From contig NZ_JAKNTA010000002.1 in NCBI RefSeq assembly GCF_022288725.1, positions 306,518-370,517 of the forward strand: DNA of 64,000 nt. The letters are read 5' to 3'. The translations under genes were made by a program, and so were the position numbers. The notes under the pieces were generated by a model. The model saw nothing but the letters and a program-made list of their open reading frames with translations. It did no database searches and was not told the origin of the DNA. Shown here piece by piece: positions 1-64,000 of this stretch; the stretch's first letter is position 1, and the number at the start of each line of letters is the position of its first letter. This DNA is from Kitasatospora sp. A2-31. Lineage in GTDB: Bacteria; Actinomycetota; Actinomycetes; Streptomycetales; Streptomycetaceae.

Positions 1-818
1 GTGACGCCGTGGTGGTCGAGGTCGGTGAGGAGCCGGGTGGGGGTGATGAGGCCGTGGTCGGGGAGGACGAGGGTGGCGCCGCAGGTGAGGGCGGGGAAGA
101 TCTGTTCGGCTGATGCGTCGAAGGCGAGGGCGGCGAACTGGAGGACGCGGTCGGTGGGGCCGAGGGCGAAGCGGCGGCGTATGCGGGTGGTGTGGGCGGT
201 GAGGTTGGCGCGGGGGATGCCGACGCCTTTGGGGCGTCCGGTGGAGCCGGAGGTGTAGATGATGTAGGCGAGTTGTTGGTCGTGGAGGTGGGGTGGGGGG
301 TTGTCGTCGCGGTCGGTGGTGGGGAGGGGGCCGTCGAGGAGGAGGTGGGCTCCGGCGTCGGTGCGGATGTGGTCGACGCGTTCGGTGGGCCAGGCGGGGT
401 CGATGGGGACGTAGGCGCCGCCGGCTTTGAGGATGGCGAGGACGGCGGTGAGCATGTCGGTTCCGCGGGGCAGGCGGACGGCGACGGGTGTTTCGGTGGT
501 GACGCCGTGGTCGTGGAGCCACCAGGCGAGGCGGTTGGCGCGGGTGTTGAGTTCGGCGTAGGTGAGGGTGGTGTCGCCGGTGCGGACGGCGATGGCGTCC
601 GGGGTGCGGTGGGCCTGGTCCTCGAACTGGGTGATGGTGTCCCGTGCGGGGGTGGGGAGTTCGCCGGTGCCGAGCTGTCGTAGGGTCCGGATCTCCTCGG
701 CGGGCAGGGGGAGTTCGCTGAGGGGGGTGTCGGGGTCGGTGGCGATGGTGGTGAGCAGGGTGCGGCAGCCCTGGATCAGCCGGTCGATCGTCGCCGCGTC
801 GAACAGATCGGTGCGGTA
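1..818. repeat. Module repeat block, copy in NRPS module 2 (pairs with 3085-3902)
   Basis: Near-identical at base level to 3085-3902, offset exactly 3084 bases (1028 codons). It covers the C-A linker and the N-terminal half of the adenylation domain through the A3 and FDAS motifs. Only scattered substitutions were seen, several of them clustered at 545-572. The copy may continue beyond the window. Confidence 0.93.
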
Positions 819-3800
819 CTGCACGAAGCCGCCGGCCGCCCCCGGATCGGTGGTGAAGGTGAACATCAGGTCGAACTTGGTGACCCCGAAGGGGATCTCG
901 GCGGTGTGCAGCCGAGCGGAACCGAGCCGGGGCAGGGCGATGGAACGGACCTCGAGGTCGAACATGGCCTGGAACAGCGGCGACCGGCCCGCGTCGCGAT
1001 CCGGCCGCAGCTCCCGGACGATCCGCTCGTAGGGCACGTCCTGGTGGTCGAGGGCGTCGAGGGTGTGGTCGCGGACGCGGGTGAGGAGGTCGGTGAAGGT
1101 CGGGTCGCCGGTGAGGTCGGCGCGCATGACCAGGGTGTTGACGAAGAGACCGATGAGGTGCTCGACTTCGGGGCGGCCGCGTCCGGCGACGGGGACGCCG
1201 ATGCCGAAGTCGCGCTGTCCGCTCCAGCGGCCGAGCAGGATCTGGAACGCGGCGAGCAGGGTCATGTAGAGGGTGGCGCCGTGGGCCCGGCCCAGGCGTT
1301 CCAGCCGGGCGACGAGCTCGGGTTCGAGGGTGAACTCGCGGGTGGCGCCGGCCCAGGAGGGCTCGGCGGGCCGGGGCCGGTCGGTGGGCAGCTCCGGGGC
1401 CGGCAGCGCGGCCAGCCGCTCGCGCCAGTAGCCCAGGCCCCGCTCCAGGGTCGCGCCGGTCAGTTCCTGGCGCTGCCAGTGCGCGAAGTCCGCGTACTGG
1501 ATGGGGAGATCGGGCAGTGTCCGGCCCTCGTACAGCGCGCCCAGCTCGCGGACCAGCACGCCCAGCGACCAGCCGTCCGAGACGATGTGGTGCAGCGCCA
1601 GGACGAGCAGGTGGTCCTCGGGGCCGAGCCGCCAGGCCGTCACCCGGACCAGCGGGCCCGCCGCCAGGTCGAACGGCTGGTGCAAGTCCTCGCCGGCCTG
1701 CCGGACCGCCTCGCCGTACGGGTCGTCGAGTCCGCACAGGTCGTGCCAGACGGCGGTGAGCTCCGGCGCGGCAGCCACCCGCTGCACGGGCTCCGCGTCG
1801 ACCAGCGGGAAGGTGGTGCGCAGCGACTCGTGGCGGGCGGCGAGCCGCCCCAGCGCCCGGTCCAGGCGTGCCCGGTCGAGTTCGCCCTCGACGCGCCAGG
1901 CCAGGGCCGCCGTGTAGTCGGGGGCCTCGGGGGCGAGCCGGTGCAGGAACCACAGGCCCTCCTGGGCGAAGGAGAGCGGGAAGTCGCCGCTGCGGACCAT
2001 GCGGCCGATCTGCGGCTCGGGGCGCGACGGCGCGGCCGGCAGGGCGGCCGCGAACTCGGCGATGGTCGGCCGCTCGAAGAACAGGCGGACGTCGACGGGC
2101 CGCTCCAGCGCCTTGGTCAGGCGGGCCACGGCCAGGGTGGCGAGGAGGGAGTGGCCGCCGAGGTCGAAGAAGTTGTCGTGGATGCCGATCCGGTCGAGCT
2201 GCAGCACCTCCTGCCAGACCTCGGCGACGGCCTGTTCGGTGGCGTCACGCGGCGGCTCGTTGGTGCCGGACGGCTCGGGCCGGTGGTCGTCGGGGTCGGG
2301 GAGGCGGGTGCGGTCGGTCTTGCCGCCGACGGTGCGGGGGAGTTCGTCGAGGGTGATGAGCAGGGTGGGGACCATGTAGTCGGGCAGTCGTTCGGCGAGC
2401 CATTCGCGGATGTGCTGGGTGGTGGTGTGGGGGTTGGTGGTGTCGGTGGTGGTGAGGTAGGCGATGAGGCGGTCGTGGTGGGTGGTGACGGCGGCGTCGT
2501 GGATGCGGGGGTGTTCGCGGAGGCGGGTTTCGATTTCGCCGGTTTCGATGCGGTAGCCGCGGATCTTGATCTGGTGGTCGGTGCGGCCGTGGTAGGTGAG
2601 GTGGCCGTCGGTGGTCCAGCGGGTGAGGTCGCCGGTGCGGTAGAGGCGGGCGCCGGGTTGGTCGGTGTGGGGGTCGGGGCGGAAGTGGTCGGCGGTGAGG
2701 GCGGGGCGGCCGAGGTAGCCGCGGGCGAGTTGGGTGCCGCCGATGTGGAGTTCGGCGATGGTGCCGAGGGGGGTGGGGGTGAGGTGGGGGTCGAGGAGGT
2801 GGAGGTGGCGGTCGCCGATGGGGCGGCCGATGGGGATGCCGTCGGGGCGGTGGGTGCTGTCGGGTGTGATCTCGAACAGGGTGGTGGTGATCGTCGCCTC
2901 GGTCGGCCCGTATGCGTTCAGCAGCTCGACGTCCGGGTACCGCGCCGTCCAACTGCGCGCCTCGGCCGGCCGGACCACGTCCCCGCCCAGGATCATCAGC
3001 CGCAGCGAGACCGGGAGACCGGCCTCCCGGTCGCTCAACTCGCCGATCAGTTCCCGGAAGTAGGCCGGTGGCAGGTTGGCGACGGTGACGCCGTGGTGGT
3101 CGAGGTCGGTGAGGAGCCGGGTGGGGGTGATGAGGCCGTGGTCGGGGAGGACGAGGGTGGCGCCGCAGGTGAGGGCGGGGAAGATCTGTTCGGCTGATGC
3201 GTCGAAGGCGAGGGCGGCGAACTGGAGGACGCGGTCGGTGGGGCCGAGGGCGAAGCGGCGGCGTATGCGGGTGGTGTGGGCGGTGAGGTTGGCGCGGGGG
3301 ATGCCGACGCCTTTGGGGCGTCCGGTGGAGCCGGAGGTGTAGATGATGTAGGCGAGTTGTTGGTCGTGGAGGTGGGGTGGGGGGTTGTCGTCGCGGTCGG
3401 TGGTGGGGAGAGGGCCGTCGAGGAGGAGGTGGGCTCCGGCGTCGGTGCGGATGTGGTCGACGCGTTCGGTGGGCCAGGCGGGGTCGATGGGGACGTAGGC
3501 GCCGCCGGCTTTGAGGATGGCGAGGACGGCGGTGAGCATGTCGGTTCCGCGGGGCAGGCGGACGGCGACGGGTGTTTCGGTGGTGACGCCGTGGTCGTGG
3601 AGCCACCAGGCGAGGCGGTTGGCGCGGGGGTTGAGTTCGGCGTAGGGGAGGGGGGGGTCGCCGGTGCGGACGGCGATGGCGTCCGGGGTGCGGTGGGCCT
3701 GGTCCTCGAACTGGGTGATGGTGTCCCGTGCGGGGGTGGGGAGTTCGCCGGTGCCGAGCTGTCGTAGGGTCCGGATCTCCTCGGCGGGCAGGGGGAGTTC

Positions 3801-5105
3801 GCTGAGGGGGGTGTCGGGGTCGGTGGCGATGGTGGTGAGCAGGGTGCGGCAGCCCTGGACCAGCCGGTCGATCGTCGCCGCGTCGAACAGATCGGTGCGG
3901 TAGACGAAGGTCATCGCCACCCCGTCCGCACGCGGCTGGGCGAACAGGGACACCGAGAAGAGGGCCCGGGGCCGGTCGGTCCCGAAGTCGCTGAACCGCA
4001 GCGCGCCGGGGGCCGGGGCGGCGTCCGGCAGGTTCTGCATGGCGAACCAGGCGTCGATCAGGGAGTCGGTGTCCGGGCGATCCGGCCGCAGCTCCCGGAC
4101 GATCCGCTCGTAGGGCACGTCCTGGTGGTCGAGGGCGTCGAGGGTGTGGTCGCGGACGCGGGTGAGGAGGTCGGTGAAGGTCGGGTCGCCGGTGAGGTCG
4201 GCGCGCATGACCAGGGTGTTGACGAAGAGGCCGATGAGGTGCTCGACTTCGGGGCGGCCGCGTCCGGCGACGGGGACGCCGATGCCGAAGTCGCGCTGTC
4301 CGCTCCAGCGGCCGAGCAGGATCTGGAACGCGGCGAGCAGGGTCATGTAGAGGGTGGCGCCGTGGGCCCGGCCCAGGCGTTCCAGCCGGGCGACGAGCTC
4401 GGGTTCGAGGGTGAACTCGCGGGTGGCGCCGGCCCAGGAGGGCTCTGCGGGCCGGGGCCGGTCGGTGGGCAGCTCCAGGGCCGGCAGCGCGGCCAGCCGC
4501 TCGCGCCAGTAGCCCAGGCCCCGCTCCAGGCTCGCGCCGGTCAGCTCCTGGCGCTGCCAGCGCGCGAAGTCCGCGTACTGGACGGGGAGATCGGGCAGCG
4601 CGTCACCCGCGTACAGCGCGCCCAGCTCGCGCAGCAGCACGCCCAGCGACCAGCCGTCCGAGACGATGTGGTGGACGGCGACCAGCAGGACGTGCTCGGT
4701 CGGACCCAGGCGCCAGACGACGACCCGTATCAGCGGTCCCGAGGCGAGGTCGAACGGTCGGCCCGCCACGGCCTCGGCCTGCCGCGCCACCTCGGCGGCG
4801 TCGACGGCATCGCGCCACTCGATCCGCACGTCCGACCGGTCGGCGACCAGAGCGCGGGGCACACCGTCGCGTTCGACGAAGCGCGTACGCAGCGACGCGT
4901 GCCGCTCCAGCAGTCCGGCCACTGCCCGCTCCAGCACCGGTCTCTCCAGCGGACCGTGGACGCACCACATCGGTGACGCGATGTACTCGGCACCGCGACC
5001 GCCCCCCAGGCGGTCGAGGAACCACATGCGGTGTTGCGCGAACGACGGTTCGTACTCGCTCTCGGTCCGACCCTCCGGCCGGAGGTCCTGCGTTCCTGAC
5101 TGCAC
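1..5105 (-). CDS. Nonribosomal peptide synthetase, C-A-T-C-A, 3' end beyond the window
   Basis: Multimodular peptide synthetase, about 1,700 residues visible with no stop before the left edge. In order: condensation domain 1 (HHIVSDGW at about residue 145), adenylation domain 1 (core A1 near 488, A3 motif TSGSTGRPKG near 590, FDAS near 634, NAYGPTEATI near 720), carrier domain with DNFFDLGGHSL (Ser near 986), condensation domain 2 (HHIVSDGW near 1172) and adenylation domain 2, cut inside its core. Beginning with a C domain implies an elongation subunit that receives a chain from another protein. Start taken as GTG at 5105, 9 bases after a GAGGGGGG box; another GTG lies six codons upstream. 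The A1 pocket residues read by eye (GrsA numbering 235-331) are D-A-E-A-M-L-A-I-T; I assign no substrate. The modules share near-identical blocks, listed separately. Confidence 0.95.
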   Translation of the reverse strand, partial: MQSGTQDLRPEGRTESEYEPSFAQHRMWFLDRLGGGRGAEYIASPMWCVHGPLERPVLERAVAGLLERHASLRTRFVERDGVPRALVADRSDVRIEWRDAVDAAEVARQAEAVAGRPFDLASGPLIRVVVWRLGPTEHVLLVAVHHIVSDGWSLGVLLRELGALYAGDALPDLPVQYADFARWQRQELTGASLERGLGYWRERLAALPALELPTDRPRPAEPSWAGATREFTLEPELVARLERLGRAHGATLYMTLLAAFQILLGRWSGQRDFGIGVPVAGRGRPEVEHLIGLFVNTLVMRADLTGDPTFTDLLTRVRDHTLDALDHQDVPYERIVRELRPDRPDTDSLIDAWFAMQNLPDAAPAPGALRFSDFGTDRPRALFSVSLFAQPRADGVAMTFVYRTDLFDAATIDRLVQGCRTLLTTIATDPDTPLSELPLPAEEIRTLRQLGTGELPTPARDTITQFEDQAHRTPDAIAVRTGDPPLPYAELNPRANRLAWWLHDHGVTTETPVAVRLPRGTDMLTAVLAILKAGGAYVPIDPAWPTERVDHIRTDAGAHLLLDGPLPTTDRDDNPPPHLHDQQLAYIIYTSGSTGRPKGVGIPRANLTAHTTRIRRRFALGPTDRVLQFAALAFDASAEQIFPALTCGATLVLPDHGLITPTRLLTDLDHHGVTVANLPPAYFRELIGELSDREAGLPVSLRLMILGGDVVRPAEARSWTARYPDVELLNAYGPTEATITTTLFEITPDSTHRPDGIPIGRPIGDRHLHLLDPHLTPTPLGTIAELHIGGTQLARGYLGRPALTADHFRPDPHTDQPGARLYRTGDLTRWTTDGHLTYHGRTDHQIKIRGYRIETGEIETRLREHPRIHDAAVTTHHDRLIAYLTTTDTTNPHTTTQHIREWLAERLPDYMVPTLLITLDELPRTVGGKTDRTRLPDPDDHRPEPSGTNEPPRDATEQAVAEVWQEVLQLDRIGIHDNFFDLGGHSLLATLAVARLTKALERPVDVRLFFERPTIAEFAAALPAAPSRPEPQIGRMVRSGDFPLSFAQEGLWFLHRLAPEAPDYTAALAWRVEGELDRARLDRALGRLAARHESLRTTFPLVDAEPVQRVAAAPELTAVWHDLCGLDDPYGEAVRQAGEDLHQPFDLAAGPLVRVTAWRLGPEDHLLVLALHHIVSDGWSLGVLVRELGALYEGRTLPDLPIQYADFAHWQRQELTGATLERGLGYWRERLAALPAPELPTDRPRPAEPSWAGATREFTLEPELVARLERLGRAHGATLYMTLLAAFQILLGRWSGQRDFGIGVPVAGRGRPEVEHLIGLFVNTLVMRADLTGDPTFTDLLTRVRDHTLDALDHQDVPYERIVRELRPDRDAGRSPLFQAMFDLEVRSIALPRLGSARLHTAEIPFGVTKFDLMFTFTTDPGAAGGFVQYRTDLFDAATIDRLIQGCRTLLTTIATDPDTPLSELPLPAEEIRTLRQLGTGELPTPARDTITQFEDQAHRTPDAIAVRTGDTTLTYAELNTRANRLAWWLHDHGVTTETPVAVRLPRGTDMLTAVLAILKAGGAYVPIDPAWPTERVDHIRTDAGAHLLLDGPLPTTDRDDNPPPHLHDQQLAYIIYTSGSTGRPKGVGIPRANLTAHTTRIRRRFALGPTDRVLQFAALAFDASAEQIFPALTCGATLVLPDHGLITPTRLLTDLDHHGV
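998..1592. repeat. C-domain repeat block, module 2 copy (pairs with 4079-4673)
   Basis: High base-level identity to 4079-4673 at offset 3081, one codon different from the A-domain block offset, so an in-frame 3-base indel lies between the blocks. Covers the middle of the condensation domain and ends at the HHxxxDG motif. Beyond it the N-terminal parts of the two C domains diverge. Confidence 0.9.
3085..3902. repeat. Module repeat block, copy in NRPS module 1 (pairs with 1-818)
   Basis: Partner of 1-818. Identity stops sharply at the GCGGTA near 3902. To the right the two C domains differ until 4079. Four T-to-G differences at 3629, 3647, 3653 and 3656 distinguish this copy. Confidence 0.93.
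4079..4673. repeat. C-domain repeat block, module 1 copy (pairs with 998-1592)
   Basis: Partner of 998-1592. The mosaic of identical and divergent patches within homologous C domains suggests local recombination or gene conversion rather than one uniform duplication. Confidence 0.9.
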
Positions 5106-5252
5106 GGTGGATGCCCCCCTCACGCCGATGCCCGATCCCTCGGCTGTCGCGTACGCATGTGTCGGTGATATCCCGGAGAGACGGGCGAGGCATAGAGAAT
5201 GTGCAGGAGGTGTGGTGGCGTTGGGGGCGCATGGTGGAGTAAGGGGGCGCAT

Positions 5253-5303
5253 TCTGTGCATTCGCCTGACGCCAGGCGCGCTCTGTGCATGGACCTGACG
5301 CCA
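5253..5303. promoter_or_regulatory. Pair of 22-base direct repeats upstream of the NRPS gene
   Basis: Within the 489-base region between the divergent NRPS and nuclease genes, 5253-5274 and 5282-5303 match at 19 of 22 positions (TCTGTGCAT, three variable bases, CCTGACGCCA). Start-to-start spacing is 29 bases, about three helical turns, and the pair lies about 150-200 bases upstream of the NRPS start. Binding by a regulator is inference. No other gene is seen in 5106-5594. Confidence 0.45.
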
Positions 5304-5528
5304 CTGGCCTCGCGTGGCGCATCGGACGGCCTCCCGTCCCCGGCGGCCCGCACGTCGCACGCACACGCGCCGTCGCACGCGACGCACGAGCACGCGGCAC
5401 TCCCACCCGACGCGCCCGCCCCCGCCCCCCGACGGGAGGTGTGTGTGTGGGGGGCGGATCGTCCGGCATGGGTGGGCGCTCCGACATGAGGCGGTCATGG
5501 CGAAATCGTCAATTGTGAGACATGCCTG

Positions 5529-5544
5529 ACGAATAGTCATTCGT
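5529..5544. promoter_or_regulatory. Inverted repeat ACGAAT-N4-ATTCGT upstream of the Mrr-TerD gene
   Basis: Perfect 6-base arms with a 4-base spacer, about 50 bases before the ATG at 5595, in a locally A+T-richer stretch typical of a promoter. Probably an operator for the downstream gene; the regulator is unknown. Confidence 0.45.
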
Positions 5545-5594
5545 TCCCATACTCTGGCGCCTGCCAACCGCCGGTCATCTTCGAGGGAGCACCC

Positions 5595-6686
5595 ATGTCC
5601 CGGAGTCGGAAGCTTCACCGCCTCAACAACCCCGACACCGACGAGCGCCGCGCGCAGCGGCTGCTGTTCCGTCACCTCCGCGACGACACCACGGCGAACC
5701 GCGGCCGGATGGCGAAGCGCGTGCGTGAGCTCCAGCTCCTCCTGACGATGGAGCCGGTCGACTTCGAGCTGCTCGTGGCCCGGTTGATGGAGGCCATGGG
5801 CATGAAGGTCGAGCTCACCGCCAGGTCGCGGGACGGCGGGGTGGACGTGCGAGGGACCGATCCGGATCCGTTCCGCGGCGGGAACGTGATCGTGCAGGTC
5901 AAGCGGTATCGGGACACGGTGACGCCCTCGGCCGTCCGCGACCTCTACGGCACCCTTCAGCACGACCGGGACGCGACGAAGGCCGTCCTCGTCACAACGA
6001 GCAGGTTCGGCCCGAGCTCGCACCAGTTCGTCTCCGGCAAGCCGATCACCCTGATCAACGGCGCCGAGCTGGTCGGCCTGCTCAAGCACCACGGCTTCCA
6101 CGAAGTGTTCGCGGCGGCCCGCCACGGCGCCGCAGGCGGCGTCGGTGCAGACGGCGAGGGACTGCCCGGGATCGAGGTGGCCGCCGAGCCTGCCCGCCTC
6201 CTCCTCCACTGGACCGGCGAGGACGAGTACGACATCGCAGCCCTGGTGTGCGGGGGTAACAAGGCCCTGTCGGACGATCACCTGGTGTTCTACAACAACT
6301 GCTCCACGCCCGACGGCTCGGTGCGTCTGGTCACCGGCTACGACGACGCCAATGCCTGCCTCATGGTCGACTTCGACGGGCTCCCCGCTGAGGCCGACCG
6401 GCTGGTCATCATCGCCGCGGCCGACGTCGAGAACCATCCGGAGGCGACCATGGCCGGGTTCGCCGGGCCGGCGCTGATCCTCGAAGCCGGCGCCGACCAG
6501 GACCCGGCCGTGGCGCACCTGGCCGACGGCGCCGCGGCCAACACCGCGATGCGGATGGGCCGGTTCGATCGCGACGCCGCCGGCAACTGGGACTTCACCC
6601 CGGCCATCGCCGGATACCCGGGCGGACTGCGCCAAGCCGTCGTCGCCTACGGGCTAGAGGTCGAGGAAGCCCCGGCGCCGGCCTGA
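5595..6686 (+). CDS. Mrr-like restriction nuclease fused to a TerD-family domain
   Basis: 363 residues. The first half (about 50-165) looks like a PD-(D/E)XK Mrr-type endonuclease: DFELLVARLMEAMGMKVE is the family's opening helix, followed by SRDGGVDV (Asp84) and IVQVKRY (Gln101, Lys103) as the probable catalytic residues. The second half (about 185-358) resembles TerD, with LSDDHLVFYNN, then TPDGSV, and NWDF and YPGGL near the end. TerD domains come from tellurite-resistance/stress systems and several bind calcium. The fusion suggests a cytoplasmic DNA-cleaving effector or sensor in stress or phage defence; that role is inferred. Start is ATG with GAGGGA 8 bases upstream. It stands alone between unrelated minus-strand genes. 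Confidence 0.85.
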   Translation: MSRSRKLHRLNNPDTDERRAQRLLFRHLRDDTTANRGRMAKRVRELQLLLTMEPVDFELLVARLMEAMGMKVELTARSRDGGVDVRGTDPDPFRGGNVIVQVKRYRDTVTPSAVRDLYGTLQHDRDATKAVLVTTSRFGPSSHQFVSGKPITLINGAELVGLLKHHGFHEVFAAARHGAAGGVGADGEGLPGIEVAAEPARLLLHWTGEDEYDIAALVCGGNKALSDDHLVFYNNCSTPDGSVRLVTGYDDANACLMVDFDGLPAEADRLVIIAAADVENHPEATMAGFAGPALILEAGADQDPAVAHLADGAAANTAMRMGRFDRDAAGNWDFTPAIAGYPGGLRQAVVAYGLEVEEAPAPA

Positions 6687-6853
6687 GCGGGTGTCCCACG
6701 TGGCAGGCTACGCGGGCTTCTTGTAGCAGGTCGGGGCGGCGGCCGGGCCGAGGTCGACGAGGAGGTGCGTGCCCCTTCGTTCGGATCGGACGGTGAGCCG
6801 GCGGCGGGCGCCGCCGGGGTCTTCCTCGGCGGCCCCCGGTGAGCCCTTCGAGG

Positions 6854-7624
6854 TCACACGGGCGGCATCAGGTCGCTCTCGCTGACGGTGTACGTCAGCA
6901 GCGGGTAGACGAAGTCCGTTTCCTGGTTCTCGCGGCGCCGCAGTCGGTAGAACTCGCGCCTCTGGTCGTCGTCGGCGGGCGTGAGGCGTGCACCGTGCGG
7001 GAGGTACGCATGCCCTTCGCGGAACCGGACGGGTGTCTTCGATGTGCGGAAGGTGACGCCCAGCCATCGGTTGTCCCCCGTTCGGCCGGGCGCGTCCAGC
7101 ACGATCCTGTGCCTGAGCCGCCGATTCGCGTCGACGGAGAACGTCACGACACTGTGGTGGGCCAGGGGGATCTCGAACCCCTCGCCGCCGAACTCCTTTT
7201 CCTCGAAGACCAGTTTCCTCGGCGGGCTCGCTTCGGGGTCCTGGTAACAGCTGAAGACGGCGATGAACGACTCGTCGGCCAGGTCGAGGGCCTGGTCGGA
7301 ATGGCTGCCCATGGTTCTGTAGGCGTCCGTGTAGACCTCGATGAGGGCGTTGTTGAAGTCGACCGGAAGCGCGGCGAGTTCCCGAACCCGTTGCGCCAGC
7401 CGTTCGTGCACCGGGCGGAAGCGCTGCGTCGGGCTGCTGTAGCCGGTGGTGGTGCGCACGAGGGGCACGTCTCCCGCCTCGTCGAGCTTGGCGAGCGTGG
7501 CCCCGCGCCGACCTCTTCCCAGGTCTTCCAGCCGAGCCGAGGCGGACAGCTCCGGGAAGAGGTTCTCCTCGGTCGGCAGGGCGTACGAGACGACCTCGTC
7601 CGAGATCCTAGAACCGGGGGGCAA
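6854..7624 (-). CDS. AlkB-like 2-oxoglutarate/Fe(II) dioxygenase (short paralogue)
   Basis: 256 residues. The iron-binding triad of the AlkB-type double-stranded beta-helix fold is visible: GSHSD (His108, Asp110) and LRHRIV (His172), with Arg193 in the TFRTS strand as probable 2-oxoglutarate contact. The NNALIEVYTD segment before the HxD motif is also typical. Family members oxidise methylated nucleic acids or small substrates; the substrate is unknown here. Its start overlaps the end of the upstream paralogue by 17 bases, so the two are probably translationally coupled. The C-terminal tail (LTPADDDQRREFYRLRRREN and following) matches the paralogue's tail and is not part of the usual AlkB core. 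The 167 bases downstream (6687-6853) hold no gene I can support. Confidence 0.72.
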   Translation of the reverse strand: MPPGSRISDEVVSYALPTEENLFPELSASARLEDLGRGRRGATLAKLDEAGDVPLVRTTTGYSSPTQRFRPVHERLAQRVRELAALPVDFNNALIEVYTDAYRTMGSHSDQALDLADESFIAVFSCYQDPEASPPRKLVFEEKEFGGEGFEIPLAHHSVVTFSVDANRRLRHRIVLDAPGRTGDNRWLGVTFRTSKTPVRFREGHAYLPHGARLTPADDDQRREFYRLRRRENQETDFVYPLLTYTVSESDLMPPV

Positions 7625-8891
7625 GGTAGTCTCCCGTGTTCATGCTGAAGGTGAACTCGTCGCCGTAGTCGATGAAGGACGAGGTCCTGTTCTCCTCCGC
7701 GTACAGCCTGCGCAGCTCGTTCATGCCGGCCGGTGTGGGTGGCCCCAGCCTCACCCGCTCCCCGCCCACCTTGAGGAACGTGTGGTCGTTCTCGTGAACG
7801 GCCTCGGCGCTCGAACAGCGCACCACGTATCCCAGGCGGGTCGGGAGCAGCGCGGCGTCCAGCGCTGAAGGCCGGATCTCGTGCGTGTAGAGGCGGTTGG
7901 TGGAGAGCGGCATGAAGAAGACGGAGCCCGGGTGGAGGGTCAGGGTGAACTGCGCGGGGAGGGCGACCCCGTTCTGCTCCCCGATCGGCTCCTTGAGGCG
8001 GAAGTGGAGCTTGGTGAGCCCGCTGATGCCCTTCACGCCGTAGTCGAAGGCGTCCTCGGCCAGCGGCTTCAGGTTGTCGAGCCGGTCGTAGAAGGTGCAG
8101 AAGGCCATGATGCCGTTGACGGGCATGTCCTTGGTCTTGTCGGCATGGGACGAGATCCTGGCCTTGGACTGCTTGCGCTCGGCCGTGGCGAGGGTGTTGT
8201 GGTAGATCTGGGCGAGGACGTGGTTCAGCGGTGCCTGGTTCCGGAAGACGGTGCCGGCCTCGCGGTTCAGAGCCTCGACGATGCGCGTGTCGGTCGGGCG
8301 GAAGTTCTCGGTCGGTCCCGACAGATTCGTGGAGCACCGGAGCAGACGGAAGTGCAGCTCGTCACCGTGCCGCGTGACGGGCGTCAGATAGATGCCGCTG
8401 CGATGGGCTGTTCCGGGCTTGGTGGACTCCGTCAGGGCCTGGAAGGTGTGCTCCGACCGGATCCGTCCGAAGTGATCGGCGTCGAGCCCGAAGAAGCGGT
8501 GGTAGTACACGCCGACGCCGTGGACGCGGGTGGGGACCGGGCCGAGGTCGATCAGGGTCCATGGTTCGTCGGCGTCCTGGTGGTAGCCGTGCGACAACTC
8601 CCGGACGACGAAGACCCGTGAAGCCGCATGCAGGTGGCGGCGGCTGATCCCTGACACGTCGCCGCACAGGTACACGGTCTTCTGCGTGAGGTCCGGCGAA
8701 CCGGAAGCGAGGTCCTCCGGCGTGATCGTGGACCCGAGGAAGTCCCTGATCACGTCCTCGCCGTGCAACACCGAAGGCGCAACCAGGATGGTGCTCGAAT
8801 CCTCGACACAGGCCTCTGCCGGCTCCGGTGTGTGCATCAGACGGTACCCATCATTCGCGGACATCGGTGGATCGCTCGAAACCGTGGACAT
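7608..8891 (-). CDS. AlkB-like 2-oxoglutarate/Fe(II) dioxygenase (long paralogue)
   Basis: 427 residues with the chosen ATG at 8891; GTG at 8906 and ATG at 8864 are alternatives, since no ideal ribosome-binding site decides. The dioxygenase core is in the second half: RISSHAD (His249, Asp251), LYTHEIRPS (His337) and GYVVRCS (Arg358). About 180 extra residues precede the core, with no recognised motif. The C-terminal tail (PPTPAGMNELRRLYAEENR onward) aligns with the tail of the adjacent short paralogue, pointing to tandem duplication followed by divergence. Substrate and pathway are unknown. A hairpin near 9034-9068 separates it from the polyketide operon, so it may have its own promoter. Confidence 0.7.
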   Translation of the reverse strand: MSTVSSDPPMSANDGYRLMHTPEPAEACVEDSSTILVAPSVLHGEDVIRDFLGSTITPEDLASGSPDLTQKTVYLCGDVSGISRRHLHAASRVFVVRELSHGYHQDADEPWTLIDLGPVPTRVHGVGVYYHRFFGLDADHFGRIRSEHTFQALTESTKPGTAHRSGIYLTPVTRHGDELHFRLLRCSTNLSGPTENFRPTDTRIVEALNREAGTVFRNQAPLNHVLAQIYHNTLATAERKQSKARISSHADKTKDMPVNGIMAFCTFYDRLDNLKPLAEDAFDYGVKGISGLTKLHFRLKEPIGEQNGVALPAQFTLTLHPGSVFFMPLSTNRLYTHEIRPSALDAALLPTRLGYVVRCSSAEAVHENDHTFLKVGGERVRLGPPTPAGMNELRRLYAEENRTSSFIDYGDEFTFSMNTGDYLAPRF

Positions 8892-9033
8892 GGAAACGGC
8901 CCGCACTCTCCCTTTGCCCGGCCGAGCGCAAACGGAAGGAGACGGACCGATGAACCCCGATGATCTCACGGGGCTCGACACCGGGCAACGGTATTGATGG
9001 CGAGGCCGGGGTGCGTGGTGGGCTGCCGGGGGG

Positions 9034-9068
9034 GCCGGGCCGTGCCTTTCCGAAGCGGCCGGCCCGGC
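9034..9068 (-). terminator. Possible hairpin terminator after the PKS operon
   Basis: GCCGGGCC (9034-9041) pairs with GGCCCGGC (9061-9068), with one more G-C pair inside, just downstream of the methyltransferase stop at 9077. No U-run follows, as is usual in actinomycetes. Confidence 0.4.
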
Positions 9069-9076
9069 GGCCCGGC

Positions 9077-10180
9077 TCAGGTGGTGCGGCGGGCGAGGAG
9101 GCGGTAGGCGTTGGAATGGCCGGTGCGGCCGGCGATCGGGGCCAGGAGTCGGTCGAGCAGCATCGCGGCGATCAGGAGCGGGGCGCCGGCCAGGAGCAGT
9201 GCCGGGCGCAGGATCCGCCGCAGGAGCCCGGGCGGGCCGTCGGGGTGCCAGGGGGCGTCCTCGCGCGGGGCGAGGTGGTCCAGCAGCAGCCAGGCGGCGG
9301 CCAGCAGGTCGATCGGGTCGTGTGCCTCGCCGTGTTGTTCCGCCACCACGGTGAAGCCGATGGCCTCCAGCCGCCGGCGCAGATTGGCGACGGGGGTCAG
9401 GTGCAGGTGCTGCGGCTGCAGCCACGGCAGCCACCACCGTCCCAGCAGGCGCGCGAAGCGGCTGCCGGGGTCGGGGACCTCGACGAGCAGCAGTCCTCCG
9501 GGGCGCAGCACCTGGTGGGCCGCGGCCAGTTCCCGGGCGGGGTCCGTGGTGTGCTCGAGGTAGTGCAGCATGCTCACCACGTCGTACTGACCGGCCAGAC
9601 GGGGCGCGAGCTCGGGGAGCAGGCCGCGCAGGCCGCGTCGCAACCGGCCTTCCCGCTCGGCGAGTTCGACGCCCTGGCTGAGGTCCACCCCGTCGAACCC
9701 GGTGCCGGGGAAGACGTCGCGGGCGGTGGCGCAGAAGTGGCCGTGTCCGGTGCCGACGTCCAGCCAGTCCCGGGGCGTCGGGCTGTGCGGGAGCACCGAG
9801 CCGGCCTGCCTGCGGTGGAGGGCGGCGCGGCCCGCGAAGGTCTTGGCCAGGCGTTGTTCGCCGAGACCGTCGTAGAAGTCGCGGTAGTAGAACTCCAGCC
9901 CCTTGTCGTTCAGCTGGGGATTCTGGAAGGTGTGCCCGCAGTCCCCGCAGGTGTCCAGGACGAAGCGGCCGGGCTTGTGCTGCAGCAGGTCGGTGGTGTG
10001 CAGGCGGGTGCGCAGCGCGGTGGAGGCGCACCACGGGCAGTCGGTGCGGCGGGGGTGGAAGAAGCGGCCGGTGCCGTCGGCCAGATCGGCCTGGTAGGCG
10101 GGTCGAAGGGCGGCGACGCGATCGGTGGGGCCTTCTGCTGCCGTGCCGGCCGATGGCTGCCGGGGGTCTGCCGTGGTCAT
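9077..10180 (-). CDS. SAM-dependent methyltransferase, last gene of the PKS operon
   Basis: 367 residues. Near the start two CxxC pairs (CPWC and CGDC) look like a small zinc-binding module found in some methyltransferases acting on sugars or lipids. The SAM-binding motif is WLDVGTGHGHFC, followed by FDGVDLS and the post-motif MLHYLEHTTDP, as in Methyltransf_11/23 families. A hydrophobic stretch near the C-terminus (LLLAGAPLLIAAMLLDRLL) could be membrane-associated. Start ATG at 10180 overlaps the glycosyltransferase stop (ATGA) and follows GGAGG by about 10 bases. In this operon it probably methylates the polyketide/lipid product or its sugar; that is inference. Confidence 0.85.
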   Translation of the reverse strand: MTTADPRQPSAGTAAEGPTDRVAALRPAYQADLADGTGRFFHPRRTDCPWCASTALRTRLHTTDLLQHKPGRFVLDTCGDCGHTFQNPQLNDKGLEFYYRDFYDGLGEQRLAKTFAGRAALHRRQAGSVLPHSPTPRDWLDVGTGHGHFCATARDVFPGTGFDGVDLSQGVELAEREGRLRRGLRGLLPELAPRLAGQYDVVSMLHYLEHTTDPARELAAAHQVLRPGGLLLVEVPDPGSRFARLLGRWWLPWLQPQHLHLTPVANLRRRLEAIGFTVVAEQHGEAHDPIDLLAAAWLLLDHLAPREDAPWHPDGPPGLLRRILRPALLLAGAPLLIAAMLLDRLLAPIAGRTGHSNAYRLLARRTT

Positions 10181-11409
10181 CGGGACGGTTCCTCCGCGGG
10201 TTCGGGCCGGGGCCTGGTCAGCTGTTCGAGGTGGCCGGCGGCCGCAGCCGCGCCGCCGGCGGCCCGGAAGGAGTCGCCGATGCGCCGGGCGGCCGAGCGG
10301 TGGGCGGTGTCGAGGACGACCGCGTCGAGGGCCTGGCCGAGACGGGTGGCGTCGGCGCGGCCGAACCGCACCCGGACGCCGGCACCGGACGCCGCCACCT
10401 GCCCGGCCACCACCGGCTGGTCGTCGCGGATCGGTGCGACGACCAGGGGCACGCCGTACCACAGCGACTCGCAGACCGTGTTGTGGCCGGCGTGGCAGAC
10501 CACCGCGTCGAGGTGTTCCAGCAGCCGCAACTGCGGGACGGCGGGCAGGACCAGGACGTCGGCGTCGGGGGGCGGGTCCGCGAGGGTGCGGCCCGGGTCG
10601 GCGATCACCGCCTGGAGGCGGGCGGAGCGCTCCCGCACCGCGCGGTGGCAGGCGGTGAGGAACGCCGTGCCGGTGTCGGTGTTGGCCGTGCCGAGGGTGA
10701 CCAGGGCGGTGGCGCGGCCCGGGTCCAGCCAGTCCCAGGGGAAGGGCGGTTCGGTGGGGCGGGCGGTGATGACCGGGCCGACGAAGCGGATCGGCCGGTC
10801 GGCGCCGTCGGGGGTCGGCCCGGTCAGCTCCGGTGTGGTGAAGGCGAGCACGAGGTGCGGGGAGAAGCGGGGGTCGGTGGTCCGGCCCGGGTCGCCGATG
10901 CGTCCGCGCAGTCCGTCGAGGAGGCCGCGGATCCAGGATTCGACCAGCGGCAGGCCCGCCAGCGCGCCGGTGAACTCGGCCGAGGTCGTCGCGGAGGTGG
11001 CCCAGGGCAGGCCGTGGCGCTCGGCGACCAGTGCGCCGGCGAGGGCCTGCTGGTCCACGACGAGGACGTCGGGGCGGAACCGCGCGATCGCGGCCTCGAC
11101 ACCGGGGGCCATCGCGTCGGCGAGGGGGACCAGGAAGCTCTCCCACAGGTATTTCAGCGCGGCGGTGCCGCGCAGCTCCGGCGGGCGCCGGTAGGTCTGT
11201 TCGAGCGGGCCGGGAGCGGGACCGCGGTCCGTCGGTGGCGCGACGGCGCAGGGGTGGATCTCGGCGTCCGGTCCGGCCAGCGGCGCGATCGCTTCGGGAA
11301 GGGCGGCCCAGGCGGTCCGGTGGCCGCGGGCGGTCAGTTCGGCCGCGACGCCGACGGCCGGGTTGACGTGCCCGACGAGGGGCGGGACGACGAACAGGAA
11401 CCGGCTCAC
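10177..11409 (-). CDS. GT1-type glycosyltransferase (MGT/UGT-like)
   Basis: 410 residues with a GT-B fold pattern. The N-terminus FLFVVPPLVGHVNPAVGVA is the acceptor-side start of macrolide/UGT-type enzymes. The donor-binding signature is CHAGHNTVCESLWYGVP followed by PIRDDQPVVA. These enzymes move an activated sugar onto a hydroxyl of a polyketide, lipid or aglycone. GTG start at 11409 overlaps the upstream hydrolase stop by 4 bases (GTGA), with GAGGGGAG upstream. Its position inside the PKS operon implies glycosylation of the synthase product. No sugar-biosynthesis genes are nearby, so the donor is probably a common cellular nucleotide sugar. Confidence 0.9.
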   Translation of the reverse strand: MSRFLFVVPPLVGHVNPAVGVAAELTARGHRTAWAALPEAIAPLAGPDAEIHPCAVAPPTDRGPAPGPLEQTYRRPPELRGTAALKYLWESFLVPLADAMAPGVEAAIARFRPDVLVVDQQALAGALVAERHGLPWATSATTSAEFTGALAGLPLVESWIRGLLDGLRGRIGDPGRTTDPRFSPHLVLAFTTPELTGPTPDGADRPIRFVGPVITARPTEPPFPWDWLDPGRATALVTLGTANTDTGTAFLTACHRAVRERSARLQAVIADPGRTLADPPPDADVLVLPAVPQLRLLEHLDAVVCHAGHNTVCESLWYGVPLVVAPIRDDQPVVAGQVAASGAGVRVRFGRADATRLGQALDAVVLDTAHRSAARRIGDSFRAAGGAAAAAGHLEQLTRPRPEPAEEPSR

Positions 11410-12314
11410 CGGGCGCTCCCCTCGGCGACCCGCACGCCGACCGGTTGCACCGTTCGGTCCGCGGTCCGGTCCGCGGACGGCTTCCCGGGCGGATCCGCGG
11501 ACGGCGCCGACGGCTGGTGGCGCAGGTCGACGCCGTGGTCGGCCAGGAAGGCGAGCGTGAGCTCGCGGACCCGGTCGGGGGTCTCGACCAGGACGGAGTG
11601 TTCCTGACCCGGGACGGTGACGCTCCGGCACCGTGGCAGCAGCCGTTCGAGCGGGGCCGCCTGCTCGGCCAGGTCCGACTGCGCGCCGTAGACGGCCAGC
11701 ACCGGGCAGGCGACGGCGCGCAGTTCCGCCTCGGCGGGCAGCCGACTCGCCGGGACGTCCCGGGCCAGTGTCGTCTCGGCCAGCAGGGTGCCGGCCGCGC
11801 GGGCGAGGCGGGCGGTGTGGGAGCCGCGGCGCCGGGCGATCCACCGCAGGACCGCCTCCCGGCCCAGCTTCCGCTCGGCGTCCGTCAGGATGCCGTCCAG
11901 CTTCGCCGCCCATGCCGCGGAGGCCGGTTCCGACTCGATGGCCAGGATGCCGGCGACCAGCTCGGGGCGGCGGGCGGCGAGGGCGAACGCCACCGTGCCG
12001 CCGAAGGAGTTGCCGACCAGGTGCACCGGGCCGGGGACGTCCAAGCGTTCCAGCAGGGTTTCGAGGTCGTCGGTGAAGTGCTCGAGCCGGTAGCCGGTGA
12101 CGGGCCGGGCGCTGCGACCGTGGCCGCGGTGGTCGTACATCAGCACGTCGAGGCCGGCGGAAGCGAGGGTGGGGGCCAGGGTGAAGTAGAAGCTGGCGAG
12201 GCTGTCCGTGAGCAGGCCGTGCAGCAGGACGACGGTGGCCGCCGGCGGGCCGCCGTCCTGCGGGCCCAGCCGCTGCACGTGGCAGCGCAGCCCGTCCAGG
12301 TCGACGAAGGCCAT
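11406..12314 (-). CDS. Alpha/beta hydrolase in the PKS operon
   Basis: 302 residues. Visible features are the oxyanion-hole segment LLHGLLTDS, strand motif MYDHRGHGRS, nucleophile elbow GNSFGG (Ser), probable acid in YGAQSDL and catalytic His in GQEHSVL. Neither synthase subunit shows a thioesterase domain, so this enzyme may release or cyclise the chain from the carrier protein; this is inference from context. The C-terminal 40 residues are Pro/Ser/Asp-rich with repeated SADR/TADR units and probably disordered. ATG at 12314 follows the ACP stop by one base, so coupling is expected. Confidence 0.85.
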   Translation of the reverse strand: MAFVDLDGLRCHVQRLGPQDGGPPAATVVLLHGLLTDSLASFYFTLAPTLASAGLDVLMYDHRGHGRSARPVTGYRLEHFTDDLETLLERLDVPGPVHLVGNSFGGTVAFALAARRPELVAGILAIESEPASAAWAAKLDGILTDAERKLGREAVLRWIARRRGSHTARLARAAGTLLAETTLARDVPASRLPAEAELRAVACPVLAVYGAQSDLAEQAAPLERLLPRCRSVTVPGQEHSVLVETPDRVRELTLAFLADHGVDLRHQPSAPSADPPGKPSADRTADRTVQPVGVRVAEGSAR

Positions 12315-12315
12315 G

Positions 12316-12702
12316 TCAGGTCCGGTCCGCGCCGTGCAGCCGGTCGGCGACTGCCAGGCGGTCGCCGGTCGGCAGCCGGTCCGCTTCCTGCAGCCGGTCG
12401 GCGTCCTTCAGCCGGTCCTCGACATGGCTGACGAGCCGGCCCACGGTCAGGCCGATGATCTCGTCGAGCTCCATGTCGGCGATGAACTCGGCGAAGTTGA
12501 TCCGGTCGCCCCAGCGCTCGCGCAGCAGCCCGGCGAGGGTGACCAGGTCGATGCTCTCCAGACCGAGGTCCTCGGTGAACCGGGTCTCCATGGTGACCTC
12601 GGCGGTGTCGAGACCGTACTCGTCCAGCACGGCGGCCAGCATGCCGGTGATCTCCGTGAGGATCTCGGGGCCGGTGGGGGAGAGGTGCTCGCTGGTGGTC
12701 AC
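12316..12702 (-). CDS. Free-standing acyl carrier protein with repeat tail
   Basis: 128 residues; the ACP fold is in the first about 85. The phosphopantetheine site is DLGLESIDL (Ser near residue 50). The GTG start at 12702 overlaps the synthase stop (GTGA). The last about 36 residues are an unusual hexapeptide repeat of the form xxxDRL (for example KDADRL, QEADRL, PTGDRL, AVADRL), charged and probably helical or extended. The large synthase has its own ACP, so this one may carry a starter, an extender or the finished chain for the hydrolase and tailoring enzymes. Confidence 0.9.
   Translation of the reverse strand: MTTSEHLSPTGPEILTEITGMLAAVLDEYGLDTAEVTMETRFTEDLGLESIDLVTLAGLLRERWGDRINFAEFIADMELDEIIGLTVGRLVSHVEDRLKDADRLQEADRLPTGDRLAVADRLHGADRT
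12319..12424. repeat. 18-base tandem repeat encoding the ACP tail
   Basis: About six imperfect 18-base units coding hexapeptides ending in DRL, in frame to the ACP stop. The period is a whole number of codons, so copy-number change would keep the frame. Confidence 0.75.
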
Positions 12703-15700
12703 GCCGTCCGTCCTTCGGGGTGGTGGTGCTCGGGGTCGCGGTGCTCGGGGTGGTGGTGCTCGGGGTCATCGGTGGTCCAGGCCACGACGTAGTCGCGTCG
12801 CGGCGGGCCGGGCGGGCCGGGCGGGCCGGCGATCAGGGTGCAGCGCACGAGGTGGGTGCGGCTCCCCTCGGGGGTGGTGACGGCGACCCGCAGGGAGTCG
12901 GGTCCCGCGGTGACCACGGTGAAGTCGTGCGGCCGGCCCCGGAGGCCGGTGCCCTCGGCCTTGGCGACCGCTTCCTTGGCGGCCCAGAACCGCGTGAACC
13001 AGACGTCCCGCGAGGAGCCGTCCGCGGCCTGGCAGTGCGTCAGGAGCTCGATCTCCCGCGGGAGCAGTGCGACGGGCAGGGTCTCGGCGGGGCGCTCGGT
13101 GACCTCCTCCACGTCGATCCCGGGGCCCGGAGCGCAGGTCCCGGGGCCCGGAGCGCCGGTGCGGCGGGCGGGGCGTGCGAGGGCGACCGCGAGCTCGCTG
13201 CGGTGGGCCAGGGTGACCTCCAGGTCCGGCAGCAGCCTGCCGTGCAGCCCGCGCACCCGGGGGCGGCCGGAGGGGTCGTTGAACACCTGGATCTCGGCGG
13301 GGAAGGGCCGGTCGGGCGAGTCCTGCCAGAGCAGGCGCCGCACCGCGTCCTTGACCGCGATCCTCCCCAGCAGCCAGGCCCGGCGGCCGCGCGGAGGCTG
13401 CCGGTCGTACTGGTCGCGCTCGGCCGCGCCGAGATGGTTGCGCATGATCAGGTCGCGTGAGGCCAGGTCGGGCCAGCGCTCGTGGAGCAGGACCCAGCCG
13501 CCGGGCTGCGGGGTGGAGAGGGTCGCGCGCTCGACGAAGCGTTCCACCGGCCGGGTCTCGGGGTGGCTGTCGAAGCGGCGGTCCTGCCAGCCGTCGATCT
13601 CCGCCCAGACCCGGCCGCCGGCGAGGAGTTGGACGTCGGCCTGGAGGGTGGTGGGGGTGGTCCCGGTGATGCGGATCCGGCAGTCCAGCTCGGTGCCCGG
13701 GCGCGGCTGCGGTCCGTGCAGCCGCAGGTGGCGGATGCCCACGGGGAAGACCACGCTGCGTTCGGTGTGGGTGGCCATGATCCAGTACCCGAGCAACTGG
13801 CCGACGTTGTCGAGCAGTGCACCGGGCGCGGAGGGCGCGGTGATCACCCCGCGCACGTGGTTCCCGCCGAGCTCCGTCAGGGCGGTCAGGCCCTGGAACG
13901 CGGGGCCGTGGAACATCCACCGCTCCTCGTAGAGCCGGGCGGCGGGCATCGGGGCCCGGCGGGTGCCGGGGTCCCCCGACGGCTCGGCCGGCCACGGGCC
14001 GGGCGGGTCCGGGTGGTGATCCGCCAGTTCCGCGGTTCCGGTCGCGTAGGCGCCGAAGGCGGCGGCGAGCCGACCGGGGCCGGCGTCCCGCAGCGTGATC
14101 TCCACGTCGAGCGGGGCCGCGGCCGGCACCCACCGGCCGAAGCGCAGGTCGTGCAGGGCGATGGTCACCCGCCCCGGCTCGACCTGCTCGGCGGCGTCCA
14201 TCAGGTGCTGGACGATCGTGGTGGCGGGGACGACCGGCCAGCGGTCCGACAGGTCGGGCCAGCCCGGCCGCTGGCGGTAGAAGCAGTGGTCGAGCAGGTA
14301 GGGCATGGTGTCCGTCGAGATGTGCAGGCGGCTGCTGCGGTGCGGGTGCTCCCGGACGGGGGCGGGGGCGGGGACAGGGACGGGGTGCGACGCCGGCGCC
14401 GGTCGCTCCGGGGCCGGCGCAGGGCCAGGACGGACGGGCCGTGCCGGGATGGTCCGGCGCTGTGGCGCGCCGGCCGGCCGGCGGTGGGCGAGCAGCTCGG
14501 TGACGACCCGTTCGGTGTCGCGCAGGAGGGCGCCGAGCTCGGCCGCCACCGGATGGGCGTCGAGCAGTGCGCCCGGGGAGCCCTCCTGGGCGCGGGCCGG
14601 TGCTGCGGTGCTCGGTGCGACGGCGCCGGGCGTGCCGGGTGCGACTGGTGCCGCGCTGCCGGGCCTGCCGGTGCCGGGCGTGCCGGGCGTGCCGGGTGCC
14701 GCGCTGCCGGGCCTGCCGGTGCCGGGTGCGACGGTGCTCGGCGCAAGCACCTGCGCAGCGGCCGGTAGGGCGGGCGCGAGTGCGGACCGCACGGCCGCGA
14801 CGGTGGCGGCCTCCAGCGAGACGAGAGCTCCGCCGAGGTCCAGCCGGACGGACGGGTGCGGCCGAACCGCAGGGGTGGTGCGGGTGTCCGGCGTCCGGGC
14901 CCGGGCGGGCTGCAGAGCGGCCGCGTCGGGCTCGGCGCCCTCGACCCACAGGGCGGCGGCGAGGCGGCGCAGCTGGGCGAGTCCGTCGCGGTGCGGCGAG
15001 TTCGCGGCGATCACCAGGTGGTCCCGCCGGCCCAGCGTGTCGCCCACCAGGGACCCCAGCTGGCCGGGGCCGACCTGTACGAAGGCGCGGAACCCGGCCG
15101 CGTACAGGGCTTCGACCAGCGGTCTGAACCGCACCGGTTCGAGCAGGTGGCGCAGGAACAGGGAGCGGACCTCCGCCGCGGTCTCGGGGAAGGGTGACGC
15201 CGTGGTCCCGGACCACACCGGCACGGTCGGCCGGTGCAGCCGGAAGCGTTCGGCGGCCTGGCGGATCGGGGCCAGGTAGGGGGCGAGCATGGGGGTGTGG
15301 AAGCCGGACCGGAACGGCAGGACCTGGCCGAGCACGCCACGGGCGCGGAACCCGCGGACGAGTTCGGCGACGAGCCCCTCGGGGCCGCACACGATCGACT
15401 GCTGCGGGGCGTTGTCGTGCGACAGGACGACCCGGTCCGTGCCCGCCGTTCCCTCCGTGCCCTCCAGGGCGGCCAGCGTCTGCTGCACGTCGTGGGCGGA
15501 GGCGCCGAGCGCGGCGAAGGCGAGCCCGGGGACGTGCAGCGCGTCGGGGTCGAAGGCGTCCAGAAAGGCGTCCACCTGGCTGCCGGAGTAGAGGCCGGCG
15601 GTGATCATGGCGGTCCACTCGCCGACGCTGTGTCCGGCCACCGCGTCGGGGCGCACCCCGATGCGGCGCAGCGCGGCGTCCAGGAGCCGTCCGACCGTGA

Positions 15701-17651
15701 CGACGCCCGCGCCGTGCCGGCCGATGTCGTCGGTCCGGGTGCCGTCGGCGAGGGTGGGGCGCGGCAGGCCGAAGTGGTCGGCGACCTCGTCCACCCGCGG
15801 TGTGAAGTCGCCCTCCAGGCCGGGGAAGAGGAACGCCACCTTGCCCCGGTCGGCGGCGGAACCGCCCCGGCCGGCGGAGGCTGCGCCCAGCAGCGGCGCA
15901 GCGGTGAACCAGACGTCCCCGCGACCGCGCCAGGGCGCGCCCCGCTCGACGGCGCGCCGGGCCGTGGCCAGCCGCTTCCCGGTCGGGTCGGCGACCGCCA
16001 GCCGGCACGGGGGAGCCGGGCGGCCGCCGGGTCCGTCCGGCTCGGACCGGCCGGCGGCCAGCACGGTGGCGTCGTCCGCGGACAGCAGCTCTGCCAGCCG
16101 CCCGGGGGTGTCGGCGGCCAGGTGCAGCAAGCGCTCGGGTTCGGTCACCTCGGTGGTGGCCCGCAGGCGTTGCCGTCCGGCCCGCACGGCGGGCGGCGCG
16201 ACGGGCAGGACGCCGCCGCAGCCGGCGGGGGCCTGCTCCAGGACCACGTGGGCGTTGATGCCGCCGAAACCGAAGGCGTTCACCGCGGCACGTCGAGGGC
16301 CCCCGCCGGCCGTCTCCCAGGGCTGCGCGGTGCCGATCGTGCGGAAGCGGGTGGCGGCCAGCGCGGGGTGCGGATCCTCGCAGTGCAGGGTCGGCAGCTG
16401 CACCCCGTGGTGGACCGCGAGCGCCGCCTTGACCAGGCCGGCGATGCCGGCGGCGGGCATGGTGTGGCCGATCATCGACTTCACCGAGCCGAGCACCGCC
16501 CGCTCCCCGCCTGCGACGGCAGGGCCGAACACCTCGGCGAGCGTGGCCAGTTCGGCCGCGTCACCGGCAGGGGTGGCGGTGCCGTGGGCCTCCAGCAGGC
16601 CGAGCGCACCCGGCGCCGAGGGGTCCAGCCCGGCCGCCCGCCAGGCCGCCCGGACGGCGCGGCCCTGACCCGCCGGGTCGGGGTTGGTCAGCCCCGCGGT
16701 CCGCCCGTCGCTGGCCACGCCGGTGCCGCGGATCACCGCGTACACGCGGTCGCCGTCGCGCTCGGCGTCGGCGAGCCGTTTGAGGACCACCATGCCGGTG
16801 CCCTCGCCGATCAGCAGGCCGTCGGCGCTCCGGTGGAACGGGCGGGTCCGCTGGCTCGGGGAGAGCGCCCGCAGCTGCGTGAACACGCTCCACAGCGTGA
16901 CGTCGTGACAGTGGTGCACGCCGCCGGCCAGGACGGCGTCGCAGCGTCCGGTCGCCAGCTCGCCGACCGCCTGGTCGACCGCGACGAGGGAGGACGCGCA
17001 GGCGGCGTCGACCGTGTAGGCGGGGCCGCGCAGGTCCAGCCGGTTGGCCACCCGGGAGGCGGCCAGGTTGGGTACCAGGCCGATCGCCGACTCGGGGCGG
17101 TCGGGGCCCAGCCGGTCGGTGAACGCCTCGCGCACGCGCCGCAGTTGGTCGGCCGAGAGCTCGGGCAGCAGCTCGCCCAGGGTGCGCACCAGCTGGTGCG
17201 CACCGCGGACCCGCTGGTCGAGGCGGACCAGGCCCGGGGTGAGGTAGCCGCCGCGGCCCAGGACCACCCCGACCCGGTCGCGGTCGGGCAGCCGGTCGCC
17301 GCCGCCGGCGTCCGCGAGGGCGGCGTCGGCGACCTGCAGCGCGATCAGCTGGTCCGGCTCGGTGCCGGGGACGGAGGCCGGCATGATGCCGAACCGGGTC
17401 GGCTGCACCTGCGCCAGCCCGTCCACGAAGCCGCCGCGCCGGCAGTAGAGCCGGTCCGGCGCGGCCACCCCCGCCAAGGCCTCGGGGTCGTAGAAGCCGG
17501 CGTCCCAGCGCCCTTCCGGCAGGTCGGTGATCGCGTCGACTCCGTCGACCAGGTTCCGCCAGTAGGCGGCCAGGTCCGGGGCGCCCGGCAGCAGCACCGC
17601 CATCCCCACCACGGCCACCGGCGGCATGGGCGTGCCCGTCAACGGTCTCAC
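12699..17651 (-). CDS. Iterative type I PKS subunit, KS-AT-DH-phosphopantetheinyl transferase
   Basis: About 1,650 residues, PfaC/hglE-like. The ketosynthase (about 6-430) has the full Cys-His-His set: DAACASS (Cys near 217), EAHGTAT and KSMIGHT, so it is not a chain-length factor. The acyltransferase (about 600-930) has GHSVGEW (Ser near 675). A Pro/Ala/Gly-rich linker with repeats follows (14590-14760 region). The dehydratase (about 1110-1390) has LLDHCFYRQRPGWP and later WMFHGPAFQGL. The C-terminus is a Sfp-type phosphopantetheinyl transferase (GIDVEEV, then FWAAKEAVAKAEGTG near 1560) able to activate the carrier domains. The second of two adjacent GTG codons (17651) overlaps the upstream stop by 4 bases and is preferred; ATG at 17627 is possible. 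Works with the upstream subunit as one iterative complex. Confidence 0.93.
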   Translation of the reverse strand: MRPLTGTPMPPVAVVGMAVLLPGAPDLAAYWRNLVDGVDAITDLPEGRWDAGFYDPEALAGVAAPDRLYCRRGGFVDGLAQVQPTRFGIMPASVPGTEPDQLIALQVADAALADAGGGDRLPDRDRVGVVLGRGGYLTPGLVRLDQRVRGAHQLVRTLGELLPELSADQLRRVREAFTDRLGPDRPESAIGLVPNLAASRVANRLDLRGPAYTVDAACASSLVAVDQAVGELATGRCDAVLAGGVHHCHDVTLWSVFTQLRALSPSQRTRPFHRSADGLLIGEGTGMVVLKRLADAERDGDRVYAVIRGTGVASDGRTAGLTNPDPAGQGRAVRAAWRAAGLDPSAPGALGLLEAHGTATPAGDAAELATLAEVFGPAVAGGERAVLGSVKSMIGHTMPAAGIAGLVKAALAVHHGVQLPTLHCEDPHPALAATRFRTIGTAQPWETAGGGPRRAAVNAFGFGGINAHVVLEQAPAGCGGVLPVAPPAVRAGRQRLRATTEVTEPERLLHLAADTPGRLAELLSADDATVLAAGRSEPDGPGGRPAPPCRLAVADPTGKRLATARRAVERGAPWRGRGDVWFTAAPLLGAASAGRGGSAADRGKVAFLFPGLEGDFTPRVDEVADHFGLPRPTLADGTRTDDIGRHGAGVVTVGRLLDAALRRIGVRPDAVAGHSVGEWTAMITAGLYSGSQVDAFLDAFDPDALHVPGLAFAALGASAHDVQQTLAALEGTEGTAGTDRVVLSHDNAPQQSIVCGPEGLVAELVRGFRARGVLGQVLPFRSGFHTPMLAPYLAPIRQAAERFRLHRPTVPVWSGTTASPFPETAAEVRSLFLRHLLEPVRFRPLVEALYAAGFRAFVQVGPGQLGSLVGDTLGRRDHLVIAANSPHRDGLAQLRRLAAALWVEGAEPDAAALQPARARTPDTRTTPAVRPHPSVRLDLGGALVSLEAATVAAVRSALAPALPAAAQVLAPSTVAPGTGRPGSAAPGTPGTPGTGRPGSAAPVAPGTPGAVAPSTAAPARAQEGSPGALLDAHPVAAELGALLRDTERVVTELLAHRRPAGAPQRRTIPARPVRPGPAPAPERPAPASHPVPVPAPAPVREHPHRSSRLHISTDTMPYLLDHCFYRQRPGWPDLSDRWPVVPATTIVQHLMDAAEQVEPGRVTIALHDLRFGRWVPAAAPLDVEITLRDAGPGRLAAAFGAYATGTAELADHHPDPPGPWPAEPSGDPGTRRAPMPAARLYEERWMFHGPAFQGLTALTELGGNHVRGVITAPSAPGALLDNVGQLLGYWIMATHTERSVVFPVGIRHLRLHGPQPRPGTELDCRIRITGTTPTTLQADVQLLAGGRVWAEIDGWQDRRFDSHPETRPVERFVERATLSTPQPGGWVLLHERWPDLASRDLIMRNHLGAAERDQYDRQPPRGRRAWLLGRIAVKDAVRRLLWQDSPDRPFPAEIQVFNDPSGRPRVRGLHGRLLPDLEVTLAHRSELAVALARPARRTGAPGPGTCAPGPGIDVEEVTERPAETLPVALLPREIELLTHCQAADGSSRDVWFTRFWAAKEAVAKAEGTGLRGRPHDFTVVTAGPDSLRVAVTTPEGSRTHLVRCTLIAGPPGPPGPPRRDYVVAWTTDDPEHHHPEHRDPEHHHPEGRTA

Positions 17652-20600
17652 CACCCGGAGGCGGTGTAGACGACGGCCCGGGTGCCCGGGTCGCCCCAGG
17701 CCAGTTCCCGCAGCAGCGCCAGCGTGCCGGCCTGCGGGTCGATCAGGCGCACGCCGCGGCGGGCGTAGTCCCGGGCGAGCTCGGGGGAGACCATCCCGCC
17801 GTGCCGGCCGGTCGGCGCCCAGGGGCCCCAGTGCACGGTCAGTGCCCGGTGGCCCGTGCGCTCCGCCCAGCGGGTGCCGGTCTGTTCGAGCGCGTCGTTG
17901 GCGGCCGCGTAGTCGCTCTGGCCCCGGTTGCCGAGGGCGGCGGCGACGCTGCCGAAGAGCACGGTGAAGCGGGGTGCGGACGGCAGCTCGTCCAGGGCGT
18001 CGAGCAGTGCGGCGGCGCCGTCCGCCTTGGTGGCGAAGACCCGCTGGAAGGAGGCGAGGTCCTTGTCGGCGAAGACCCGGTCCTCGATCACGCCAGCCGC
18101 GTAGACGACGCCGTCCAGTCGGCCGTACTCGGCGTGGATCTCCTTGACGGCCTGGCGCAGCGCGGCCGGGTCGGCGGCGTCGGCGGTCCGGTAGCGGGCG
18201 GTGGAGCCCAGGTCCGCCAGTTCCCCGAGCGTGGCGGTGACCTCGCGGCCGGCCAGCACACGGGAGACGGCGGCGTCGATCTGCGCCAGCGGGACGCCCC
18301 GGCGGGCGAGGACGCCGCGCAGGTCGGCCCGGTCGCGGGCGCCGGCGGTCGCCGGATCCTCCGGACCGTCGGGCGCGGCCGTGCGGCCCAGCAGCTCCAG
18401 CCGGCAGCGGGAGGCGCCGGCGAGAGCGGCGGCGAACCGTGCGGTGATACCACGGGCCCCGCCGACGAGCAGCACCACGGCGTCCCGGTCCAGGCCCAGG
18501 GCGGCGGCCTCCGCCGCGCCGTCGCCGGCCGGCCCCGCCCCCCTGCCGGCCACCGCGCCCAGGCCCGTCTCCACCAGCGTGATACCGCGGCGTCCGGCCG
18601 GACCGCGCAGCACCACCGGTTCACGGTCCTCGGCCAGCAGTTCTTCGACCAGCGCGTCCGGGGCCTGCCGGGCGTGGTCCTCGATCTCGACGAGGCGCAC
18701 GGCGGTGTGCGGGTATTCGCGGGCCAGGCTGCGGAAGAGACCGCGCAGTCCGTCGCCCCGCCCGTCGGCCTCCCGGTCGGGGTTCCCGGGAAGGGTCGCC
18801 GGTCGGGCGGCCAGCAGCCAGTGCGGGTCTCGGGCCAGGGCGGCTCGCAGCGCGGGCACGGCACCGGGCAGCACCGGGGGGCCGTCCTCACGCAGCGGGT
18901 CCAGGAGCAGGACGCCGTCCACGGGGCCGTCCCCCTCGGACAGTTCGTGCGTCGCCGCGAGGGGCAGCACGCTCGCGCCGAGGGCGGTGAGCCGGGTGGT
19001 GAGGGCGCCGGCGGACCGGTGGGCGTCGTCGCCGAGCAGGGCGAGGCGCTTGCCGGCCAGGGCCCCGGGCGCAGCCGCGGGGGCGGGCAGCGCGGTGGTG
19101 GTGAAGCACAGCCGCAGGGGTTCGTGCCCGGCCGGGGCCGGGGCCGGGGCCGCCGGGTGAGCCGGGTCAGCCGGTGCTGCGGCCGCCGGGTGGGCCGGGT
19201 CGGCCGGTGCTGCGGCCGCCGGGTGGGCCAAGTCGGCGGTGTCGGCCGAGGCGCCCGGTTCGGTACGGGTGGCGAGCCAGCGGGCGATGGCCAGGGCCGT
19301 CCGGGCCCGGGTCAGCTCTTCGACCTGCGCGTCGTCCAGCTCCGGTACCCCACCCGCGCCCCCGCCGAGCCGTCGCGCCAGCAGGCCCACGATCTCCGTC
19401 CGCTTGATCGAATCGATGCTCAGGTCCGCCTCGAGGTCCAGCTCGGGTTCGATCATGTCCGCCGGATAGCCCGTCCGTTCCCCGATCACCTCGACCACCA
19501 CCTGCAGCACCTCCTCCACCCCACCGGCCGCGACCGGCACCGGGGCGGAGGCGGCAGCGGGAGCGGAGGCCAGAGCCGGAGCCGGGGCCGCCGGAGCCGG
19601 GGCGGGCGCGGCCTGGGGAGCGGGAGCGACGCCAGCGGCGGCGACGGGCGGCAGCGGCACGGGTGGCAGCGGCACGGGCGGCGGCGTGGCCGAAGCGTCC
19701 GCCCCGGCCCCGAGGTAGGTCATCAGGACGTCACGCTGGGCCGCGATCAACTCCCGGGTGGTGCGCAGGAAGTCCGCGATCAGCGCGTCGCCGCTCTCGG
19801 TGGCTCCGGTCTGCGGGCCGGGTTGCTGGGCCGTCATCAGGGTCTCCGGTACGCGTCGGGCCGGCGCGAGTGCGCCGGGCAGAAGGTCTCCTGCGGCAGT
19901 GCGCACCAGGTGGCCGTCCACCACCCAGCCGGGGCGGCGCGGGGCCTCGGCCCGCCCGGCCTCCACCGCGTCGCGGCCGCGCAGCAGGCGGCCGGTGCGG
20001 ACCGGCACGCCCGCGACCGCCAGTTCGGCCAGCGCGTCGAGGTATCCGGCCAGTCCGGCCCGCCGCCGTTCGAGGGCGATCGCCCGGTGCGGCCGGTCCC
20101 CCAGGACGTCCGACACCAGGCGGGTGAGCACCGTGCCGGGACCGGCCTCGACGAACACCCGGGCTCCGGCGCCGTACATGGCCTCGATCTGGTCCACGAA
20201 CCGCACGGGCGCGCCGATCTGGGCGGCGAGTTCGGCGCGGACTGCCGCCGGATCGCCCGGGTAGGGGGCGGCCGTCCGGTTGGACCAGACCGGGAACTCC
20301 GGGGGCCGCACGGCGCGCTCCGCCAGCGCCGCGGCGAAGCGTTCGCCGGCGCCGGCGACCAGCGGGCTGTGGAAGGCGCAGGCGACCGGCAGCCGCCTGA
20401 CGCCGAGTCCCGCCTCGCGCAGCAGCACGCCGGCCGCGGTCACGTCGTCGGTGGGGCCGGAGACGACCGTCTGCTGCGGCGCGTTGTGGTTGGCCACCAC
20501 CACGCGTCCGGCCAGTCCCGCCGCCGTCAGCACCTGCTCGACGGAGCGGGCGTCGGCGGTCACGGCGGCCATCGCCCCGGGATCCGCTCCTTCGCCGACC

Positions 20601-23600
20601 TCGTCCAGGATGCAGCGGGCGCGCTCGGCGCTGAGCGCCGGCAGGTCCTCGGCGGCGAGCGCCCCGGCGGCGCACAGGGCGACCAGTTCGCCGTAGCTGT
20701 GGCCCCCGGCCAGGCCGGGACGTACGCCGGCGAGGGCCAGCAGTTCGTGGGCGGCGAGGCCCGTCATGCCCAGGACCGGCTGGGCGACCCGGGTGTCGGT
20801 CACCGCGGCGCGCTGCCCCTCGCGGGCCTCGGGAGTGAAGGCGGCCGGGGGGTGCAGCCGGTCGGCGTACGCCCCTCCGAGCCGCAGCTGACGCTGCAAC
20901 TGCGGGAAGACGGTGAAGAGTTCGGCGAACATGCCGGGCCTCTGGCTGCCCTGCCCGGGGAAGAGGAACGCGACCTCACCGCCCGGGGCGCCGTCCGGGT
21001 CGGCCAGGTGCAGGCCGGCGCCCGGCGCGTGCTCCCCGGCCGACGCCCGGCCCAGCAGGTCGACCAGCTCCGGGACGCTGCAGGCCACGATCGCGACCTG
21101 CACCGGCCCGTGCCCCGCCTCCGCACGCCGGGACGCGGCCAGTGCCAGGTCGCGCAGCCGCCACGGCGCGCCGTCGGCCCGGGCGAGCCGCAGCAGTTCG
21201 GCCACCCCGCGCAGCGCCTGCGCCCGGTCGCGGCCGCGGAAGGTGAACAGCTCCGCCGGCCACTCCTGCAGGCCGTGGACGGGCGTCGGACCGGCGTGAC
21301 CGCGCAGCACGGTGTGGAAGTTGGTGCCGCCGAAGCCGAACGCGCTGACCCCGGCGACCCGTTCGGCCGGCGGCCGGGCCCACGGTCTGGCCTCGTCGTG
21401 GAACACGAAGGGGCTGTCGTCCTGCCAGGCCGCATGGGGCCGGCGCAGGTGCAGGGTCGGTGGCCTGATGCCGGTGTGCAGCGCCAGCGCCGCCTTGATC
21501 AGGCCGGCCAGGCCGGCCGCGCACTTGGTGTGTCCGATCTGCGACTTGACCGAGCCCAGCACGCAGCTGCCCGGTGCGGCTCCGGCTTCGGTGAACACCG
21601 CCTCCAAGGTGGCCAGTTCGGTGCGGTCGCCGACCACGGTGCCGGTGCCGTGCGCCTCCACCAGGCTCACCTGTTCAGGCCCGATCCCGGCATTGCGGTA
21701 GGCCCGTTCCAGCGCCGCGCGCTGGCCCTCGGGACGCGGGGCCGTCAGTCCGAGCGAACGGCCGTCGCTCGCACTGCCGATGCCCTGGATGACCGCGTAG
21801 ACCCGGTCGCCGTCCCGCTCGGCGTCGGCGAGCCGCTTGAGGATCACGCAGCCCACGCCCTCGCCCAGCGCGATGCCGTCGGCGGACGCGTCGAAGGGGC
21901 GGGAGCGCCCGGTGGGGGAGAGCGCGTGCACCGAGGCGAACAGGAGGTAGTCGTTGATGCCGTTGTGCAGGTCCGCGCCGCCGCACACGGCCAGGTCGGC
22001 GGTCCCGGTGACCAGTTCCCGGCAGGCGACGTCCAGGGCCGCCAGCGAGGAGGCGCACGCCGCGTCCACGGTGAAGTTGCCGCCGCCCAGGTCCAACCGG
22101 TTGGCGATCCGCCCCGAGATGACGTTGGCCAGCATGCCGGGGAAGGAATCCTCGGTCAGGACGGGCAGTTGCTGCGCGATCGGCTCGGGCACGCGGCCAA
22201 GGTAGGCCGGCAGGACCGCGCCGAGCACGCCGGCGTTCGACAGGTCGCTGCCCGCCTCGGCACCGAACACCACACCGGCCCGCGACCGGTCGAAGGGCCG
22301 CCCGCCGTCACCGACCCCGCTGTCGTAGCCCGCGTCGACCAGGGCGCGGCGCGCGGCCTCCAGCGCCAGCAGCTGGACCGGTTCGATGCTGCCCAGCGCG
22401 GACGGCGGAATGCCGTAGGCCAGCGGGTCGAAGGGGATCCGGGGCAGGAAGCCGCCCCACTTGGACGGGGTCGTGCCGCTCCCGCCGTCCGGCGCGTGGT
22501 AGACCGCCGGGTCCCAGCGCTCGACGGGGACCTCGGTGACCGCGTCCACCCCGCCCACCACGTTCGCCCAGAACGCGGGCAGGTCGGGGGCCTGCGGGAA
22601 CATGCCCGACATGCCGATCACCGCGATCTCCAGCGGGGCCGGCCCGGGCGCGGCCGGCTCCTCGCCCGCGAGGCGCTCCAGGGCCGCGGTGGCAGCGGCG
22701 GACAGGAAGGCGGCGGCGCCGGTCGTGACGGCTGCGTGCAGTTCGCCGAGCGTCGTGGTCGCCGAGCGCAGGACGGCGACCTGCCCGGCCATGAACATCC
22801 CGCGGTCGAGTTGTTCGTGCTCGTCGACCGAGACCAGCCCCTCCTGGACGCGGTCGACGCCCTTGCTGGCGACCCGCAGCCGCCCGACGTTCAGTTGCTC
22901 CAGACGCTCCCACACCTCGCGCTCGGGCAGGCCCTCGGCCCGCAGCCGCTCGCGGGTCGCCGTGAACTCCCGGGTGAAGGGGCTGGGCACGCAGCGGGTG
23001 GCGTGGCCCGGTGCGGTCTGCAGCAGTTCCGTCCCCTGCGCGGCCACCACCTGGTGCTGGAACCGCGGTTGGACGGCGCCGAGCGTCACCGCCTCCTGCG
23101 TGAACAGGTAGGCGGTGCCCATCAGCAGCCCCGCCGCGATCCCGCGCTCCGCGAGCGGTGCGGCCATCGCGGCCACCATCGCCGCCGACCGCTCGTCGTG
23201 CACGCCCCCGGCGAACAGCACCTCGACCCGCGGTGGCCCCTCGAACCGCGGTGTCCCGTCGGCCTGCGGCGTCCCCTCGGCCTGCGGTCGGCCCGGGGCC
23301 GGTCGCCGTCCGTCCGCGGCGTCGAGGAAGTCCTCCAGGACCGCCAACTGCGCCTCCCACAGCGGGAAACTGTGCTGGGGACCGACGTGTCCGCCGCACT
23401 CGGAGCCCTCGAAGACGAACCTGCGTGCGCCGTCCTCCAGGAACTGCCGCAGCAGCCCGGGGGAGGGGACGTGCAGGAAGGTTCGGATCCCCGCCTCCTC
23501 CAGCACCCGCGCCTGCGAGGGGCGGCCGCCGGCGATCAGGGCGTGGCCGGGCCGGGCGGCCAGCACCTCGGCCAGCTGGGCGTTGCGCAGCTCCTCCGGA

Positions 23601-24682
23601 GCGAAGCCCAGGATGCCCACCCCCCAAGGGAGTTCACCGACCGCGGCACGGGTGCGGGCGAGCAGGTCACGGGTACCCCCGGCGTCGGTCAGCGCAAGGG
23701 CCAGGAAGGGGAGCGCCCCGGCCTCGGCGACCGCGGCCGCGAAGGCCGGCTGGTCGCTGACCCTGGTCATCGGGCCCTGCGCCACCGGCAGCGCGGTGCC
23801 GAGGGCCCGGCTCAGCGGTGTTCGCCGGCCGAGCAGGGCTGCCGCCGACCCCTCGGGGGCCGCCGACCGGAGCCCCGCCAGCACGCCCTCCCGCACCGCG
23901 CGCACCGCCGCGGCCGCCGTCCGCCACCGGGTGGCGAACCGCTCCGCCAGGAAGCCGTCCTGGCCCACCGGCAACTCGGCCGGTGCACCGGCTGCTTCGC
24001 CTCTTCGGCCCCGTCGCAGCACTCTGCGTCCAGCGACCACGCCGGTCTCCGAGCCGTCCATGCCGCGCACCGCGGCCGCGCTCTCGTCGGAGACCGCGGA
24101 CTCCGCGAGCAGGGCCAGCTGGCTGTCGAGGACCACCCCCGCCGCTCCACCCGCCACGGCGGAGGTGGCGGTGCGCGGCCCGATGCCGCCGCAGGCCCAC
24201 ACCGGTACGTCGATCCCGGGCTCCGCCAGCACCTGCTGCAGCAGGACGAAGGTGCTCAAGTCCCCCACCCGGCCGCCGCTCTCGCAGCCGCGGACGACCA
24301 GTCCGTGGGCCCCGCTGCCCACCGCCGCCAGGGCCGCCGGCAGGTCCGTCACCTCGACCAGCACCCGGTAGCCGTCGGCGAGCCGCCCGACGTCCCAGCC
24401 GGCGGCCCGGGAATCCACCACCACGGTGTCCACGCCGGAGTGCTCGGGGGAGCCCAGGTCGTCCGGCCCGAGCCGGCAGCCGTCACCCACCCGGACCCCG
24501 AACCGGCCGGGGGCCCGCTCGCGCAGCGCGGCGAGTTCCTCCCGCGCCCGCCGGTCGCCGGTCCCCAGGTCCAGCACTCCCAGCGCGCCGGCTCGGCACA
24601 AGGCCTCGGTCAGGCCGGCGTCCGGCTCCTGGAAGGGGGTGATTCCAATGACCAGATCGGCCGAGGGGGCAGTGGGCCTCAT
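17648..24682 (-). CDS. PUFA/glycolipid-type PKS subunit, PfaD-like ER-KS-AT-ACP-KR
   Basis: 2,344 residues. Residues 1 to about 480 resemble PfaD/nitronate monooxygenase-type FMN enoyl reductases (FEGSECGGHVGPQHSF near 427). The KS (about 684-1125) has VIGMSGMFP, DAACASS (Cys near 876), EAHGTGT and KSQIGHT. The AT (about 1240-1550) has FLFPGQGSQ and GHSYGE (Ser near 1329). One ACP has LSIDSIKRTE (Ser near 1758), the form seen in PUFA synthases. The KR (about 2060-2344) has LLVGGARGI and SDYAAAND. Together with the next gene the set supplies condensation, ketoreduction, dehydration and enoyl reduction, i.e. a reduced or partly unsaturated acyl chain. ATG at 24682 follows GGAG by 5 bases; the open frame extends upstream without a better site. 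First gene of the operon. Confidence 0.95.
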   Translation of the reverse strand: MRPTAPSADLVIGITPFQEPDAGLTEALCRAGALGVLDLGTGDRRAREELAALRERAPGRFGVRVGDGCRLGPDDLGSPEHSGVDTVVVDSRAAGWDVGRLADGYRVLVEVTDLPAALAAVGSGAHGLVVRGCESGGRVGDLSTFVLLQQVLAEPGIDVPVWACGGIGPRTATSAVAGGAAGVVLDSQLALLAESAVSDESAAAVRGMDGSETGVVAGRRVLRRGRRGEAAGAPAELPVGQDGFLAERFATRWRTAAAAVRAVREGVLAGLRSAAPEGSAAALLGRRTPLSRALGTALPVAQGPMTRVSDQPAFAAAVAEAGALPFLALALTDAGGTRDLLARTRAAVGELPWGVGILGFAPEELRNAQLAEVLAARPGHALIAGGRPSQARVLEEAGIRTFLHVPSPGLLRQFLEDGARRFVFEGSECGGHVGPQHSFPLWEAQLAVLEDFLDAADGRRPAPGRPQAEGTPQADGTPRFEGPPRVEVLFAGGVHDERSAAMVAAMAAPLAERGIAAGLLMGTAYLFTQEAVTLGAVQPRFQHQVVAAQGTELLQTAPGHATRCVPSPFTREFTATRERLRAEGLPEREVWERLEQLNVGRLRVASKGVDRVQEGLVSVDEHEQLDRGMFMAGQVAVLRSATTTLGELHAAVTTGAAAFLSAAATAALERLAGEEPAAPGPAPLEIAVIGMSGMFPQAPDLPAFWANVVGGVDAVTEVPVERWDPAVYHAPDGGSGTTPSKWGGFLPRIPFDPLAYGIPPSALGSIEPVQLLALEAARRALVDAGYDSGVGDGGRPFDRSRAGVVFGAEAGSDLSNAGVLGAVLPAYLGRVPEPIAQQLPVLTEDSFPGMLANVISGRIANRLDLGGGNFTVDAACASSLAALDVACRELVTGTADLAVCGGADLHNGINDYLLFASVHALSPTGRSRPFDASADGIALGEGVGCVILKRLADAERDGDRVYAVIQGIGSASDGRSLGLTAPRPEGQRAALERAYRNAGIGPEQVSLVEAHGTGTVVGDRTELATLEAVFTEAGAAPGSCVLGSVKSQIGHTKCAAGLAGLIKAALALHTGIRPPTLHLRRPHAAWQDDSPFVFHDEARPWARPPAERVAGVSAFGFGGTNFHTVLRGHAGPTPVHGLQEWPAELFTFRGRDRAQALRGVAELLRLARADGAPWRLRDLALAASRRAEAGHGPVQVAIVACSVPELVDLLGRASAGEHAPGAGLHLADPDGAPGGEVAFLFPGQGSQRPGMFAELFTVFPQLQRQLRLGGAYADRLHPPAAFTPEAREGQRAAVTDTRVAQPVLGMTGLAAHELLALAGVRPGLAGGHSYGELVALCAAGALAAEDLPALSAERARCILDEVGEGADPGAMAAVTADARSVEQVLTAAGLAGRVVVANHNAPQQTVVSGPTDDVTAAGVLLREAGLGVRRLPVACAFHSPLVAGAGERFAAALAERAVRPPEFPVWSNRTAAPYPGDPAAVRAELAAQIGAPVRFVDQIEAMYGAGARVFVEAGPGTVLTRLVSDVLGDRPHRAIALERRRAGLAGYLDALAELAVAGVPVRTGRLLRGRDAVEAGRAEAPRRPGWVVDGHLVRTAAGDLLPGALAPARRVPETLMTAQQPGPQTGATESGDALIADFLRTTRELIAAQRDVLMTYLGAGADASATPPPVPLPPVPLPPVAAAGVAPAPQAAPAPAPAAPAPALASAPAAASAPVPVAAGGVEEVLQVVVEVIGERTGYPADMIEPELDLEADLSIDSIKRTEIVGLLARRLGGGAGGVPELDDAQVEELTRARTALAIARWLATRTEPGASADTADLAHPAAAAPADPAHPAAAAPADPAHPAAPAPAPAGHEPLRLCFTTTALPAPAAAPGALAGKRLALLGDDAHRSAGALTTRLTALGASVLPLAATHELSEGDGPVDGVLLLDPLREDGPPVLPGAVPALRAALARDPHWLLAARPATLPGNPDREADGRGDGLRGLFRSLAREYPHTAVRLVEIEDHARQAPDALVEELLAEDREPVVLRGPAGRRGITLVETGLGAVAGRGAGPAGDGAAEAAALGLDRDAVVLLVGGARGITARFAAALAGASRCRLELLGRTAAPDGPEDPATAGARDRADLRGVLARRGVPLAQIDAAVSRVLAGREVTATLGELADLGSTARYRTADAADPAALRQAVKEIHAEYGRLDGVVYAAGVIEDRVFADKDLASFQRVFATKADGAAALLDALDELPSAPRFTVLFGSVAAALGNRGQSDYAAANDALEQTGTRWAERTGHRALTVHWGPWAPTGRHGGMVSPELARDYARRGVRLIDPQAGTLALLRELAWGDPGTRAVVYTASGW
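19155..19240. repeat. 33-base tandem repeat in the ACP-KR linker
   Basis: Units start at 19155, 19188 and 19221 and encode an 11-residue Ala/Pro motif (AAAAPADPAHP), in frame, forming a flexible spacer between ACP and KR. Confidence 0.8.
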
Positions 24683-25118
24683 GGATTCTCCGTAACAGTC
24701 ACGGTGCAGGGGCCGGCCAATGACATGACAGCGCCCGCTGTCGGGCGCAAAGGCGCGATTTCCTGAATGGGACGTCCGGGCTCGGGGGATGCTACCCACC
24801 GGTAAGGCCTTACAGGTTAAGGCCAAACTGCGTGTACATGTCAAGCAGTCGCCCTACGCGCAACGTCCGACAGGCCGACGTCCTCCGGTTCGCACCGCAG
24901 CCACCTGCGCCGTTCCCCGGAAGCGTCGACGTCGGGGTGCGTCGAGCCGCCGGGGGTTGCGGTCCGCGCCGGTGGCGGCGCCGGCGGCGTTCGACGACCG
25001 CCGCCGCGGCATGCCCGCACTCGTACGGACCCGACCGAGCCCCACTAGGATGAGGCACCGTCGCGAGTGGTCCATCCGCGCACGAAGCGTGCGCACGGCG
25101 TGAGGGAAGAGGTGTGTC
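24683..25118. promoter_or_regulatory. Divergent promoter region between PKS operon and XRE gene, with palindrome
   Basis: 436 bases without a gene. The perfect 10-base palindrome TAAGGCCTTA (24803-24812) is followed by a related half-site GGTTAAGGCC (24815-24824). On the minus strand a TTAACC-like -35 and a TAGCAT-like -10 flank it, so a repressor bound here would block the PKS promoter. The divergent XRE-family protein is an obvious but untested candidate. Confidence 0.5.
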
Positions 25119-25538
25119 GTGCCCGAAGCGGAATCCGGTGCGTCCACGCTCGCAGCGAAGCTGGACCGGTTGTTCGACGTGGTCCGCCGTCCCGACCGGG
25201 AACAGTACAGTCACGAGGAGGTCGCCCGGGCCTGCCGCGAGGCGACCGGGGAGAGCTTCTCCGCCACCTACCTCTGGCAGCTCCGGACCGGCCGTCGGGA
25301 CAACCCGACGAAGCGTCACCTGGAGGCGCTGGCACAGTTCTTCCAGGTGCCGCCCGTGTACTTCTTCGACGACCGGCAGAGCGCCAGGATCGCCGAGGAA
25401 CTGGCACTGCTCGGAGCGCTGCGCAACGCCGGGGTACGGGACGTGGCCCTGCGTGCGGTGACCCTCTCGCCCGAAGGCCTCGGCACGATCAGCGACATGA
25501 TCGAGGCCATCGCCCGCCGCGAGGCCGGCGGCAGGTAG
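25119..25538 (+). CDS. XRE-family DNA-binding regulator
   Basis: 139 residues. The helix-turn-helix runs about 30-70 (YSHEEVARACREATGESFS then ATYLWQLRTGRRDNPTKRHL), followed by LAQFFQVPPVYFF, the standard end of Streptomyces XRE domains. The C-terminal half is a short helical region. GTG start at 25119 with GAGGGAAGAGG upstream. It heads a three-gene set with an ImmA/IrrE-like peptidase and a multi-span membrane protein, and is divergent from the PKS operon, which it may control. XRE/ImmA-type pairs elsewhere act as repressor plus anti-repressor protease. Confidence 0.88.
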   Translation: MPEAESGASTLAAKLDRLFDVVRRPDREQYSHEEVARACREATGESFSATYLWQLRTGRRDNPTKRHLEALAQFFQVPPVYFFDDRQSARIAEELALLGALRNAGVRDVALRAVTLSPEGLGTISDMIEAIARREAGGR

Positions 25539-25620
25539 CGGCCTTCGCGGTGCAGCGGATTCCCTCGGCGTTTCCGCGTCCGTAGGATCGCCTCCCGATC
25601 GAACGCCAGGGGGGCGAAGC

Positions 25621-26169
25621 GTGGGGTATTCGGGTGGGGTTGAGCACGGGCTCTGGCAGCGGTGCAGAGGGGTCGCGGAGTCGATTCCGCTTCCCGAGCC
25701 GTTCGGCATACCGGCGCTGGCCGAGGCGCTCGCCCTGCGGCGCGGCCGCCCCATCGAACTGATGCCGCTCTCCGGTCCGGAGTCCTCCCTGTGCGGGGTG
25801 CTGGTCACCACCGACCGCGCCGACTACATCGGCTACCCCGTCGCCACCACGGCCCTGCACCAGCAGCACATCGTCCTGCACGAGATCGGGCACCTGCTCT
25901 GCGGGCACACCGGCGGCTCCGGGCCGAGCCGCCCGCTGTCACCCGCCCTGACCACCCGTCTGCCGGAGGAGCTGGTGCGCAGGGTGCTCGGCCGGTCCGG
26001 GTACACGGAGCGACAGGAGCAGGAGGCCGAGCTCGTCGCCTCGCTCGCCCTGCACCGCGCCCTGCACCGTCCCCGCTTCCGGGCGGTCGGCCAATTCGCG
26101 GACCAGGTGGGACGGTTGCGGTACGTGTTCGGGCTGCCGTCGCGGCGCGACGCAGCGCGCCGTGGGTGA
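25621..26169 (+). CDS. ImmA/IrrE-like metallopeptidase domain protein
   Basis: 182 residues. The zinc motif VLHEIGHLLCGH (HExxH) is near residue 85, with a downstream acidic stretch (RQEQEAELVASLAL) that should give the third ligand, as in ImmA/IrrE enzymes. These proteases cleave or inactivate partner XRE repressors under stress. GTG start at 25621 follows a GGGGGG box. Its end overlaps the next gene by 8 bases. Acting on the adjacent XRE protein is a reasonable inference. Confidence 0.85.
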   Translation: MGYSGGVEHGLWQRCRGVAESIPLPEPFGIPALAEALALRRGRPIELMPLSGPESSLCGVLVTTDRADYIGYPVATTALHQQHIVLHEIGHLLCGHTGGSGPSRPLSPALTTRLPEELVRRVLGRSGYTERQEQEAELVASLALHRALHRPRFRAVGQFADQVGRLRYVFGLPSRRDAARRG

Positions 26170-27391
26170 CGGGATCGCCGGCGTCGCCGGGTACCTCGCC
26201 GGTGCCGTCGCGCTGCTCGGCACGCTCTTCAAGGTCCTGACGGACCGCGGCCGCCGGTCCGACCCGGCGCTCCACTACGGGTACGCCTGCGGGGCGCTCA
26301 TCGGGGCGGGGATGGCGGCGAGCGCCCCGGCCACGGCGCCGGCGCTGGCCGCCGTACTGCCAGACCCCTGCCATCTCACGCTGGTCGCAGACCAGTTGAA
26401 GGTGGCCGCCTCCGGGGCACTGGCCATGATGGCCTACTCCACCCGGCCGACCGCCACGGCGCGACGCGCCGTGCGTCGGCAGGCCGCCCTCACGGCCGCC
26501 ACCGTGGGGCTGGGCATCGCCGCCTTCGTCGCCGCCTCGCCCGTCCGGGAGGGGGTCGTCGTCACCGTCGGCGGGGCGGGCCGGCCGGTGCTGGCCGCGT
26601 ACGTCGTGCTCTTCGCCGTCCACACCGCGTGGTGTCTGGGGGTCTTCGGGTTCCTGATCGGGCGCTGCGCGCGGTGCCTGCCGGCCGGGGCCCTCCGGCT
26701 GGGTCTGCGCCTGATGGCGCTCAGCGCGCTGGTGGGCCTGCTGTGGACGGCGGACAACCTGCACGACCTGGCCGACATCCTCACCACCGGCCGGGAGAAC
26801 GGTGCGGAGAGCAGGATGTCCGCGGTGGCGGGCGCCGTCTGCCTCGCGCTGGGCTTCGCCGGAGCGACCGCATCGGCCTGGGCCGACTGGGCCGGACGCG
26901 TGCGTGCGTGGCGCGACCACCGCCGGCTCGGTCCGCTCTGGTCGGCGATGCGGGCGGCGCTGCCGGAGATCGAACTGGTCTCGTCGGAGCGGCTGTTCGG
27001 TGGTCTGCCGGGTCGGCGGCGGGGCGACGTGCGGTTCGCGCTGTACCGGCGGATCATCGAGATCCGGGACGGCCAGCTCGCCCTCCGCCCCCATCTGCAC
27101 CCGGCGGTGCCACGCTGGGTGGGGGAGGCCGTCGGCCCCGCCGGGACGGAGGAGCTCGCCGCCGTGGTGGAGGCGGCGGCCATCGCCGCCGGGCTCGAGG
27201 CGGCCCGGGCCGGGCACCGCTTTCCGGTCGGTCCGGGCGAAGGATGCGTGCCGCACCCGGTGCCGGCGGACATTCACGAGGAGGCGGCGTGGCTCGTCAA
27301 GGTGGCTGCCGCGTACACCGGTTCGCCCGCCGTGGCCCACGTCCGCAGCCGGGTACGAGGTGAGCTGGGCCGCGCCGCGGCGCAGCGCTGA
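26162..27391 (+). CDS. MAB_1171c-like multi-span membrane protein
   Basis: 409 residues. The N-terminal about 240 residues hold roughly seven hydrophobic segments; the remainder is cytoplasmic, with WRDHRRLGPLWSAMRAALP and later RRIIEIRDGQLALRP, a pattern of the actinobacterial MAB_1171c/DUF6545 family often found after an XRE regulator and an ImmA/IrrE-type protein. Biochemical function is not established; the transporter label used for the family is unproven. GTG start overlaps the upstream stop. The trio probably senses a membrane or extracellular signal and relays it to the regulator. Confidence 0.75.
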   Translation: MGDGIAGVAGYLAGAVALLGTLFKVLTDRGRRSDPALHYGYACGALIGAGMAASAPATAPALAAVLPDPCHLTLVADQLKVAASGALAMMAYSTRPTATARRAVRRQAALTAATVGLGIAAFVAASPVREGVVVTVGGAGRPVLAAYVVLFAVHTAWCLGVFGFLIGRCARCLPAGALRLGLRLMALSALVGLLWTADNLHDLADILTTGRENGAESRMSAVAGAVCLALGFAGATASAWADWAGRVRAWRDHRRLGPLWSAMRAALPEIELVSSERLFGGLPGRRRGDVRFALYRRIIEIRDGQLALRPHLHPAVPRWVGEAVGPAGTEELAAVVEAAAIAAGLEAARAGHRFPVGPGEGCVPHPVPADIHEEAAWLVKVAAAYTGSPAVAHVRSRVRGELGRAAAQR

Positions 27392-27480
27392 CGCCGTGGA
27401 TACCGCCCCGCCGCCCGGCGTCCAGGGCCGGGTGGCGGGGCGGTGCCGATGGGCCGGCCGGTGGGGACCGGACGGGGCGG

Positions 27481-27645
27481 CGGCGGGCCCGACCAGGGGT
27501 GGGCCAGGTCCGGGGGTGGGCCCGATCAGGCGTGGGCCAGGTCCGGGGGTGGGCCCGATCAGGCGTGGGCCAGGTCCGGGGGTGGGCCCGATCAGGCGTG
27601 GGCCAGGTCCGGGGGTGGGCCCGATCAGGCGTGGGCCAGGTCCGG
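27481..27645. repeat. 33-base tandem repeat carrying copies of a gene 3' end and stop codon
   Basis: Units with GGGCC cores at 27501, 27534, 27567, 27600 and 27633 repeat exactly every 33 bases, with a degenerate first unit near 27487. On the minus strand each unit reads the last codons of the TPR gene (PDLAHA) and its TGA, so the coding end has been multiplied downstream. Each unit can form a short GGCCC/GGGCC hairpin. The array fills the space between two convergent genes and might act as a repeated terminator. Confidence 0.9.
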
Positions 27646-29850
27646 CATCAGCTCGTACACCTGCTCGGCCGACCCCGGATCGGCCTTCAGACAGGCGAGC
27701 AGCTCCTCCTTGGCGGTGTCCGCCCGGTCCAGCCCGATCAGGCAACGGGCCCGCTGCAGACGGGCGTCCACGTCCTCGGTCGAGCCGGGCATCTCGTCGA
27801 GCAGCCGGAGCGCCTCACCGTAGCGCCCGGCGTCGTGGTGGACCACGGCCAGGTTGAACCGCATGCCGGGATCGCCCGAGAGCTCGACCGCGTGGGCCAG
27901 ATCGGTGCTCGCGCCGTCCAGGTCGCCCTGCCGGTAACGGAGTTCACCGCGCATGGCCCATGCCTGGGGGTACTCGGGATCGGCGGCGAGGGCGGCCTCC
28001 CAGGCTTCCGCCGCCGCGGCCGTGTCGCCGTCGGCCGCCAATAACTGACCCTTGAGACAGAGGAGCTGCGGGCTGTCCGGAGTGGCCGCGAGGCCGGCCC
28101 GGACCTCGCTCCAGGCAAGCCGGTGCTCCCCCGACTCGACGAGCAGGGCCGCCCGGTTGAGTCGGGCGTCGGCGAACTGCGGGTCGAGCTGGAGGACGTA
28201 GCCGAAGTCCGCCACCGCAGCCTCGGTGTCGCCGAGCTCGGCCAGGACGTCGGCCCGGTTGAAGTAGGCCTCGGGGAACGGCGGCGAGAGCCGGATGGCC
28301 CGGTCGTAGTCGGCCAGCGCCTGCTCCGGACGGCCCAGATCGCGCCAGAGCATGCCCCGGTCGAAGTAGTACTCGGCGTAGTTGGGGTCGCACTCGATCA
28401 CGGCGGTGTAGTCGGCCACGGCCTCGGTGTGGCGGCCGAGGCCCGCGTACACCTGGGCCCGGTTGTAGCGCAGCACGGACCGGTGCAGCGCGTGCTCGTG
28501 CGGCTCCAGGGTCTCGTCGAGCCGGGCGATGCAGGCGTCCAGCAGCGACAACGCCTCCTCCAGGCGGCCCTGGTGGACCTCGATGAGCGCGAGCCCGTTG
28601 CGGTTGAACACCACGCGGGCCTCCCGCTCCTTCGGCTCGGGATGCCACTTGGCGAAGGCGATCGCCTGGTTCACCCAGCTCCGGGCCAGCTGGTGGTCGC
28701 GCCGGTCGGCGTCGAAGTGCCGGGTGTGGAGCATCGCCGTGGCGTACGCGGCCTGCATGTGGACCTCGGGTGAGCTGCTGAGCGCCCGGGCCTCGTCGTA
28801 CAGCGGAAGTGCCAGCTCGGCGAGGCCGAGCGCGGCGTAGGAGGTGGTCATCTTGGTGGTGAAGGCCCACCAGTGGGTCGGGTTGCTCTCGTGGGTGACC
28901 AGCCGCCGGCCGCGCTGGCCGAGGTCGAGGACGGCGTGGTAGTAGCCGAGGTCCATGCAGTGGTCGAGCGCGTGACGCAGGGTGTCGGCCCCGGTGCCGG
29001 ACGGGTCGCTGCCGTGTTCCGCGTGCCAGGCGATGGCGCCGAGCCGGAGGGAGGATTCGCCGGTCGTCTCCAGCTCCGCGCGCCGCAGGTCGTGCAGCCG
29101 GGCGCGTTCGGCGGCGGGCAGAGCGAGGTACGCGGCGAGCTCGTGCGGGTCGTCGCCGACGCCGTCGCCGCCGATGTAGCGGCGGCCGAGCGCGGCGTCC
29201 GCCGGTGCCGGGGAGCTGCCCGCCGCCGGCCGGCCCCGGTCGGACCGGCTCCCGTGGTCCGGCGGCGCGACCACCTCGCACCAGGTGGCGAGGGCGGTCG
29301 GAAGGTCCTCGCCCCCGATGCCGGCCGGGCGCTCCGGCGGTTCGCTGCCGGTGGTGACGACCACGGTGAGCAGCGCGGGATCGACGCGGCGCAGCAGGAC
29401 GGCGAGGAACTCGGCGTCGGTGGGGTCGGCCCGGTGCGCGTCGTCGATGATCACTGAGTGCGGTCCGGGCCCGAGCGAGCCCAGGTACGTCTCCAGGAAC
29501 TCGACCAGGCCGTGGGCGATCCGCAGGGTGCGCAGCGCGGAGTAGAAGCGGGTGCGCTCCTTGGGCACCGCGAGGGATGTCAGGGTCTCGCGGGTGGCGG
29601 GCACGAGGTCCCGCAGTTCCGGCGTGGTGGAGAGGATCTCGATGTCGTGGCCGGTGACCGCCTCGGGGCAGCGCGCGAGCGCGTCCGGGACGATCGCCCG
29701 CAGGATCGAGCCGACGGCGGTGTAGGGCCCGCGCAGCCGGCGGTCGGCGTTCACCGCGGCGAGCACGGGCGGCAGGTCGAGCCGCTCGCGGACGTCGACG
29801 CGGGCGGCGCGCCCGGCGGCGCGGACCCAGTGGTGGCGGTGTTCGGCCAT
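27625..29850 (-). CDS. TPR-repeat protein with degenerate ATPase-like N-terminus
   Basis: 741 residues. The first about 200 resemble the N-terminal part of a STAND-type regulator: RLRGPYTAVGSILR sits where domain entry is expected and SVIIDDAHRADPTDAEFL looks like a Walker B strand, but no P-loop (GxxxxGKT) was found, so nucleotide hydrolysis is doubtful. From about 330 on there are many tetratricopeptide repeats (for example YNRAQVYAGLGRHTEAVADY and YFDRGMLWRDLGRPEQALAD). No DNA-binding domain is seen. Codon 603 is TTA (28042-28044), rare in such genomes and read by the bldA tRNA in Streptomyces. Downstream of the M50 protease gene, separated by an 8-base repeat. Possible roles: peptide receptor, scaffold or leader-binding partner. 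Confidence 0.75.
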   Translation of the reverse strand: MAEHRHHWVRAAGRAARVDVRERLDLPPVLAAVNADRRLRGPYTAVGSILRAIVPDALARCPEAVTGHDIEILSTTPELRDLVPATRETLTSLAVPKERTRFYSALRTLRIAHGLVEFLETYLGSLGPGPHSVIIDDAHRADPTDAEFLAVLLRRVDPALLTVVVTTGSEPPERPAGIGGEDLPTALATWCEVVAPPDHGSRSDRGRPAAGSSPAPADAALGRRYIGGDGVGDDPHELAAYLALPAAERARLHDLRRAELETTGESSLRLGAIAWHAEHGSDPSGTGADTLRHALDHCMDLGYYHAVLDLGQRGRRLVTHESNPTHWWAFTTKMTTSYAALGLAELALPLYDEARALSSSPEVHMQAAYATAMLHTRHFDADRRDHQLARSWVNQAIAFAKWHPEPKEREARVVFNRNGLALIEVHQGRLEEALSLLDACIARLDETLEPHEHALHRSVLRYNRAQVYAGLGRHTEAVADYTAVIECDPNYAEYYFDRGMLWRDLGRPEQALADYDRAIRLSPPFPEAYFNRADVLAELGDTEAAVADFGYVLQLDPQFADARLNRAALLVESGEHRLAWSEVRAGLAATPDSPQLLCLKGQLLAADGDTAAAAEAWEAALAADPEYPQAWAMRGELRYRQGDLDGASTDLAHAVELSGDPGMRFNLAVVHHDAGRYGEALRLLDEMPGSTEDVDARLQRARCLIGLDRADTAKEELLACLKADPGSAEQVYELMPDLAHA

Positions 29851-29872
29851 GACACAGCTGCCTTTCGTACAG

Positions 29873-29946
29873 TGGCGCAGGGACGCAGGGACGCAGGGAC
29901 GCAGGGACGCAGGGACGCAGGAACGCAGGAACGCAGGAACGCATGG
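29873..29946. repeat. 8-base tandem repeat between protease and TPR genes
   Basis: About nine copies of GGACGCAG, changing to GAACGCAG in the last units, lie between the M50 gene stop (29981) and the TPR start (29850). Repeats of this kind can change copy number by slippage; here that would alter spacing in the 5' leader of the TPR gene. Confidence 0.9.
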
Positions 29947-29980
29947 GTGTTGGGGACGGGCGGGCTCGCGGGCGCGGGGC

Positions 29981-31186
29981 TCAGACCGACCGGGTGGAGC
30001 GCCGCTCGCGGGCGGCGAGGACGACGACGGCCGCGGTCTGCGCGAGACTGAGCACCATGAGGGCGAGCGAGTCGAGGCGGCCGGCCAGGGAGGCCTGGCC
30101 GGTCAGGCGCAGCCACATGTCGTGCAACATGCGGTACGCCGTCGGGACGACGACCCCGGCGAACATCGTGAGGGTGAACGCGTAGCCCACCACCATCAGC
30201 CAGGCGTACCAGCGCGCCACCCGCCGGTCCACCGGGTGGTGGGCGGAGAGGTCCAGCGGCGGCCTCCCGGTGATCCGCCGAACGGTGTTGCGCAGCACGT
30301 CGGTCGCGGCGGCATGGAGGTCCACGCAGCCCAGGACCGTACCGAGCAGGACGTAGACGTCGGTCCGCAGGTAGAAGAACCCCTGCCAGGCGAGGCGCAG
30401 CGCCGTGGCGTAGGCCATCGCCAGACAGAGCGACGCCGCCACTGCGTTGGCGTCGCGGGTCGCGTCGGCGACCAGGGTGAGCACGGCGATCACCAGGGCG
30501 TCGGCCAGCATGCCGGCCAGGATGGGCAGGTAGCGCTTCCGGCGCGGCACGCCGACCAGCCCGTCGAGGGAGGTCTCCAGCACCAGGTAGACGAGGCGGC
30601 GGCCGATGGAGAGACGCGAGCGCAGGCCGAGCCGACGGCCGGCCAGGGCGTGGAAGGCCTCGTGCAGGGCGAGCAGCGGCAGCTGACCGACGAACAGCAT
30701 CAGCACGACGAGGGTGTAGGACGAGCTGAAGAACAGGTTGTCGACGCGCGGTACCAGCTCCGGCACCCGGACCATCTCGGCCACGGCGAGGGCTACGACG
30801 AGGGCGTAGCCCACCAGCGCCGGTGGGCTGAACACCAGGCGGCCCAGACGCTGCCAGCGCACCGGCGCGGCCGGCTTGGGGGCTGCGTCGTCGCCGCCGG
30901 GGCGGACGAGGTCGAGATCGACGAGCGTCTCGACCAGGTCGGCGATGTCGACGCTCTCGCCGTGGGCGGTCCGGTGATGCTCGGCGGCCTCGCGGGGCGT
31001 GAGGCCGTCGGCCAGCATCCTGACCAATTCGGCGCCGTCGGAAGGGAAGACGGCGTAGGTGTCGGTCTCCGGGCTGCCGATGGTGACCTCGTCGGCCTCC
31101 GGCAGGTACACGAGTCGGCGGAGCGGTACCGGCCGGTCCAGATCGAGGCCGGGGACGGTGGAGCCGCTGTCCGTGGAGGAGTGCAC
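29981..31186 (-). CDS. Membrane M50-type metalloprotease with PqqD/RRE-like N-terminal domain
   Basis: 401 residues. Residues about 15-100 (LVYLPEADEVTIGSPETD, then LTPREAAEHH and VETLVDLDLV) look like a PqqD/RiPP-recognition-element winged helix, which binds leader peptides. The rest is a polytopic membrane protein with zinc motif LALHEAFHALAGR (HExxH) and a later LRTDVYVLL segment, similar to YydH-type peptide zinc metalloproteases in which an Asp supplies the third ligand. Start chosen as GTG 31186 after AGGAGGA; the open frame extends further but lacks a site. Directly downstream of the 31-residue peptide gene, its probable substrate. Confidence 0.82.
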   Translation of the reverse strand: MHSSTDSGSTVPGLDLDRPVPLRRLVYLPEADEVTIGSPETDTYAVFPSDGAELVRMLADGLTPREAAEHHRTAHGESVDIADLVETLVDLDLVRPGGDDAAPKPAAPVRWQRLGRLVFSPPALVGYALVVALAVAEMVRVPELVPRVDNLFFSSSYTLVVLMLFVGQLPLLALHEAFHALAGRRLGLRSRLSIGRRLVYLVLETSLDGLVGVPRRKRYLPILAGMLADALVIAVLTLVADATRDANAVAASLCLAMAYATALRLAWQGFFYLRTDVYVLLGTVLGCVDLHAAATDVLRNTVRRITGRPPLDLSAHHPVDRRVARWYAWLMVVGYAFTLTMFAGVVVPTAYRMLHDMWLRLTGQASLAGRLDSLALMVLSLAQTAAVVVLAARERRSTRSV

Positions 31187-31263
31187 GGGTCCTCCTGCGC
31201 GAGGTAGGCGGGGGCGGGGTGGAGCGGTGCGGGCCGGCGTGTGGCCGGCCCGCACCGCGTTCC

Positions 31264-31284
31264 CCCTCTGCCCCGGGGGAGGGG
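31264..31284 (-). terminator. Hairpin between peptide gene and protease gene
   Basis: CCCCTC (31264-31269) pairs with GAGGGG (31279-31284), starting 5 bases after the peptide stop. A partial terminator here would give more peptide than protease transcript, as in many precursor-peptide operons. Confidence 0.55.
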
Positions 31285-31288
31285 TCGG

Positions 31289-31384
31289 TCAGTTCTGCAC
31301 GGCGCAGGACCACGGCAGGTACAGCGCGCGGGCCGCGCTGGTCAGGCGGACCGGGCCGGCCTTGCGGACGACGATCTTCTTCAT
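31289..31384 (-). CDS. 31-residue putative precursor peptide
   Basis: Short gene with ATG at 31384 and a textbook ribosome-binding site (AAGGAGGT, 8 bases before ATG). The product begins MKKIVVRKAG, is basic over its first 20 residues and ends in a hydrophobic segment LYLPWSCAVQN with a single Cys and Trp. There is no typical signal peptide. It is the first gene of a minus-strand set with an RRE-like M50 protease and a TPR protein, and a hairpin follows at once. This is the layout of a leader/core precursor or a pheromone precursor. No lanthionine, YcaO, radical-SAM or macrocyclase enzyme is nearby, so the modification, if any, is unknown. Confidence 0.72.
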   Translation of the reverse strand: MKKIVVRKAGPVRLTSAARALYLPWSCAVQN

Positions 31385-31426
31385 CGCACACACCTCCTTC
31401 GGTGACTGGTCTTCAACAGCGCCATC

Positions 31427-31467
31427 AGCTGGTGTGAATGGACAGCTGACATCAATTCACGCCAGCT
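31427..31467. promoter_or_regulatory. Long inverted repeat upstream of the peptide gene
   Basis: Arms 31427-31439 (AGCTGGTGTGAAT) and 31455-31467 match in 12 of 13 positions around a 15-base loop, 43-83 bases upstream of the peptide start. As RNA the one mismatch becomes G-U. It is either an operator in the promoter or a leader hairpin. Confidence 0.6.
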
Positions 31468-31622
31468 TCGGCGATGAGCCAAGGGTGATGAGGATGTGGT
31501 GATCGTGTCAATGGATCGGAATTCCCCAACCCATGCTGAACCTTGGTGCCCGTTCGGAACGTCCAGGTCGACGGCGGTGGGGAGGCCGTGGCGGCCCCGG
31601 GGCAACTAATAAACTGAAAGAA

Positions 31623-31650
31623 TTGGCTTTGCGGGTGCTATCCATATGAG
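31623..31650 (+). promoter_or_regulatory. Possible promoter for the DUF3105 gene
   Basis: TTGGCT (31623-31628), 16-base spacer, TATGAG (31645-31650), in an A+T-rich stretch about 140 bases before the gene. The region 31468-31622 shows no gene. Confidence 0.35.
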
Positions 31651-31790
31651 CTGATCACATAGGACGCGGAGAGTGGGAATGTCGGGTCGCGGCCCCGGCG
31701 GCCGGCAGGCGCCCCGGGCGGCCCACGCGCTCGACGGCGATACTGGAGCTGAACGCCGTGCGCCCGCGCGGCGGCGAGAGGGGCCCGGCC

Positions 31791-32423
31791 ATGGCTGCTG
31801 CTCCCAGGAAACGGTCCGACGACCGGCGTGCCAGAACCGAGGCGATGCACCGGGAGGACCAGCGGCGCAAGCGCCGCCGGAAGATCGTGTACTCGGCGGT
31901 GGCCGGTCTCATCGTGGCCGGCGTGCTCGCGGGCGGCATCTGGGCCGTCACCACCGCCGACGACGGCGCGCCCACGAGCAAGGCCCCGATCGCGGGCGTG
32001 CAGACCTTCGGCAAGCTCGGGCGTACGCACGTGCAGACGCCGGTGGCCTACCCGCAGACCCCGCCCGTCGGCGGCGACCACAGTCCGGTCTGGCTCGACT
32101 GCAACGGAGCCGTCTACACCCGGCCCGTCCCCGACGAGAACGCCGTCCACTCCCTGGAGCACGGCGCGGTCTGGATCACCTACAACGACCAGGCGTCCCC
32201 GGCCGACGTCGCCGCACTCGCGGCCAAGGTCCAGGGCAAGCCGTACACCTTCATGAGCCCCTACCCGGCGGAGCAGGGGAAGATCACCCTCACCGCCTGG
32301 GGCAACCAGCTGGTGGTGGACAGCCCGACCGACCCCCGCGTGGACGCCTTCCTCGCCCAGTACGTGCAGGGGCCGCAGACGCCGGAGCCCGGCGCTCCGT
32401 GCACGGACGGGCTCATGCCGTAG
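31791..32423 (+). CDS. DUF3105 membrane-anchored protein
   Basis: 210 residues. A basic N-terminus (REDQRRKRRRKIVY) precedes one transmembrane segment (AVAGLIVAGVLAGGIWAVTT, about 35-55), placing the rest outside. The outer domain has GGDHSPVWLDCNG, ENAVHSLEHGAVWITY and TAWGNQLVVD, typical of DUF3105, an uncharacterised actinobacterial family. The conserved His/Cys residues could bind a metal, unproven. ATG at 31791 preferred over GTG 31758 because GAGAGGGG sits at good spacing. Divergent from the peptide locus. Confidence 0.88.
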   Translation: MAAAPRKRSDDRRARTEAMHREDQRRKRRRKIVYSAVAGLIVAGVLAGGIWAVTTADDGAPTSKAPIAGVQTFGKLGRTHVQTPVAYPQTPPVGGDHSPVWLDCNGAVYTRPVPDENAVHSLEHGAVWITYNDQASPADVAALAAKVQGKPYTFMSPYPAEQGKITLTAWGNQLVVDSPTDPRVDAFLAQYVQGPQTPEPGAPCTDGLMP

Positions 32424-32538
32424 CGCCCGGGGACTGCGGCGCGTCGGCCGGGGGCGCCGCCGCCCCGTGCCGGTCCGCGCCGGCCGTCGCGGGCGGGGCC
32501 GGGATGCGGCGGGCTCCGTCCGGGCGCAGGGTCGAGGT

Positions 32539-32814
32539 ATGAGCGGAGTGATCGTGCTGGTCGAGCTCGAGCCGTCGACCGAGGTGCTGGACGCGGGCGA
32601 GGTGGACGTGGGCGCCCGGGTCCGGTGGGTGCACGCGGCGCCGTCCGATCCGGACGTGCCGGAGGACCCGGGGCCGGTCACCTTCTGCGGGATCGACACC
32701 CGGGATCTGGAACGGGAGCCCTACCGGCCGGCCGGGCCGGGGGAGCCGTGGTACCCGCCCTCGCAACGGACCAGGCGCTGCCGCGAGTGCGAGGCCGCGC
32801 TCAGGGCGCTCTGA
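32539..32814 (+). CDS. Small hypothetical protein with C-terminal CxxC
   Basis: 91 residues. The centre reads VTFCGIDTRDLEREPY and the end RTRRCRECEAALRAL; one Cys plus a CxxC could form a small zinc site. I do not recognise the family. ATG at 32539 with GGTCGAGG upstream. Lies between the DUF3105 gene and the converging ABC ATPase; no operon partner is evident. Confidence 0.65.
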   Translation: MSGVIVLVELEPSTEVLDAGEVDVGARVRWVHAAPSDPDVPEDPGPVTFCGIDTRDLEREPYRPAGPGEPWYPPSQRTRRCRECEAALRAL

Positions 32815-32891
32815 CGCCGGGCGGGGCGCCGCCGCCTGGCGGGGCGGCGGCCCTGCCCGTTCGGGCAACGGGGCGTCCGCGTGCGGGTCGA

Positions 32892-33614
32892 TCAGGAGGC
32901 GGCCTCGACGATGCGGCCGTCCCGGAGCTCGATCACCCGGTCGGCGAGCTCCATCAGGGTCGGGTCGTGGGTGGCGACCAGCGCGGTGACTCCCTCGCTG
33001 CGGACCACCGCGCGCAGCAGCTGCATGATCGCACGGCCGGTCTCGGAGTCGAGCTGGCCGGTGGGCTCGTCGGCGATGATCAGATCGGGCTCGTTGGCCA
33101 GGGCGCGGGCGATGGCGACGCGCTGCTGCTGCCCGCCGGAGAGTTCGCCGGGGCGCTGGTCGGCGTGGTCGGCGAGTCCGACCATGGCCAGCAGGGTGCG
33201 GGCCCGCTCCTCGCGCCGGGCGCTCGGAACCTTGCGCAGCCGCATCGGCACGCCGACGTTCTCGGCGGCGGTGAGGACGGGGATCAGGCCGAAGGACTGG
33301 AACACGAAGCCGATCCGGTCCCGGCGCATCGCCAGCCGGGCTTCCTCGTCCAGGCCGGCCAGCTCGGTGCCGTCCAGCGCGATGGTGCCGCCGGTCGGTT
33401 TGTCCAGGCCGCCGACCAGGTTGAGCAGCGTGGTCTTGCCGGAGCCCGACCGGCCCTTGAGTGCGGTCAGTTCACCCCGGCCGACGGAGAAGGAGACGCC
33501 GCGCAGCGCGTGCACGGCCCGCTCGCCGGTGCCGAAGCTGTGGCGGAGGTCGCTGACGGCCACCATCGGCACGGTCGTGGACGTGGTCACGGTACCGACC
33601 GGTTGCTGTGTCAT
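32892..33614 (-). CDS. MacB/LolD-type ABC transporter ATPase
   Basis: 240 residues with all ATPase motifs: Walker A GRSGSGKTT, Q-loop FVFQSFGLIP, signature LSGGQQQRVAIARAL, Walker B LIIADEPTGQLDSE and the H-loop ATHDP. This class pairs with FtsX/MacB-like permeases to drive periplasmic-side conformational work or export rather than classical pore transport. Two such permeases lie divergently at 33976-40277, with a second ATPase after them, so this one may serve the same complex or a duplicate. The 33615-33975 gap holds the divergent promoters. Confidence 0.93.
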   Translation of the reverse strand: MTQQPVGTVTTSTTVPMVAVSDLRHSFGTGERAVHALRGVSFSVGRGELTALKGRSGSGKTTLLNLVGGLDKPTGGTIALDGTELAGLDEEARLAMRRDRIGFVFQSFGLIPVLTAAENVGVPMRLRKVPSARREERARTLLAMVGLADHADQRPGELSGGQQQRVAIARALANEPDLIIADEPTGQLDSETGRAIMQLLRAVVRSEGVTALVATHDPTLMELADRVIELRDGRIVEAAS

Positions 33615-33975
33615 GCGGGCGTCCCCCTGGCTCTCTGTCGGTTCTGCGGTTCTGCGGTTCAGCGGCTGGAGCGACGTCCTCGGCCTGCCGCACGGGCCGC
33701 CGTGAACGAGAATTGCATGACGTGTGCATGGCCCTTTGATGGCCTGTCACCTGGATATGCGCGCTCAATGAGAAGAATTTGCTCACCAGTTACATGATTC
33801 GCGCAAGTCCCTTCCGTTCCGAGTATGAATCTGACAGCATCGTCCGCTATCCGGTGATCAAGTGCCGGTGATCATCACTCCGGCTCGCGACGGGCGCTCA
33901 TCCCCGGCCGGACCCCGTCGGGTCGGTCGGGCCGTTACGCGGAAGCCGGGGCGATTCGTCAGGGGGAGGAACGGG
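33615..33975. other. Divergent intergenic region, no gene seen
   Basis: 361 bases between the minus-strand ATPase and the plus-strand permease, A+T-richer around 33710-33830, where promoters for both directions are expected. A short TTCTGCGGT direct repeat lies at about 33640-33655. No clear single promoter could be chosen. Confidence 0.5.
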
Positions 33976-36900
33976 ATGCTCGGCTTCGTCGTGCGCCGGT
34001 TGCGCGGGCGACTGCCGCTGGCCGGTGCCGTCCTGCTCACCGTGCTGATCACCACGGCGGTGCTCACCGCGCTGGTGGCGTTCAACCGCACGGTCGGGGA
34101 GGCCGGGCTGCGCCAGTCCCTGCAGGGGGGCGGCCACGCGCGGACCACGGTGCTGGTGACCGGCGAGCACGGTCTCGACAAGCGGTCGGCCGACGACGCG
34201 GCGGTCACCGCCTACGGCGGGGGCCTCTTCGGCGGCCTCGCCGTGCGGACCGACACCGTAGCCCGCAGCCGCTCGTACGGCCTTCCGGCCGCGGGACCCG
34301 TCGGTGCAGCCAGCGGCGCACCCGCCGGCGCACCCACGGCCACGCGGACCGGTGCGAAGGCCGCGGACCTCACACTGCTCGCCTCCCTCGACCGCGGCCG
34401 CGTCCGCCTGCTGGCCGGCGCCTGGCCCGCGCCCGTCCAGCGCCCCACCGCGGGCAGCCCCACCGCGGGCGCCGCCACCCCGACACCCGTCGACGTCGCC
34501 GTCCCGCAGACCACGCTGGCCCGGCTCAACCTCGACGCCGGGGCCCTGCCCGCCGAGGTCCGGCTCGACGACCGCCTCGACGGCCGGACGCTCACCGTCC
34601 GCGTCACCGGCGTCTACCGCGCCGAGGATCCCGCCGACCCCTACTGGCGGCTCGACACCCTGGGCGGCCGGGAGATCCAGACCGGCGGCTTCACCACCTA
34701 CGGACCGCTGCTGGCCGACGACTCCGCCTTCACCACCGTCGCCGTCCCGCAGAGCGGCCGCGGCTGGCTGCTCGACGCCGACTTCACCGGCATCCGCGAC
34801 TCCGAGGCCGCCGCCGTCCGGGACCGCGCCCCCGGTCTCGCGAGCGGCCTCACCGGGGCGACCGGGCTGCAGGTCCGGACCGAACTCCCGGTGGTCCTCC
34901 GGGAGGTGGAGTCCAGCGCCCTGGTCGCCCGCTCCACCCTGCTGATCGGCGCCCTCCAACTCGCCGTCCTGGCCGCCGCCGTGCTGCTGCTGGTGGTCCA
35001 CCTGATGGCCGCCCGGCAGGAGGGCGAGAACGCCCTGCTGGCCGCGCGCGGCGCCTCCGGAGCCCGCCTCGGCGTCTTCTCCGCCACCGAGTCGCTGCTG
35101 CTCGCCCTGCCTGCCGCGCTCCTCGCGCCGCTCTGCACGCCCTTGCTGCTCGGTGCGCTCGCGCGCCGGGGACCGCTCGCCCGGGTGCCGCTCGACACCG
35201 CGCCGAGCTGGACGCTCTGGCCGATCGCCGCCGTCTGCGCGCTCGCCTGCGTCCTCCTCACCACCGCGCCGACGCTGGTGCGCGGGGCCGGCGGCGCGGT
35301 GCTGCGCCGCGCGGGCCGGCGCCAGGCGCTGGTCGCCGGCGCGGCGCGCTCCGGCGCCGACCTCGCGGTGGTCGGCCTCGCCGGCCTCGCCTACTACCAA
35401 CTGGCCCACTACGAGGGCGGACTGTCGGAGGACGCGGACGGCGGGCTGAACCTCGATCCGGTCCTGATCGCCGCGCCCACCCTGGCACTCGGCGCCGGCA
35501 CCCTGCTGGTGCTGCGCCTGCTCCCGCTCGCCGCCCGCCTCGGCGGCCGGATCGCCGCCCGGGGCCGCGGCCTGGTGCCCGCCCTGGCCGGCTGGCAGCT
35601 CGCCCGCCGCCCCGGCCGGGCCGCCGGGCCGGTGCTGCTGCTGGTCCTGGCGGTCTCCACCGGCGTGCTGGCGCTCGGCCAGCAGAGCACCTGGTCCGCC
35701 TCCCAGCACGACCAGGCGGCCTTCGCCACCGCCGGCGGCCTGCGGATCACCGGGTCGCAGCTGCCGGCGATGGGCCAGGCCGGCCGGTACGGCGCGCTGC
35801 CCGGGGGCGAGAGGCTGATCCCCGTGATCCGCGAGGAGCACTCCCTGGCGGACGGCGCCCCCGCCCAGGTGCTGGCCCTCGACGCGGCGGGCTTCGCCGC
35901 CCGCGTCCCGGTCCGCCCCGACCTGCTCGGCGGGCAGAACCGCCAGGACCTCTACGCTCCGCTCGCCGCGCCCGCGGCCGGTCCCGCGCCCGCCGGCGCC
36001 GAAGCCGCACCCGCGGCCGGCCCCGCGCCCGCGGTGGCCGCCCACGGCGGCGTACCGCTGCCCGGCACGCCGGCCCGGATCGACCTCGACCTCGGCAACG
36101 AGCCGTCGGCAGCGGGCGGTCTCCCGCCGGAGGCCTGGGTCCTGCTGCGGGACCGCTTCGGCGACACCTTCCGCGTCCCGCTGACCGGCGTTCCCGCCCG
36201 CGGCAGCGCGGTGGCCACCGCCGACCTCGCAGCCGTCGCCGGCGCCCCGGTCGGCACCCCCGCCGCACCGCTCACCCTCGCCGGCCTTATCCTCGCCCTC
36301 GGAACCGAGCAGGGCCCTCCCCTCGTGGGGGAGCTGAGCGTCCGGGGGATCGCGGTCGCCGACAGTGCGACCGGGCCGGCCACCGCCGTCCCGGCCGCGG
36401 CGGGCCTGGCCTGGAGGACCAGCACCGCACCCGGCGAGGCCGGCTCCGGCTCCGAGGTCCTGCCGGACCGGCCCGGACGCCTGTTCGGCCTCCGGTACGC
36501 GCCCGGGAGCACCGGCGTCCGCCAGGCCGTCCTAGTGCCCTCCGGCCCCGAGACCCCGGCCGTGCTGCCCGGCCTCGCCACCCACGCGTACCTCAGCGGC
36601 ATCGGCGCGGCCGTCGGCGACACCGTCCAGGTGACGCTCGGCGCCAACGGCGTGAAGGTCAGGATCACCGGAGTGGTCGACTCGGTGCCGGTCGCCGGCA
36701 GCACCGCCCTGGTCGTCGACCTCGCCGCCACCGGACGCCTGCTCGCCACCGGCGGCCGCCAGCTGCCCGCCGTCACCGAGTGGTGGCTGCCCGCCACCGG
36801 GCCGGACGATCCGGTGCCCGCCCGAGCGGCGGCCGCGCTGCGCGACACCCCCGGCGGACAGCGACTGCTGCTCGACGCCGAGGTCGCCGACGGCCTGCTG

Positions 36901-37341
36901 GCCGACCCGCTCAGCGCCGCCCCGCAGAGCGCGCTCGCCGCCATCGCCCTGGCCAGCACCGTGCTGGCCGCCATCGGCTTCGCGGCCGCCGCCGCGGCCT
37001 CCGCCCGCGAGCGCGCCGCCGAGTTCACCGTGCTGCTCGCCCTCGGCACCCCCAGGCGGTGGCTGCTCCGCACGGCCGCCGCGGAGCAGACCGTCCTGGT
37101 CCTGCTGGGCAGCCTGGTCGGCCTCGGCCTCGGCGCCCTGATCGTCCGCCTGATCGTGCCGCTCCTGGTGCTCACCCCGGCGGCCCGCCGGCCGGTCCCG
37201 GACGTCCTGGTCGACCTGCCGCTCGGCCGGTCGCTGCTGCTCACGGCCGCGATCGCCGTCGTACCCCTGCTGTCGGCCTTCCTGATCGGGCGCAGCCGTC
37301 GAGACGTGGCCGCCCGGCTGCGGCACGTGGAGGAGATGTGA
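33976..37341 (+). CDS. FtsX-like ABC permease (large, 1,121 residues)
   Basis: An N-terminal membrane helix (LPLAGAVLLTVLITTAVLTAL) is followed by a large outer domain, then helices near 330-460 and 520-560, a second outer domain, and a final three-helix FtsX bundle containing ERAAEFTVLLALGTPRRWLL, the hallmark of FtsX/MacB permeases. The doubled layout gives two FtsX units in one chain. ATG at 33976 follows GGAGG by 7 bases; an earlier in-frame start at 33862 lacks support. Translationally coupled to the next permease (GTGA overlap). Substrate unknown; lipid, peptide or antibiotic handling are all possible. Confidence 0.9.
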   Translation: MLGFVVRRLRGRLPLAGAVLLTVLITTAVLTALVAFNRTVGEAGLRQSLQGGGHARTTVLVTGEHGLDKRSADDAAVTAYGGGLFGGLAVRTDTVARSRSYGLPAAGPVGAASGAPAGAPTATRTGAKAADLTLLASLDRGRVRLLAGAWPAPVQRPTAGSPTAGAATPTPVDVAVPQTTLARLNLDAGALPAEVRLDDRLDGRTLTVRVTGVYRAEDPADPYWRLDTLGGREIQTGGFTTYGPLLADDSAFTTVAVPQSGRGWLLDADFTGIRDSEAAAVRDRAPGLASGLTGATGLQVRTELPVVLREVESSALVARSTLLIGALQLAVLAAAVLLLVVHLMAARQEGENALLAARGASGARLGVFSATESLLLALPAALLAPLCTPLLLGALARRGPLARVPLDTAPSWTLWPIAAVCALACVLLTTAPTLVRGAGGAVLRRAGRRQALVAGAARSGADLAVVGLAGLAYYQLAHYEGGLSEDADGGLNLDPVLIAAPTLALGAGTLLVLRLLPLAARLGGRIAARGRGLVPALAGWQLARRPGRAAGPVLLLVLAVSTGVLALGQQSTWSASQHDQAAFATAGGLRITGSQLPAMGQAGRYGALPGGERLIPVIREEHSLADGAPAQVLALDAAGFAARVPVRPDLLGGQNRQDLYAPLAAPAAGPAPAGAEAAPAAGPAPAVAAHGGVPLPGTPARIDLDLGNEPSAAGGLPPEAWVLLRDRFGDTFRVPLTGVPARGSAVATADLAAVAGAPVGTPAAPLTLAGLILALGTEQGPPLVGELSVRGIAVADSATGPATAVPAAAGLAWRTSTAPGEAGSGSEVLPDRPGRLFGLRYAPGSTGVRQAVLVPSGPETPAVLPGLATHAYLSGIGAAVGDTVQVTLGANGVKVRITGVVDSVPVAGSTALVVDLAATGRLLATGGRQLPAVTEWWLPATGPDDPVPARAAAALRDTPGGQRLLLDAEVADGLLADPLSAAPQSALAAIALASTVLAAIGFAAAAAASARERAAEFTVLLALGTPRRWLLRTAAAEQTVLVLLGSLVGLGLGALIVRLIVPLLVLTPAARRPVPDVLVDLPLGRSLLLTAAIAVVPLLSAFLIGRSRRDVAARLRHVEEM

Positions 37342-40277
37342 CCACCCCGGCCGACACCCGCCGCACCATCCGCCCCGACGGGGCCCGGCCGGCGGCCGTC
37401 CACCGGCCCGCCCCCTGGGTCCGCACCCGCCTGCGGTCGGGGCGGCTCGCCGCCCTGCTCGTGGCGGCGCTCGCGTTCGGCACGGTCCTCCTCGCGGCGG
37501 CCTTCCCGCGCGCCCTCGACCGGGGCACGGACGACGCTCTGCACCGCTTCCTGCAGGACCGCGGGCCGTCCTGGAACAGCCTGGTGGCCACCGCCGCCCA
37601 CCGCAACGACGCCGCCGACCTCGACGAGGTCGCCCGCAGGCTCGCGGCGCGCCCCGGCACCACGTTCCGCTACGGCGAGCCCGGCCCGGTGTACGGGGCG
37701 CATGGCGACAAGCCCCGCCCGCTCGCCAACCACGGCTACGCCCGCCCCGACGGCTTCCCGCCGAAGATCGGCCTGACGTACCTGCACGGGATCACCGAGC
37801 GGGCCACCGTGGTGGCGGGCGGTTGGCCGGCCGACGCCGGCGCCCAGGACGGCCCGATCCCGATCGCGCTCAGCAGGAACGCGGCCGACAGCATCGGCAT
37901 CCGCCTCGGCGACGTCCTGCTCGGCGGCGAGGAGGGCGCGGACACGGTCCGGGCGAAGGTCGTCGGCCTCTACACCGTCGACGACCCGCACGACCCGTAC
38001 TGGGCCGACGCGGGCTGCCTCGACCGCGCCTGCGCGCAGGGCAACCCGCACGTCACCCTCGTGGCCGACGGCGTCGTCGCCGCCGGGGCGCTGGACCGGA
38101 TCGCCGAGTGGGGCGTGCACACCACCGACTTCTGGCGGCTGCCCGTCGACTCCGGCGCCCTGCACGCCCGCACTCTGCCCGAGACCGGCCGGGAGATCGC
38201 CGGCTACCTGAGCGGCCCCACCGCCGTCGCGCTGGCCGCCCGCACCGGCCGGGACGACCTGAGCATCACCTCCCAGCTGCCCACCGCGTTCAAGCAGGCC
38301 GTCGCCCGGCAGAACGCCGCCGCGCCGCTCGCCGCGATCGGTCCGGCCGGCCTGGCCGGGGTCGGCGCCCTGGTGCTCTTCCTGGCCGCCGGCCTCGCCA
38401 CCGACCGGCGCACCGCCGAACTGCGGCTGCTCCAGGCCCGTGGCGGCTCCCGCGGCGGCGTCCTGCTGCGCCTGCTCGGCGAGGGCGCGGTGACCGTGCT
38501 CCCCGCCGCCGTGCTCGCGACCGCACTCGCCCTCCGGCTGGTGGAGACCCCGCGCTGGACGGAGGCCGTGCTGGCGGCGCTCGCCGTCACCCTCATCGCC
38601 CTGCTGGGGTTCCCCGTCCGCGCGGCGGCGTTCTGGTCCAAGCCGCGCCGCAGCAACGGCGGGCGCCGGCTGGTCGGCGAACTCCTGGTGCTGGTCGCCA
38701 CCGCCGCGGCCGTGCTGGAGGTCCGCCGGCGCGGCGTGGCGCCGGACGGCCAGGGCCTGGACCTGCTGCTCGTCGCGGCCCCGCTGCTGCTCGCCGCCAC
38801 CGGGGGCCTCGTGCTCGCCCGGCTCCAGCCGGTCGTGGTCGGGGCACTGGCTCGGGTGGCCGGCCGGCGCCCCGGCCTGATCGGCTTCCTCGGCCTGGCC
38901 CGTGCCGCCCGCGGCGCCGGCGGCCGTGCCCGGCCCTCGCTGCTGCCCCTGCTCGCGATGACCCTCGCCGTCACCACGGCGGGCTTCGGCGCCACGGTGC
39001 TGGACGCTGTCGACGGCGCCCGGCTGCGCGCCGCCCGCAGCGTCGTGGGCGGCGACGCGGCCGTGGGCACCCCCACCGGTGTCTCGCTGCCGTCGAAGTT
39101 CACCGAGGCCGCCGCCGCCATGCCCGGCGTCCGGCTCGCCACCGGCGTCTGGTGGGAGAGCGAGGTGTTCCTGCTGGGCAGCGACGCCGGGCCGGTCCGG
39201 GTCAGCGCCCTCGTGGTCGACCCGCAGGCCTACGCCGAGCTCTCCCGGAGCGTCGGCCGCGGGGCGTTCGACCCGGCCCTCCTCGCCGGCGGCGCGGGCG
39301 GTTCCGACGCGCCGCTGCCCGCCCTCTTCAGCACCGCGCTGGGCAAGCAGCTCGGCGGCGACGGCTACCGGCTGCGGTTGCCCAACGGCTGGGAGCTCAA
39401 GGCCGCGGTCGCCGGCCGGATCGGTGCCACGCCCGCGCTGGTCGGGGACGACCGCAAGTTCGTCGTGCTGCCGTCCGGGCCCGCAGTCGCTCAGCGCTCC
39501 GAACTGGGGGAGCCCAACCTCTGGTTCGCGGTGGGCGACGTCGACGAGCGCCGGCTGAAGCGGCTGGTGCGGGAGCTGGCGCCGCCGGTGGCCTGGAGGG
39601 TCGCCGTCGGCGAGCACCCCGGGGCGGTGCTTCCCCCGGTGGCGACCGGGGTCGAGCCGTCGCCCGCCTCCGGCGCGGCCTCGGCGCTCGCTTCGGCGCC
39701 TGCGTCCGGGACGGCCGCGCCGTCGGGGGTCGCCGGCCCGGGGGCCGCTGCCGCCGACGCAGCCGCCGAGGCCGACGCCGTGCCGAGCGGCTTCCAGGTG
39801 CGCACCAGCGGCACCCTGGCCGCCGAGTTCGCCGCCGACCCGCTCCAGCGCTCGGCCGGCCGGCTGTTCTGGGCCGCCGTGATCGGCGCCGCCGGGTTCG
39901 CGCTGCTCGCCGTCCTGCTGACGCTGGTCCGGACCGCGCCCGAGCGCGCCGCCCTGCTCGCCCGGCTGCGCACCATGGGCCTGCGTCCCCGGCAGGGCCT
40001 GGCCCTGATCCTCGCCGAGACCGTGCCGCAGACCCTCGTCGCCGCCGTCGGCGGCGGGTTGGTGGCACTGGCCGCGACCGCCCTGCTCGGCCCGGCGTTC
40101 GACCTCTCCGTGCTGGTCGGCGCAGAGGTCCCGCCGGGGCTGGAGCCCGCGGTGCTGCCGGTGCTGCGCCAGGTGCTCGGACTCGTGGCCCTGGTCGCCG
40201 TCGGCGTGCTCGCCGAGGCGCTGATCGCCGGACGGCGACACATCGCCACCGAACTGCGGGTGGGGGAGCAGCGTTGA
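37338..40277 (+). CDS. FtsX-like ABC permease (second, 979 residues)
   Basis: Same organisation as the preceding permease: N-terminal helix (LAALLVAALAFGTVLLAAAF), outer domain, a middle helix cluster with DRRTAELRLLQARGGSRG, a second outer domain, and a C-terminal bundle with RAALLARLRTMGLRPRQGLAL. GTG start overlaps the previous stop by 4 bases, with GGAGGA just upstream. The pair probably forms a heterodimeric permease powered by the downstream ATPase. An Ala/Pro-rich linker (about residues 770-815) separates the outer domain from the last helices. Confidence 0.9.
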   Translation: MTTPADTRRTIRPDGARPAAVHRPAPWVRTRLRSGRLAALLVAALAFGTVLLAAAFPRALDRGTDDALHRFLQDRGPSWNSLVATAAHRNDAADLDEVARRLAARPGTTFRYGEPGPVYGAHGDKPRPLANHGYARPDGFPPKIGLTYLHGITERATVVAGGWPADAGAQDGPIPIALSRNAADSIGIRLGDVLLGGEEGADTVRAKVVGLYTVDDPHDPYWADAGCLDRACAQGNPHVTLVADGVVAAGALDRIAEWGVHTTDFWRLPVDSGALHARTLPETGREIAGYLSGPTAVALAARTGRDDLSITSQLPTAFKQAVARQNAAAPLAAIGPAGLAGVGALVLFLAAGLATDRRTAELRLLQARGGSRGGVLLRLLGEGAVTVLPAAVLATALALRLVETPRWTEAVLAALAVTLIALLGFPVRAAAFWSKPRRSNGGRRLVGELLVLVATAAAVLEVRRRGVAPDGQGLDLLLVAAPLLLAATGGLVLARLQPVVVGALARVAGRRPGLIGFLGLARAARGAGGRARPSLLPLLAMTLAVTTAGFGATVLDAVDGARLRAARSVVGGDAAVGTPTGVSLPSKFTEAAAAMPGVRLATGVWWESEVFLLGSDAGPVRVSALVVDPQAYAELSRSVGRGAFDPALLAGGAGGSDAPLPALFSTALGKQLGGDGYRLRLPNGWELKAAVAGRIGATPALVGDDRKFVVLPSGPAVAQRSELGEPNLWFAVGDVDERRLKRLVRELAPPVAWRVAVGEHPGAVLPPVATGVEPSPASGAASALASAPASGTAAPSGVAGPGAAAADAAAEADAVPSGFQVRTSGTLAAEFAADPLQRSAGRLFWAAVIGAAGFALLAVLLTLVRTAPERAALLARLRTMGLRPRQGLALILAETVPQTLVAAVGGGLVALAATALLGPAFDLSVLVGAEVPPGLEPAVLPVLRQVLGLVALVAVGVLAEALIAGRRHIATELRVGEQR

Positions 40278-40386
40278 CGGACAGTGGACGGGCCCGGCCG
40301 CACGGCCGGGCGGACGGCAAGGGAATCGGCCCGCGGCGACCGCGGCCACAGGCGCGCCCCGGCGCAGCGGCGACAGGAGACCAGCG

Positions 40387-41373
40387 GTGAACAGCCTCCC
40401 CCGGAGCCGGACGGTCGAGCCGGCCCCCACCCTCCAGGAGCTCCAGGAGCGCGCGCTCGCCGCCGCCCGGCCGAAGGCCCCGGGCGCCGATGCGGCGATC
40501 GTCTGCGACCGCCTGGTGCGCATCTTCTCCACCGAGGGCATCGAGGTGCAGGCGCTCCAGGGCCTGGAGCTGACCATCCGGCAGGGCGACCTGGTGGCCC
40601 TGGTGGGCGCCTCCGGCAGCGGCAAGTCCACCCTGCTCACCATCCTGGCCGGGCTCGACGTGCCGACCGCCGGCACCGCCACCGTCGCCGGCCGCGACCT
40701 GCTGGAGATGTCGGCCCGCGACCGGCTGCGCTACCGGCGCGAGGTCGTCGGCTTCATCTGGCAGCAGACCGCGCGGAACCTGCTGCCCTTCCTGACCGCC
40801 GCCGAGAACATCGCCCTGCCGATGCAACTGCGCGGGCGCAGGGCCGGACTCGGCACCAGGCAGAAGGCCGCCCGGGTGGCCGAGCTGCTGGAGGCGCTGG
40901 AGATCGGTGACCTCGCCCACCGGCGCCCGCGCGAGATGTCCGGCGGTCAGCAGCAGCGCGTCGCCATCGCCGTGGCGATGGCCAACAACCCGCCGGTGCT
41001 GCTCGCCGACGAGCCCACCGGCGAGCTCGACTCGGAGACCGGCGCCGCGATCTTCGAGGCCTTCCGGACCGTCAACCGCGAACTCGGCGCCACCGTCGTC
41101 ATCGTGACCCACGACCCGATGGTGGCGGGCGAGGTCCGCCGCACGGTCGCCATCCGCGACGGGCGCACCAGCAGCGAGGTGCTCCGCCGGACGGTGACGG
41201 ACGAGCACGGCGAGGAGTCGGTCAACGAGCGCGAGTACGTGATGCTGGACCGGACCGGCCGGGTGCAGCTGCCGGTGAAGTTCCTGGAGGCGCTCGGCAT
41301 GGAGCACCGGGTCGCGGTGGACCTGGCCGCCGACCACATCGAGGTCCGCCCGGACGACATCGCCGGTCACTGA
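40387..41373 (+). CDS. ABC ATPase with C-terminal AbrB-like extension
   Basis: 328 residues. The ATPase core (about 40-265) has Walker A GASGSGKST, MSGGQQQRVAIAVAM, LLADEPTGELDSE and VTHDP. After it, residues about 283-325 (REYVMLDRTGRVQLPVKFLE and following) look like a SpoVT/AbrB swapped-hairpin fold, unusual for a transporter ATPase and a possible dimerisation or DNA-binding module. GTG start with AGGAGA upstream. Third gene of the permease operon and likely its motor. Confidence 0.9.
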   Translation: MNSLPRSRTVEPAPTLQELQERALAAARPKAPGADAAIVCDRLVRIFSTEGIEVQALQGLELTIRQGDLVALVGASGSGKSTLLTILAGLDVPTAGTATVAGRDLLEMSARDRLRYRREVVGFIWQQTARNLLPFLTAAENIALPMQLRGRRAGLGTRQKAARVAELLEALEIGDLAHRRPREMSGGQQQRVAIAVAMANNPPVLLADEPTGELDSETGAAIFEAFRTVNRELGATVVIVTHDPMVAGEVRRTVAIRDGRTSSEVLRRTVTDEHGEESVNEREYVMLDRTGRVQLPVKFLEALGMEHRVAVDLAADHIEVRPDDIAGH

Positions 41374-41408
41374 CGTCCGGCGGTCGGTGCGGCCGGGCGG
41401 CAGGCCGC

Positions 41409-41636
41409 TCAGCTCTCGCCGGGGCGGCGGAACAGGCCGCTGCGCTCGGCGTCCTCGCGCAGGGTGTCCCGCGCGCCGCCCCGGCCTCTGCCGTCCTCCG
41501 CGTCGGCCGCGTCACCGCCGTCGCCCCGGGCGGGGCGGTCCCCGCGGGCGGCGGCCGTGCAGAGGGCGAAGACGAGCAGGGCGCTGGCCGCCACGGCGAG
41601 GACGCCGAGCGCGGTCAGGACGCGGAGCCAGGTCAC
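41409..41636 (-). CDS. Small single-span membrane protein
   Basis: 75 residues: one transmembrane helix near the start (LTALGVLAVAASALLVFALC) and a charged Asp/Arg/Gly-rich tail. GTG at 41636 is preceded by GGAGG at 7 bases, the best start; the longer open frame has no such site. No family recognised. Converges with the ABC operon. Confidence 0.6.
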   Translation of the reverse strand: MTWLRVLTALGVLAVAASALLVFALCTAAARGDRPARGDGGDAADAEDGRGRGGARDTLREDAERSGLFRRPGES

Positions 41637-41837
41637 GGGAGATGCCTCCTGGGGACGGACGGTGCGAGAGGGGTATCGGCACGTCGGCCCCGGAGGTCGA
41701 GCGGACACGGGCGGTTTCGCCGGACGCCCCGCCGTGCCGGCGGGCGCGCACGCGGGCGCTGGAGGCGTCCGGGCGCACGCCGCCCTCCCGTGTACGCCCC
41801 CGGAGCGGTCCGCACGCCGACCTGCGCGCCCCGCGCC

Positions 41838-43460
41838 CTACCCTGTTCCCGTTCCCGTTACCTCTCCCGCTCCTGCTCCGGCTCCGGCTCCGGTCCCAGG
41901 CCTGGTCTCCGGCAGCAGGGCCCGCAGCGCGGCGAGGTCCGGCTTCCCCGTCTCGGCCAGCGGCAGCACCGGAAGCACCAGGATCGTCGCCGGATCGCAG
42001 CGCGGACCGCCGCGCTCCTGCATCCACCGGTGCAGCTGCTGCTCCGTCACCGGCGCCCCGGGCACGGTGGTCACCGCGGCGTGCACCCGCTCCAGCCGGT
42101 CGCGGCCGGTGGTCGCGAACATCACCGCCTCCCGCACCGCCGGATGTGCCAGCAGCGGCTCCTCGACGTCCTGCGGGTAGATGTTGTGCGCGTCCACGAT
42201 CGCCATCGCGTCCCGTCGCCCTGCCACCGTCAGATAGCCGGAGCGGTCCAGGCGGCCGAGGTCGCCGGTATGAAGCCAGCCGTCCCGCAGGACCCGCGCG
42301 GTCAGCTCCGGGTCCCGCCAGTAGCCCGTCATCGCCGTCGGCGTCCGGACGCAGATCTCGCCGAGCGCACCCACCGGGAGCGGCGCGCCCTCCTCGTCCA
42401 CGATCCGCACCTCGGTGTCGGGCAGGGGCCGCCCGGCGGTGCGGAGCAGCCGTGGATCCAGGTGCTCGTCCGGCGTCAGCCTGGTCACCGGACCGGCCTC
42501 CGTCAGGCTGTAGGTCTGGTGCATCACCCGGCCCAGCCGGCGGGTGGCCTCGGCCAGGCGCTCCGGCGCCGCCGCGCAGCCGGTGTAGGTGACGCGGCGC
42601 AGGCTCCCGGTGTCGGTCCCGGACAGCGCGGGGTGGTCGAGGACCTGGTACAGCAGGTGCGGCGGCAGGTAGACCCGCGACACCCGGTACCGCTCGATCG
42701 CCTCCAGCACCGCCCCGGCCGAGAACCCGTCCTGCAGGACGACCGTGCCGCCGGCCGCCAGCGCCAGGTCGGCCGTGGTGCCGCCGCCGTGGCCGAGCGC
42801 GGTGCAGAGCAGGAAGGTGGACGCGGCGATCAGCTCCGGTCGCGGAGGGCGGGCGAAGCGGCGCTGGACGCCCTTGGGCCGGCCGGTCGAGCCGGCGGTG
42901 AAGCGCACCGCCATCACGTCGTCCGGCCGGTACGCGGGGGCCAGCGGGGCTGAGGAGAGCGGGGCGGCCAGCTCCAGCAGGTCGGTGCCGAACGCGCTCG
43001 GACCGAGCGCCAGCGCGAGCGCCCCCGGTAGAGCGGCGGAGATCCGGCGCGTCGCATCGGTGCCGCCGGCCGGGTCGTCGGTGCCGCGGGCCGGGTCGAA
43101 GACGAGTGCCGCCGTCCGCGCGTCCCGGGCGAGGGCGATCCGCTCCGCCACCGGGCGGTCGGCGTGCAGCACCGCGACCCGGCAGCCGATCAGGTTCGCG
43201 GCCGGCCGTACCAGAAGCGCCTCGGGGGTGTTCCCGGCCAGCAGCGTGACCCCGTCACCGGGCCCCAGCCCCGCGGAGGCCAGCGCACGTGCCAGCCGGT
43301 ACACCGCCTCCAGGCACTCGCCGGCGGTCACCGCCGCCTCCCCGTGGCGGATCGCCACCCGCTCCGGTGCGCGGGCCAGCCCGTCCAGCACCATGGCGGT
43401 GTACGTCGCCACCCCGGGCCCGGCCCCCGCCCCAGCCCCCGCCACCAGCGTCCCCGTCAC
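41838..43460 (-). CDS. AMP-forming acyl-CoA synthetase / acyl-AMP ligase family protein
   Basis: 540 residues of the ANL superfamily. Motifs are RFTAGSTGRPKGVQ (phosphate loop), QTYSLTEAG (A5), WLHTGDLGRLD (A7), GRRDAMAIVDAHNIYP (A8) and LPLAETGKPDLAAL with the A10 lysine, so all catalytic parts are present. It activates a carboxylic acid as an adenylate, then loads CoA or a carrier protein. Both ends carry Gly-Ala/Gly-Thr repeat tails. GTG at 43460 after GGAGG. No carrier protein is adjacent; a type II thioesterase lies 1 kb away, so a link to the NRPS or PKS is possible but unproven. Confidence 0.88.
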   Translation of the reverse strand: MTGTLVAGAGAGAGPGVATYTAMVLDGLARAPERVAIRHGEAAVTAGECLEAVYRLARALASAGLGPGDGVTLLAGNTPEALLVRPAANLIGCRVAVLHADRPVAERIALARDARTAALVFDPARGTDDPAGGTDATRRISAALPGALALALGPSAFGTDLLELAAPLSSAPLAPAYRPDDVMAVRFTAGSTGRPKGVQRRFARPPRPELIAASTFLLCTALGHGGGTTADLALAAGGTVVLQDGFSAGAVLEAIERYRVSRVYLPPHLLYQVLDHPALSGTDTGSLRRVTYTGCAAAPERLAEATRRLGRVMHQTYSLTEAGPVTRLTPDEHLDPRLLRTAGRPLPDTEVRIVDEEGAPLPVGALGEICVRTPTAMTGYWRDPELTARVLRDGWLHTGDLGRLDRSGYLTVAGRRDAMAIVDAHNIYPQDVEEPLLAHPAVREAVMFATTGRDRLERVHAAVTTVPGAPVTEQQLHRWMQERGGPRCDPATILVLPVLPLAETGKPDLAALRALLPETRPGTGAGAGAGAGEVTGTGTG

Positions 43461-43644
43461 GTCCCGTCCTCCGCCGGTACCCGTCCGTCCGAATCGCCTG
43501 ACAGTCCATCACATCGCCGGCGGGCGCCGACGCCGGGTGCGGGGTGGCATGCCCCGCGGGGCGTCCGCGGGCGCGCCCGCGGGTCCGGGCACGCCGGCGG
43601 CGGGCCGGTGTTGTTAAGGTTCCGGCTCGGGCAGAGACGGGGAT

Positions 43645-44346
43645 GTGACCACGATGAACAGGCCGACCACGCCGACCGCGCCGGGCGGGCAGACCGCGGA
43701 ACGGCAGGGGGCGCAGGCAGCGATGGAACCGCAGGGCCTGGTCGACCTCCGGGGCGAGGCGGGGGCCGCCTTCGCCGTCCACTACCCGGCGGACGCCGTC
43801 GTGGTCGTCTCCGGCCTGCCCGGCAGCGGCAAGAGCACGCTGCTGCGCCGTTGGTCGGCGCAGGCCCCCGCGGCAGCCACGGTCGACCCCCGCGCCGTCC
43901 ACGAGGCCTGTGAGGCGCTGATGCCGGCGGCCCTGCCGTACGCCGTCTACCGGCCGTGGGCGCGGCTGGAGCACTTCCGCCTGCTGCGCGCCTCCGTCCG
44001 CCGGGGCGGACCGCTGCTGGTGCACGACTGCGGCAGCCGGGCCTGGATGCGCCGCTGGCTCGCCCGCGAGGCCGCTGGCCAGGGCCGCGACCTGCACCTC
44101 GTGCTGCTGGACGTGGGCGCCGCCACCGCCCTCGCCGGGCAGCGCGAGCGGGGCCGCTGGGCGCCGCGCCGAGCCTTCGCCCGGCACCGCCGTGGGCTCG
44201 ACCGCCTGATCGACGGGCTGACCCGGCACGCGCGGAGCGGGGACCCGACCCCTGTTCCCGAGGCGGCCTCCGTCCTGCTGCTCGACCACGTCTCCCGCTC
44301 GCGGGCCGCCGCCGCCCGCTTCGGACCGCCGCCCGCCGGGCGGTAG
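43645..44346 (+). CDS. P-loop ATP-binding protein, kinase-like
   Basis: 233 residues. A Walker A motif VVVVSGLPGSGKSTLLRRW is at about 55, followed by LLVHDCGSRAWMRRWL as a possible Walker B/lid region and an Arg-rich helix (RERGRWAPRRAFARHRRGL) typical of zeta-toxin/AAA_33-type small kinases. GTG at 43645 or ATG at 43654 could start it. Function not assigned; the motif order suits a nucleotide- or small-molecule kinase. Confidence 0.75.
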   Translation: MTTMNRPTTPTAPGGQTAERQGAQAAMEPQGLVDLRGEAGAAFAVHYPADAVVVVSGLPGSGKSTLLRRWSAQAPAAATVDPRAVHEACEALMPAALPYAVYRPWARLEHFRLLRASVRRGGPLLVHDCGSRAWMRRWLAREAAGQGRDLHLVLLDVGAATALAGQRERGRWAPRRAFARHRRGLDRLIDGLTRHARSGDPTPVPEAASVLLLDHVSRSRAAAARFGPPPAGR

Positions 44347-44506
44347 CGCCCGGCCCGGCCCGCCTCGGCTCGGCTCCGGCCCGCCTCGGCTCGGCCCGGT
44401 TCGGACGGACGGAGGGTCAGGAGGGGTGGCAGCGGCGGGAGTGGGTGGAGGGGAGACTGGGGAGGAAGTGATCAACCGATCCCCGTTCGCAGAGAGGCCA
44501 CCACGC

Positions 44507-45259
44507 ATGCCCGGCAGCACCGCCACCACGAGCCCCTGGTTCCGCCGCTTCCACCCCGCCGACACCGCGCCCGCGCGACTCGTCCTCTTCCCGCACGCGG
44601 GCGGCACGGCGACCTACTTCTTCGACTGGGCCGCCGAGCTGTCGCCGTACGCCGACGTGCTCGCCGTCCAGTACCCGGGCCGGCAGAACCGCTACCACGA
44701 GCCGGTCGTGGACTCGGTTGCGGAGCTGGCCGACGGCATCCACCGGGCGCTGCTGCCGTGGGCCGACCGGCCGCTGACCCTCTTCGGCCACAGCATGGGC
44801 GCGGCGGTCTGCTTCGAGGTCGCCCGCCGGTTCGCCGCCGGTGGCGGGCCCGCGCCGGTCCGCCTGTTCGTCTCCGGCAGCCGGGCGCCCTCCCGGCCCC
44901 GGGAGGAGGCCGTGCACAAGATGTCCGACGAGGAGCTGCTCGGGCGGGTGGCCGCGCTCGGCGGCACCGACCAGCGGGTGCTGGACGACCCGGAGCTTCG
45001 GGCGCTCGTCCTGCCGTCGCTGCGCGCCGACCACGCCGCGATCGAGACCTACCGCTGCGGGCCGGACGCCGTCGTGCCCCAGCCGATCACCGCGCTGACC
45101 GGTGATGCGGACCCGCGCGCCAGCCTGGAGGAGGTCCAGGACTGGGCCGGGCACACCACCGGCGGCTTCGAGATGCGGGTCTTCCCGGGCGGTCACTTCT
45201 ATCTGGCGGAGCAGCGTCGCGCGGTGCTGGACGTCCTGGTGGAGCACCTGGAGGGGTGA
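44507..45259 (+). CDS. Type II thioesterase
   Basis: 250 residues, the usual length of the family. Visible motifs: LVLFPHAGGTATYF, VQYPGRQNR, the nucleophile elbow FGHSMGA, Asp in LTGDADP and catalytic His in FPGGHFYL. These enzymes remove wrongly loaded or stalled acyl groups from NRPS/PKS carrier proteins. ATG at 44507 fits the family length and follows GAGAGG; GTG at 44468 after GGAGGAA is an alternative. Likely helps the NRPS or the PKS of this window, though it is adjacent to neither. Confidence 0.9.
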   Translation: MPGSTATTSPWFRRFHPADTAPARLVLFPHAGGTATYFFDWAAELSPYADVLAVQYPGRQNRYHEPVVDSVAELADGIHRALLPWADRPLTLFGHSMGAAVCFEVARRFAAGGGPAPVRLFVSGSRAPSRPREEAVHKMSDEELLGRVAALGGTDQRVLDDPELRALVLPSLRADHAAIETYRCGPDAVVPQPITALTGDADPRASLEEVQDWAGHTTGGFEMRVFPGGHFYLAEQRRAVLDVLVEHLEG

Positions 45260-45512
45260 GCGCGGGGCCCGGCCGGTCGGGGGCCGGTCCGGGCCCCGAC
45301 CGGGTGGCTCCGGCAGTCCCGGTGGTGGCGGTCGGTGCACGGCTCGTGGCGGTCGGTGGGCGAAAGGGGTGGCTGATCGTCATGACATCAAAAGTTGACA
45401 CTGTTGTGACAAGCCGTCATGCGTAAAGCCTTCCCCAAGTGTGCACGGTTCTGGCATGTTGCGTTCAACCCCTGCGTGATCCCCTCACACGCGGGCCGAT
45501 CGGAGGACGCAC

Positions 45513-47360
45513 TTGTCACCCCTGATATCCCGGCGGCTGGGCCGCCCGGCCGCCGCTCTCGCCGCGCTCTCGGCGATGGCGCTCGCCGCCCCCGCCACCC
45601 TCGCCACCGCGGCGGCCGCCGCCCCCACCGGCACCGCCCCCGCCTCCTCGGCCGGTGCCGACCGGGTCCCGGGCGCTCCCGCCGCCGCCCCGGCCGCCCC
45701 CGTCGTGCAGGCCGCGGCCGGCTGGGCCGCCGGGACCCGCTCGTACCTGGTCATCAGCGCCCCCGCCGACACCGCCGCCGCGAAGGCCGCCGTGACCGCC
45801 AACGGCGGTACGGTCTTCGCGAGTTACGACGCCATCGGCGTCGTCGTCGCCCACTCGACCTCGGCCTCGTTCGCCACCGCCCTGCGTGGCGTGGCGGGCA
45901 TCCAGAAGGTCGGCGCGACCCGCACCTCCGACGTGCCGGCCGACGCCTACGCCCCCGCGCTGCCGGCCAACCCGGCCCAGTCGGCGACCACCCTCACCGA
46001 GTCCAACCGCTGGGACATGACCCAGATCAAGGCCGACCAGGCCTGGGCCGTGAGCACCGGTTCGCCGACCGTCAAGGTGGGTGTGCTGGACACCGGCGTG
46101 GACGACCAGCACCAGGATCTCGCGCCGAACTTCGACGCCGCCGACTCCGCCTCCTGCGCCTACGGCAAGGCCGACACCCGGGTCGGTGCCTGGCGCGACG
46201 TCGACACCCACGGCACCCACGTCGCCGGGACCATCGCCGCCGCCAAGAACGGCAAGGGGGTCGTCGGCGTCGCACCGGGCGTGAAGATCGCCTCGGTCCG
46301 GATCGCCGAGCCGAGCTCCACGCTGTTCTACGCCGAGAACACCGTCTGCGGCTTCGTCTGGGCCGGCGACCACGGCTTCAAGGTGACCAACAACAGCTAC
46401 TACACCGACCCGTGGCAGTTCAACTGCCCCGACAACCTCGATCAGGCGGCCATCATCGAGGGCGTCAAGCGCGCCCAGGAGTACGCCGAGGGCAAGGGCT
46501 CGCTCCAGGTCGCCGCTGCCGGCAACTCCAACTACGACCTGGCGAACAAGACGACCGACTCGGAGAGCCCCAACGACTCCACCCCGGTCACCCGGACCAT
46601 CACCAACGCCTGCATCGACATTCCGACCGAACTGCCCGGCGTGGTGACGGTCGCTGCCACGGGCAGCGGCAGCGGCAAGGCGTCCTACTCCAACTTCGGC
46701 CGGGGCGTGATCGACGTCGCGGCGCCGGGCGGTGACGGCGCGACCGGCGTCTACTCCACCCTGCCCGGCGGCAAGTACGGCTCCAAGAGCGGCACTTCGA
46801 TGGCGTCCCCGCACGTCACCGGCGTGGCCGCGCTGATCGCCAGCGCCAACCCGACGTTCACCCCGGCCGACATCCGGGCCAAGCTGGCCGCCCAGGCCAA
46901 CGACCTCGCCTGCCCCTCGGACAGTCGCTGCACCGGGACCACCGCGAACAACGGCTTCTTCGGCGAGGGCCAGGTCGACGCGCTGAAGGCGGTCGGCGGG
47001 AGCACCCCCCCGACCGGCAAGTACTTCGAGAACCTCGCCGACTACCCGATCACCGACAACGCCACCGTGGAGAGCCCGATCGCCGTCACCGGCGTGACCG
47101 GCAACGCCCCCGCCACCCTCAAGGTCGGCGTGGACATCAAGCACACCTACCGCGGTGACCTGGTGATCTCGCTGGTCGCCCCCGACGGCGCGGTCTACCT
47201 CCTGGAGGACTTCCCGAACGGGGACAGCACCGACAACGTCGCCAAGACGTACACCGTCAACGCCTCGGCGAGCGCGGCGAACGGCACCTGGAAGCTCCGG
47301 GTCGCGGACGGCGCGTCGGGTGACATCGGCACCGTCGACGCCTGGAACCTCACCTTCTAG
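45513..47360 (+). CDS. Secreted subtilisin-like (S8) serine protease with P-domain
   Basis: 615 residues. Signal peptide about 1-37 (RRLGRPAAALAALSAMALAA), inhibitor-I9-like propeptide about 77-137, then the catalytic domain with VGVLDTGVDD (Asp193), DTHGTHVAG (His233) and SGTSMASPHV (Ser near 429). The last about 110 residues (KYFENLADYPI to the end) form a P/Homo-B domain as in proprotein convertases. TTG start at 45513 after GGAGGACGCAC. The upstream gap (45260-45512) contains TTGACA at 45395 but no well-spaced -10. An extracellular protease for nutrition or protein processing. Confidence 0.93.
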   Translation: MSPLISRRLGRPAAALAALSAMALAAPATLATAAAAAPTGTAPASSAGADRVPGAPAAAPAAPVVQAAAGWAAGTRSYLVISAPADTAAAKAAVTANGGTVFASYDAIGVVVAHSTSASFATALRGVAGIQKVGATRTSDVPADAYAPALPANPAQSATTLTESNRWDMTQIKADQAWAVSTGSPTVKVGVLDTGVDDQHQDLAPNFDAADSASCAYGKADTRVGAWRDVDTHGTHVAGTIAAAKNGKGVVGVAPGVKIASVRIAEPSSTLFYAENTVCGFVWAGDHGFKVTNNSYYTDPWQFNCPDNLDQAAIIEGVKRAQEYAEGKGSLQVAAAGNSNYDLANKTTDSESPNDSTPVTRTITNACIDIPTELPGVVTVAATGSGSGKASYSNFGRGVIDVAAPGGDGATGVYSTLPGGKYGSKSGTSMASPHVTGVAALIASANPTFTPADIRAKLAAQANDLACPSDSRCTGTTANNGFFGEGQVDALKAVGGSTPPTGKYFENLADYPITDNATVESPIAVTGVTGNAPATLKVGVDIKHTYRGDLVISLVAPDGAVYLLEDFPNGDSTDNVAKTYTVNASASAANGTWKLRVADGASGDIGTVDAWNLTF

Positions 47361-47383
47361 CCGGCCCGGCAGCACCACCCACC

Positions 47384-47417
47384 TGCGCTCCGCCGCCCCC
47401 TCGGGCGGCGGAGCGCA
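47384..47417 (+). terminator. Strong hairpin terminator after the protease gene
   Basis: Perfect 15-base stem (47384-47398 with 47403-47417) and a 4-base loop, 24 bases after the stop codon. Probably works for the converging gene at 47508 as well. Confidence 0.85.
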
Positions 47418-47507
47418 CGCCGTTGCGGCCGCCGGCCCGCTCGCGGCGCGGCCGGGTCGTGGCGCGGCCGGGTCGTGGCGCCGGCCCGCTGGTGGCGCCG
47501 GCTCCGG

Positions 47508-47993
47508 TCACGCGGTGACCCGGGCGACGAAGGCGGCGAGGTTGGCCTGCGTGCGCCGGATCTTCTCCTCGACGGTGAGCGACTCGTGCAGCCGGGTGCC
47601 GACCTCCCGCCTGCCGCGCACGTAGAGCGAGCAGGCGAGGTCGGAGCAGATGTACGCGCCGACGGAGTTGCCCTGCTTGCCGGCCTTCCCGGCCCGCGGC
47701 GCGACCAGCAGCGAGACGCCCCCGGTGTGGGTGGTGACGCAGAGCGAGCAGATGCTGCGTCGGGCCTGCCAGGCGGCGGCGCCGGAGGAGCGCAGCGCGA
47801 CTGCCACCGTCCGGCCGTCCAGCTCGGTCGCGAGGTAGGCGCGGTCCGGGGCCTGCGGGTCGCGCCAGCCGAGGAAGTCCAGGTCGTCCCAGGGGCTTTC
47901 GGCCAGATCCCGGGGGACGTTCAGGCGTGACGCCTCGCCCTTGGTGCAGTTTACGAAGGCGGAACGGATCTCTTGCTCGGTCAGCATCTTCAT
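47508..47993 (-). CDS. FBP-domain (EF-G-binding type zinc-finger) protein
   Basis: 161 residues. The start LTEQEIRSAFVNCTKGE is typical of the actinobacterial FBP family. Two cysteine pairs (ICSLC and ICSDLAC) form the treble-clef zinc finger, separated by GGVSLLVAPRAGKAGKQGNS. Relatives of FusB bind elongation factor G and can protect it from fusidic acid; whether this one does is unknown. ATG at 47993 was chosen. Divergent from a TetR-family gene whose operator/promoter lies at 48009-48038. Confidence 0.85.
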   Translation of the reverse strand: MKMLTEQEIRSAFVNCTKGEASRLNVPRDLAESPWDDLDFLGWRDPQAPDRAYLATELDGRTVAVALRSSGAAAWQARRSICSLCVTTHTGGVSLLVAPRAGKAGKQGNSVGAYICSDLACSLYVRGRREVGTRLHESLTVEEKIRRTQANLAAFVARVTA

Positions 47994-48008
47994 AGGGGGC
48001 AAAGTAAA

Positions 48009-48038
48009 TTACCTAGGGGTATTAGGCAAATGTATAGT
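48009..48038 (+). promoter_or_regulatory. TetR-gene promoter with operator inside the spacer
   Basis: TTACCT (48009-48014), 18-base spacer, TATAGT (48033-48038). The spacer overlaps the imperfect palindrome CCTAGGGGTATTAGG (48012-48026), so a bound repressor would cover the promoter; autoregulation by the TetR protein is likely. Confidence 0.55.
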
Positions 48039-48063
48039 GACCTCAGGCGATGAAGGGACCGGC

Positions 48064-48633
48064 ATGGCGCGGGCAGGGCTGAACGCGGAACGACTCACCA
48101 GGGCGGGCGCGGAGCTGGCGGACGAGGTCGGCTTCGACAAGGTGACGGTCTCCGCGCTGGCGCGGCGCTTCGGCGTCAAGGACGCGAGCCTCTACTCGCA
48201 CGTCAAGAACTCGCAGGACCTCAAGACCAGGATCGCCCTGCTCGCCCTGGAGGAGCTCGCCGACCGCGTCGCCGCCGCCCTTGCCGGGCGTGCCGGCCGG
48301 GACGCCCTGACCGCCTTCGCCAACGCCTACCGCGACTACGCCCACGAGCACCCCGGTCGCTACGCCGCCGCGCAGCTGCCGCTCGACCCGGAGGTGGCGC
48401 GCGCCAGCGCGGGCGTCCGGCACGCGCAGATGACGCGCGCGATCCTGCGCGGCTACGACCTCGCGGAGCCGGACGAGACCGACGCCGTCCGCCTGCTCGG
48501 CAGCACCTTCCACGGCTACGTGGCCCTGGAGCGCGCGGGGAGCTTCCGGCACACCCCGCGCGACACCGAGGACACCTGGTCGCGCATCCTCGACGCCCTC
48601 GACGCCCTCCTGCGTGCCTGGCCCAAGGCCTGA
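48064..48633 (+). CDS. TetR-family regulator (WHG type)
   Basis: 189 residues. The N-terminal helix-turn-helix is VTVSALARRFGVKDASLYSH with HVKNSQDL, and the C-terminal part (TFHGYVALERAGSFRH) matches the WHG-domain TetR proteins. It probably represses itself and the divergent FBP-domain gene through the site at 48012-48026. ATG at 48064 after AAGGGA. Confidence 0.9.
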   Translation: MARAGLNAERLTRAGAELADEVGFDKVTVSALARRFGVKDASLYSHVKNSQDLKTRIALLALEELADRVAAALAGRAGRDALTAFANAYRDYAHEHPGRYAAAQLPLDPEVARASAGVRHAQMTRAILRGYDLAEPDETDAVRLLGSTFHGYVALERAGSFRHTPRDTEDTWSRILDALDALLRAWPKA

Positions 48634-48702
48634 CCATCCGTCCCTGCGTCCGCCCGCGCCCCGCCCGCGCGTCCGCCCGCCCCCTCCGCGCCTCCCTGCG
48701 TG

Positions 48703-49164
48703 CTACCGGAGCGGGAGCTCGACCCCGAGCTCGTCCACCGGCCGGGGGCCGTGGATGCGGCGCTCGGCCGCGGTGATGGGGACGTCGTCGATGCTCGCCT
48801 CCCGCCGCCGCATCAGGCCGTCCTCGTCGAACTCCCACAGCTCGTTGCCGTAGCTGCGCCACCACCGGCCGTCCGCGTCGTGCCACTCGTACTGGAAGCG
48901 GACGGCAATCCGGTCGCCGTCGAAGCTCCAGAGGCTCTTGCGCAGGGCGTAGTCCAGTTCGCGCTCCCACTTGCCCGTCAGGAACGCGACGATCTCCTCG
49001 CGCCCGGTGACGAACGTGTCCCGGTTCCGCCAAACCGAGTCCGGCGTGTAGGCCAGGGCGACCCGCTCGGGATCGCGGGAGTTCCAGGCGTCCTCGGCGG
49101 CCTGCACCTTCTGCAGGGCGGTCTCGTGCGTGAACGGCGGATAGGGCGGGCGGGCTTCGGTCAT
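48703..49164 (-). CDS. DUF1348 / nuclear-transport-factor-2-like protein
   Basis: 153 residues. The family pattern is clear: [45 protein letters not shown] and [19 protein letters not shown]. The fold is a SnoaL/NTF2-like cone, and the function of DUF1348 is not known. ATG at 49164 after GAGGAGG. Divergent from a TetR gene with two operators in between, so it is probably its target. Confidence 0.9.
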
Positions 49165-49181
49165 CACGGCCTCCTCGTGTC

Positions 49182-49197
49182 GAGAACGTACGTTCTC
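49182..49197. promoter_or_regulatory. Perfect 16-base palindrome, TetR operator 1
   Basis: GAGAACGTACGTTCTC lies between the divergent DUF1348 and TetR genes, 18 bases upstream of the DUF1348 start. Confidence 0.7.
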
Positions 49198-49217
49198 CAT
49201 CAGGTGCGCCTACGATA

Positions 49218-49233
49218 GGAAACGATCGTTCTC
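49218..49233. promoter_or_regulatory. Second, imperfect palindrome, TetR operator 2
   Basis: GGAAACGATCGTTCTC shares the GAACG/CGTTC half-sites with operator 1, centred 36 bases away, 19 bases before the TetR start. Two like sites flanking a divergent promoter strongly suggest joint control by the adjacent TetR protein. Confidence 0.65.
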
Positions 49234-49251
49234 AACGTCAAGGAGTCCCGC

Positions 49252-49818
49252 ATGCCGGCCCCGATCACCGAGGAGCAGGCCCGTCTCGACCGCACGACCC
49301 TGCTCGACGCCGCGGAGCGGCTCTACTACGAGAAGGGAATCCAGGCCGTCGGCATGGACGAGGTCCGCGCGGCCTCCGGCCTGCCGCTGAAGCGCATCTA
49401 CCGGCTCTTCGCCGCGAAGGAGGACCTCGTGGTGGCGGTGCTCCGGCGCCGCGACGAGCGGTGGCGCGGCCAGTTGGCCGCTCATGTGGAGCAGTTCGGC
49501 GATCCGCGGGAGCGGGTGCTCGCGGTCTTCGACTGGCTCGCGGGGTGGTTCGCGGAGCCCGGCTTCCGTGGCTGCGCCTGGATCAACGCCTTCGGCGAAC
49601 TCGCCCCTTCCTCTGGGGCGGTGCTGGACGAGGTCCGGTCGCACAAGCAGGCGTTCCGCGACCAGATAGCACTCTGGGTCCGGGCCACCGGCCGGCCGGT
49701 GGCCGAACCGGTCCACCTCCTCGCCGAGGGCGCCATCGTCACCGCCGCCATCACCGGCACGCCCGCCCCGGCCACCCACGCCCGCGCCGCGGCCGCGGCA
49801 CTGCTCACGGGCCCCTGA
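49252..49818 (+). CDS. TetR-family regulator
   Basis: 188 residues. Helix-turn-helix about 20-60: LYYEKGIQAVGMDEVRAASG then LPLKRIYRLFAAKEDLV. The ligand domain contains RGCAWINAFGEL, common in TetR proteins near oxidoreductase or DUF1348 genes. ATG at 49252 after AAGGAG. A hairpin terminator begins immediately after its stop. Confidence 0.9.
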   Translation: MPAPITEEQARLDRTTLLDAAERLYYEKGIQAVGMDEVRAASGLPLKRIYRLFAAKEDLVVAVLRRRDERWRGQLAAHVEQFGDPRERVLAVFDWLAGWFAEPGFRGCAWINAFGELAPSSGAVLDEVRSHKQAFRDQIALWVRATGRPVAEPVHLLAEGAIVTAAITGTPAPATHARAAAAALLTGP

Positions 49819-49842
49819 CCCGGGGCGCTCCGGCGCCCCGGG
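49819..49842 (+). terminator. Hairpin terminator after the TetR gene
   Basis: Perfect 10-base stem CCCGGGGCGC/GCGCCCCGGG with a TCCG loop, starting right after the stop codon. Confidence 0.8.
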
Positions 49843-50045
49843 CCGGGTGCGTCCCGGCAGGACGGCGCTCGTGCGTCCTGCTGCGGGCGTCGTCGGCGCT
49901 CGCGACGGCCGACGCCGGGTTTCGAGGACTCCGGTGGGGTCACCCGTGGAGTGGCGTCGCGTCAATTCGGTGACGAGGCTCGCCGCCGCGAGCGCCGGCG
50001 CGGCCCGGGGCGGGCGGGGTGCGGTGCGGCGGAGGACGGACCGGG

Positions 50046-50579
50046 TCAGGAGACGAGGTCGCTCGGGCGGATCCGGTAGACCTGCAGGTTGAGGCCGTAG
50101 TACTTGGTGGTCTCGCCCACCCACTCCATGCCGAGCCGCCGTGCCATGGCGATGGCCCGGGTGTTGGTCGGCCGTGCGACGGCGAAGAGCTCCTCGGCGT
50201 CCTGGGTGAACGCCCAGGCGATCAGTGCGCGCCCGGCCTCGGTCGCGTAGCCCTTGCCCCACGCGTCGGGGGCCAGCTGCCAGCTCATCTCCAGATCGTC
50301 CTCGAACGGCGGCAGCAGCCGGATCCCGAGACCGCCGACGACCGCGCCGTCCTCCTTGCGCTCGATCGCCCACCGCCCGCGGGGCGGCGGCAGGTTCGGC
50401 TGCGCCTCCTGCCAGGCCTGCAGGACGGACCGCATCGCGGCGACGTCCCCGACCCGGTCCATCACCGGAGTGAGCCAGCGGGCCACGTCCGGCGACCCGT
50501 AGATCGCCAGCGCCTGCTCGGCGTCCTCGACGGACCAGTTCCGGACGATGAGCCGGTCGGTGGTCAGCGAGACGTCCAT
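50046..50579 (-). CDS. GNAT-family N-acetyltransferase
   Basis: 177 residues. LTTDRLIVRNWSVEDAEQAL is the RimJ/RimL-like start; MSWQLAPDAWGKGYATEAGR is the acetyl-CoA pyrophosphate loop; VARPTNTRAIAMARRLGMEW completes motif B. Acetylates an amine, substrate unknown. ATG at 50579 after GGAGG; a longer upstream frame is not supported. 50580-50929 (350 bases) holds no gene I can support. Confidence 0.92.
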   Translation of the reverse strand: MDVSLTTDRLIVRNWSVEDAEQALAIYGSPDVARWLTPVMDRVGDVAAMRSVLQAWQEAQPNLPPPRGRWAIERKEDGAVVGGLGIRLLPPFEDDLEMSWQLAPDAWGKGYATEAGRALIAWAFTQDAEELFAVARPTNTRAIAMARRLGMEWVGETTKYYGLNLQVYRIRPSDLVS

Positions 50580-50929
50580 GGTCCGCACCTCCTCGCACTC
50601 CCTGCTGGTCATCATGCCCTCGGTGCTCCGTGCCTGCGAGAGGAGGCGACGGGGGCGGCGGCATCGGCCGCGGGCCGATCCGGCGGCTCCGCGACCCGTG
50701 GTGACCGGGTCGCCTCCGTCGGCGACGGAGCGTGATCGCGCGGGCTGCACCACCCCCGGCAACCGGCCGTCGTGGATGACGGCGCGGCGCGGAGTGGTTG
50801 TTCGTTCGGAGTGGTTGTTCCCAGGGACATCCGCCGTAAGCGGCTCGCCCGCCGGACCGGGCGGCGTCGCGGCGGAGCCCCGGCGACGAGGGCTGCCGCC
50901 CAGGCGGCGGGCGGCTCGTTGGAGTGGGC

Positions 50930-51415
50930 ATGGTCGGTGATGGCGGCGACGGCGCGGCCCGGGCGCCGATGGTGTGGGCGCTCGCGGTCCGCGAGGCGAC
51001 GGACGGGCTGCCCCTCGCGGAGGTGATCGTCGAGGTGGGCCCCCGCCTGCACGGCGAGCTGCTGGAGAACGTCGTGGACAGCGGTTTCCTGCTCGCGGCC
51101 GGCGATCCGCCGGACACCACCGCCGTGGTGGAGGTGCGCGGGCCGTTGCTGGCCCGACTGGTGCTGGTGGGCGGACGGCAGATCTGGGAGCCGGCCTCCC
51201 CGGTGGTGGCCTCGCCGGGCTGGCTGGCGGCCGCCCAGGAACGGCTGGAGGTGGCCGTGATCGTGGTGCCGCCGGGGACGTGGCCGCCCGGGCTGATGTC
51301 CCTGCCGCCGCAGGAGCGGATCGATGCCTTCACCCGGAGCCTGGAGGAGGCCCGGGAGGACGGCCAGGCGCTGCACGGCGCGGCCCGGCTGGATGTCGGC
51401 CCGGTGGAGGACTGA
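50930..51415 (+). CDS. Hypothetical protein, possible Streptomyces-specific family
   Basis: 161 residues, no signal peptide or membrane segment. Alternating hydrophobic strands (VAVIVVPPGTWPPGL, LLARLVLVGGRQIWEP) suggest a small alpha/beta domain. The C-terminal LPPQERIDAFTRSLEEARED is helical. I do not recognise the family with confidence. ATG at 50930 after GGAG; GTG 50924 is possible. Converges with the DUF4389 gene. Confidence 0.6.
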   Translation: MVGDGGDGAARAPMVWALAVREATDGLPLAEVIVEVGPRLHGELLENVVDSGFLLAAGDPPDTTAVVEVRGPLLARLVLVGGRQIWEPASPVVASPGWLAAAQERLEVAVIVVPPGTWPPGLMSLPPQERIDAFTRSLEEAREDGQALHGAARLDVGPVED

Positions 51416-51587
51416 GTGCTGGTCGGGCGGGATCGGTCAGGCGAAGACCGGTGGGGCGGGCCGGTGGGGCGGGCCGGTGGGCAGGGCCCGATCGGCCCGG
51501 CTCCGCGTGCCGGCACTGATCGTCGGGACGCCGCCGGTCCCAGGAGGGCGTCCGCTATCGCCGTTGATCAGCGCCGGACGGCCGACC

Positions 51588-52418
51588 TCAGCGCGCCGCG
51601 TCCGGCGAGGCGTGCCCGAGCGGGCCGGGGACCGGCGGCCCCGGTACCAGGGGCCCGCTGACGTGCTCGTCGTCGTCCGAGTCGAACGATGCGGTGATCG
51701 AGCTCGTACCCCACGAGACGATGCCGAGGATGAGGAACGCCACCAGGAGCCCGCGCCCGGCGCCGCTCAGCACCAGCGGCCGGGTCGCCGAGACGGGACC
51801 GCCCTCCACCTCGCCCGGCTCGTCGCCGAACAGCCGCTTCGGGTAGGCCGGGGTGAGCATCAGCAGGTACGCCATGTACCGCATCCGGTAGCGGAGGATC
51901 GCCGCGGTCGACTCGAACAACGGCTCGGGCATCCGCCCGAGCACCAGGACCACGATCCAGCTGATCAACGCGACCATCCACCACCCCGCGAACACCAGCC
52001 CCTGGAGGACCGCCGCCGGGATGACCAGGATGAGCCGGAAGAACACGGCGAGCCGGTTGAGCTCACCCGGCCGCAGCTCGACCTGCACGGGGTGTTCGGG
52101 GGTGCGGAACCGGAACGGCGGGTAGCTGTCGTGGGTGAGCATCAGGTAGGTGGTCACCCGGGTCTCGTACGGGACGTAGCCGGAGAGGTAGTCCGCCGCG
52201 AACACCGGCAGCCGCCCGAGGAAGAGCGCCCCGAACCAGCCGATCACGGCGACGAAGAACGCCACCACGGACAGCACCCAGACCACGATGAGCTGTGGGA
52301 TCAGCAGCAGGATCCGGAACAGCACGGTCAGCCGGTTCTGCGGTCCGGGCTTCGGCATGTCCAGCACCGGCAGCCACTCGGTCGCAGAGGGTGGGGGTGC
52401 GGGGGGAGCCTGCCACAT
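51588..52418 (-). CDS. DUF4389 membrane protein
   Basis: 276 residues. Two similar halves: RLTVLFRILLLIPQLIVVWV with a following LGRLPVF, and RLAVFFRLILVIPAAVLQGL with LGRMPEP, each with two or more membrane helices. This internal duplication is characteristic of DUF4389. A C-terminal helix (LLVAFLILGIVSWG) and an acidic tail follow. ATG at 52418 after CGGAGG was chosen over the far longer open frame. Function unknown. Confidence 0.85.
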   Translation of the reverse strand: MWQAPPAPPPSATEWLPVLDMPKPGPQNRLTVLFRILLLIPQLIVVWVLSVVAFFVAVIGWFGALFLGRLPVFAADYLSGYVPYETRVTTYLMLTHDSYPPFRFRTPEHPVQVELRPGELNRLAVFFRLILVIPAAVLQGLVFAGWWMVALISWIVVLVLGRMPEPLFESTAAILRYRMRYMAYLLMLTPAYPKRLFGDEPGEVEGGPVSATRPLVLSGAGRGLLVAFLILGIVSWGTSSITASFDSDDDEHVSGPLVPGPPVPGPLGHASPDAAR

Positions 52419-52685
52419 CCGGGCCTCCGGGTCTCGACACCAGGCGGGCGGCGGTCTGCCGCGACCTGCTCCGAAGATCGCAGCCGCCCGGCGGTTCCGC
52501 TCGCCGCACTGCGCCGCCCGGGCGATGCGGACTCCGTCGGCGCGGCGCACGGAGTGGGCTGGGCAGTGGTCGTGATCGGTCAGGAGAGGCCTGGGTTCGG
52601 CCAAGAATTCGCGTGAGGGCGGGCGGTTGTGGGCATCGGGCCATGGGTCGGGGTGGCGCGGGGAAGGATCGCACCGACGGCGGGC

Positions 52686-53399
52686 GTGCGGTCGCCCGAC
52701 CCGTGGAGCTGTCATGACTCGGCCCTGCCGGGCTCACGCCGTGCAGGGCTCACCGATGGGGGTGCCCGGTTGCCAGCGTTCGACGACCCCGACCCTGACC
52801 TCGCCCCGGACCCTGACCTCGCCCAAGGCTCAGGCCTTGCCCAAGGCTCAGGCCTTGCCCAAGGCTCGGGCCTCGCCCAAGGCGCCGATGGGGCGCAAGG
52901 CTCCGGCTTCGGCGACCACGCCGACCACGATCTCGGCGCGCGGCTCCCGCACAGCGGCGACGACGCGCCCGCCGACCACCTCCTCGACCGCGGCGACCAC
53001 CGCGACCACGTCGACCGCGTCGATCCCGCGCGGCCGGCCGAGGACGGGGACTGCGCGGATGCTCCCGCCCGCGTCGACTACGCCGACCTCGGCGAGCTCG
53101 CCGACTTCGACGCCTTCCTCCGGCTCTCCGCCGAGCTGACCGGCTTCGACGAAGCCGAACTGCGCGCGACCGGCATGGCGCACGAGCACCACCGGACCGT
53201 GCTGGCCCGCCGTGTCCGGGACGAGCACGGCCTCGTCCACCTCTGGTACGTCGGTGCATGGCCGGGCGAGGAGCCGTCCTCGGCCCGCGCCCACGACCAG
53301 GGGTTGATGTGGCGCACCTTCCACGGCTCCCCGCCCGGCACGGCCGCCCCCGGGTGCGGCAGCCGGGCCGAGGCCCCGCGCAAGGGCGGTGACGGGTGA
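52686..53399 (+). CDS. Sorbitol-dehydrogenase-like small subunit with repeat-rich N-terminus
   Basis: Up to 237 residues from GTG 52686; the start is uncertain because no ribosome-binding site stands out. The C-terminal half (LADFDAFLRLSAELTGF, LWYVGAWPGEE, QGLMWRTFHGSPPG, PGCGS) matches small subunits of membrane FAD-linked sugar/sorbitol dehydrogenases. The N-terminal half is Asp/Ala-rich with LAQGSG hexapeptides encoded by an 18-base repeat (52821-52890). Directly after it lies a decayed GMC-type oxidoreductase, the expected catalytic partner, so this protein may no longer function in its usual complex. Confidence 0.5.
   Translation: MRSPDPWSCHDSALPGSRRAGLTDGGARLPAFDDPDPDLAPDPDLAQGSGLAQGSGLAQGSGLAQGADGAQGSGFGDHADHDLGARLPHSGDDAPADHLLDRGDHRDHVDRVDPARPAEDGDCADAPARVDYADLGELADFDAFLRLSAELTGFDEAELRATGMAHEHHRTVLARRVRDEHGLVHLWYVGAWPGEEPSSARAHDQGLMWRTFHGSPPGTAAPGCGSRAEAPRKGGDG
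52821..52890. repeat. 18-base tandem repeat encoding LAQGSG units
   Basis: Units start at 52821, 52839, 52857 and 52875. In frame within the dehydrogenase small subunit gene. Confidence 0.85.
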
Positions 53400-53650
53400 G
53401 TCCGCGCCGGGACGCCTCGTCGTCGACATCGGGATCGCCGGTTGGCCGGTTGGCCGGTCGCCGAGCGGTTCGGTGCGCAGGGTTGGCGGGTCCTCCTCCT
53501 GGAGGCCGGAGCGCCGGTACCCGGCGACGCCGCCACCACGCGTGTCCGCCGCGCCGGCGGCACACCGTTCTCGCCGTGCCGGCGAAGCCCGGACGCACCG
53601 TCACCCGGCCCCGGTGACCTCGCCGGCCACCCCGACGGAGGCTTCACCCG
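53397..53650 (+). pseudogene. GMC-type FAD oxidoreductase remnant, frameshifted
   Basis: Across two frames the DNA reads a Rossmann FAD-binding start (VVDIGIAG, then WPVAERFGAQGWRVLLLEAG). A short duplication, CCGGTTGGCCGGTTGGCCGG, near 53440 shifts the frame in the middle of the motif. No GMC domain continues beyond about 53650. It follows the small subunit as in intact sugar-dehydrogenase operons. The remaining DNA to 54040 shows no other gene. Confidence 0.5.
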
Positions 53651-53828
53651 CAGCGGCCACCTGACGTCGGTGCGCGCGCTGCCGTGGTCGACCGGCCGGC
53701 CGGCCCGGCCCGGCGCGGGGGCCGGCCGCCCGGTGGGCCCGGCACTTGCGAGGCGGTCGGGGATGTCGGGCAGGCGGCGACAAGGGGCAGGGCAGGAAAG
53801 CCGATCAGCCGAGGTACATCTTCGCTGT

Positions 53829-53846
53829 GGGAGTCGGCCGACTCCC
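53829..53846. promoter_or_regulatory. Perfect 18-base palindrome in a gene-free stretch
   Basis: GGGAGTCGGCCGACTCCC, no loop, between the GMC remnant and the end of the TetR gene. A dimeric protein site is more likely than a terminator. Confidence 0.45.
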
Positions 53847-54040
53847 TCCACGGCGACCGGGCGGATGGGCGCATGCCGATGTGCCGGAGTCGGCCAAGGC
53901 CCCTCACCCGGAAACTGCCTACCTCGCCGGGGATCGGCCCCCGGGTGTCCCCGGATGTGGTCCTGCTCCTCCGCCCTGTTCGACAGGGGCGGCGAGTGGG
54001 CTCTCCCGGAAGCGCTGAGATCTCGGATCCCCGCCGCCTG

Positions 54041-54616
54041 TCAGCGCCGGTCGGTGCTCAGGCCGTCCAGGACGAGGTCGAGGAGGCGTTCGGCCTGCTC
54101 TCGCTGTTCCGGCTTTCCCGAGGTGAGGGCGATGCCGGTGAGGGCGGCGAACATGTCGGTGGCGCCGATGTCGGAGCGGATGGTGCCGGCTTCGATGCCG
54201 GCGGCCAGCAGCGAGGTCAGGGCGGCCATCATCATCTCGTGGCTCTGGGCGTAAGGGTTGACGCCGGATTCGACGAGGGCGCGTAGGGCGTCGGCCATGC
54301 CGAGCTTGGCGGTCGCATAGTCGATGAAGCGGCCCGTCCAGGCGCGCAAGGCCTCGCGCGGGGCCAGCGTGGCGAGCAGGTCGGGGGCCGCGTCGCACAG
54401 CCGGATCAGCTCGTTGCGGTAGGCGGCCTCGATGAGGACCTCCCGGGTGGGGAAGTTGCGGTAGAGCGTGCCGGAGCCGACGCCGGCCTCCTTGGCGATG
54501 CGCTCCAGGTGCGCCTCCAGTCCCTCTTCGGCGAAGACGCGCACCGCGGCCGAGAGGATCTTGTCCCGATTGCGCTGCGCATCGGCCCGTAGCGGGCGCC
54601 CTGTCTCTCTGGCCAT
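54041..54616 (-). CDS. TetR-family regulator
   Basis: 191 residues. The HTH is at about 35-60 (LERIAKEAGVGSGTLYRNF with PTREVLIEAAYRNEL), the classic form for TetR proteins next to short-chain dehydrogenases. The ligand domain is helical (ALRALVESGVNPYAQSHEMM). ATG at 54616. Divergent from an SDR gene; the palindrome at 54679-54692 between them is the likely operator. Confidence 0.92.
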   Translation of the reverse strand: MARETGRPLRADAQRNRDKILSAAVRVFAEEGLEAHLERIAKEAGVGSGTLYRNFPTREVLIEAAYRNELIRLCDAAPDLLATLAPREALRAWTGRFIDYATAKLGMADALRALVESGVNPYAQSHEMMMAALTSLLAAGIEAGTIRSDIGATDMFAALTGIALTSGKPEQREQAERLLDLVLDGLSTDRR

Positions 54617-54678
54617 CCGCTGTCTCCCGTCGTCCCGAGCTTGCTAACCGGCGACGCCTCCACTTACAGTGAAGGAAC

Positions 54679-54692
54679 TGGAGGCGCCTCCA
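54679..54692. promoter_or_regulatory. 14-base palindrome, probable TetR operator
   Basis: TGGAGGCGCCTCCA is perfect. A half-site (GCCTCCAC) recurs at about 54654-54661, closer to the TetR gene, suggesting two bound dimers. Confidence 0.65.
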
Positions 54693-54922
54693 CTTCCACT
54701 CTAGGGCATGCAGGCTCGTCGGCCGCACACGAGCGCATGCGCGCCTCCGATCCACCTTCCCGGCGTAGCGCAGCCCCGGCCGCCGGCTCCGGGTGCAGCG
54801 GAGCAGGGCGCCGGCCCCACCTCTGCCGCGCCCTGGGCTGTCCCATCCGCACGACTCCCGCTGCGAACGCAGCACATGGCAATCCACTCATTCACAAGAT
54901 CAGAGGATCAAAGGAGAAGAAG

Positions 54923-55684
54923 ATGAGTCTCGCGCTCGAAGAGAAGGTCGCCGTCGTGACGGGCGGCGCGTCCGGGGTCGGCATGGGCATCGCCCAGGAG
55001 TTCGTCGCCAACGGGGCCCGCGTGGTCATCACCGACCTGCACCAGGAGGCGCTCGACGAGGCGGTCGCGGCGATCGGACCCAACTGCTCGGGGATCGTGG
55101 CCGACGTCACCAGGCTCGCGGACATGGAGGCCGCCTACCGACAGGTGAAGGAGCGTCACGGGCGACTCGACGCCGTCGTGGCCAACGCCGGGATCGGCGC
55201 GCACGCCCCGCTCGGCGCCATCACCGAGGAGCAGTTCGACCGGACCTTCAATGTCAACGCCAAGGGCGTCCTCTTCACCGTTCAGCCCGCGCTCGCGCTG
55301 CTGCCGCCCGGCGGTACCGTCGTCATCATCGGTTCCACGGCGTCCATCCAGCCGCCGCGCGGAATGAGCCTCTACGGCGGCTCGAAGGCCGCGGTACGCA
55401 ACTTCATCCGGGCCTGGATCCAGGACACCAAGGGATCGGGCATCCGGATGAACATCCTCAGTCCCGGCGCGGTGGACACCGACTCCCTGCGCAGCGCACT
55501 GGCGATGGCTCAGGGAGCCGACCACGTCGACGCCGCCGTCAAGACCATGGGTGAGGGCAACCCGACCGGACGGATCGCCGACCCGCGCGAGATGGGGAAG
55601 GCCGCGGTCTTCCTCTCCAGCGACGCCTCCAGCTTCATCACCGGAGTCGAACTCTTCGCGGATGGCGGCATGGCACAGGTGTGA
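54923..55684 (+). CDS. Short-chain dehydrogenase/reductase
   Basis: 253 residues, classical SDR length. NAD(P) motif VTGGASGVGMGIA (TGxxxGxG), NAG in VVANAGIG, catalytic Ser in IIGSTAS, and YGGSK with the Tyr-x3-Lys pair; the C-terminus SSDASSFITGVELFADGG is typical. ITDLHQ after strand 2 (Asp) favours NAD over NADP. ATG at 54923 after AAAGGAG. Probably controlled by the divergent TetR protein. Substrate unknown. Confidence 0.94.
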   Translation: MSLALEEKVAVVTGGASGVGMGIAQEFVANGARVVITDLHQEALDEAVAAIGPNCSGIVADVTRLADMEAAYRQVKERHGRLDAVVANAGIGAHAPLGAITEEQFDRTFNVNAKGVLFTVQPALALLPPGGTVVIIGSTASIQPPRGMSLYGGSKAAVRNFIRAWIQDTKGSGIRMNILSPGAVDTDSLRSALAMAQGADHVDAAVKTMGEGNPTGRIADPREMGKAAVFLSSDASSFITGVELFADGGMAQV

Positions 55685-55724
55685 GCCCCCAGCCCGGTGA
55701 TCCGGCGATCGGACGGCCCGTCCG

Positions 55725-55872
55725 TTGCACTGGCTGTGGTGTTCAAGGCCGTCGAGTCCGCCCAGCCCGCGGCGTGCGATCACCGGAGCCCAGCTCGTGC
55801 CACTCGTGTGCGCGGACGCACGCTTCGAGAACGGTCGGCTGGTCGAACACACCGATCCGGATGATCCGGACC
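55725..55872 (+). pseudogene. Remnant of an IS256-family transposase C-terminus
   Basis: Frame 1 reads ALAVVFKAVESAQ and, after a 2-base deletion, another frame reads RAITGAQLVPLVCADARFE, followed by NGRLVEHTD. Joined, these resemble the C-terminal end of actinobacterial IS256-type transposases (pattern AQARWR...LVxLVRAGxxFxxGxLxER). No upstream transposase body or terminal repeats were found. The rest of 55685-56004 shows no gene. Confidence 0.5.
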
Positions 55873-56004
55873 GGACGCGTCGGTCGGATCGAGGAGCTGC
55901 CGGCGCCGCCCCCGCCGCCCACGTGTCTGCCCGCGCCGCTGCCGGCGTCGCCGCCCACGACACGGTCCGCCCGCTCCGCCCGGCCGGTCCGACCGGCGCC
56001 GACC

Positions 56005-56895
56005 TCACGCCCGCACCGCCTCGCGCACGAGCGGCCGGACGATGTTCCGCTCCAACAGCTCGGTGGACTCCCGGACACCGATCGGCCGGCTGTCACCGCC
56101 GGCGGCCGGCAGCCGGCCGTCGGCGACCTTCAGCCCGGCCAACGCCTCGTCCATCGCGCGGTGGGCCGCGAACAGGCAGGGCGTGCTGTAGATCGCGACG
56201 TCCACGCCGAGCGAGGCCAGCTCGGAGAGCGACAGGCGCGGCGACTTGCCGCCGGCGATCTGGTTGAAGAGCAGCGGCTTGTCGCCGACCACCTGGCGGA
56301 TGCGCCGGATCCACTCCTCGCTGCGCACGCCGTCCACCAGGACGACGTCCGCGTCGGTGGTCGCCAGCGCCTCGGCGCGGCGCAGGATGTCATCCTCCTC
56401 GGTGGCGTCCGTCCGGGCGACGACCACCAGGTCGGTGCGGCTGGCGAGGACCTGGTCCAGCTTCTCCAGGTACTCGTCGAGCGGGAGCACCTGCTTGCCG
56501 TCGGCGTGGCCGCAGCGGCGCGGGCGCTTCTGGTCCTCGAGGATCACGCCGGAGGCGCCGATCCGCTCCAGCCTGCGCACCACGTGGCAGGCCACCTCGG
56601 CGTCGACGTAGCCGTCGTCGATGTCGACGAGGAGGTGGTGGCCGGGGAAGGCGCCGCGCAGCCGCTCGACGAAGGCGACCATGTCGGGCCAGGCGATGAA
56701 TCCGATGTCGGGCAGGCCGTAGTAGGACGCGGCGAATCCGAAGCCGGAGACGAACATGCCGTGGTAGTGCCCCGCCGCAATGGACGCCGAGTACATGTCG
56801 TAGACGCCGATCAGCGGCGTCGTCCCGGGGGCCGCGATCTCCTCCCGGAGCCGCTGTCCGTAGCCGCGGCCCGCTTCCGTCCGTCCGTGAAGCAA
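56005..56895 (-). CDS. Isocitrate lyase / PEP mutase family enzyme
   Basis: 296 residues of the ICL/PEPM TIM-barrel superfamily. PLIGVYDMYSASIA opens the barrel, HLLVDIDDGY carries the metal-binding Asp residues, and VILEDQKRPRRCGH is the EDQ...KRCGH-type active loop seen in lyases such as methylisocitrate lyase, rather than the EDK loop of phosphonate-forming PEP mutases. ARTDATEEDD and NQIAGGKSP follow. It breaks or forms a C-C or P-C bond in a 2-oxo-acid; a lyase is more likely. TTG start at 56895 after GGAG. The upstream region holds an inverted repeat. Confidence 0.87.
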   Translation of the reverse strand: MLHGRTEAGRGYGQRLREEIAAPGTTPLIGVYDMYSASIAAGHYHGMFVSGFGFAASYYGLPDIGFIAWPDMVAFVERLRGAFPGHHLLVDIDDGYVDAEVACHVVRRLERIGASGVILEDQKRPRRCGHADGKQVLPLDEYLEKLDQVLASRTDLVVVARTDATEEDDILRRAEALATTDADVVLVDGVRSEEWIRRIRQVVGDKPLLFNQIAGGKSPRLSLSELASLGVDVAIYSTPCLFAAHRAMDEALAGLKVADGRLPAAGGDSRPIGVRESTELLERNIVRPLVREAVRA

Positions 56896-56978
56896 CGCCT
56901 TCTCCTCTGCTCGAAAGGGCGGGACTTTGCCTCGACTTGGCCATTCCCGGGGCCAACTGAGGTGTTCTCACTATGCGA

Positions 56979-57010
56979 CCTTTAATGTTCCGTGGGCAAA
57001 TCTTTAAAGG
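56979..57010. promoter_or_regulatory. Inverted repeat CCTTTAA-N18-TTAAAGG
   Basis: Perfect 7-base arms in an A+T-rich island upstream of the lyase-family gene, within the 56896-57159 gap that otherwise shows no gene. Possible operator or promoter element. Confidence 0.4.
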
Positions 57011-57159
57011 AAGTTCGCTCGCTAGAGTGATATGCCATCAGTTCATAGGAATGACGGACCGGGCAGCCGGTGGGGCGCCGGCGCTGCCGGAGACGCCCGC
57101 TCACCGTCCGACCGCCCGCCGACCGCCCGGACCGTCCGCCGACCGCCCCGCCGATCGCG

Positions 57160-58059
57160 TCAGAGCCGCAGCCAGCCGCCGACGACGTGCCAGTGGCCGC
57201 CCTCCCGCAGGTGGTCGACGATGGCGCGCTGGAGGGCCGTGTCCCGCGGCAGCTCCTCCAGCGGTCCGTCGGCAGCGCCGAACACGTACCGCAGCGGGTT
57301 GTCGTCCTCGGGTGCGCCGGGCGGGCCGAGCGGGGCGAACCGCCGCTGGAACCGGACGATGTTGGAGTCCGCCGGCAGGTAGTCGGCGAGTTGCGGGTCG
57401 AGCAGCCAGGAGAAGACGCAGGCCGTCGGGTACGGCTCGGTGGGGTGGTGGCGGGCGAAGAAGCCACGGGCCCGGGCGAACGAGCGCTCGCAGGCCTCGG
57501 GGGAGAGCGGGCCGCGGTGGGCGGGGACGTGCAGTTCGAGGGTCCACGGGCCGAATCCCGCGGCCGCGGCGGCCTCGGCGTCCGGACCGGTGAGCCGCTT
57601 GCGCTGGAACTGGAGCCGCCCGAGCTGGTAGAGCTCGCCGCGGAAGTGCAGGGTCAGCCAGGCGGGATTGCGGAGACCGCTGCGGCCGTCCCGGCGCCGG
57701 CCGAGGGCGAGGTGGCGGCCCAGGTCGGCCAGGGTCGCCCGGGACACCTCGGCCCGGATCCCGAGCGCGCGGTGGTACGCCCGGGTGTGGGGCGCGAGCG
57801 CGACCAGGAGCAGGGCCGAGAGGTAGTCGCCGCCGTCCGAGCCGGCCGGCCAGCCGCCCCGGAGCCCGGACGGTCGTCCGACCGTGCCGATCGCCGCGAC
57901 CTGGGCGCGCAGCTCCTCGCCGAACTCGCCCCGGAGGCAGGGATCCCGGGCCAGGCGGCGGTGCGCCGCGAGCAGGCCGTTCACGTCCTCGAAGGGCACG
58001 CCGAGGGCGAGCAGCGCCTCCGGCAGTGCCTCCGAGTCCGGCAGTCCCTTCGGCTCCAA
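57160..58059 (-). CDS. Acyltransferase-domain protein (actinobacterial GNAT-related)
   Basis: 299 residues. Features of the two-part acyltransferase family: TLELHVPAHRGPLSPEACE and ACVFSWLLDPQLADYLP, then SNIVRFQRRF and a C-terminal REGGHWHVVGGW. TTG at 58059 follows AGGAGGAGG and is the likely start; the longer open frame overlaps other genes without support. Substrate unknown. Confidence 0.75.
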   Translation of the reverse strand: MEPKGLPDSEALPEALLALGVPFEDVNGLLAAHRRLARDPCLRGEFGEELRAQVAAIGTVGRPSGLRGGWPAGSDGGDYLSALLLVALAPHTRAYHRALGIRAEVSRATLADLGRHLALGRRRDGRSGLRNPAWLTLHFRGELYQLGRLQFQRKRLTGPDAEAAAAAGFGPWTLELHVPAHRGPLSPEACERSFARARGFFARHHPTEPYPTACVFSWLLDPQLADYLPADSNIVRFQRRFAPLGPPGAPEDDNPLRYVFGAADGPLEELPRDTALQRAIVDHLREGGHWHVVGGWLRL

Positions 58060-58210
58060 TCCGCCTCCTCCTGGCCTGCCGCCGCGTCGGCTGCCGCCCT
58101 GGTCGGCGGACCCGGCCGCCGACCAGCCCCCGTCGGCCTGCCGGTCCGCAGACCCTACCGGGGAACCCCGCCGCGCTGGAGGTCCGCGGCCGAGCGGGCG
58201 AGCGCGGGGC

Positions 58211-58834
58211 TCAGCGCAGAAGGGTGAAGGCCAGCGCGCACACGCCCCCGAGCGCCGTTCCGGCGAGGACCTGCGCTGGCGTATGGGCCCTGAGCACCAG
58301 CCGGGACCAGCCCGCAGCCAGCGGAACGGCTGCTGCCAGCGGCAGCACGCCAGGCCCGAACGCCAGCGCGAGGACCATGGCCGTGCCGCCGGCCACCGCG
58401 TTGTGCAGCGAGATCTGCCACCACACCGTGACGGCCAGCGCCGACGCGAGGCCGGCCAGCATCGCGACGACCAGCGCTCCGACCTCGGTGGGGGCGTGCA
58501 GGACGCGCAGCAGGGCGACACCGGCGACCACCGACAGCAGGCTCGCGCCCATCGGCACGACCCGCTGGCGGCGGATCCGGATGTGCCGGTCGGTGAGAGC
58601 GCCGCGGCGCACGCCCCACGAGATGAGGCCGATCGGCACCACCCCGCAGAACAGCGCCGCGAGCAGGCCCCAACCCGCGCCGGACCAGTCCGCGGTGCTG
58701 TGCGCGCCGACGAGCAATAGCAGCGCGATGACCAGATGGGCCGGGGCCAGCGCCTCGGTGACCAGCCGCGCGACCCGCTCGCGGAGCGTCGCGGCGGCGT
58801 AGGCCGGAGGCTCGGGCGGCACGAAGGCGCTCAC
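58211..58834 (-). CDS. PAP2-like membrane phosphatase
   Basis: 207 residues from GTG 58834 (219 if from 58870). Several membrane helices; the PAP2 motifs are atypical: WWQISLHNAVAGG stands for the usual second motif and GWSRLVLRAHTPAQVLAG contains the final Arg-x5-His part. Such proteins dephosphorylate lipid or isoprenyl phosphates in the membrane. The first motif (KxxxxxxRP) is only weakly recognisable, so activity is uncertain. Confidence 0.7.
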   Translation of the reverse strand: MSAFVPPEPPAYAAATLRERVARLVTEALAPAHLVIALLLLVGAHSTADWSGAGWGLLAALFCGVVPIGLISWGVRRGALTDRHIRIRRQRVVPMGASLLSVVAGVALLRVLHAPTEVGALVVAMLAGLASALAVTVWWQISLHNAVAGGTAMVLALAFGPGVLPLAAAVPLAAGWSRLVLRAHTPAQVLAGTALGGVCALAFTLLR

Positions 58835-58940
58835 CGGGGTGCCCCGGAGCGCACCGGCGGGCGGGACCACGGGTCGACCGGCGGGCGGTTCGTCGGCCGG
58901 GGCGCGGGCGGGTGGGTCACGGGCACCGCCTCAGCGTACC

Positions 58941-59010
58941 GACCCCGCCGGGCCCGCCTCGGGCCTCTCCGACCCGCCGCGCCCGCCTCGGGCCTCTCCG
59001 ACCCGCCGCG
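58941..59010. repeat. 29-base direct repeat in an intergenic stretch
   Basis: A unit including CCCGCCTCGGGCC starts at 58953 and again at 58982. It lies in the 58871-59100 gap between the PAP2-like and methyltransferase genes, where no gene is seen. Confidence 0.7.
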
Positions 59011-59100
59011 CCGCCCGCCGCGCCATCGACGCGCGGCCCCCGACGCGCGGCCACCCGACGTCCGGTTTCGACACCCGCGCCCAGACGCCCGGCCTCGCCG

Positions 59101-60063
59101 CTACGCCGACGGGACTCGGCCGCTCCCGCGCGCCGCACGTGCCGTCCGCAGCGCCCGCCGGACGGCGCGGGTGGCGATCGGCGGCAGCAGGTCGAGCGCG
59201 AGCCGCCGGGGCGCGGACCGGGGCGGCGCCGACGGCGCGGGGGCGGCGGGCCGGTTCAGGCGGACGACGCGGGCGCCCGCGATGGTGTCCTCGTCCACCG
59301 CGTAGCCCTCGGCCCGCCAGTCCCGGGCGAGCAGGGTCCGCTGGGCCGCCTCGGCGTCGCCCCACGTCCCGTAGAACTTCATCGGCGTCAGCAGGACCGG
59401 CTTCAGGCCACCGGTGAAGACCGCCTGCCAGACCGCCGCGGAGACACCGGGGGTGTGCTCCGAGCGGTAGTCGTCGAGGGCCACCAGCCCCTCGTCCGCC
59501 AGTGCCGCCCGGGCCACCTCGATGTCCCCGGCCACGTGCTCGTACAGATGGGAGGCGTCGATGTGGACGAACCGGCAGCTCCCGGCGGGGATCCGGCCGT
59601 CGGCCAGGACGGAGGTGGGAGCCTGGACGATCTCCGGCAGCTCGGGGTGGAAGGCGAGGTAGTTCGCCTCGAAGGCCGTCCGGGTGAGGGTCTTCCGGTA
59701 CGACATGATCATCTCGGCGGCGTTGTCGGCGTCCCCGGCCTCGGAGTCGAAGAGGTCGCAGACGGTCAGCCGTTCGCCCGGCTGCAGGTGGTCGCCGAGC
59801 AGGACCGCGCTGCGGCCGAGGTAGGCGCCGAGTTCGAGGATGTCGCCGGTACGGCCGGCCGCCGTCTGGGCGGCCAGGAGATGGCCGAAGGCCTCCTGGT
59901 CGACCTGGAAGAACCAGCCGGGGATGGCGTCCCGCGTGAGCGGTGCGGGGCGGACGGTTGCGGGCTCGGCAACGGGCACAGCGGCCTCCAGGGGTGCGGG
60001 CAGTGCCCGGACGCGCAGACGGCTCACCCCGCGGGGTGCCGCGGGTGTGAGGCGGATCATCAT
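59101..60063 (-). CDS. Class I SAM-dependent methyltransferase (Methyltransf_24 type)
   Basis: 320 residues. GDILELGAYLGRSAVLL is the SAM-binding motif I, VCDLFDSE motif II, and CRFVHIDASHLYEHV with ALDDY matches the Methyltransf_24 group, often linked to sugar or antibiotic methylation. The C-terminal 60 residues are Pro/Arg/Ala-rich. ATG at 60063, with a second ATG next to it. The substrate is unknown and no partner genes are adjacent. Confidence 0.87.
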   Translation of the reverse strand: MMIRLTPAAPRGVSRLRVRALPAPLEAAVPVAEPATVRPAPLTRDAIPGWFFQVDQEAFGHLLAAQTAAGRTGDILELGAYLGRSAVLLGDHLQPGERLTVCDLFDSEAGDADNAAEMIMSYRKTLTRTAFEANYLAFHPELPEIVQAPTSVLADGRIPAGSCRFVHIDASHLYEHVAGDIEVARAALADEGLVALDDYRSEHTPGVSAAVWQAVFTGGLKPVLLTPMKFYGTWGDAEAAQRTLLARDWRAEGYAVDEDTIAGARVVRLNRPAAPAPSAPPRSAPRRLALDLLPPIATRAVRRALRTARAARGSGRVPSA

Positions 60064-60389
60064 AGCTACGGCGGGGCCCGGTTGCGCCAGGCCCGGAACC
60101 CGGTTCTCCGCACAGCATTTCGCGTTTCGGCAGGGTGCGCCGCGGACGGTCCCGCGCAGGCCGACCGCTCCGCAGGCCCGGCCCCCTTCGCGGCCCGGCC
60201 CGACCTGTTCGGTCCTCTGGCCCGGCCCCGTCCTGCGGACCCCGGGCGAGTCCGTCCTCCCCGCCGTGTCCCGACACCCCGGCCCGCACCACCAGGCCCG
60301 GCCGCAACGGCTTCACCCGGCCGGGTATCCGGCGGGCGGGCTGCGGGCGGGCTGCGGGCGGGCTGCGGCGCAGCGGGCCCGCACCGCGG
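60064..60389. other. Intergenic stretch with 11-base tandem repeat
   Basis: 326 bases without a supported gene. GCGGGCGGGCT recurs about three times at 60331-60367, just downstream of the PadR gene, and may form structured RNA. The promoter of the methyltransferase gene should lie near 60070-60130. Confidence 0.5.
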
Positions 60390-60935
60390 TCAGCGGGCCG
60401 TGGTGGCGCCGTCCTCCAGCTCCGCGATCGTCTCGGCCAGCCACGCGCGCTCGGCCGCGCTGGACGCCCGGGCGACCAGCAGCATGCCGCGCCGGAACGG
60501 GTTCAGCTCCCGCTCGGCGGTGACGGGGCGGCCGTCGGCGTCGTAGAAGAAGCTGCTCGGCGCCTCCAGGAACGCCAACCGCCGGCGCAGCACCGCGGCC
60601 TGCCGGGCCGGGTCGGTGAGGCGGTCCAGGAAGGTCGCGACGGTGAAGAAGCGGATCTGGTCGGAGATCTCCACCTCCTCCGGATCGGAGAGCCGGCGCT
60701 CGAGCTCGGCCCGGCCCTCGGCGGTGAGTTCCAGGACCTGCCGGGCTGCGCCGCCGCTGCCCGGCTCGCTGCGCCGGACCAGCAGTCCGGCCTTCTCCAG
60801 GCGGGTGATGGCGGGGTAGAGCGCGCCGTCGCTGACCGGGCGCACGTGGCCGGTCAGGCCGGTGATGCGGGACTTCAACTCGTAGCCGTGCAGGGGCTCG
60901 TCGTACAGGAAGCCGAGGATCGCCAGGGTCAGCAC
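60390..60935 (-). CDS. PadR-family transcriptional regulator
   Basis: 181 residues. Winged helix: ILGFLYDEPLHGYELKSRI, then VSDGALYPAITRLEKAGLLV, the PadR signature. A C-terminal helical domain for dimerisation follows. GTG at 60935 after GGAAGGG. Divergent from a MATE efflux gene with nested inverted repeats between them; PadR proteins typically repress adjacent efflux genes until a drug binds. Confidence 0.92.
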   Translation of the reverse strand: MLTLAILGFLYDEPLHGYELKSRITGLTGHVRPVSDGALYPAITRLEKAGLLVRRSEPGSGGAARQVLELTAEGRAELERRLSDPEEVEISDQIRFFTVATFLDRLTDPARQAAVLRRRLAFLEAPSSFFYDADGRPVTAERELNPFRRGMLLVARASSAAERAWLAETIAELEDGATTAR

Positions 60936-60980
60936 AGTCGAGGCCCTTCCGTCGTCGCGCGCTCTGTCCGGGGATCATGC

Positions 60981-61027
60981 TACCTCTTGCCGAGGTGCCT
61001 CGTTTAGAGGTATCTCTATTCGAGGCA
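60981..61027. promoter_or_regulatory. Nested inverted repeats, probable PadR operator
   Basis: TACCTC (60981-60986) with GAGGTA (61007-61012); CGAGG-TG-CCTCG (60991-61002); TGCCTCG (60996-61002) with CGAGGCA (61021-61027). All lie between the divergent PadR and MATE starts. Confidence 0.6.
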
Positions 61028-61068
61028 CTGATGGCGCCGGGCCGATCGGGCCGCTGAAGGGGGGAATC

Positions 61069-62430
61069 ATGCGCGGACACCTGCCGCGGCTGATCGGACT
61101 GGCCGGGCCGGTCTACGGGGAACTGCTGTCCGGGGTGGTCGCCTCCGTCATCGGCACCTTCTGGGTGGCCGGTCTGGGCGGCTCCGCCGTCGCCGCCGTC
61201 ACCCTCGCGGGAACCGTGGAGAACCTGCTGCTCGGCCTCGTCCTCGTGGTCTCCTCCGGCACCACCGTCCGGCTCTCGCACGCGCTCGGGGCCGACGACC
61301 CCGCGGCCGCCGGCCGCACCGCGCGGGCGGCCTGGCGGCTCTGCGCGGCCGGCACCCTCCTGCTCGCCGTGCCGGGCTTCCTGCTCCGCGAGCACCTCGC
61401 GGGGGTCTTCCTGGGCGGTGCGGCGGCCGGCCTCGCCGCGGACTACTTCGCGGTGGCCTTCCCCGCCTTCGGGCTCTTCTTCGGCCAGCGCGTCGCCGAC
61501 GAGCTGTTCAAGGGCGCCGGCGACACCCGCACGCCCATGCGGATGGCCCTGCTCTCCAACGCCCTGCTGCTGCTCCTCGACCCGCTGCTGATCCTCGGCG
61601 CGGGCCCCCTCCCCGCCCTCGGCGTCACGGGGGCGGCCCTCGCCCTGGCCCTCTCCCGCGCCGTGGCCTTCGCCGTCACCCTGGTGCTCCGCCGCCGCCG
61701 GCGGACGCCCGCGCCGTCCGGCGGGACGGGCTCGACGATGCGCGGGATCGTCGCCGCCGGAGCGCCGTTCGGCCTGGACTTCACCGCCCGGATGGGCGTG
61801 GGCACGGTGCAGCTCGGCCTGGTCGCCGCCTTCGGCGTCCCGGCCGTGGCGGGCTACGGCGTCGGCTACCGCGTCCTGCTGATCGTCACCATGGCCTTCT
61901 ACGCCGTGCGGCAGGCCGCGGTGATCGAGTCCGCCCGGCTCGCCGGCGGGGGCGACACCGCGGCGCTGCGCACCCTCGGCCGGGACACCGCGCGGCTGGC
62001 CGCGGCACTCGGGGCCGGCGCCGCCGTGCTCTGCGCGGTGCTCGCCGTGCCGGTGACGGCGCTGTTCACCGACGACCCGGCGGTGGCCGGCGAGGCGGTC
62101 GGGTTCCTGCGGATGGCGGGCCTCTACCTGCTGCCGTACGCGCTGGTGGTGGCGCTCGGCGGGGTGTACCAGGCCTCCGGCGCGGGCCGGCCGCTGGTGG
62201 TGGCCGTGCTGCTCGGCCTCGGCGTCCAGCTCGGCGCCGGGGCCGCCCTCTCCGGCCCGCTCGGGGTGGACGGCCTCTGGGCCGGCATGACGGTGGGCGC
62301 GGTGGCCCAACTCGCCCTGATGCGACTGCTGGTCGGTCGCCGCCCGGTGGTGCCGGTGGTGGCAGGCGCGGAGGTGCCGGCCCGCGGGCCGGCGGTACCG
62401 GCCGAGCGGGTGCTGGAGATGGCGGACTGA
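61069..62430 (+). CDS. MATE-family efflux transporter
   Basis: 453 residues with about 12 membrane helices in two homologous halves. LAGPVYGELLSGVVASVIGT opens helix 1; QRVADELFKGAGDTRTPM and GVYQASGAGRPL are the family's inter-helix motifs at the middle and end. Exports drugs or metabolites with Na+ or H+. ATG at 61069 after AAGGGGGG. Under probable control of the divergent PadR protein. Confidence 0.93.
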   Translation: MRGHLPRLIGLAGPVYGELLSGVVASVIGTFWVAGLGGSAVAAVTLAGTVENLLLGLVLVVSSGTTVRLSHALGADDPAAAGRTARAAWRLCAAGTLLLAVPGFLLREHLAGVFLGGAAAGLAADYFAVAFPAFGLFFGQRVADELFKGAGDTRTPMRMALLSNALLLLLDPLLILGAGPLPALGVTGAALALALSRAVAFAVTLVLRRRRRTPAPSGGTGSTMRGIVAAGAPFGLDFTARMGVGTVQLGLVAAFGVPAVAGYGVGYRVLLIVTMAFYAVRQAAVIESARLAGGGDTAALRTLGRDTARLAAALGAGAAVLCAVLAVPVTALFTDDPAVAGEAVGFLRMAGLYLLPYALVVALGGVYQASGAGRPLVVAVLLGLGVQLGAGAALSGPLGVDGLWAGMTVGAVAQLALMRLLVGRRPVVPVVAGAEVPARGPAVPAERVLEMAD

Positions 62431-62506
62431 CCCGGCGGGAGGCCCCGGCGCTGCACCGCCCCGGCTCCGGGTCCACCGCACCGGCTCCGGGTCCCACCAC
62501 CCGGCG

Positions 62507-63904
62507 CTACACCTCGACCGCGGTGGTGGCCGGTGCGGCCTCCGCGGGCTCCTCCGCCCGGCCGGACGAGGCCGGGAGCCGGAGGGCGAGCAGGGCGCCG
62601 GCTGCTGCGGCGGCGGCGAGGGCCAGGAGGGCGGGGCCCATCGCCGCCGTGAGCGGCCGGCCCGCCGTGAGGGTGGTGGCGGCGGCCACGCCCAGGACCG
62701 GGCCGACGTTCATGGCGGTCTGCTGGAGGCCCCCCGCGACGCCCGCATCGGCCACCGACGCGTCGCGGACGAGGACGGCGGTGGCGGTGACCATCACCGT
62801 CCCGAACCCGGTGCCCAGCAGCAGGAAGCAGCCGCAGACCACCGCCGTGGGCGAGCCCTGGTCGAGCCGGGAGGCCAGCAGGACGCCCAGCGTGACCAGC
62901 AGCGCCCCGGCGACCACCGTGCGGCGCGGTCCGTGGCGGCGCATCAGCCCGGCCGAGGCCGGGGCGGCCAGCACCATGGCCACCGCGAGCGGTAGCGCTC
63001 GGAGCGCACTGCCGAGCGGGTCCAGGAGGAGTACCTCCTGCAGGTAGTACGTCCCCAGGAACAGGGTGCCGAAGACCGCCGCGGAGGCTGTGAGGAGCAC
63101 CCCGAGCGCGGAGCCGACCGTCGCGGAGCGGAGCATGCGGGGCGGCAGCAGCGGGCGGGCCGTCCGCCGCTCGTGCCGGACGAAGGCGGCGCCGAGCAGG
63201 GCGGCGGCGAGGAGCCCGAATGCGGTGACCGCGGACCAGCCGCGGTCGGGGATGCCGACCAGGGCGTGCACCAGGCAGGCCAGTGCCGCCGCGAGCAGGC
63301 CCGCGCCCGGCAGGTCGAGTCCGGGGGCACGGTCGGTGGGCGGCTGTGGCAGGCGGACCAGCAGGGCGGCGGCCCCGACCGCGACGGCGGGTGCGACGGT
63401 CAGGAAGAAGACGGCCCGCCATCCCAGGTGGGCGGTCAGGGCGCCGCCGGCCACCGGCCCGGCGGCGGCCGCCAGACCGATCGCGCTGGTGCGCAGCGCG
63501 ATCGGCAGGGCGAGCCGGTCGGCGGGGTAGGCGGCGCGCAGCATGCCGAGCGTGGCGGGCTGCAGCAGCGCCCCCGACACCCCCTGGACGGCGCGCAGTG
63601 CGATGACCCACCCGACGCCGGGCGCCAGGCCGATCCCGGCGGAGGAGGCGGCGAAACCCAGCACGCCCGCGGCGAACACCCGTTGGTGGCCGTAGCGGTC
63701 GCCGAGGCGTCCGGCCAGGACCAGCAGGCCGGCCACCGCGATGAGGTAGGCGGTGCTGGTCCACTGCACCTGGGCGAACGTGGCGTGCAGTTCGCGCTGC
63801 ATGCTGGGCTGCGCGACGGTGAGCACGGTGCCGTCGAGGGCGACGATCGCCGCGCCGGTGATGCTCCCGGCCAGCACGAGCCGGCGGCGCCCGGCCGCGG
63901 TCAC
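62507..63904 (-). CDS. MFS drug exporter (DHA2-type)
   Basis: 465 residues, about 14 membrane helices. VALDGTVLTVAQPSMQREL and GRLGDRYGHQRVF (motif A) are typical, with RAVQGVSGALLQPATLG (motif B/C region). A proton-driven multidrug or metabolite exporter. GTG at 63904 overlaps the upstream gene's stop (GTGA), so the two form an operon. The C-terminal tail is Ala/Glu-rich. Converges with the MATE gene across 76 bases. Confidence 0.93.
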   Translation of the reverse strand: MTAAGRRRLVLAGSITGAAIVALDGTVLTVAQPSMQRELHATFAQVQWTSTAYLIAVAGLLVLAGRLGDRYGHQRVFAAGVLGFAASSAGIGLAPGVGWVIALRAVQGVSGALLQPATLGMLRAAYPADRLALPIALRTSAIGLAAAAGPVAGGALTAHLGWRAVFFLTVAPAVAVGAAALLVRLPQPPTDRAPGLDLPGAGLLAAALACLVHALVGIPDRGWSAVTAFGLLAAALLGAAFVRHERRTARPLLPPRMLRSATVGSALGVLLTASAAVFGTLFLGTYYLQEVLLLDPLGSALRALPLAVAMVLAAPASAGLMRRHGPRRTVVAGALLVTLGVLLASRLDQGSPTAVVCGCFLLLGTGFGTVMVTATAVLVRDASVADAGVAGGLQQTAMNVGPVLGVAAATTLTAGRPLTAAMGPALLALAAAAAAGALLALRLPASSGRAEEPAEAAPATTAVEV

Positions 63905-64000
63905 CGGGTCTCCGGACCGAGGTGGGCGACGAGGGCGGCGTCCAGCAGGGGGCCGATGTCGTCGCTTCCGGAGGCGAGCCGGAGGCTGCCCCAGGAACGG
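63901..64000 (-). CDS. C-terminal fragment of a gene entering from the right
   Basis: Only the last 32 codons are visible (ending GPLLDAALVAHLGPETR and a TGA). The short piece does not identify the family. Its stop overlaps the MFS start, so it precedes the exporter in one operon. Confidence 0.7.
   Translation of the reverse strand, partial: RSWGSLRLASGSDDIGPLLDAALVAHLGPETR

Follow-up and report, generated by a model that had tools for sequence, protein, structure and literature searches.

Membrane proteases of the M50 family and short peptides encoded beside them recur in several described bacterial pathways. EpeP and the pearlin proteases TglG and TmoG are membrane M50 enzymes that mature a short precursor encoded in the same gene cluster (PMC10885120). 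Daptide loci of actinobacteria likewise encode a HExxH intramembrane metalloprotease (NF041824), lasso peptide B1 proteins such as TbiB1 and 6jx3 carry an RRE that presents the leader to the B2 protease, and SHP/Rgg-Eep and Phr/Rap signalling bring together a short peptide, an M50 protease (Eep) and a TPR protein. Radical SAM or PEARL enzymes belong to the epipeptide and pearlin pathways. An RRE and a fixed, non-membrane leader are features of RiPPs and not of SHPs.

How does the locus described here compare? In a stretch of 64,000 nucleotides of Kitasatospora sp. A2-31 DNA (the window), the sequence and its open reading frames show, in this order on the minus strand, a 31-codon peptide gene, a hairpin, a gene for a 401-residue protease and a gene for a 741-residue TPR protein. 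Like the EpeP and TglG/TmoG pathways, this cassette pairs a short precursor with a membrane M50 protease, but no radical SAM or PEARL enzyme was found, and the protease has its own RRE and a TPR partner. We consider it probable that the cassette is a minimal, as yet unclassified RiPP-type peptide system, in which the leader is bound by the RRE and the core is released at the membrane by the M50 domain.

A three-gene cassette and its distribution

The initial annotation, made from the DNA letters, had described a short gene with a consensus ribosome-binding site, a hairpin directly behind it, a protease combining a PqqD/RRE-like domain with HExxH, and a large TPR protein, and each of these elements holds on closer analysis (Table 1). 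The peptide genes of relatives are preceded by equivalent GGAGG-type ribosome-binding sites.

Table 1. Features of the cassette, in window coordinates
Feature	Position	Strand	Evidence
Precursor peptide gene, 31 aa, MKKIVVRKAGPVRLTSAARALYLPWSCAVQN	31289..31384	-	Genome-wide profile hits, dN/dS
Shine-Dalgarno AAGGAGGTG of the peptide gene, 6 nt before ATG	31391..31399	-	Sequence
Conserved leader KKIVVRKAGPVRLT	31340..31381	-	Invariant residues, dN/dS
Variable core SAARALYLPWSCAVQN, holding Tyr and Cys; leader/core boundary approximate	31292..31339	-	Core comparison
Perfect 15-bp stem GCGGTGCGGGCCGGC / GCCGGCCCGCACCGC with 5-nt loop, in the peptide-protease gap	31224..31258	-	Fold, shuffles
Membrane metalloprotease of site-2 type with RRE and M50 domains, 401 aa; AGGAGG precedes its GTG start	29981..31186	-	Sequence, model
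RRE (PqqD-like) domain, residues 18-98	30893..31135	-	AlphaFold2 model, fold matches
Zinc site HEAFH (residues 175-179), with both H and the E invariant	30650..30664	-	Alignment
Asp276, invariant, at the third-zinc-ligand position of M50 proteases	30359..30361	-	Alignment
741-aa protein: AAA_16-like N-terminal domain lacking Walker A, then TPR superhelix	27625..29850	-	Pfam, model

For the gap between the peptide and protease genes the predicted folding energy is -66.6 kcal/mol (z -5.1 relative to shuffled sequence). In 47 of 83 loci the stem at this place, though different in sequence, exceeds in length those of all 20 shuffles. Since no T-run follows it, the hairpin is probably an mRNA stabiliser or partial attenuator rather than a full terminator; our guess, by analogy with other RiPP operons, is that it may set the ratio of precursor to enzyme. 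Scans for sigma-70 promoters and intrinsic terminators gave no matches, nor did an Rfam search of window positions 31000-31800. The protease-TPR gap contains an 8-bp tandem repeat, CGCAGGGA (8.5 copies, window 29876-29943), and a 33-bp tandem repeat (5.1 copies, 97% matches, window 27478-27645) overlaps the 3' end of the TPR gene.

Is the short frame a gene at all? Queried with the 401-residue protein, 395 Streptomycetaceae genomes gave matches in 100, and the M50 clade proper, at about 39% identity or more, occupies 105 places in 74 genomes, roughly one in five of those sampled. A profile of the peptide, searched over the same 395 genomes regardless of position (E<1e-4), returned 116 hits, 115 of which lie upstream of a clade M50 gene on the same strand. 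A peptide sharing the leader is found 41-513 nt upstream, on the same strand, of 104 of the 105 clade M50 homologues, a sensitivity that is partly circular because the profile was built from M50-adjacent peptides, whereas the specificity of 115/116 is not; the start of the single homologue lacking it (G132:C62) is 1.25 kb away from the end of its contig. The TPR gene directly follows the M50 gene in 82 of 87 clade loci among the 100 neighbourhoods fetched (up to 20 kb each), with a gap mostly below 150 nt and often of -4. The trio proposed by the initial annotation is thus conserved. Its short frame, which that annotation would have abandoned had the frame proved unconserved or its substitutions non-coding, is maintained under purifying selection (below), and together with the linkage in both directions the dN/dS ratios rule out a chance open reading frame.

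Beyond Streptomycetaceae, strong matches occur in seven genomes of a 395-genome sample of the class, and the loci fetched from these genomes (L164-L170) all have both the peptide and the TPR protein. A search of plasmids gave one long match at 40% identity, the rest being partial, and the plasmid records seen are annotated 'hypothetical protein'. On our reading, some hundred loci of the Streptomycetaceae sampled would code for an unclassified peptide family, one easily overlooked with its precursors of some 25-40 codons, a protease that lacks a Pfam match and such annotations.

A fixed leader, a hypervariable core and the proteins that would handle them

The peptides share the leader pattern KKI.VRK.G.VRLT, in which K3, R7, G10 and T15 do not vary across 35 diverse sequences. 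Within the close clade of the window dN/dS is 0.08 for the leader and 0.47 for the core, and family-wide it is 0.30 for the leader against 1.14 for cores of equal length (all summed over pairs, which are not independent counts). The leader is under purifying selection and the core is hypervariable, in agreement with the basic N-terminal part and variable C-terminal piece that had been suggested from the window alone. At several loci the precursor gene is repeated in tandem, in two to four copies that mostly differ in their cores (for example L050, L052, L056 and L062), an arrangement typical of RiPP loci. The encoded precursor has the conserved leader and variable core of a RiPP. Neither Pfam nor NCBIfam matched the peptides. 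Because the front half is fixed while the tail is hypervariable around a constant Tyr and Cys (below), the peptides would seem to form a previously undescribed family of processed peptides of ribosomal origin.

Pfam and NCBIfam likewise found neither an RRE nor an M50 domain in the window protein; among its homologues PqqD was matched in 19 and Peptidase_M50 in 21 of 54. In the AlphaFold2 model (mean pLDDT 92), both folds expected by the initial annotation are present. Residues 18-98 match 6jx3 (Z 10.2, rmsd 2.3 over 79 residues), 5v1u and 5v1v (Z 10.0) and PqqD (Z 8.5), and residues 155-355 match RseP (Z 9.0) and SpoIVFB (Z 8.2). The closest fold matches, 6jx3 and TbiB1 (5v1u/5v1v), are lasso B1 RREs with bound leader; TbiB1 was also the sole hit of the clade sequence profile against the PDB (E 0.85). 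The transmembrane core holds the HExxH motif and Asp ligand of M50 site-2 proteases: H175, E176, H179 and D276 are the same in all 54 sequences compared, and what is known of the family leads us to expect an active zinc protease on the strength of this invariance, with Asp276 presumably the third zinc ligand. When covariation between leader and protease was examined (mutual information with APC, 69 sequences), 7 of the 20 strongest pairs fell in the RRE where 4.4 would be expected, a difference that is not significant (P 0.12). The RRE is present at the level of fold and of the PqqD matches, and leader binding is predicted. In the mechanism that we propose, the short gene would yield a precursor whose fixed N-terminal half is a leader that docks on the RRE of the protease. 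The S2P-type M50 domain would then cut the precursor, probably near the VRLTSAA region, and so free the short hypervariable core at the membrane or across it. If this is right, it can be tested whether an RRE is able to hand substrates to an intramembrane protease.

The TPR protein was modelled with a pLDDT of 92. Its residues 280-741 form a TPR superhelix like that of many peptide-binding TPR proteins, a match that is generic, and AAA_16 is a weak match to residues 49-159 (E 0.0023). A Walker A motif is missing from the first 80 residues of all 82 homologues; in this stretch 76 of them show an RGPYT-like motif. We infer from these sequences that the N-terminal domain is a degenerate NTPase domain used for binding, and the whole protein, its NTPase-like head lacking the phosphate-binding loop, may be a peptide-binding scaffold or adaptor.

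Could the cassette instead be a pheromone system, in which the M50 protease frees a short signal, as Eep does with streptococcal SHP, to be received inside the cell by the TPR protein in the manner of Rap and other RRNPP proteins? The length of the peptide and its place in one operon with an M50 protease and a large TPR protein would suit such a role, the hypervariable tails could be strain-specific pherotypes, and the TPR part resembles RapI, RapH and the pLS20 Rap among many TPR structures (Z 17-18). That resemblance is generic, however, and unlike the HTH-TPR regulators of RRNPP systems the protein has no HTH or other DNA-binding domain detectable by Pfam, nor does a target gene recur beside the cassette. 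In contrast to SHP/Rgg-Eep and Phr/Rap, moreover, the leader is soluble, basic and fixed and an RRE is present, and a tandem array holding several different cores is less easily reconciled with a pheromone. We regard this explanation as unlikely.

Comparison with the described classes leads in the same direction as the initial annotation, which could name no class for the locus. Like lasso B1 and B2, the cassette would use an RRE to present a leader to a protease, but the protease is M50 and not C96, and neither the lasso B2 transglutaminase-like protease nor the C cyclase recurs in the 87 loci or appears in the examined stretch of the window. Daptide enzymes are absent nearby, and the daptide metalloprotease model NF041824 does not hit the window protein, although it weakly matches a distant relative (L133, E 0.0023). 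The LanB-like (PEARL) neighbour of pearlins is not recurrent in the 87 loci. As far as the features tested in these sequences go, the system is not lasso, daptide, pearlin or SHP/Rgg, and the Cys of its cores is not consistently placed for the C-terminal thiolactone of Agr autoinducing peptides, some cores ending in their only Cys. Leader strings were not found in open-access literature text; M50 and TPR proteins go unmentioned in the main texts of RRE-Finder, of its 2025 update and of the decRiPPter paper, and we found no published description of the cassette in open-access main texts.

The nearest M50 relatives outside the clade (L119-L137) are RRE-M50 proteins at about 30% identity, most of them beside PaaA-like ThiF enzymes. 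These clusters resemble the cassette in having a homologous RRE-M50 protein and a short upstream peptide, but have the ThiF enzyme in place of the TPR protein and a different peptide motif, VR.LDK.ET; they contain neither the cassette peptide nor the TPR gene, and the few peptides read show no requirement for Tyr or Cys. An example, encoded upstream of the M50 gene in L137, is MEHTTHAETFGDQGTLGNSEAPQQPEFIEVRLLDKIETIQNKQIDT. A carboxypeptidase-like gene lies nearby in nine of these loci. They are possibly another undescribed RiPP family.

Tyrosine, cysteine and flavin enzymes

The initial annotation had taken a WSC-like tail as the mark of the family, a motif that we reject as a family signature, since no more than a few clades have it; what is invariant in the hypervariable core is the presence of Tyr and Cys. 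Both occur in all 75 distinct cores (73 collected by pattern and two, from L105 and L107, by hand), and in each of six further cores from other families. Tyr is single in 68 and Cys in 39 of the 75, and their order and spacing vary. When core residues were dealt at random, with one core per M50 cluster, on average about half of the cores held both and never all of them (P<=5e-5 with 16, 32 or 48 clusters; the test has no power with 4 clusters, at 50% linkage). An intramolecular disulfide is excluded as a general feature, because about half of the cores have a single Cys.

A Cys in every core might also mean that the peptide is closed at the membrane into a cyclic thiolactone, like the staphylococcal autoinducing peptides, Tyr being only a recognition residue, and the window core could indeed yield a five-residue CAVQN ring of AIP size. 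Cores that end in Cys, such as YGTWPFC and YILTVC, could not close such a ring, and the protease is of the HExxH type, which to our knowledge forms no acyl-enzyme. We hold this origin of the conserved Cys to be extremely improbable.

About a third of the loci have a flavin enzyme as fourth gene, drawn from three unrelated families. A PF01613 flavin reductase is present in 24 loci, directly after the TPR gene or, in L018 and L047, just before the peptide gene; an FMN_red-type protein occurs in five (PF03358 confirmed in L085 and L109), and an old-yellow-enzyme protein in four (PF00724 confirmed in L164). The core at one flavin-reductase locus is SAAASAYCCGAS. Loci with flavin enzymes are scattered over the M50 tree, which is mostly well supported. 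Since unrelated flavin enzymes have taken one another's place, the pathway seems to depend on reduced flavin or on flavin redox chemistry. Among the best NCBIfam relatives of the PF01613 proteins are reductase partners of phenol monooxygenases, a likeness that is suggestive with regard to Tyr but lies below curated cut-offs. That the locus lacks a recognised RiPP tailoring enzyme, as first annotated, stands for the window cassette, which has no adjacent flavin enzyme either. The extra flavin enzyme in a third of loci, a putative participant in tailoring, could not be seen from the window alone; if the need for flavin holds, a housekeeping enzyme would have to serve in the window lineage.

From the three flavin-enzyme families we would suppose, more weakly, that a redox modification takes place at Tyr and Cys. 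A fuller version, a new RiPP class with a redox modification or bond at the obligatory Tyr and Cys, reduced flavin supplied by an operon or housekeeping reductase, and the degenerate-NTPase TPR protein as catalyst or substrate carrier, is a tentative and rather doubtful proposal. Should the RiPP reading be right, which chemistry needs Tyr and Cys in an otherwise free core can be put to the test.

Most loci have no tailoring enzyme, which would also suit an unmodified, bacteriocin-like peptide that the M50 protease cuts and exports, with Tyr and Cys serving metal or membrane binding. The M50 protease EpeP is thought to do just this, cutting and exporting EpeX (PMC10885120). Yet flavin enzymes have been captured repeatedly by the operon, and the cores are very short after the likely cut; this alternative appears very unlikely to us.

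Beside the cassette, no dedicated transporter or immunity gene recurs in the 87 loci. In L164-L167 a regulator gene, with BTAD and NB-ARC domains in L164, is divergent from the cassette. Converging on the window cassette from the plus strand (25119-27391) are an HTH gene, an M78-like gene with HExxH and a gene for a MAB_1171c-type membrane protein (DUF6545). Only 11 of the 87 clade loci, largely those of the nearest relatives, retain this set, which also occurs in L131; for this reason we rejected it as part of the cassette. Further along the window, the minus strand at 17648-24844 encodes a large protein resembling PKSs, in which nitronate monooxygenase, ketosynthase, acyltransferase and KR domains are combined.
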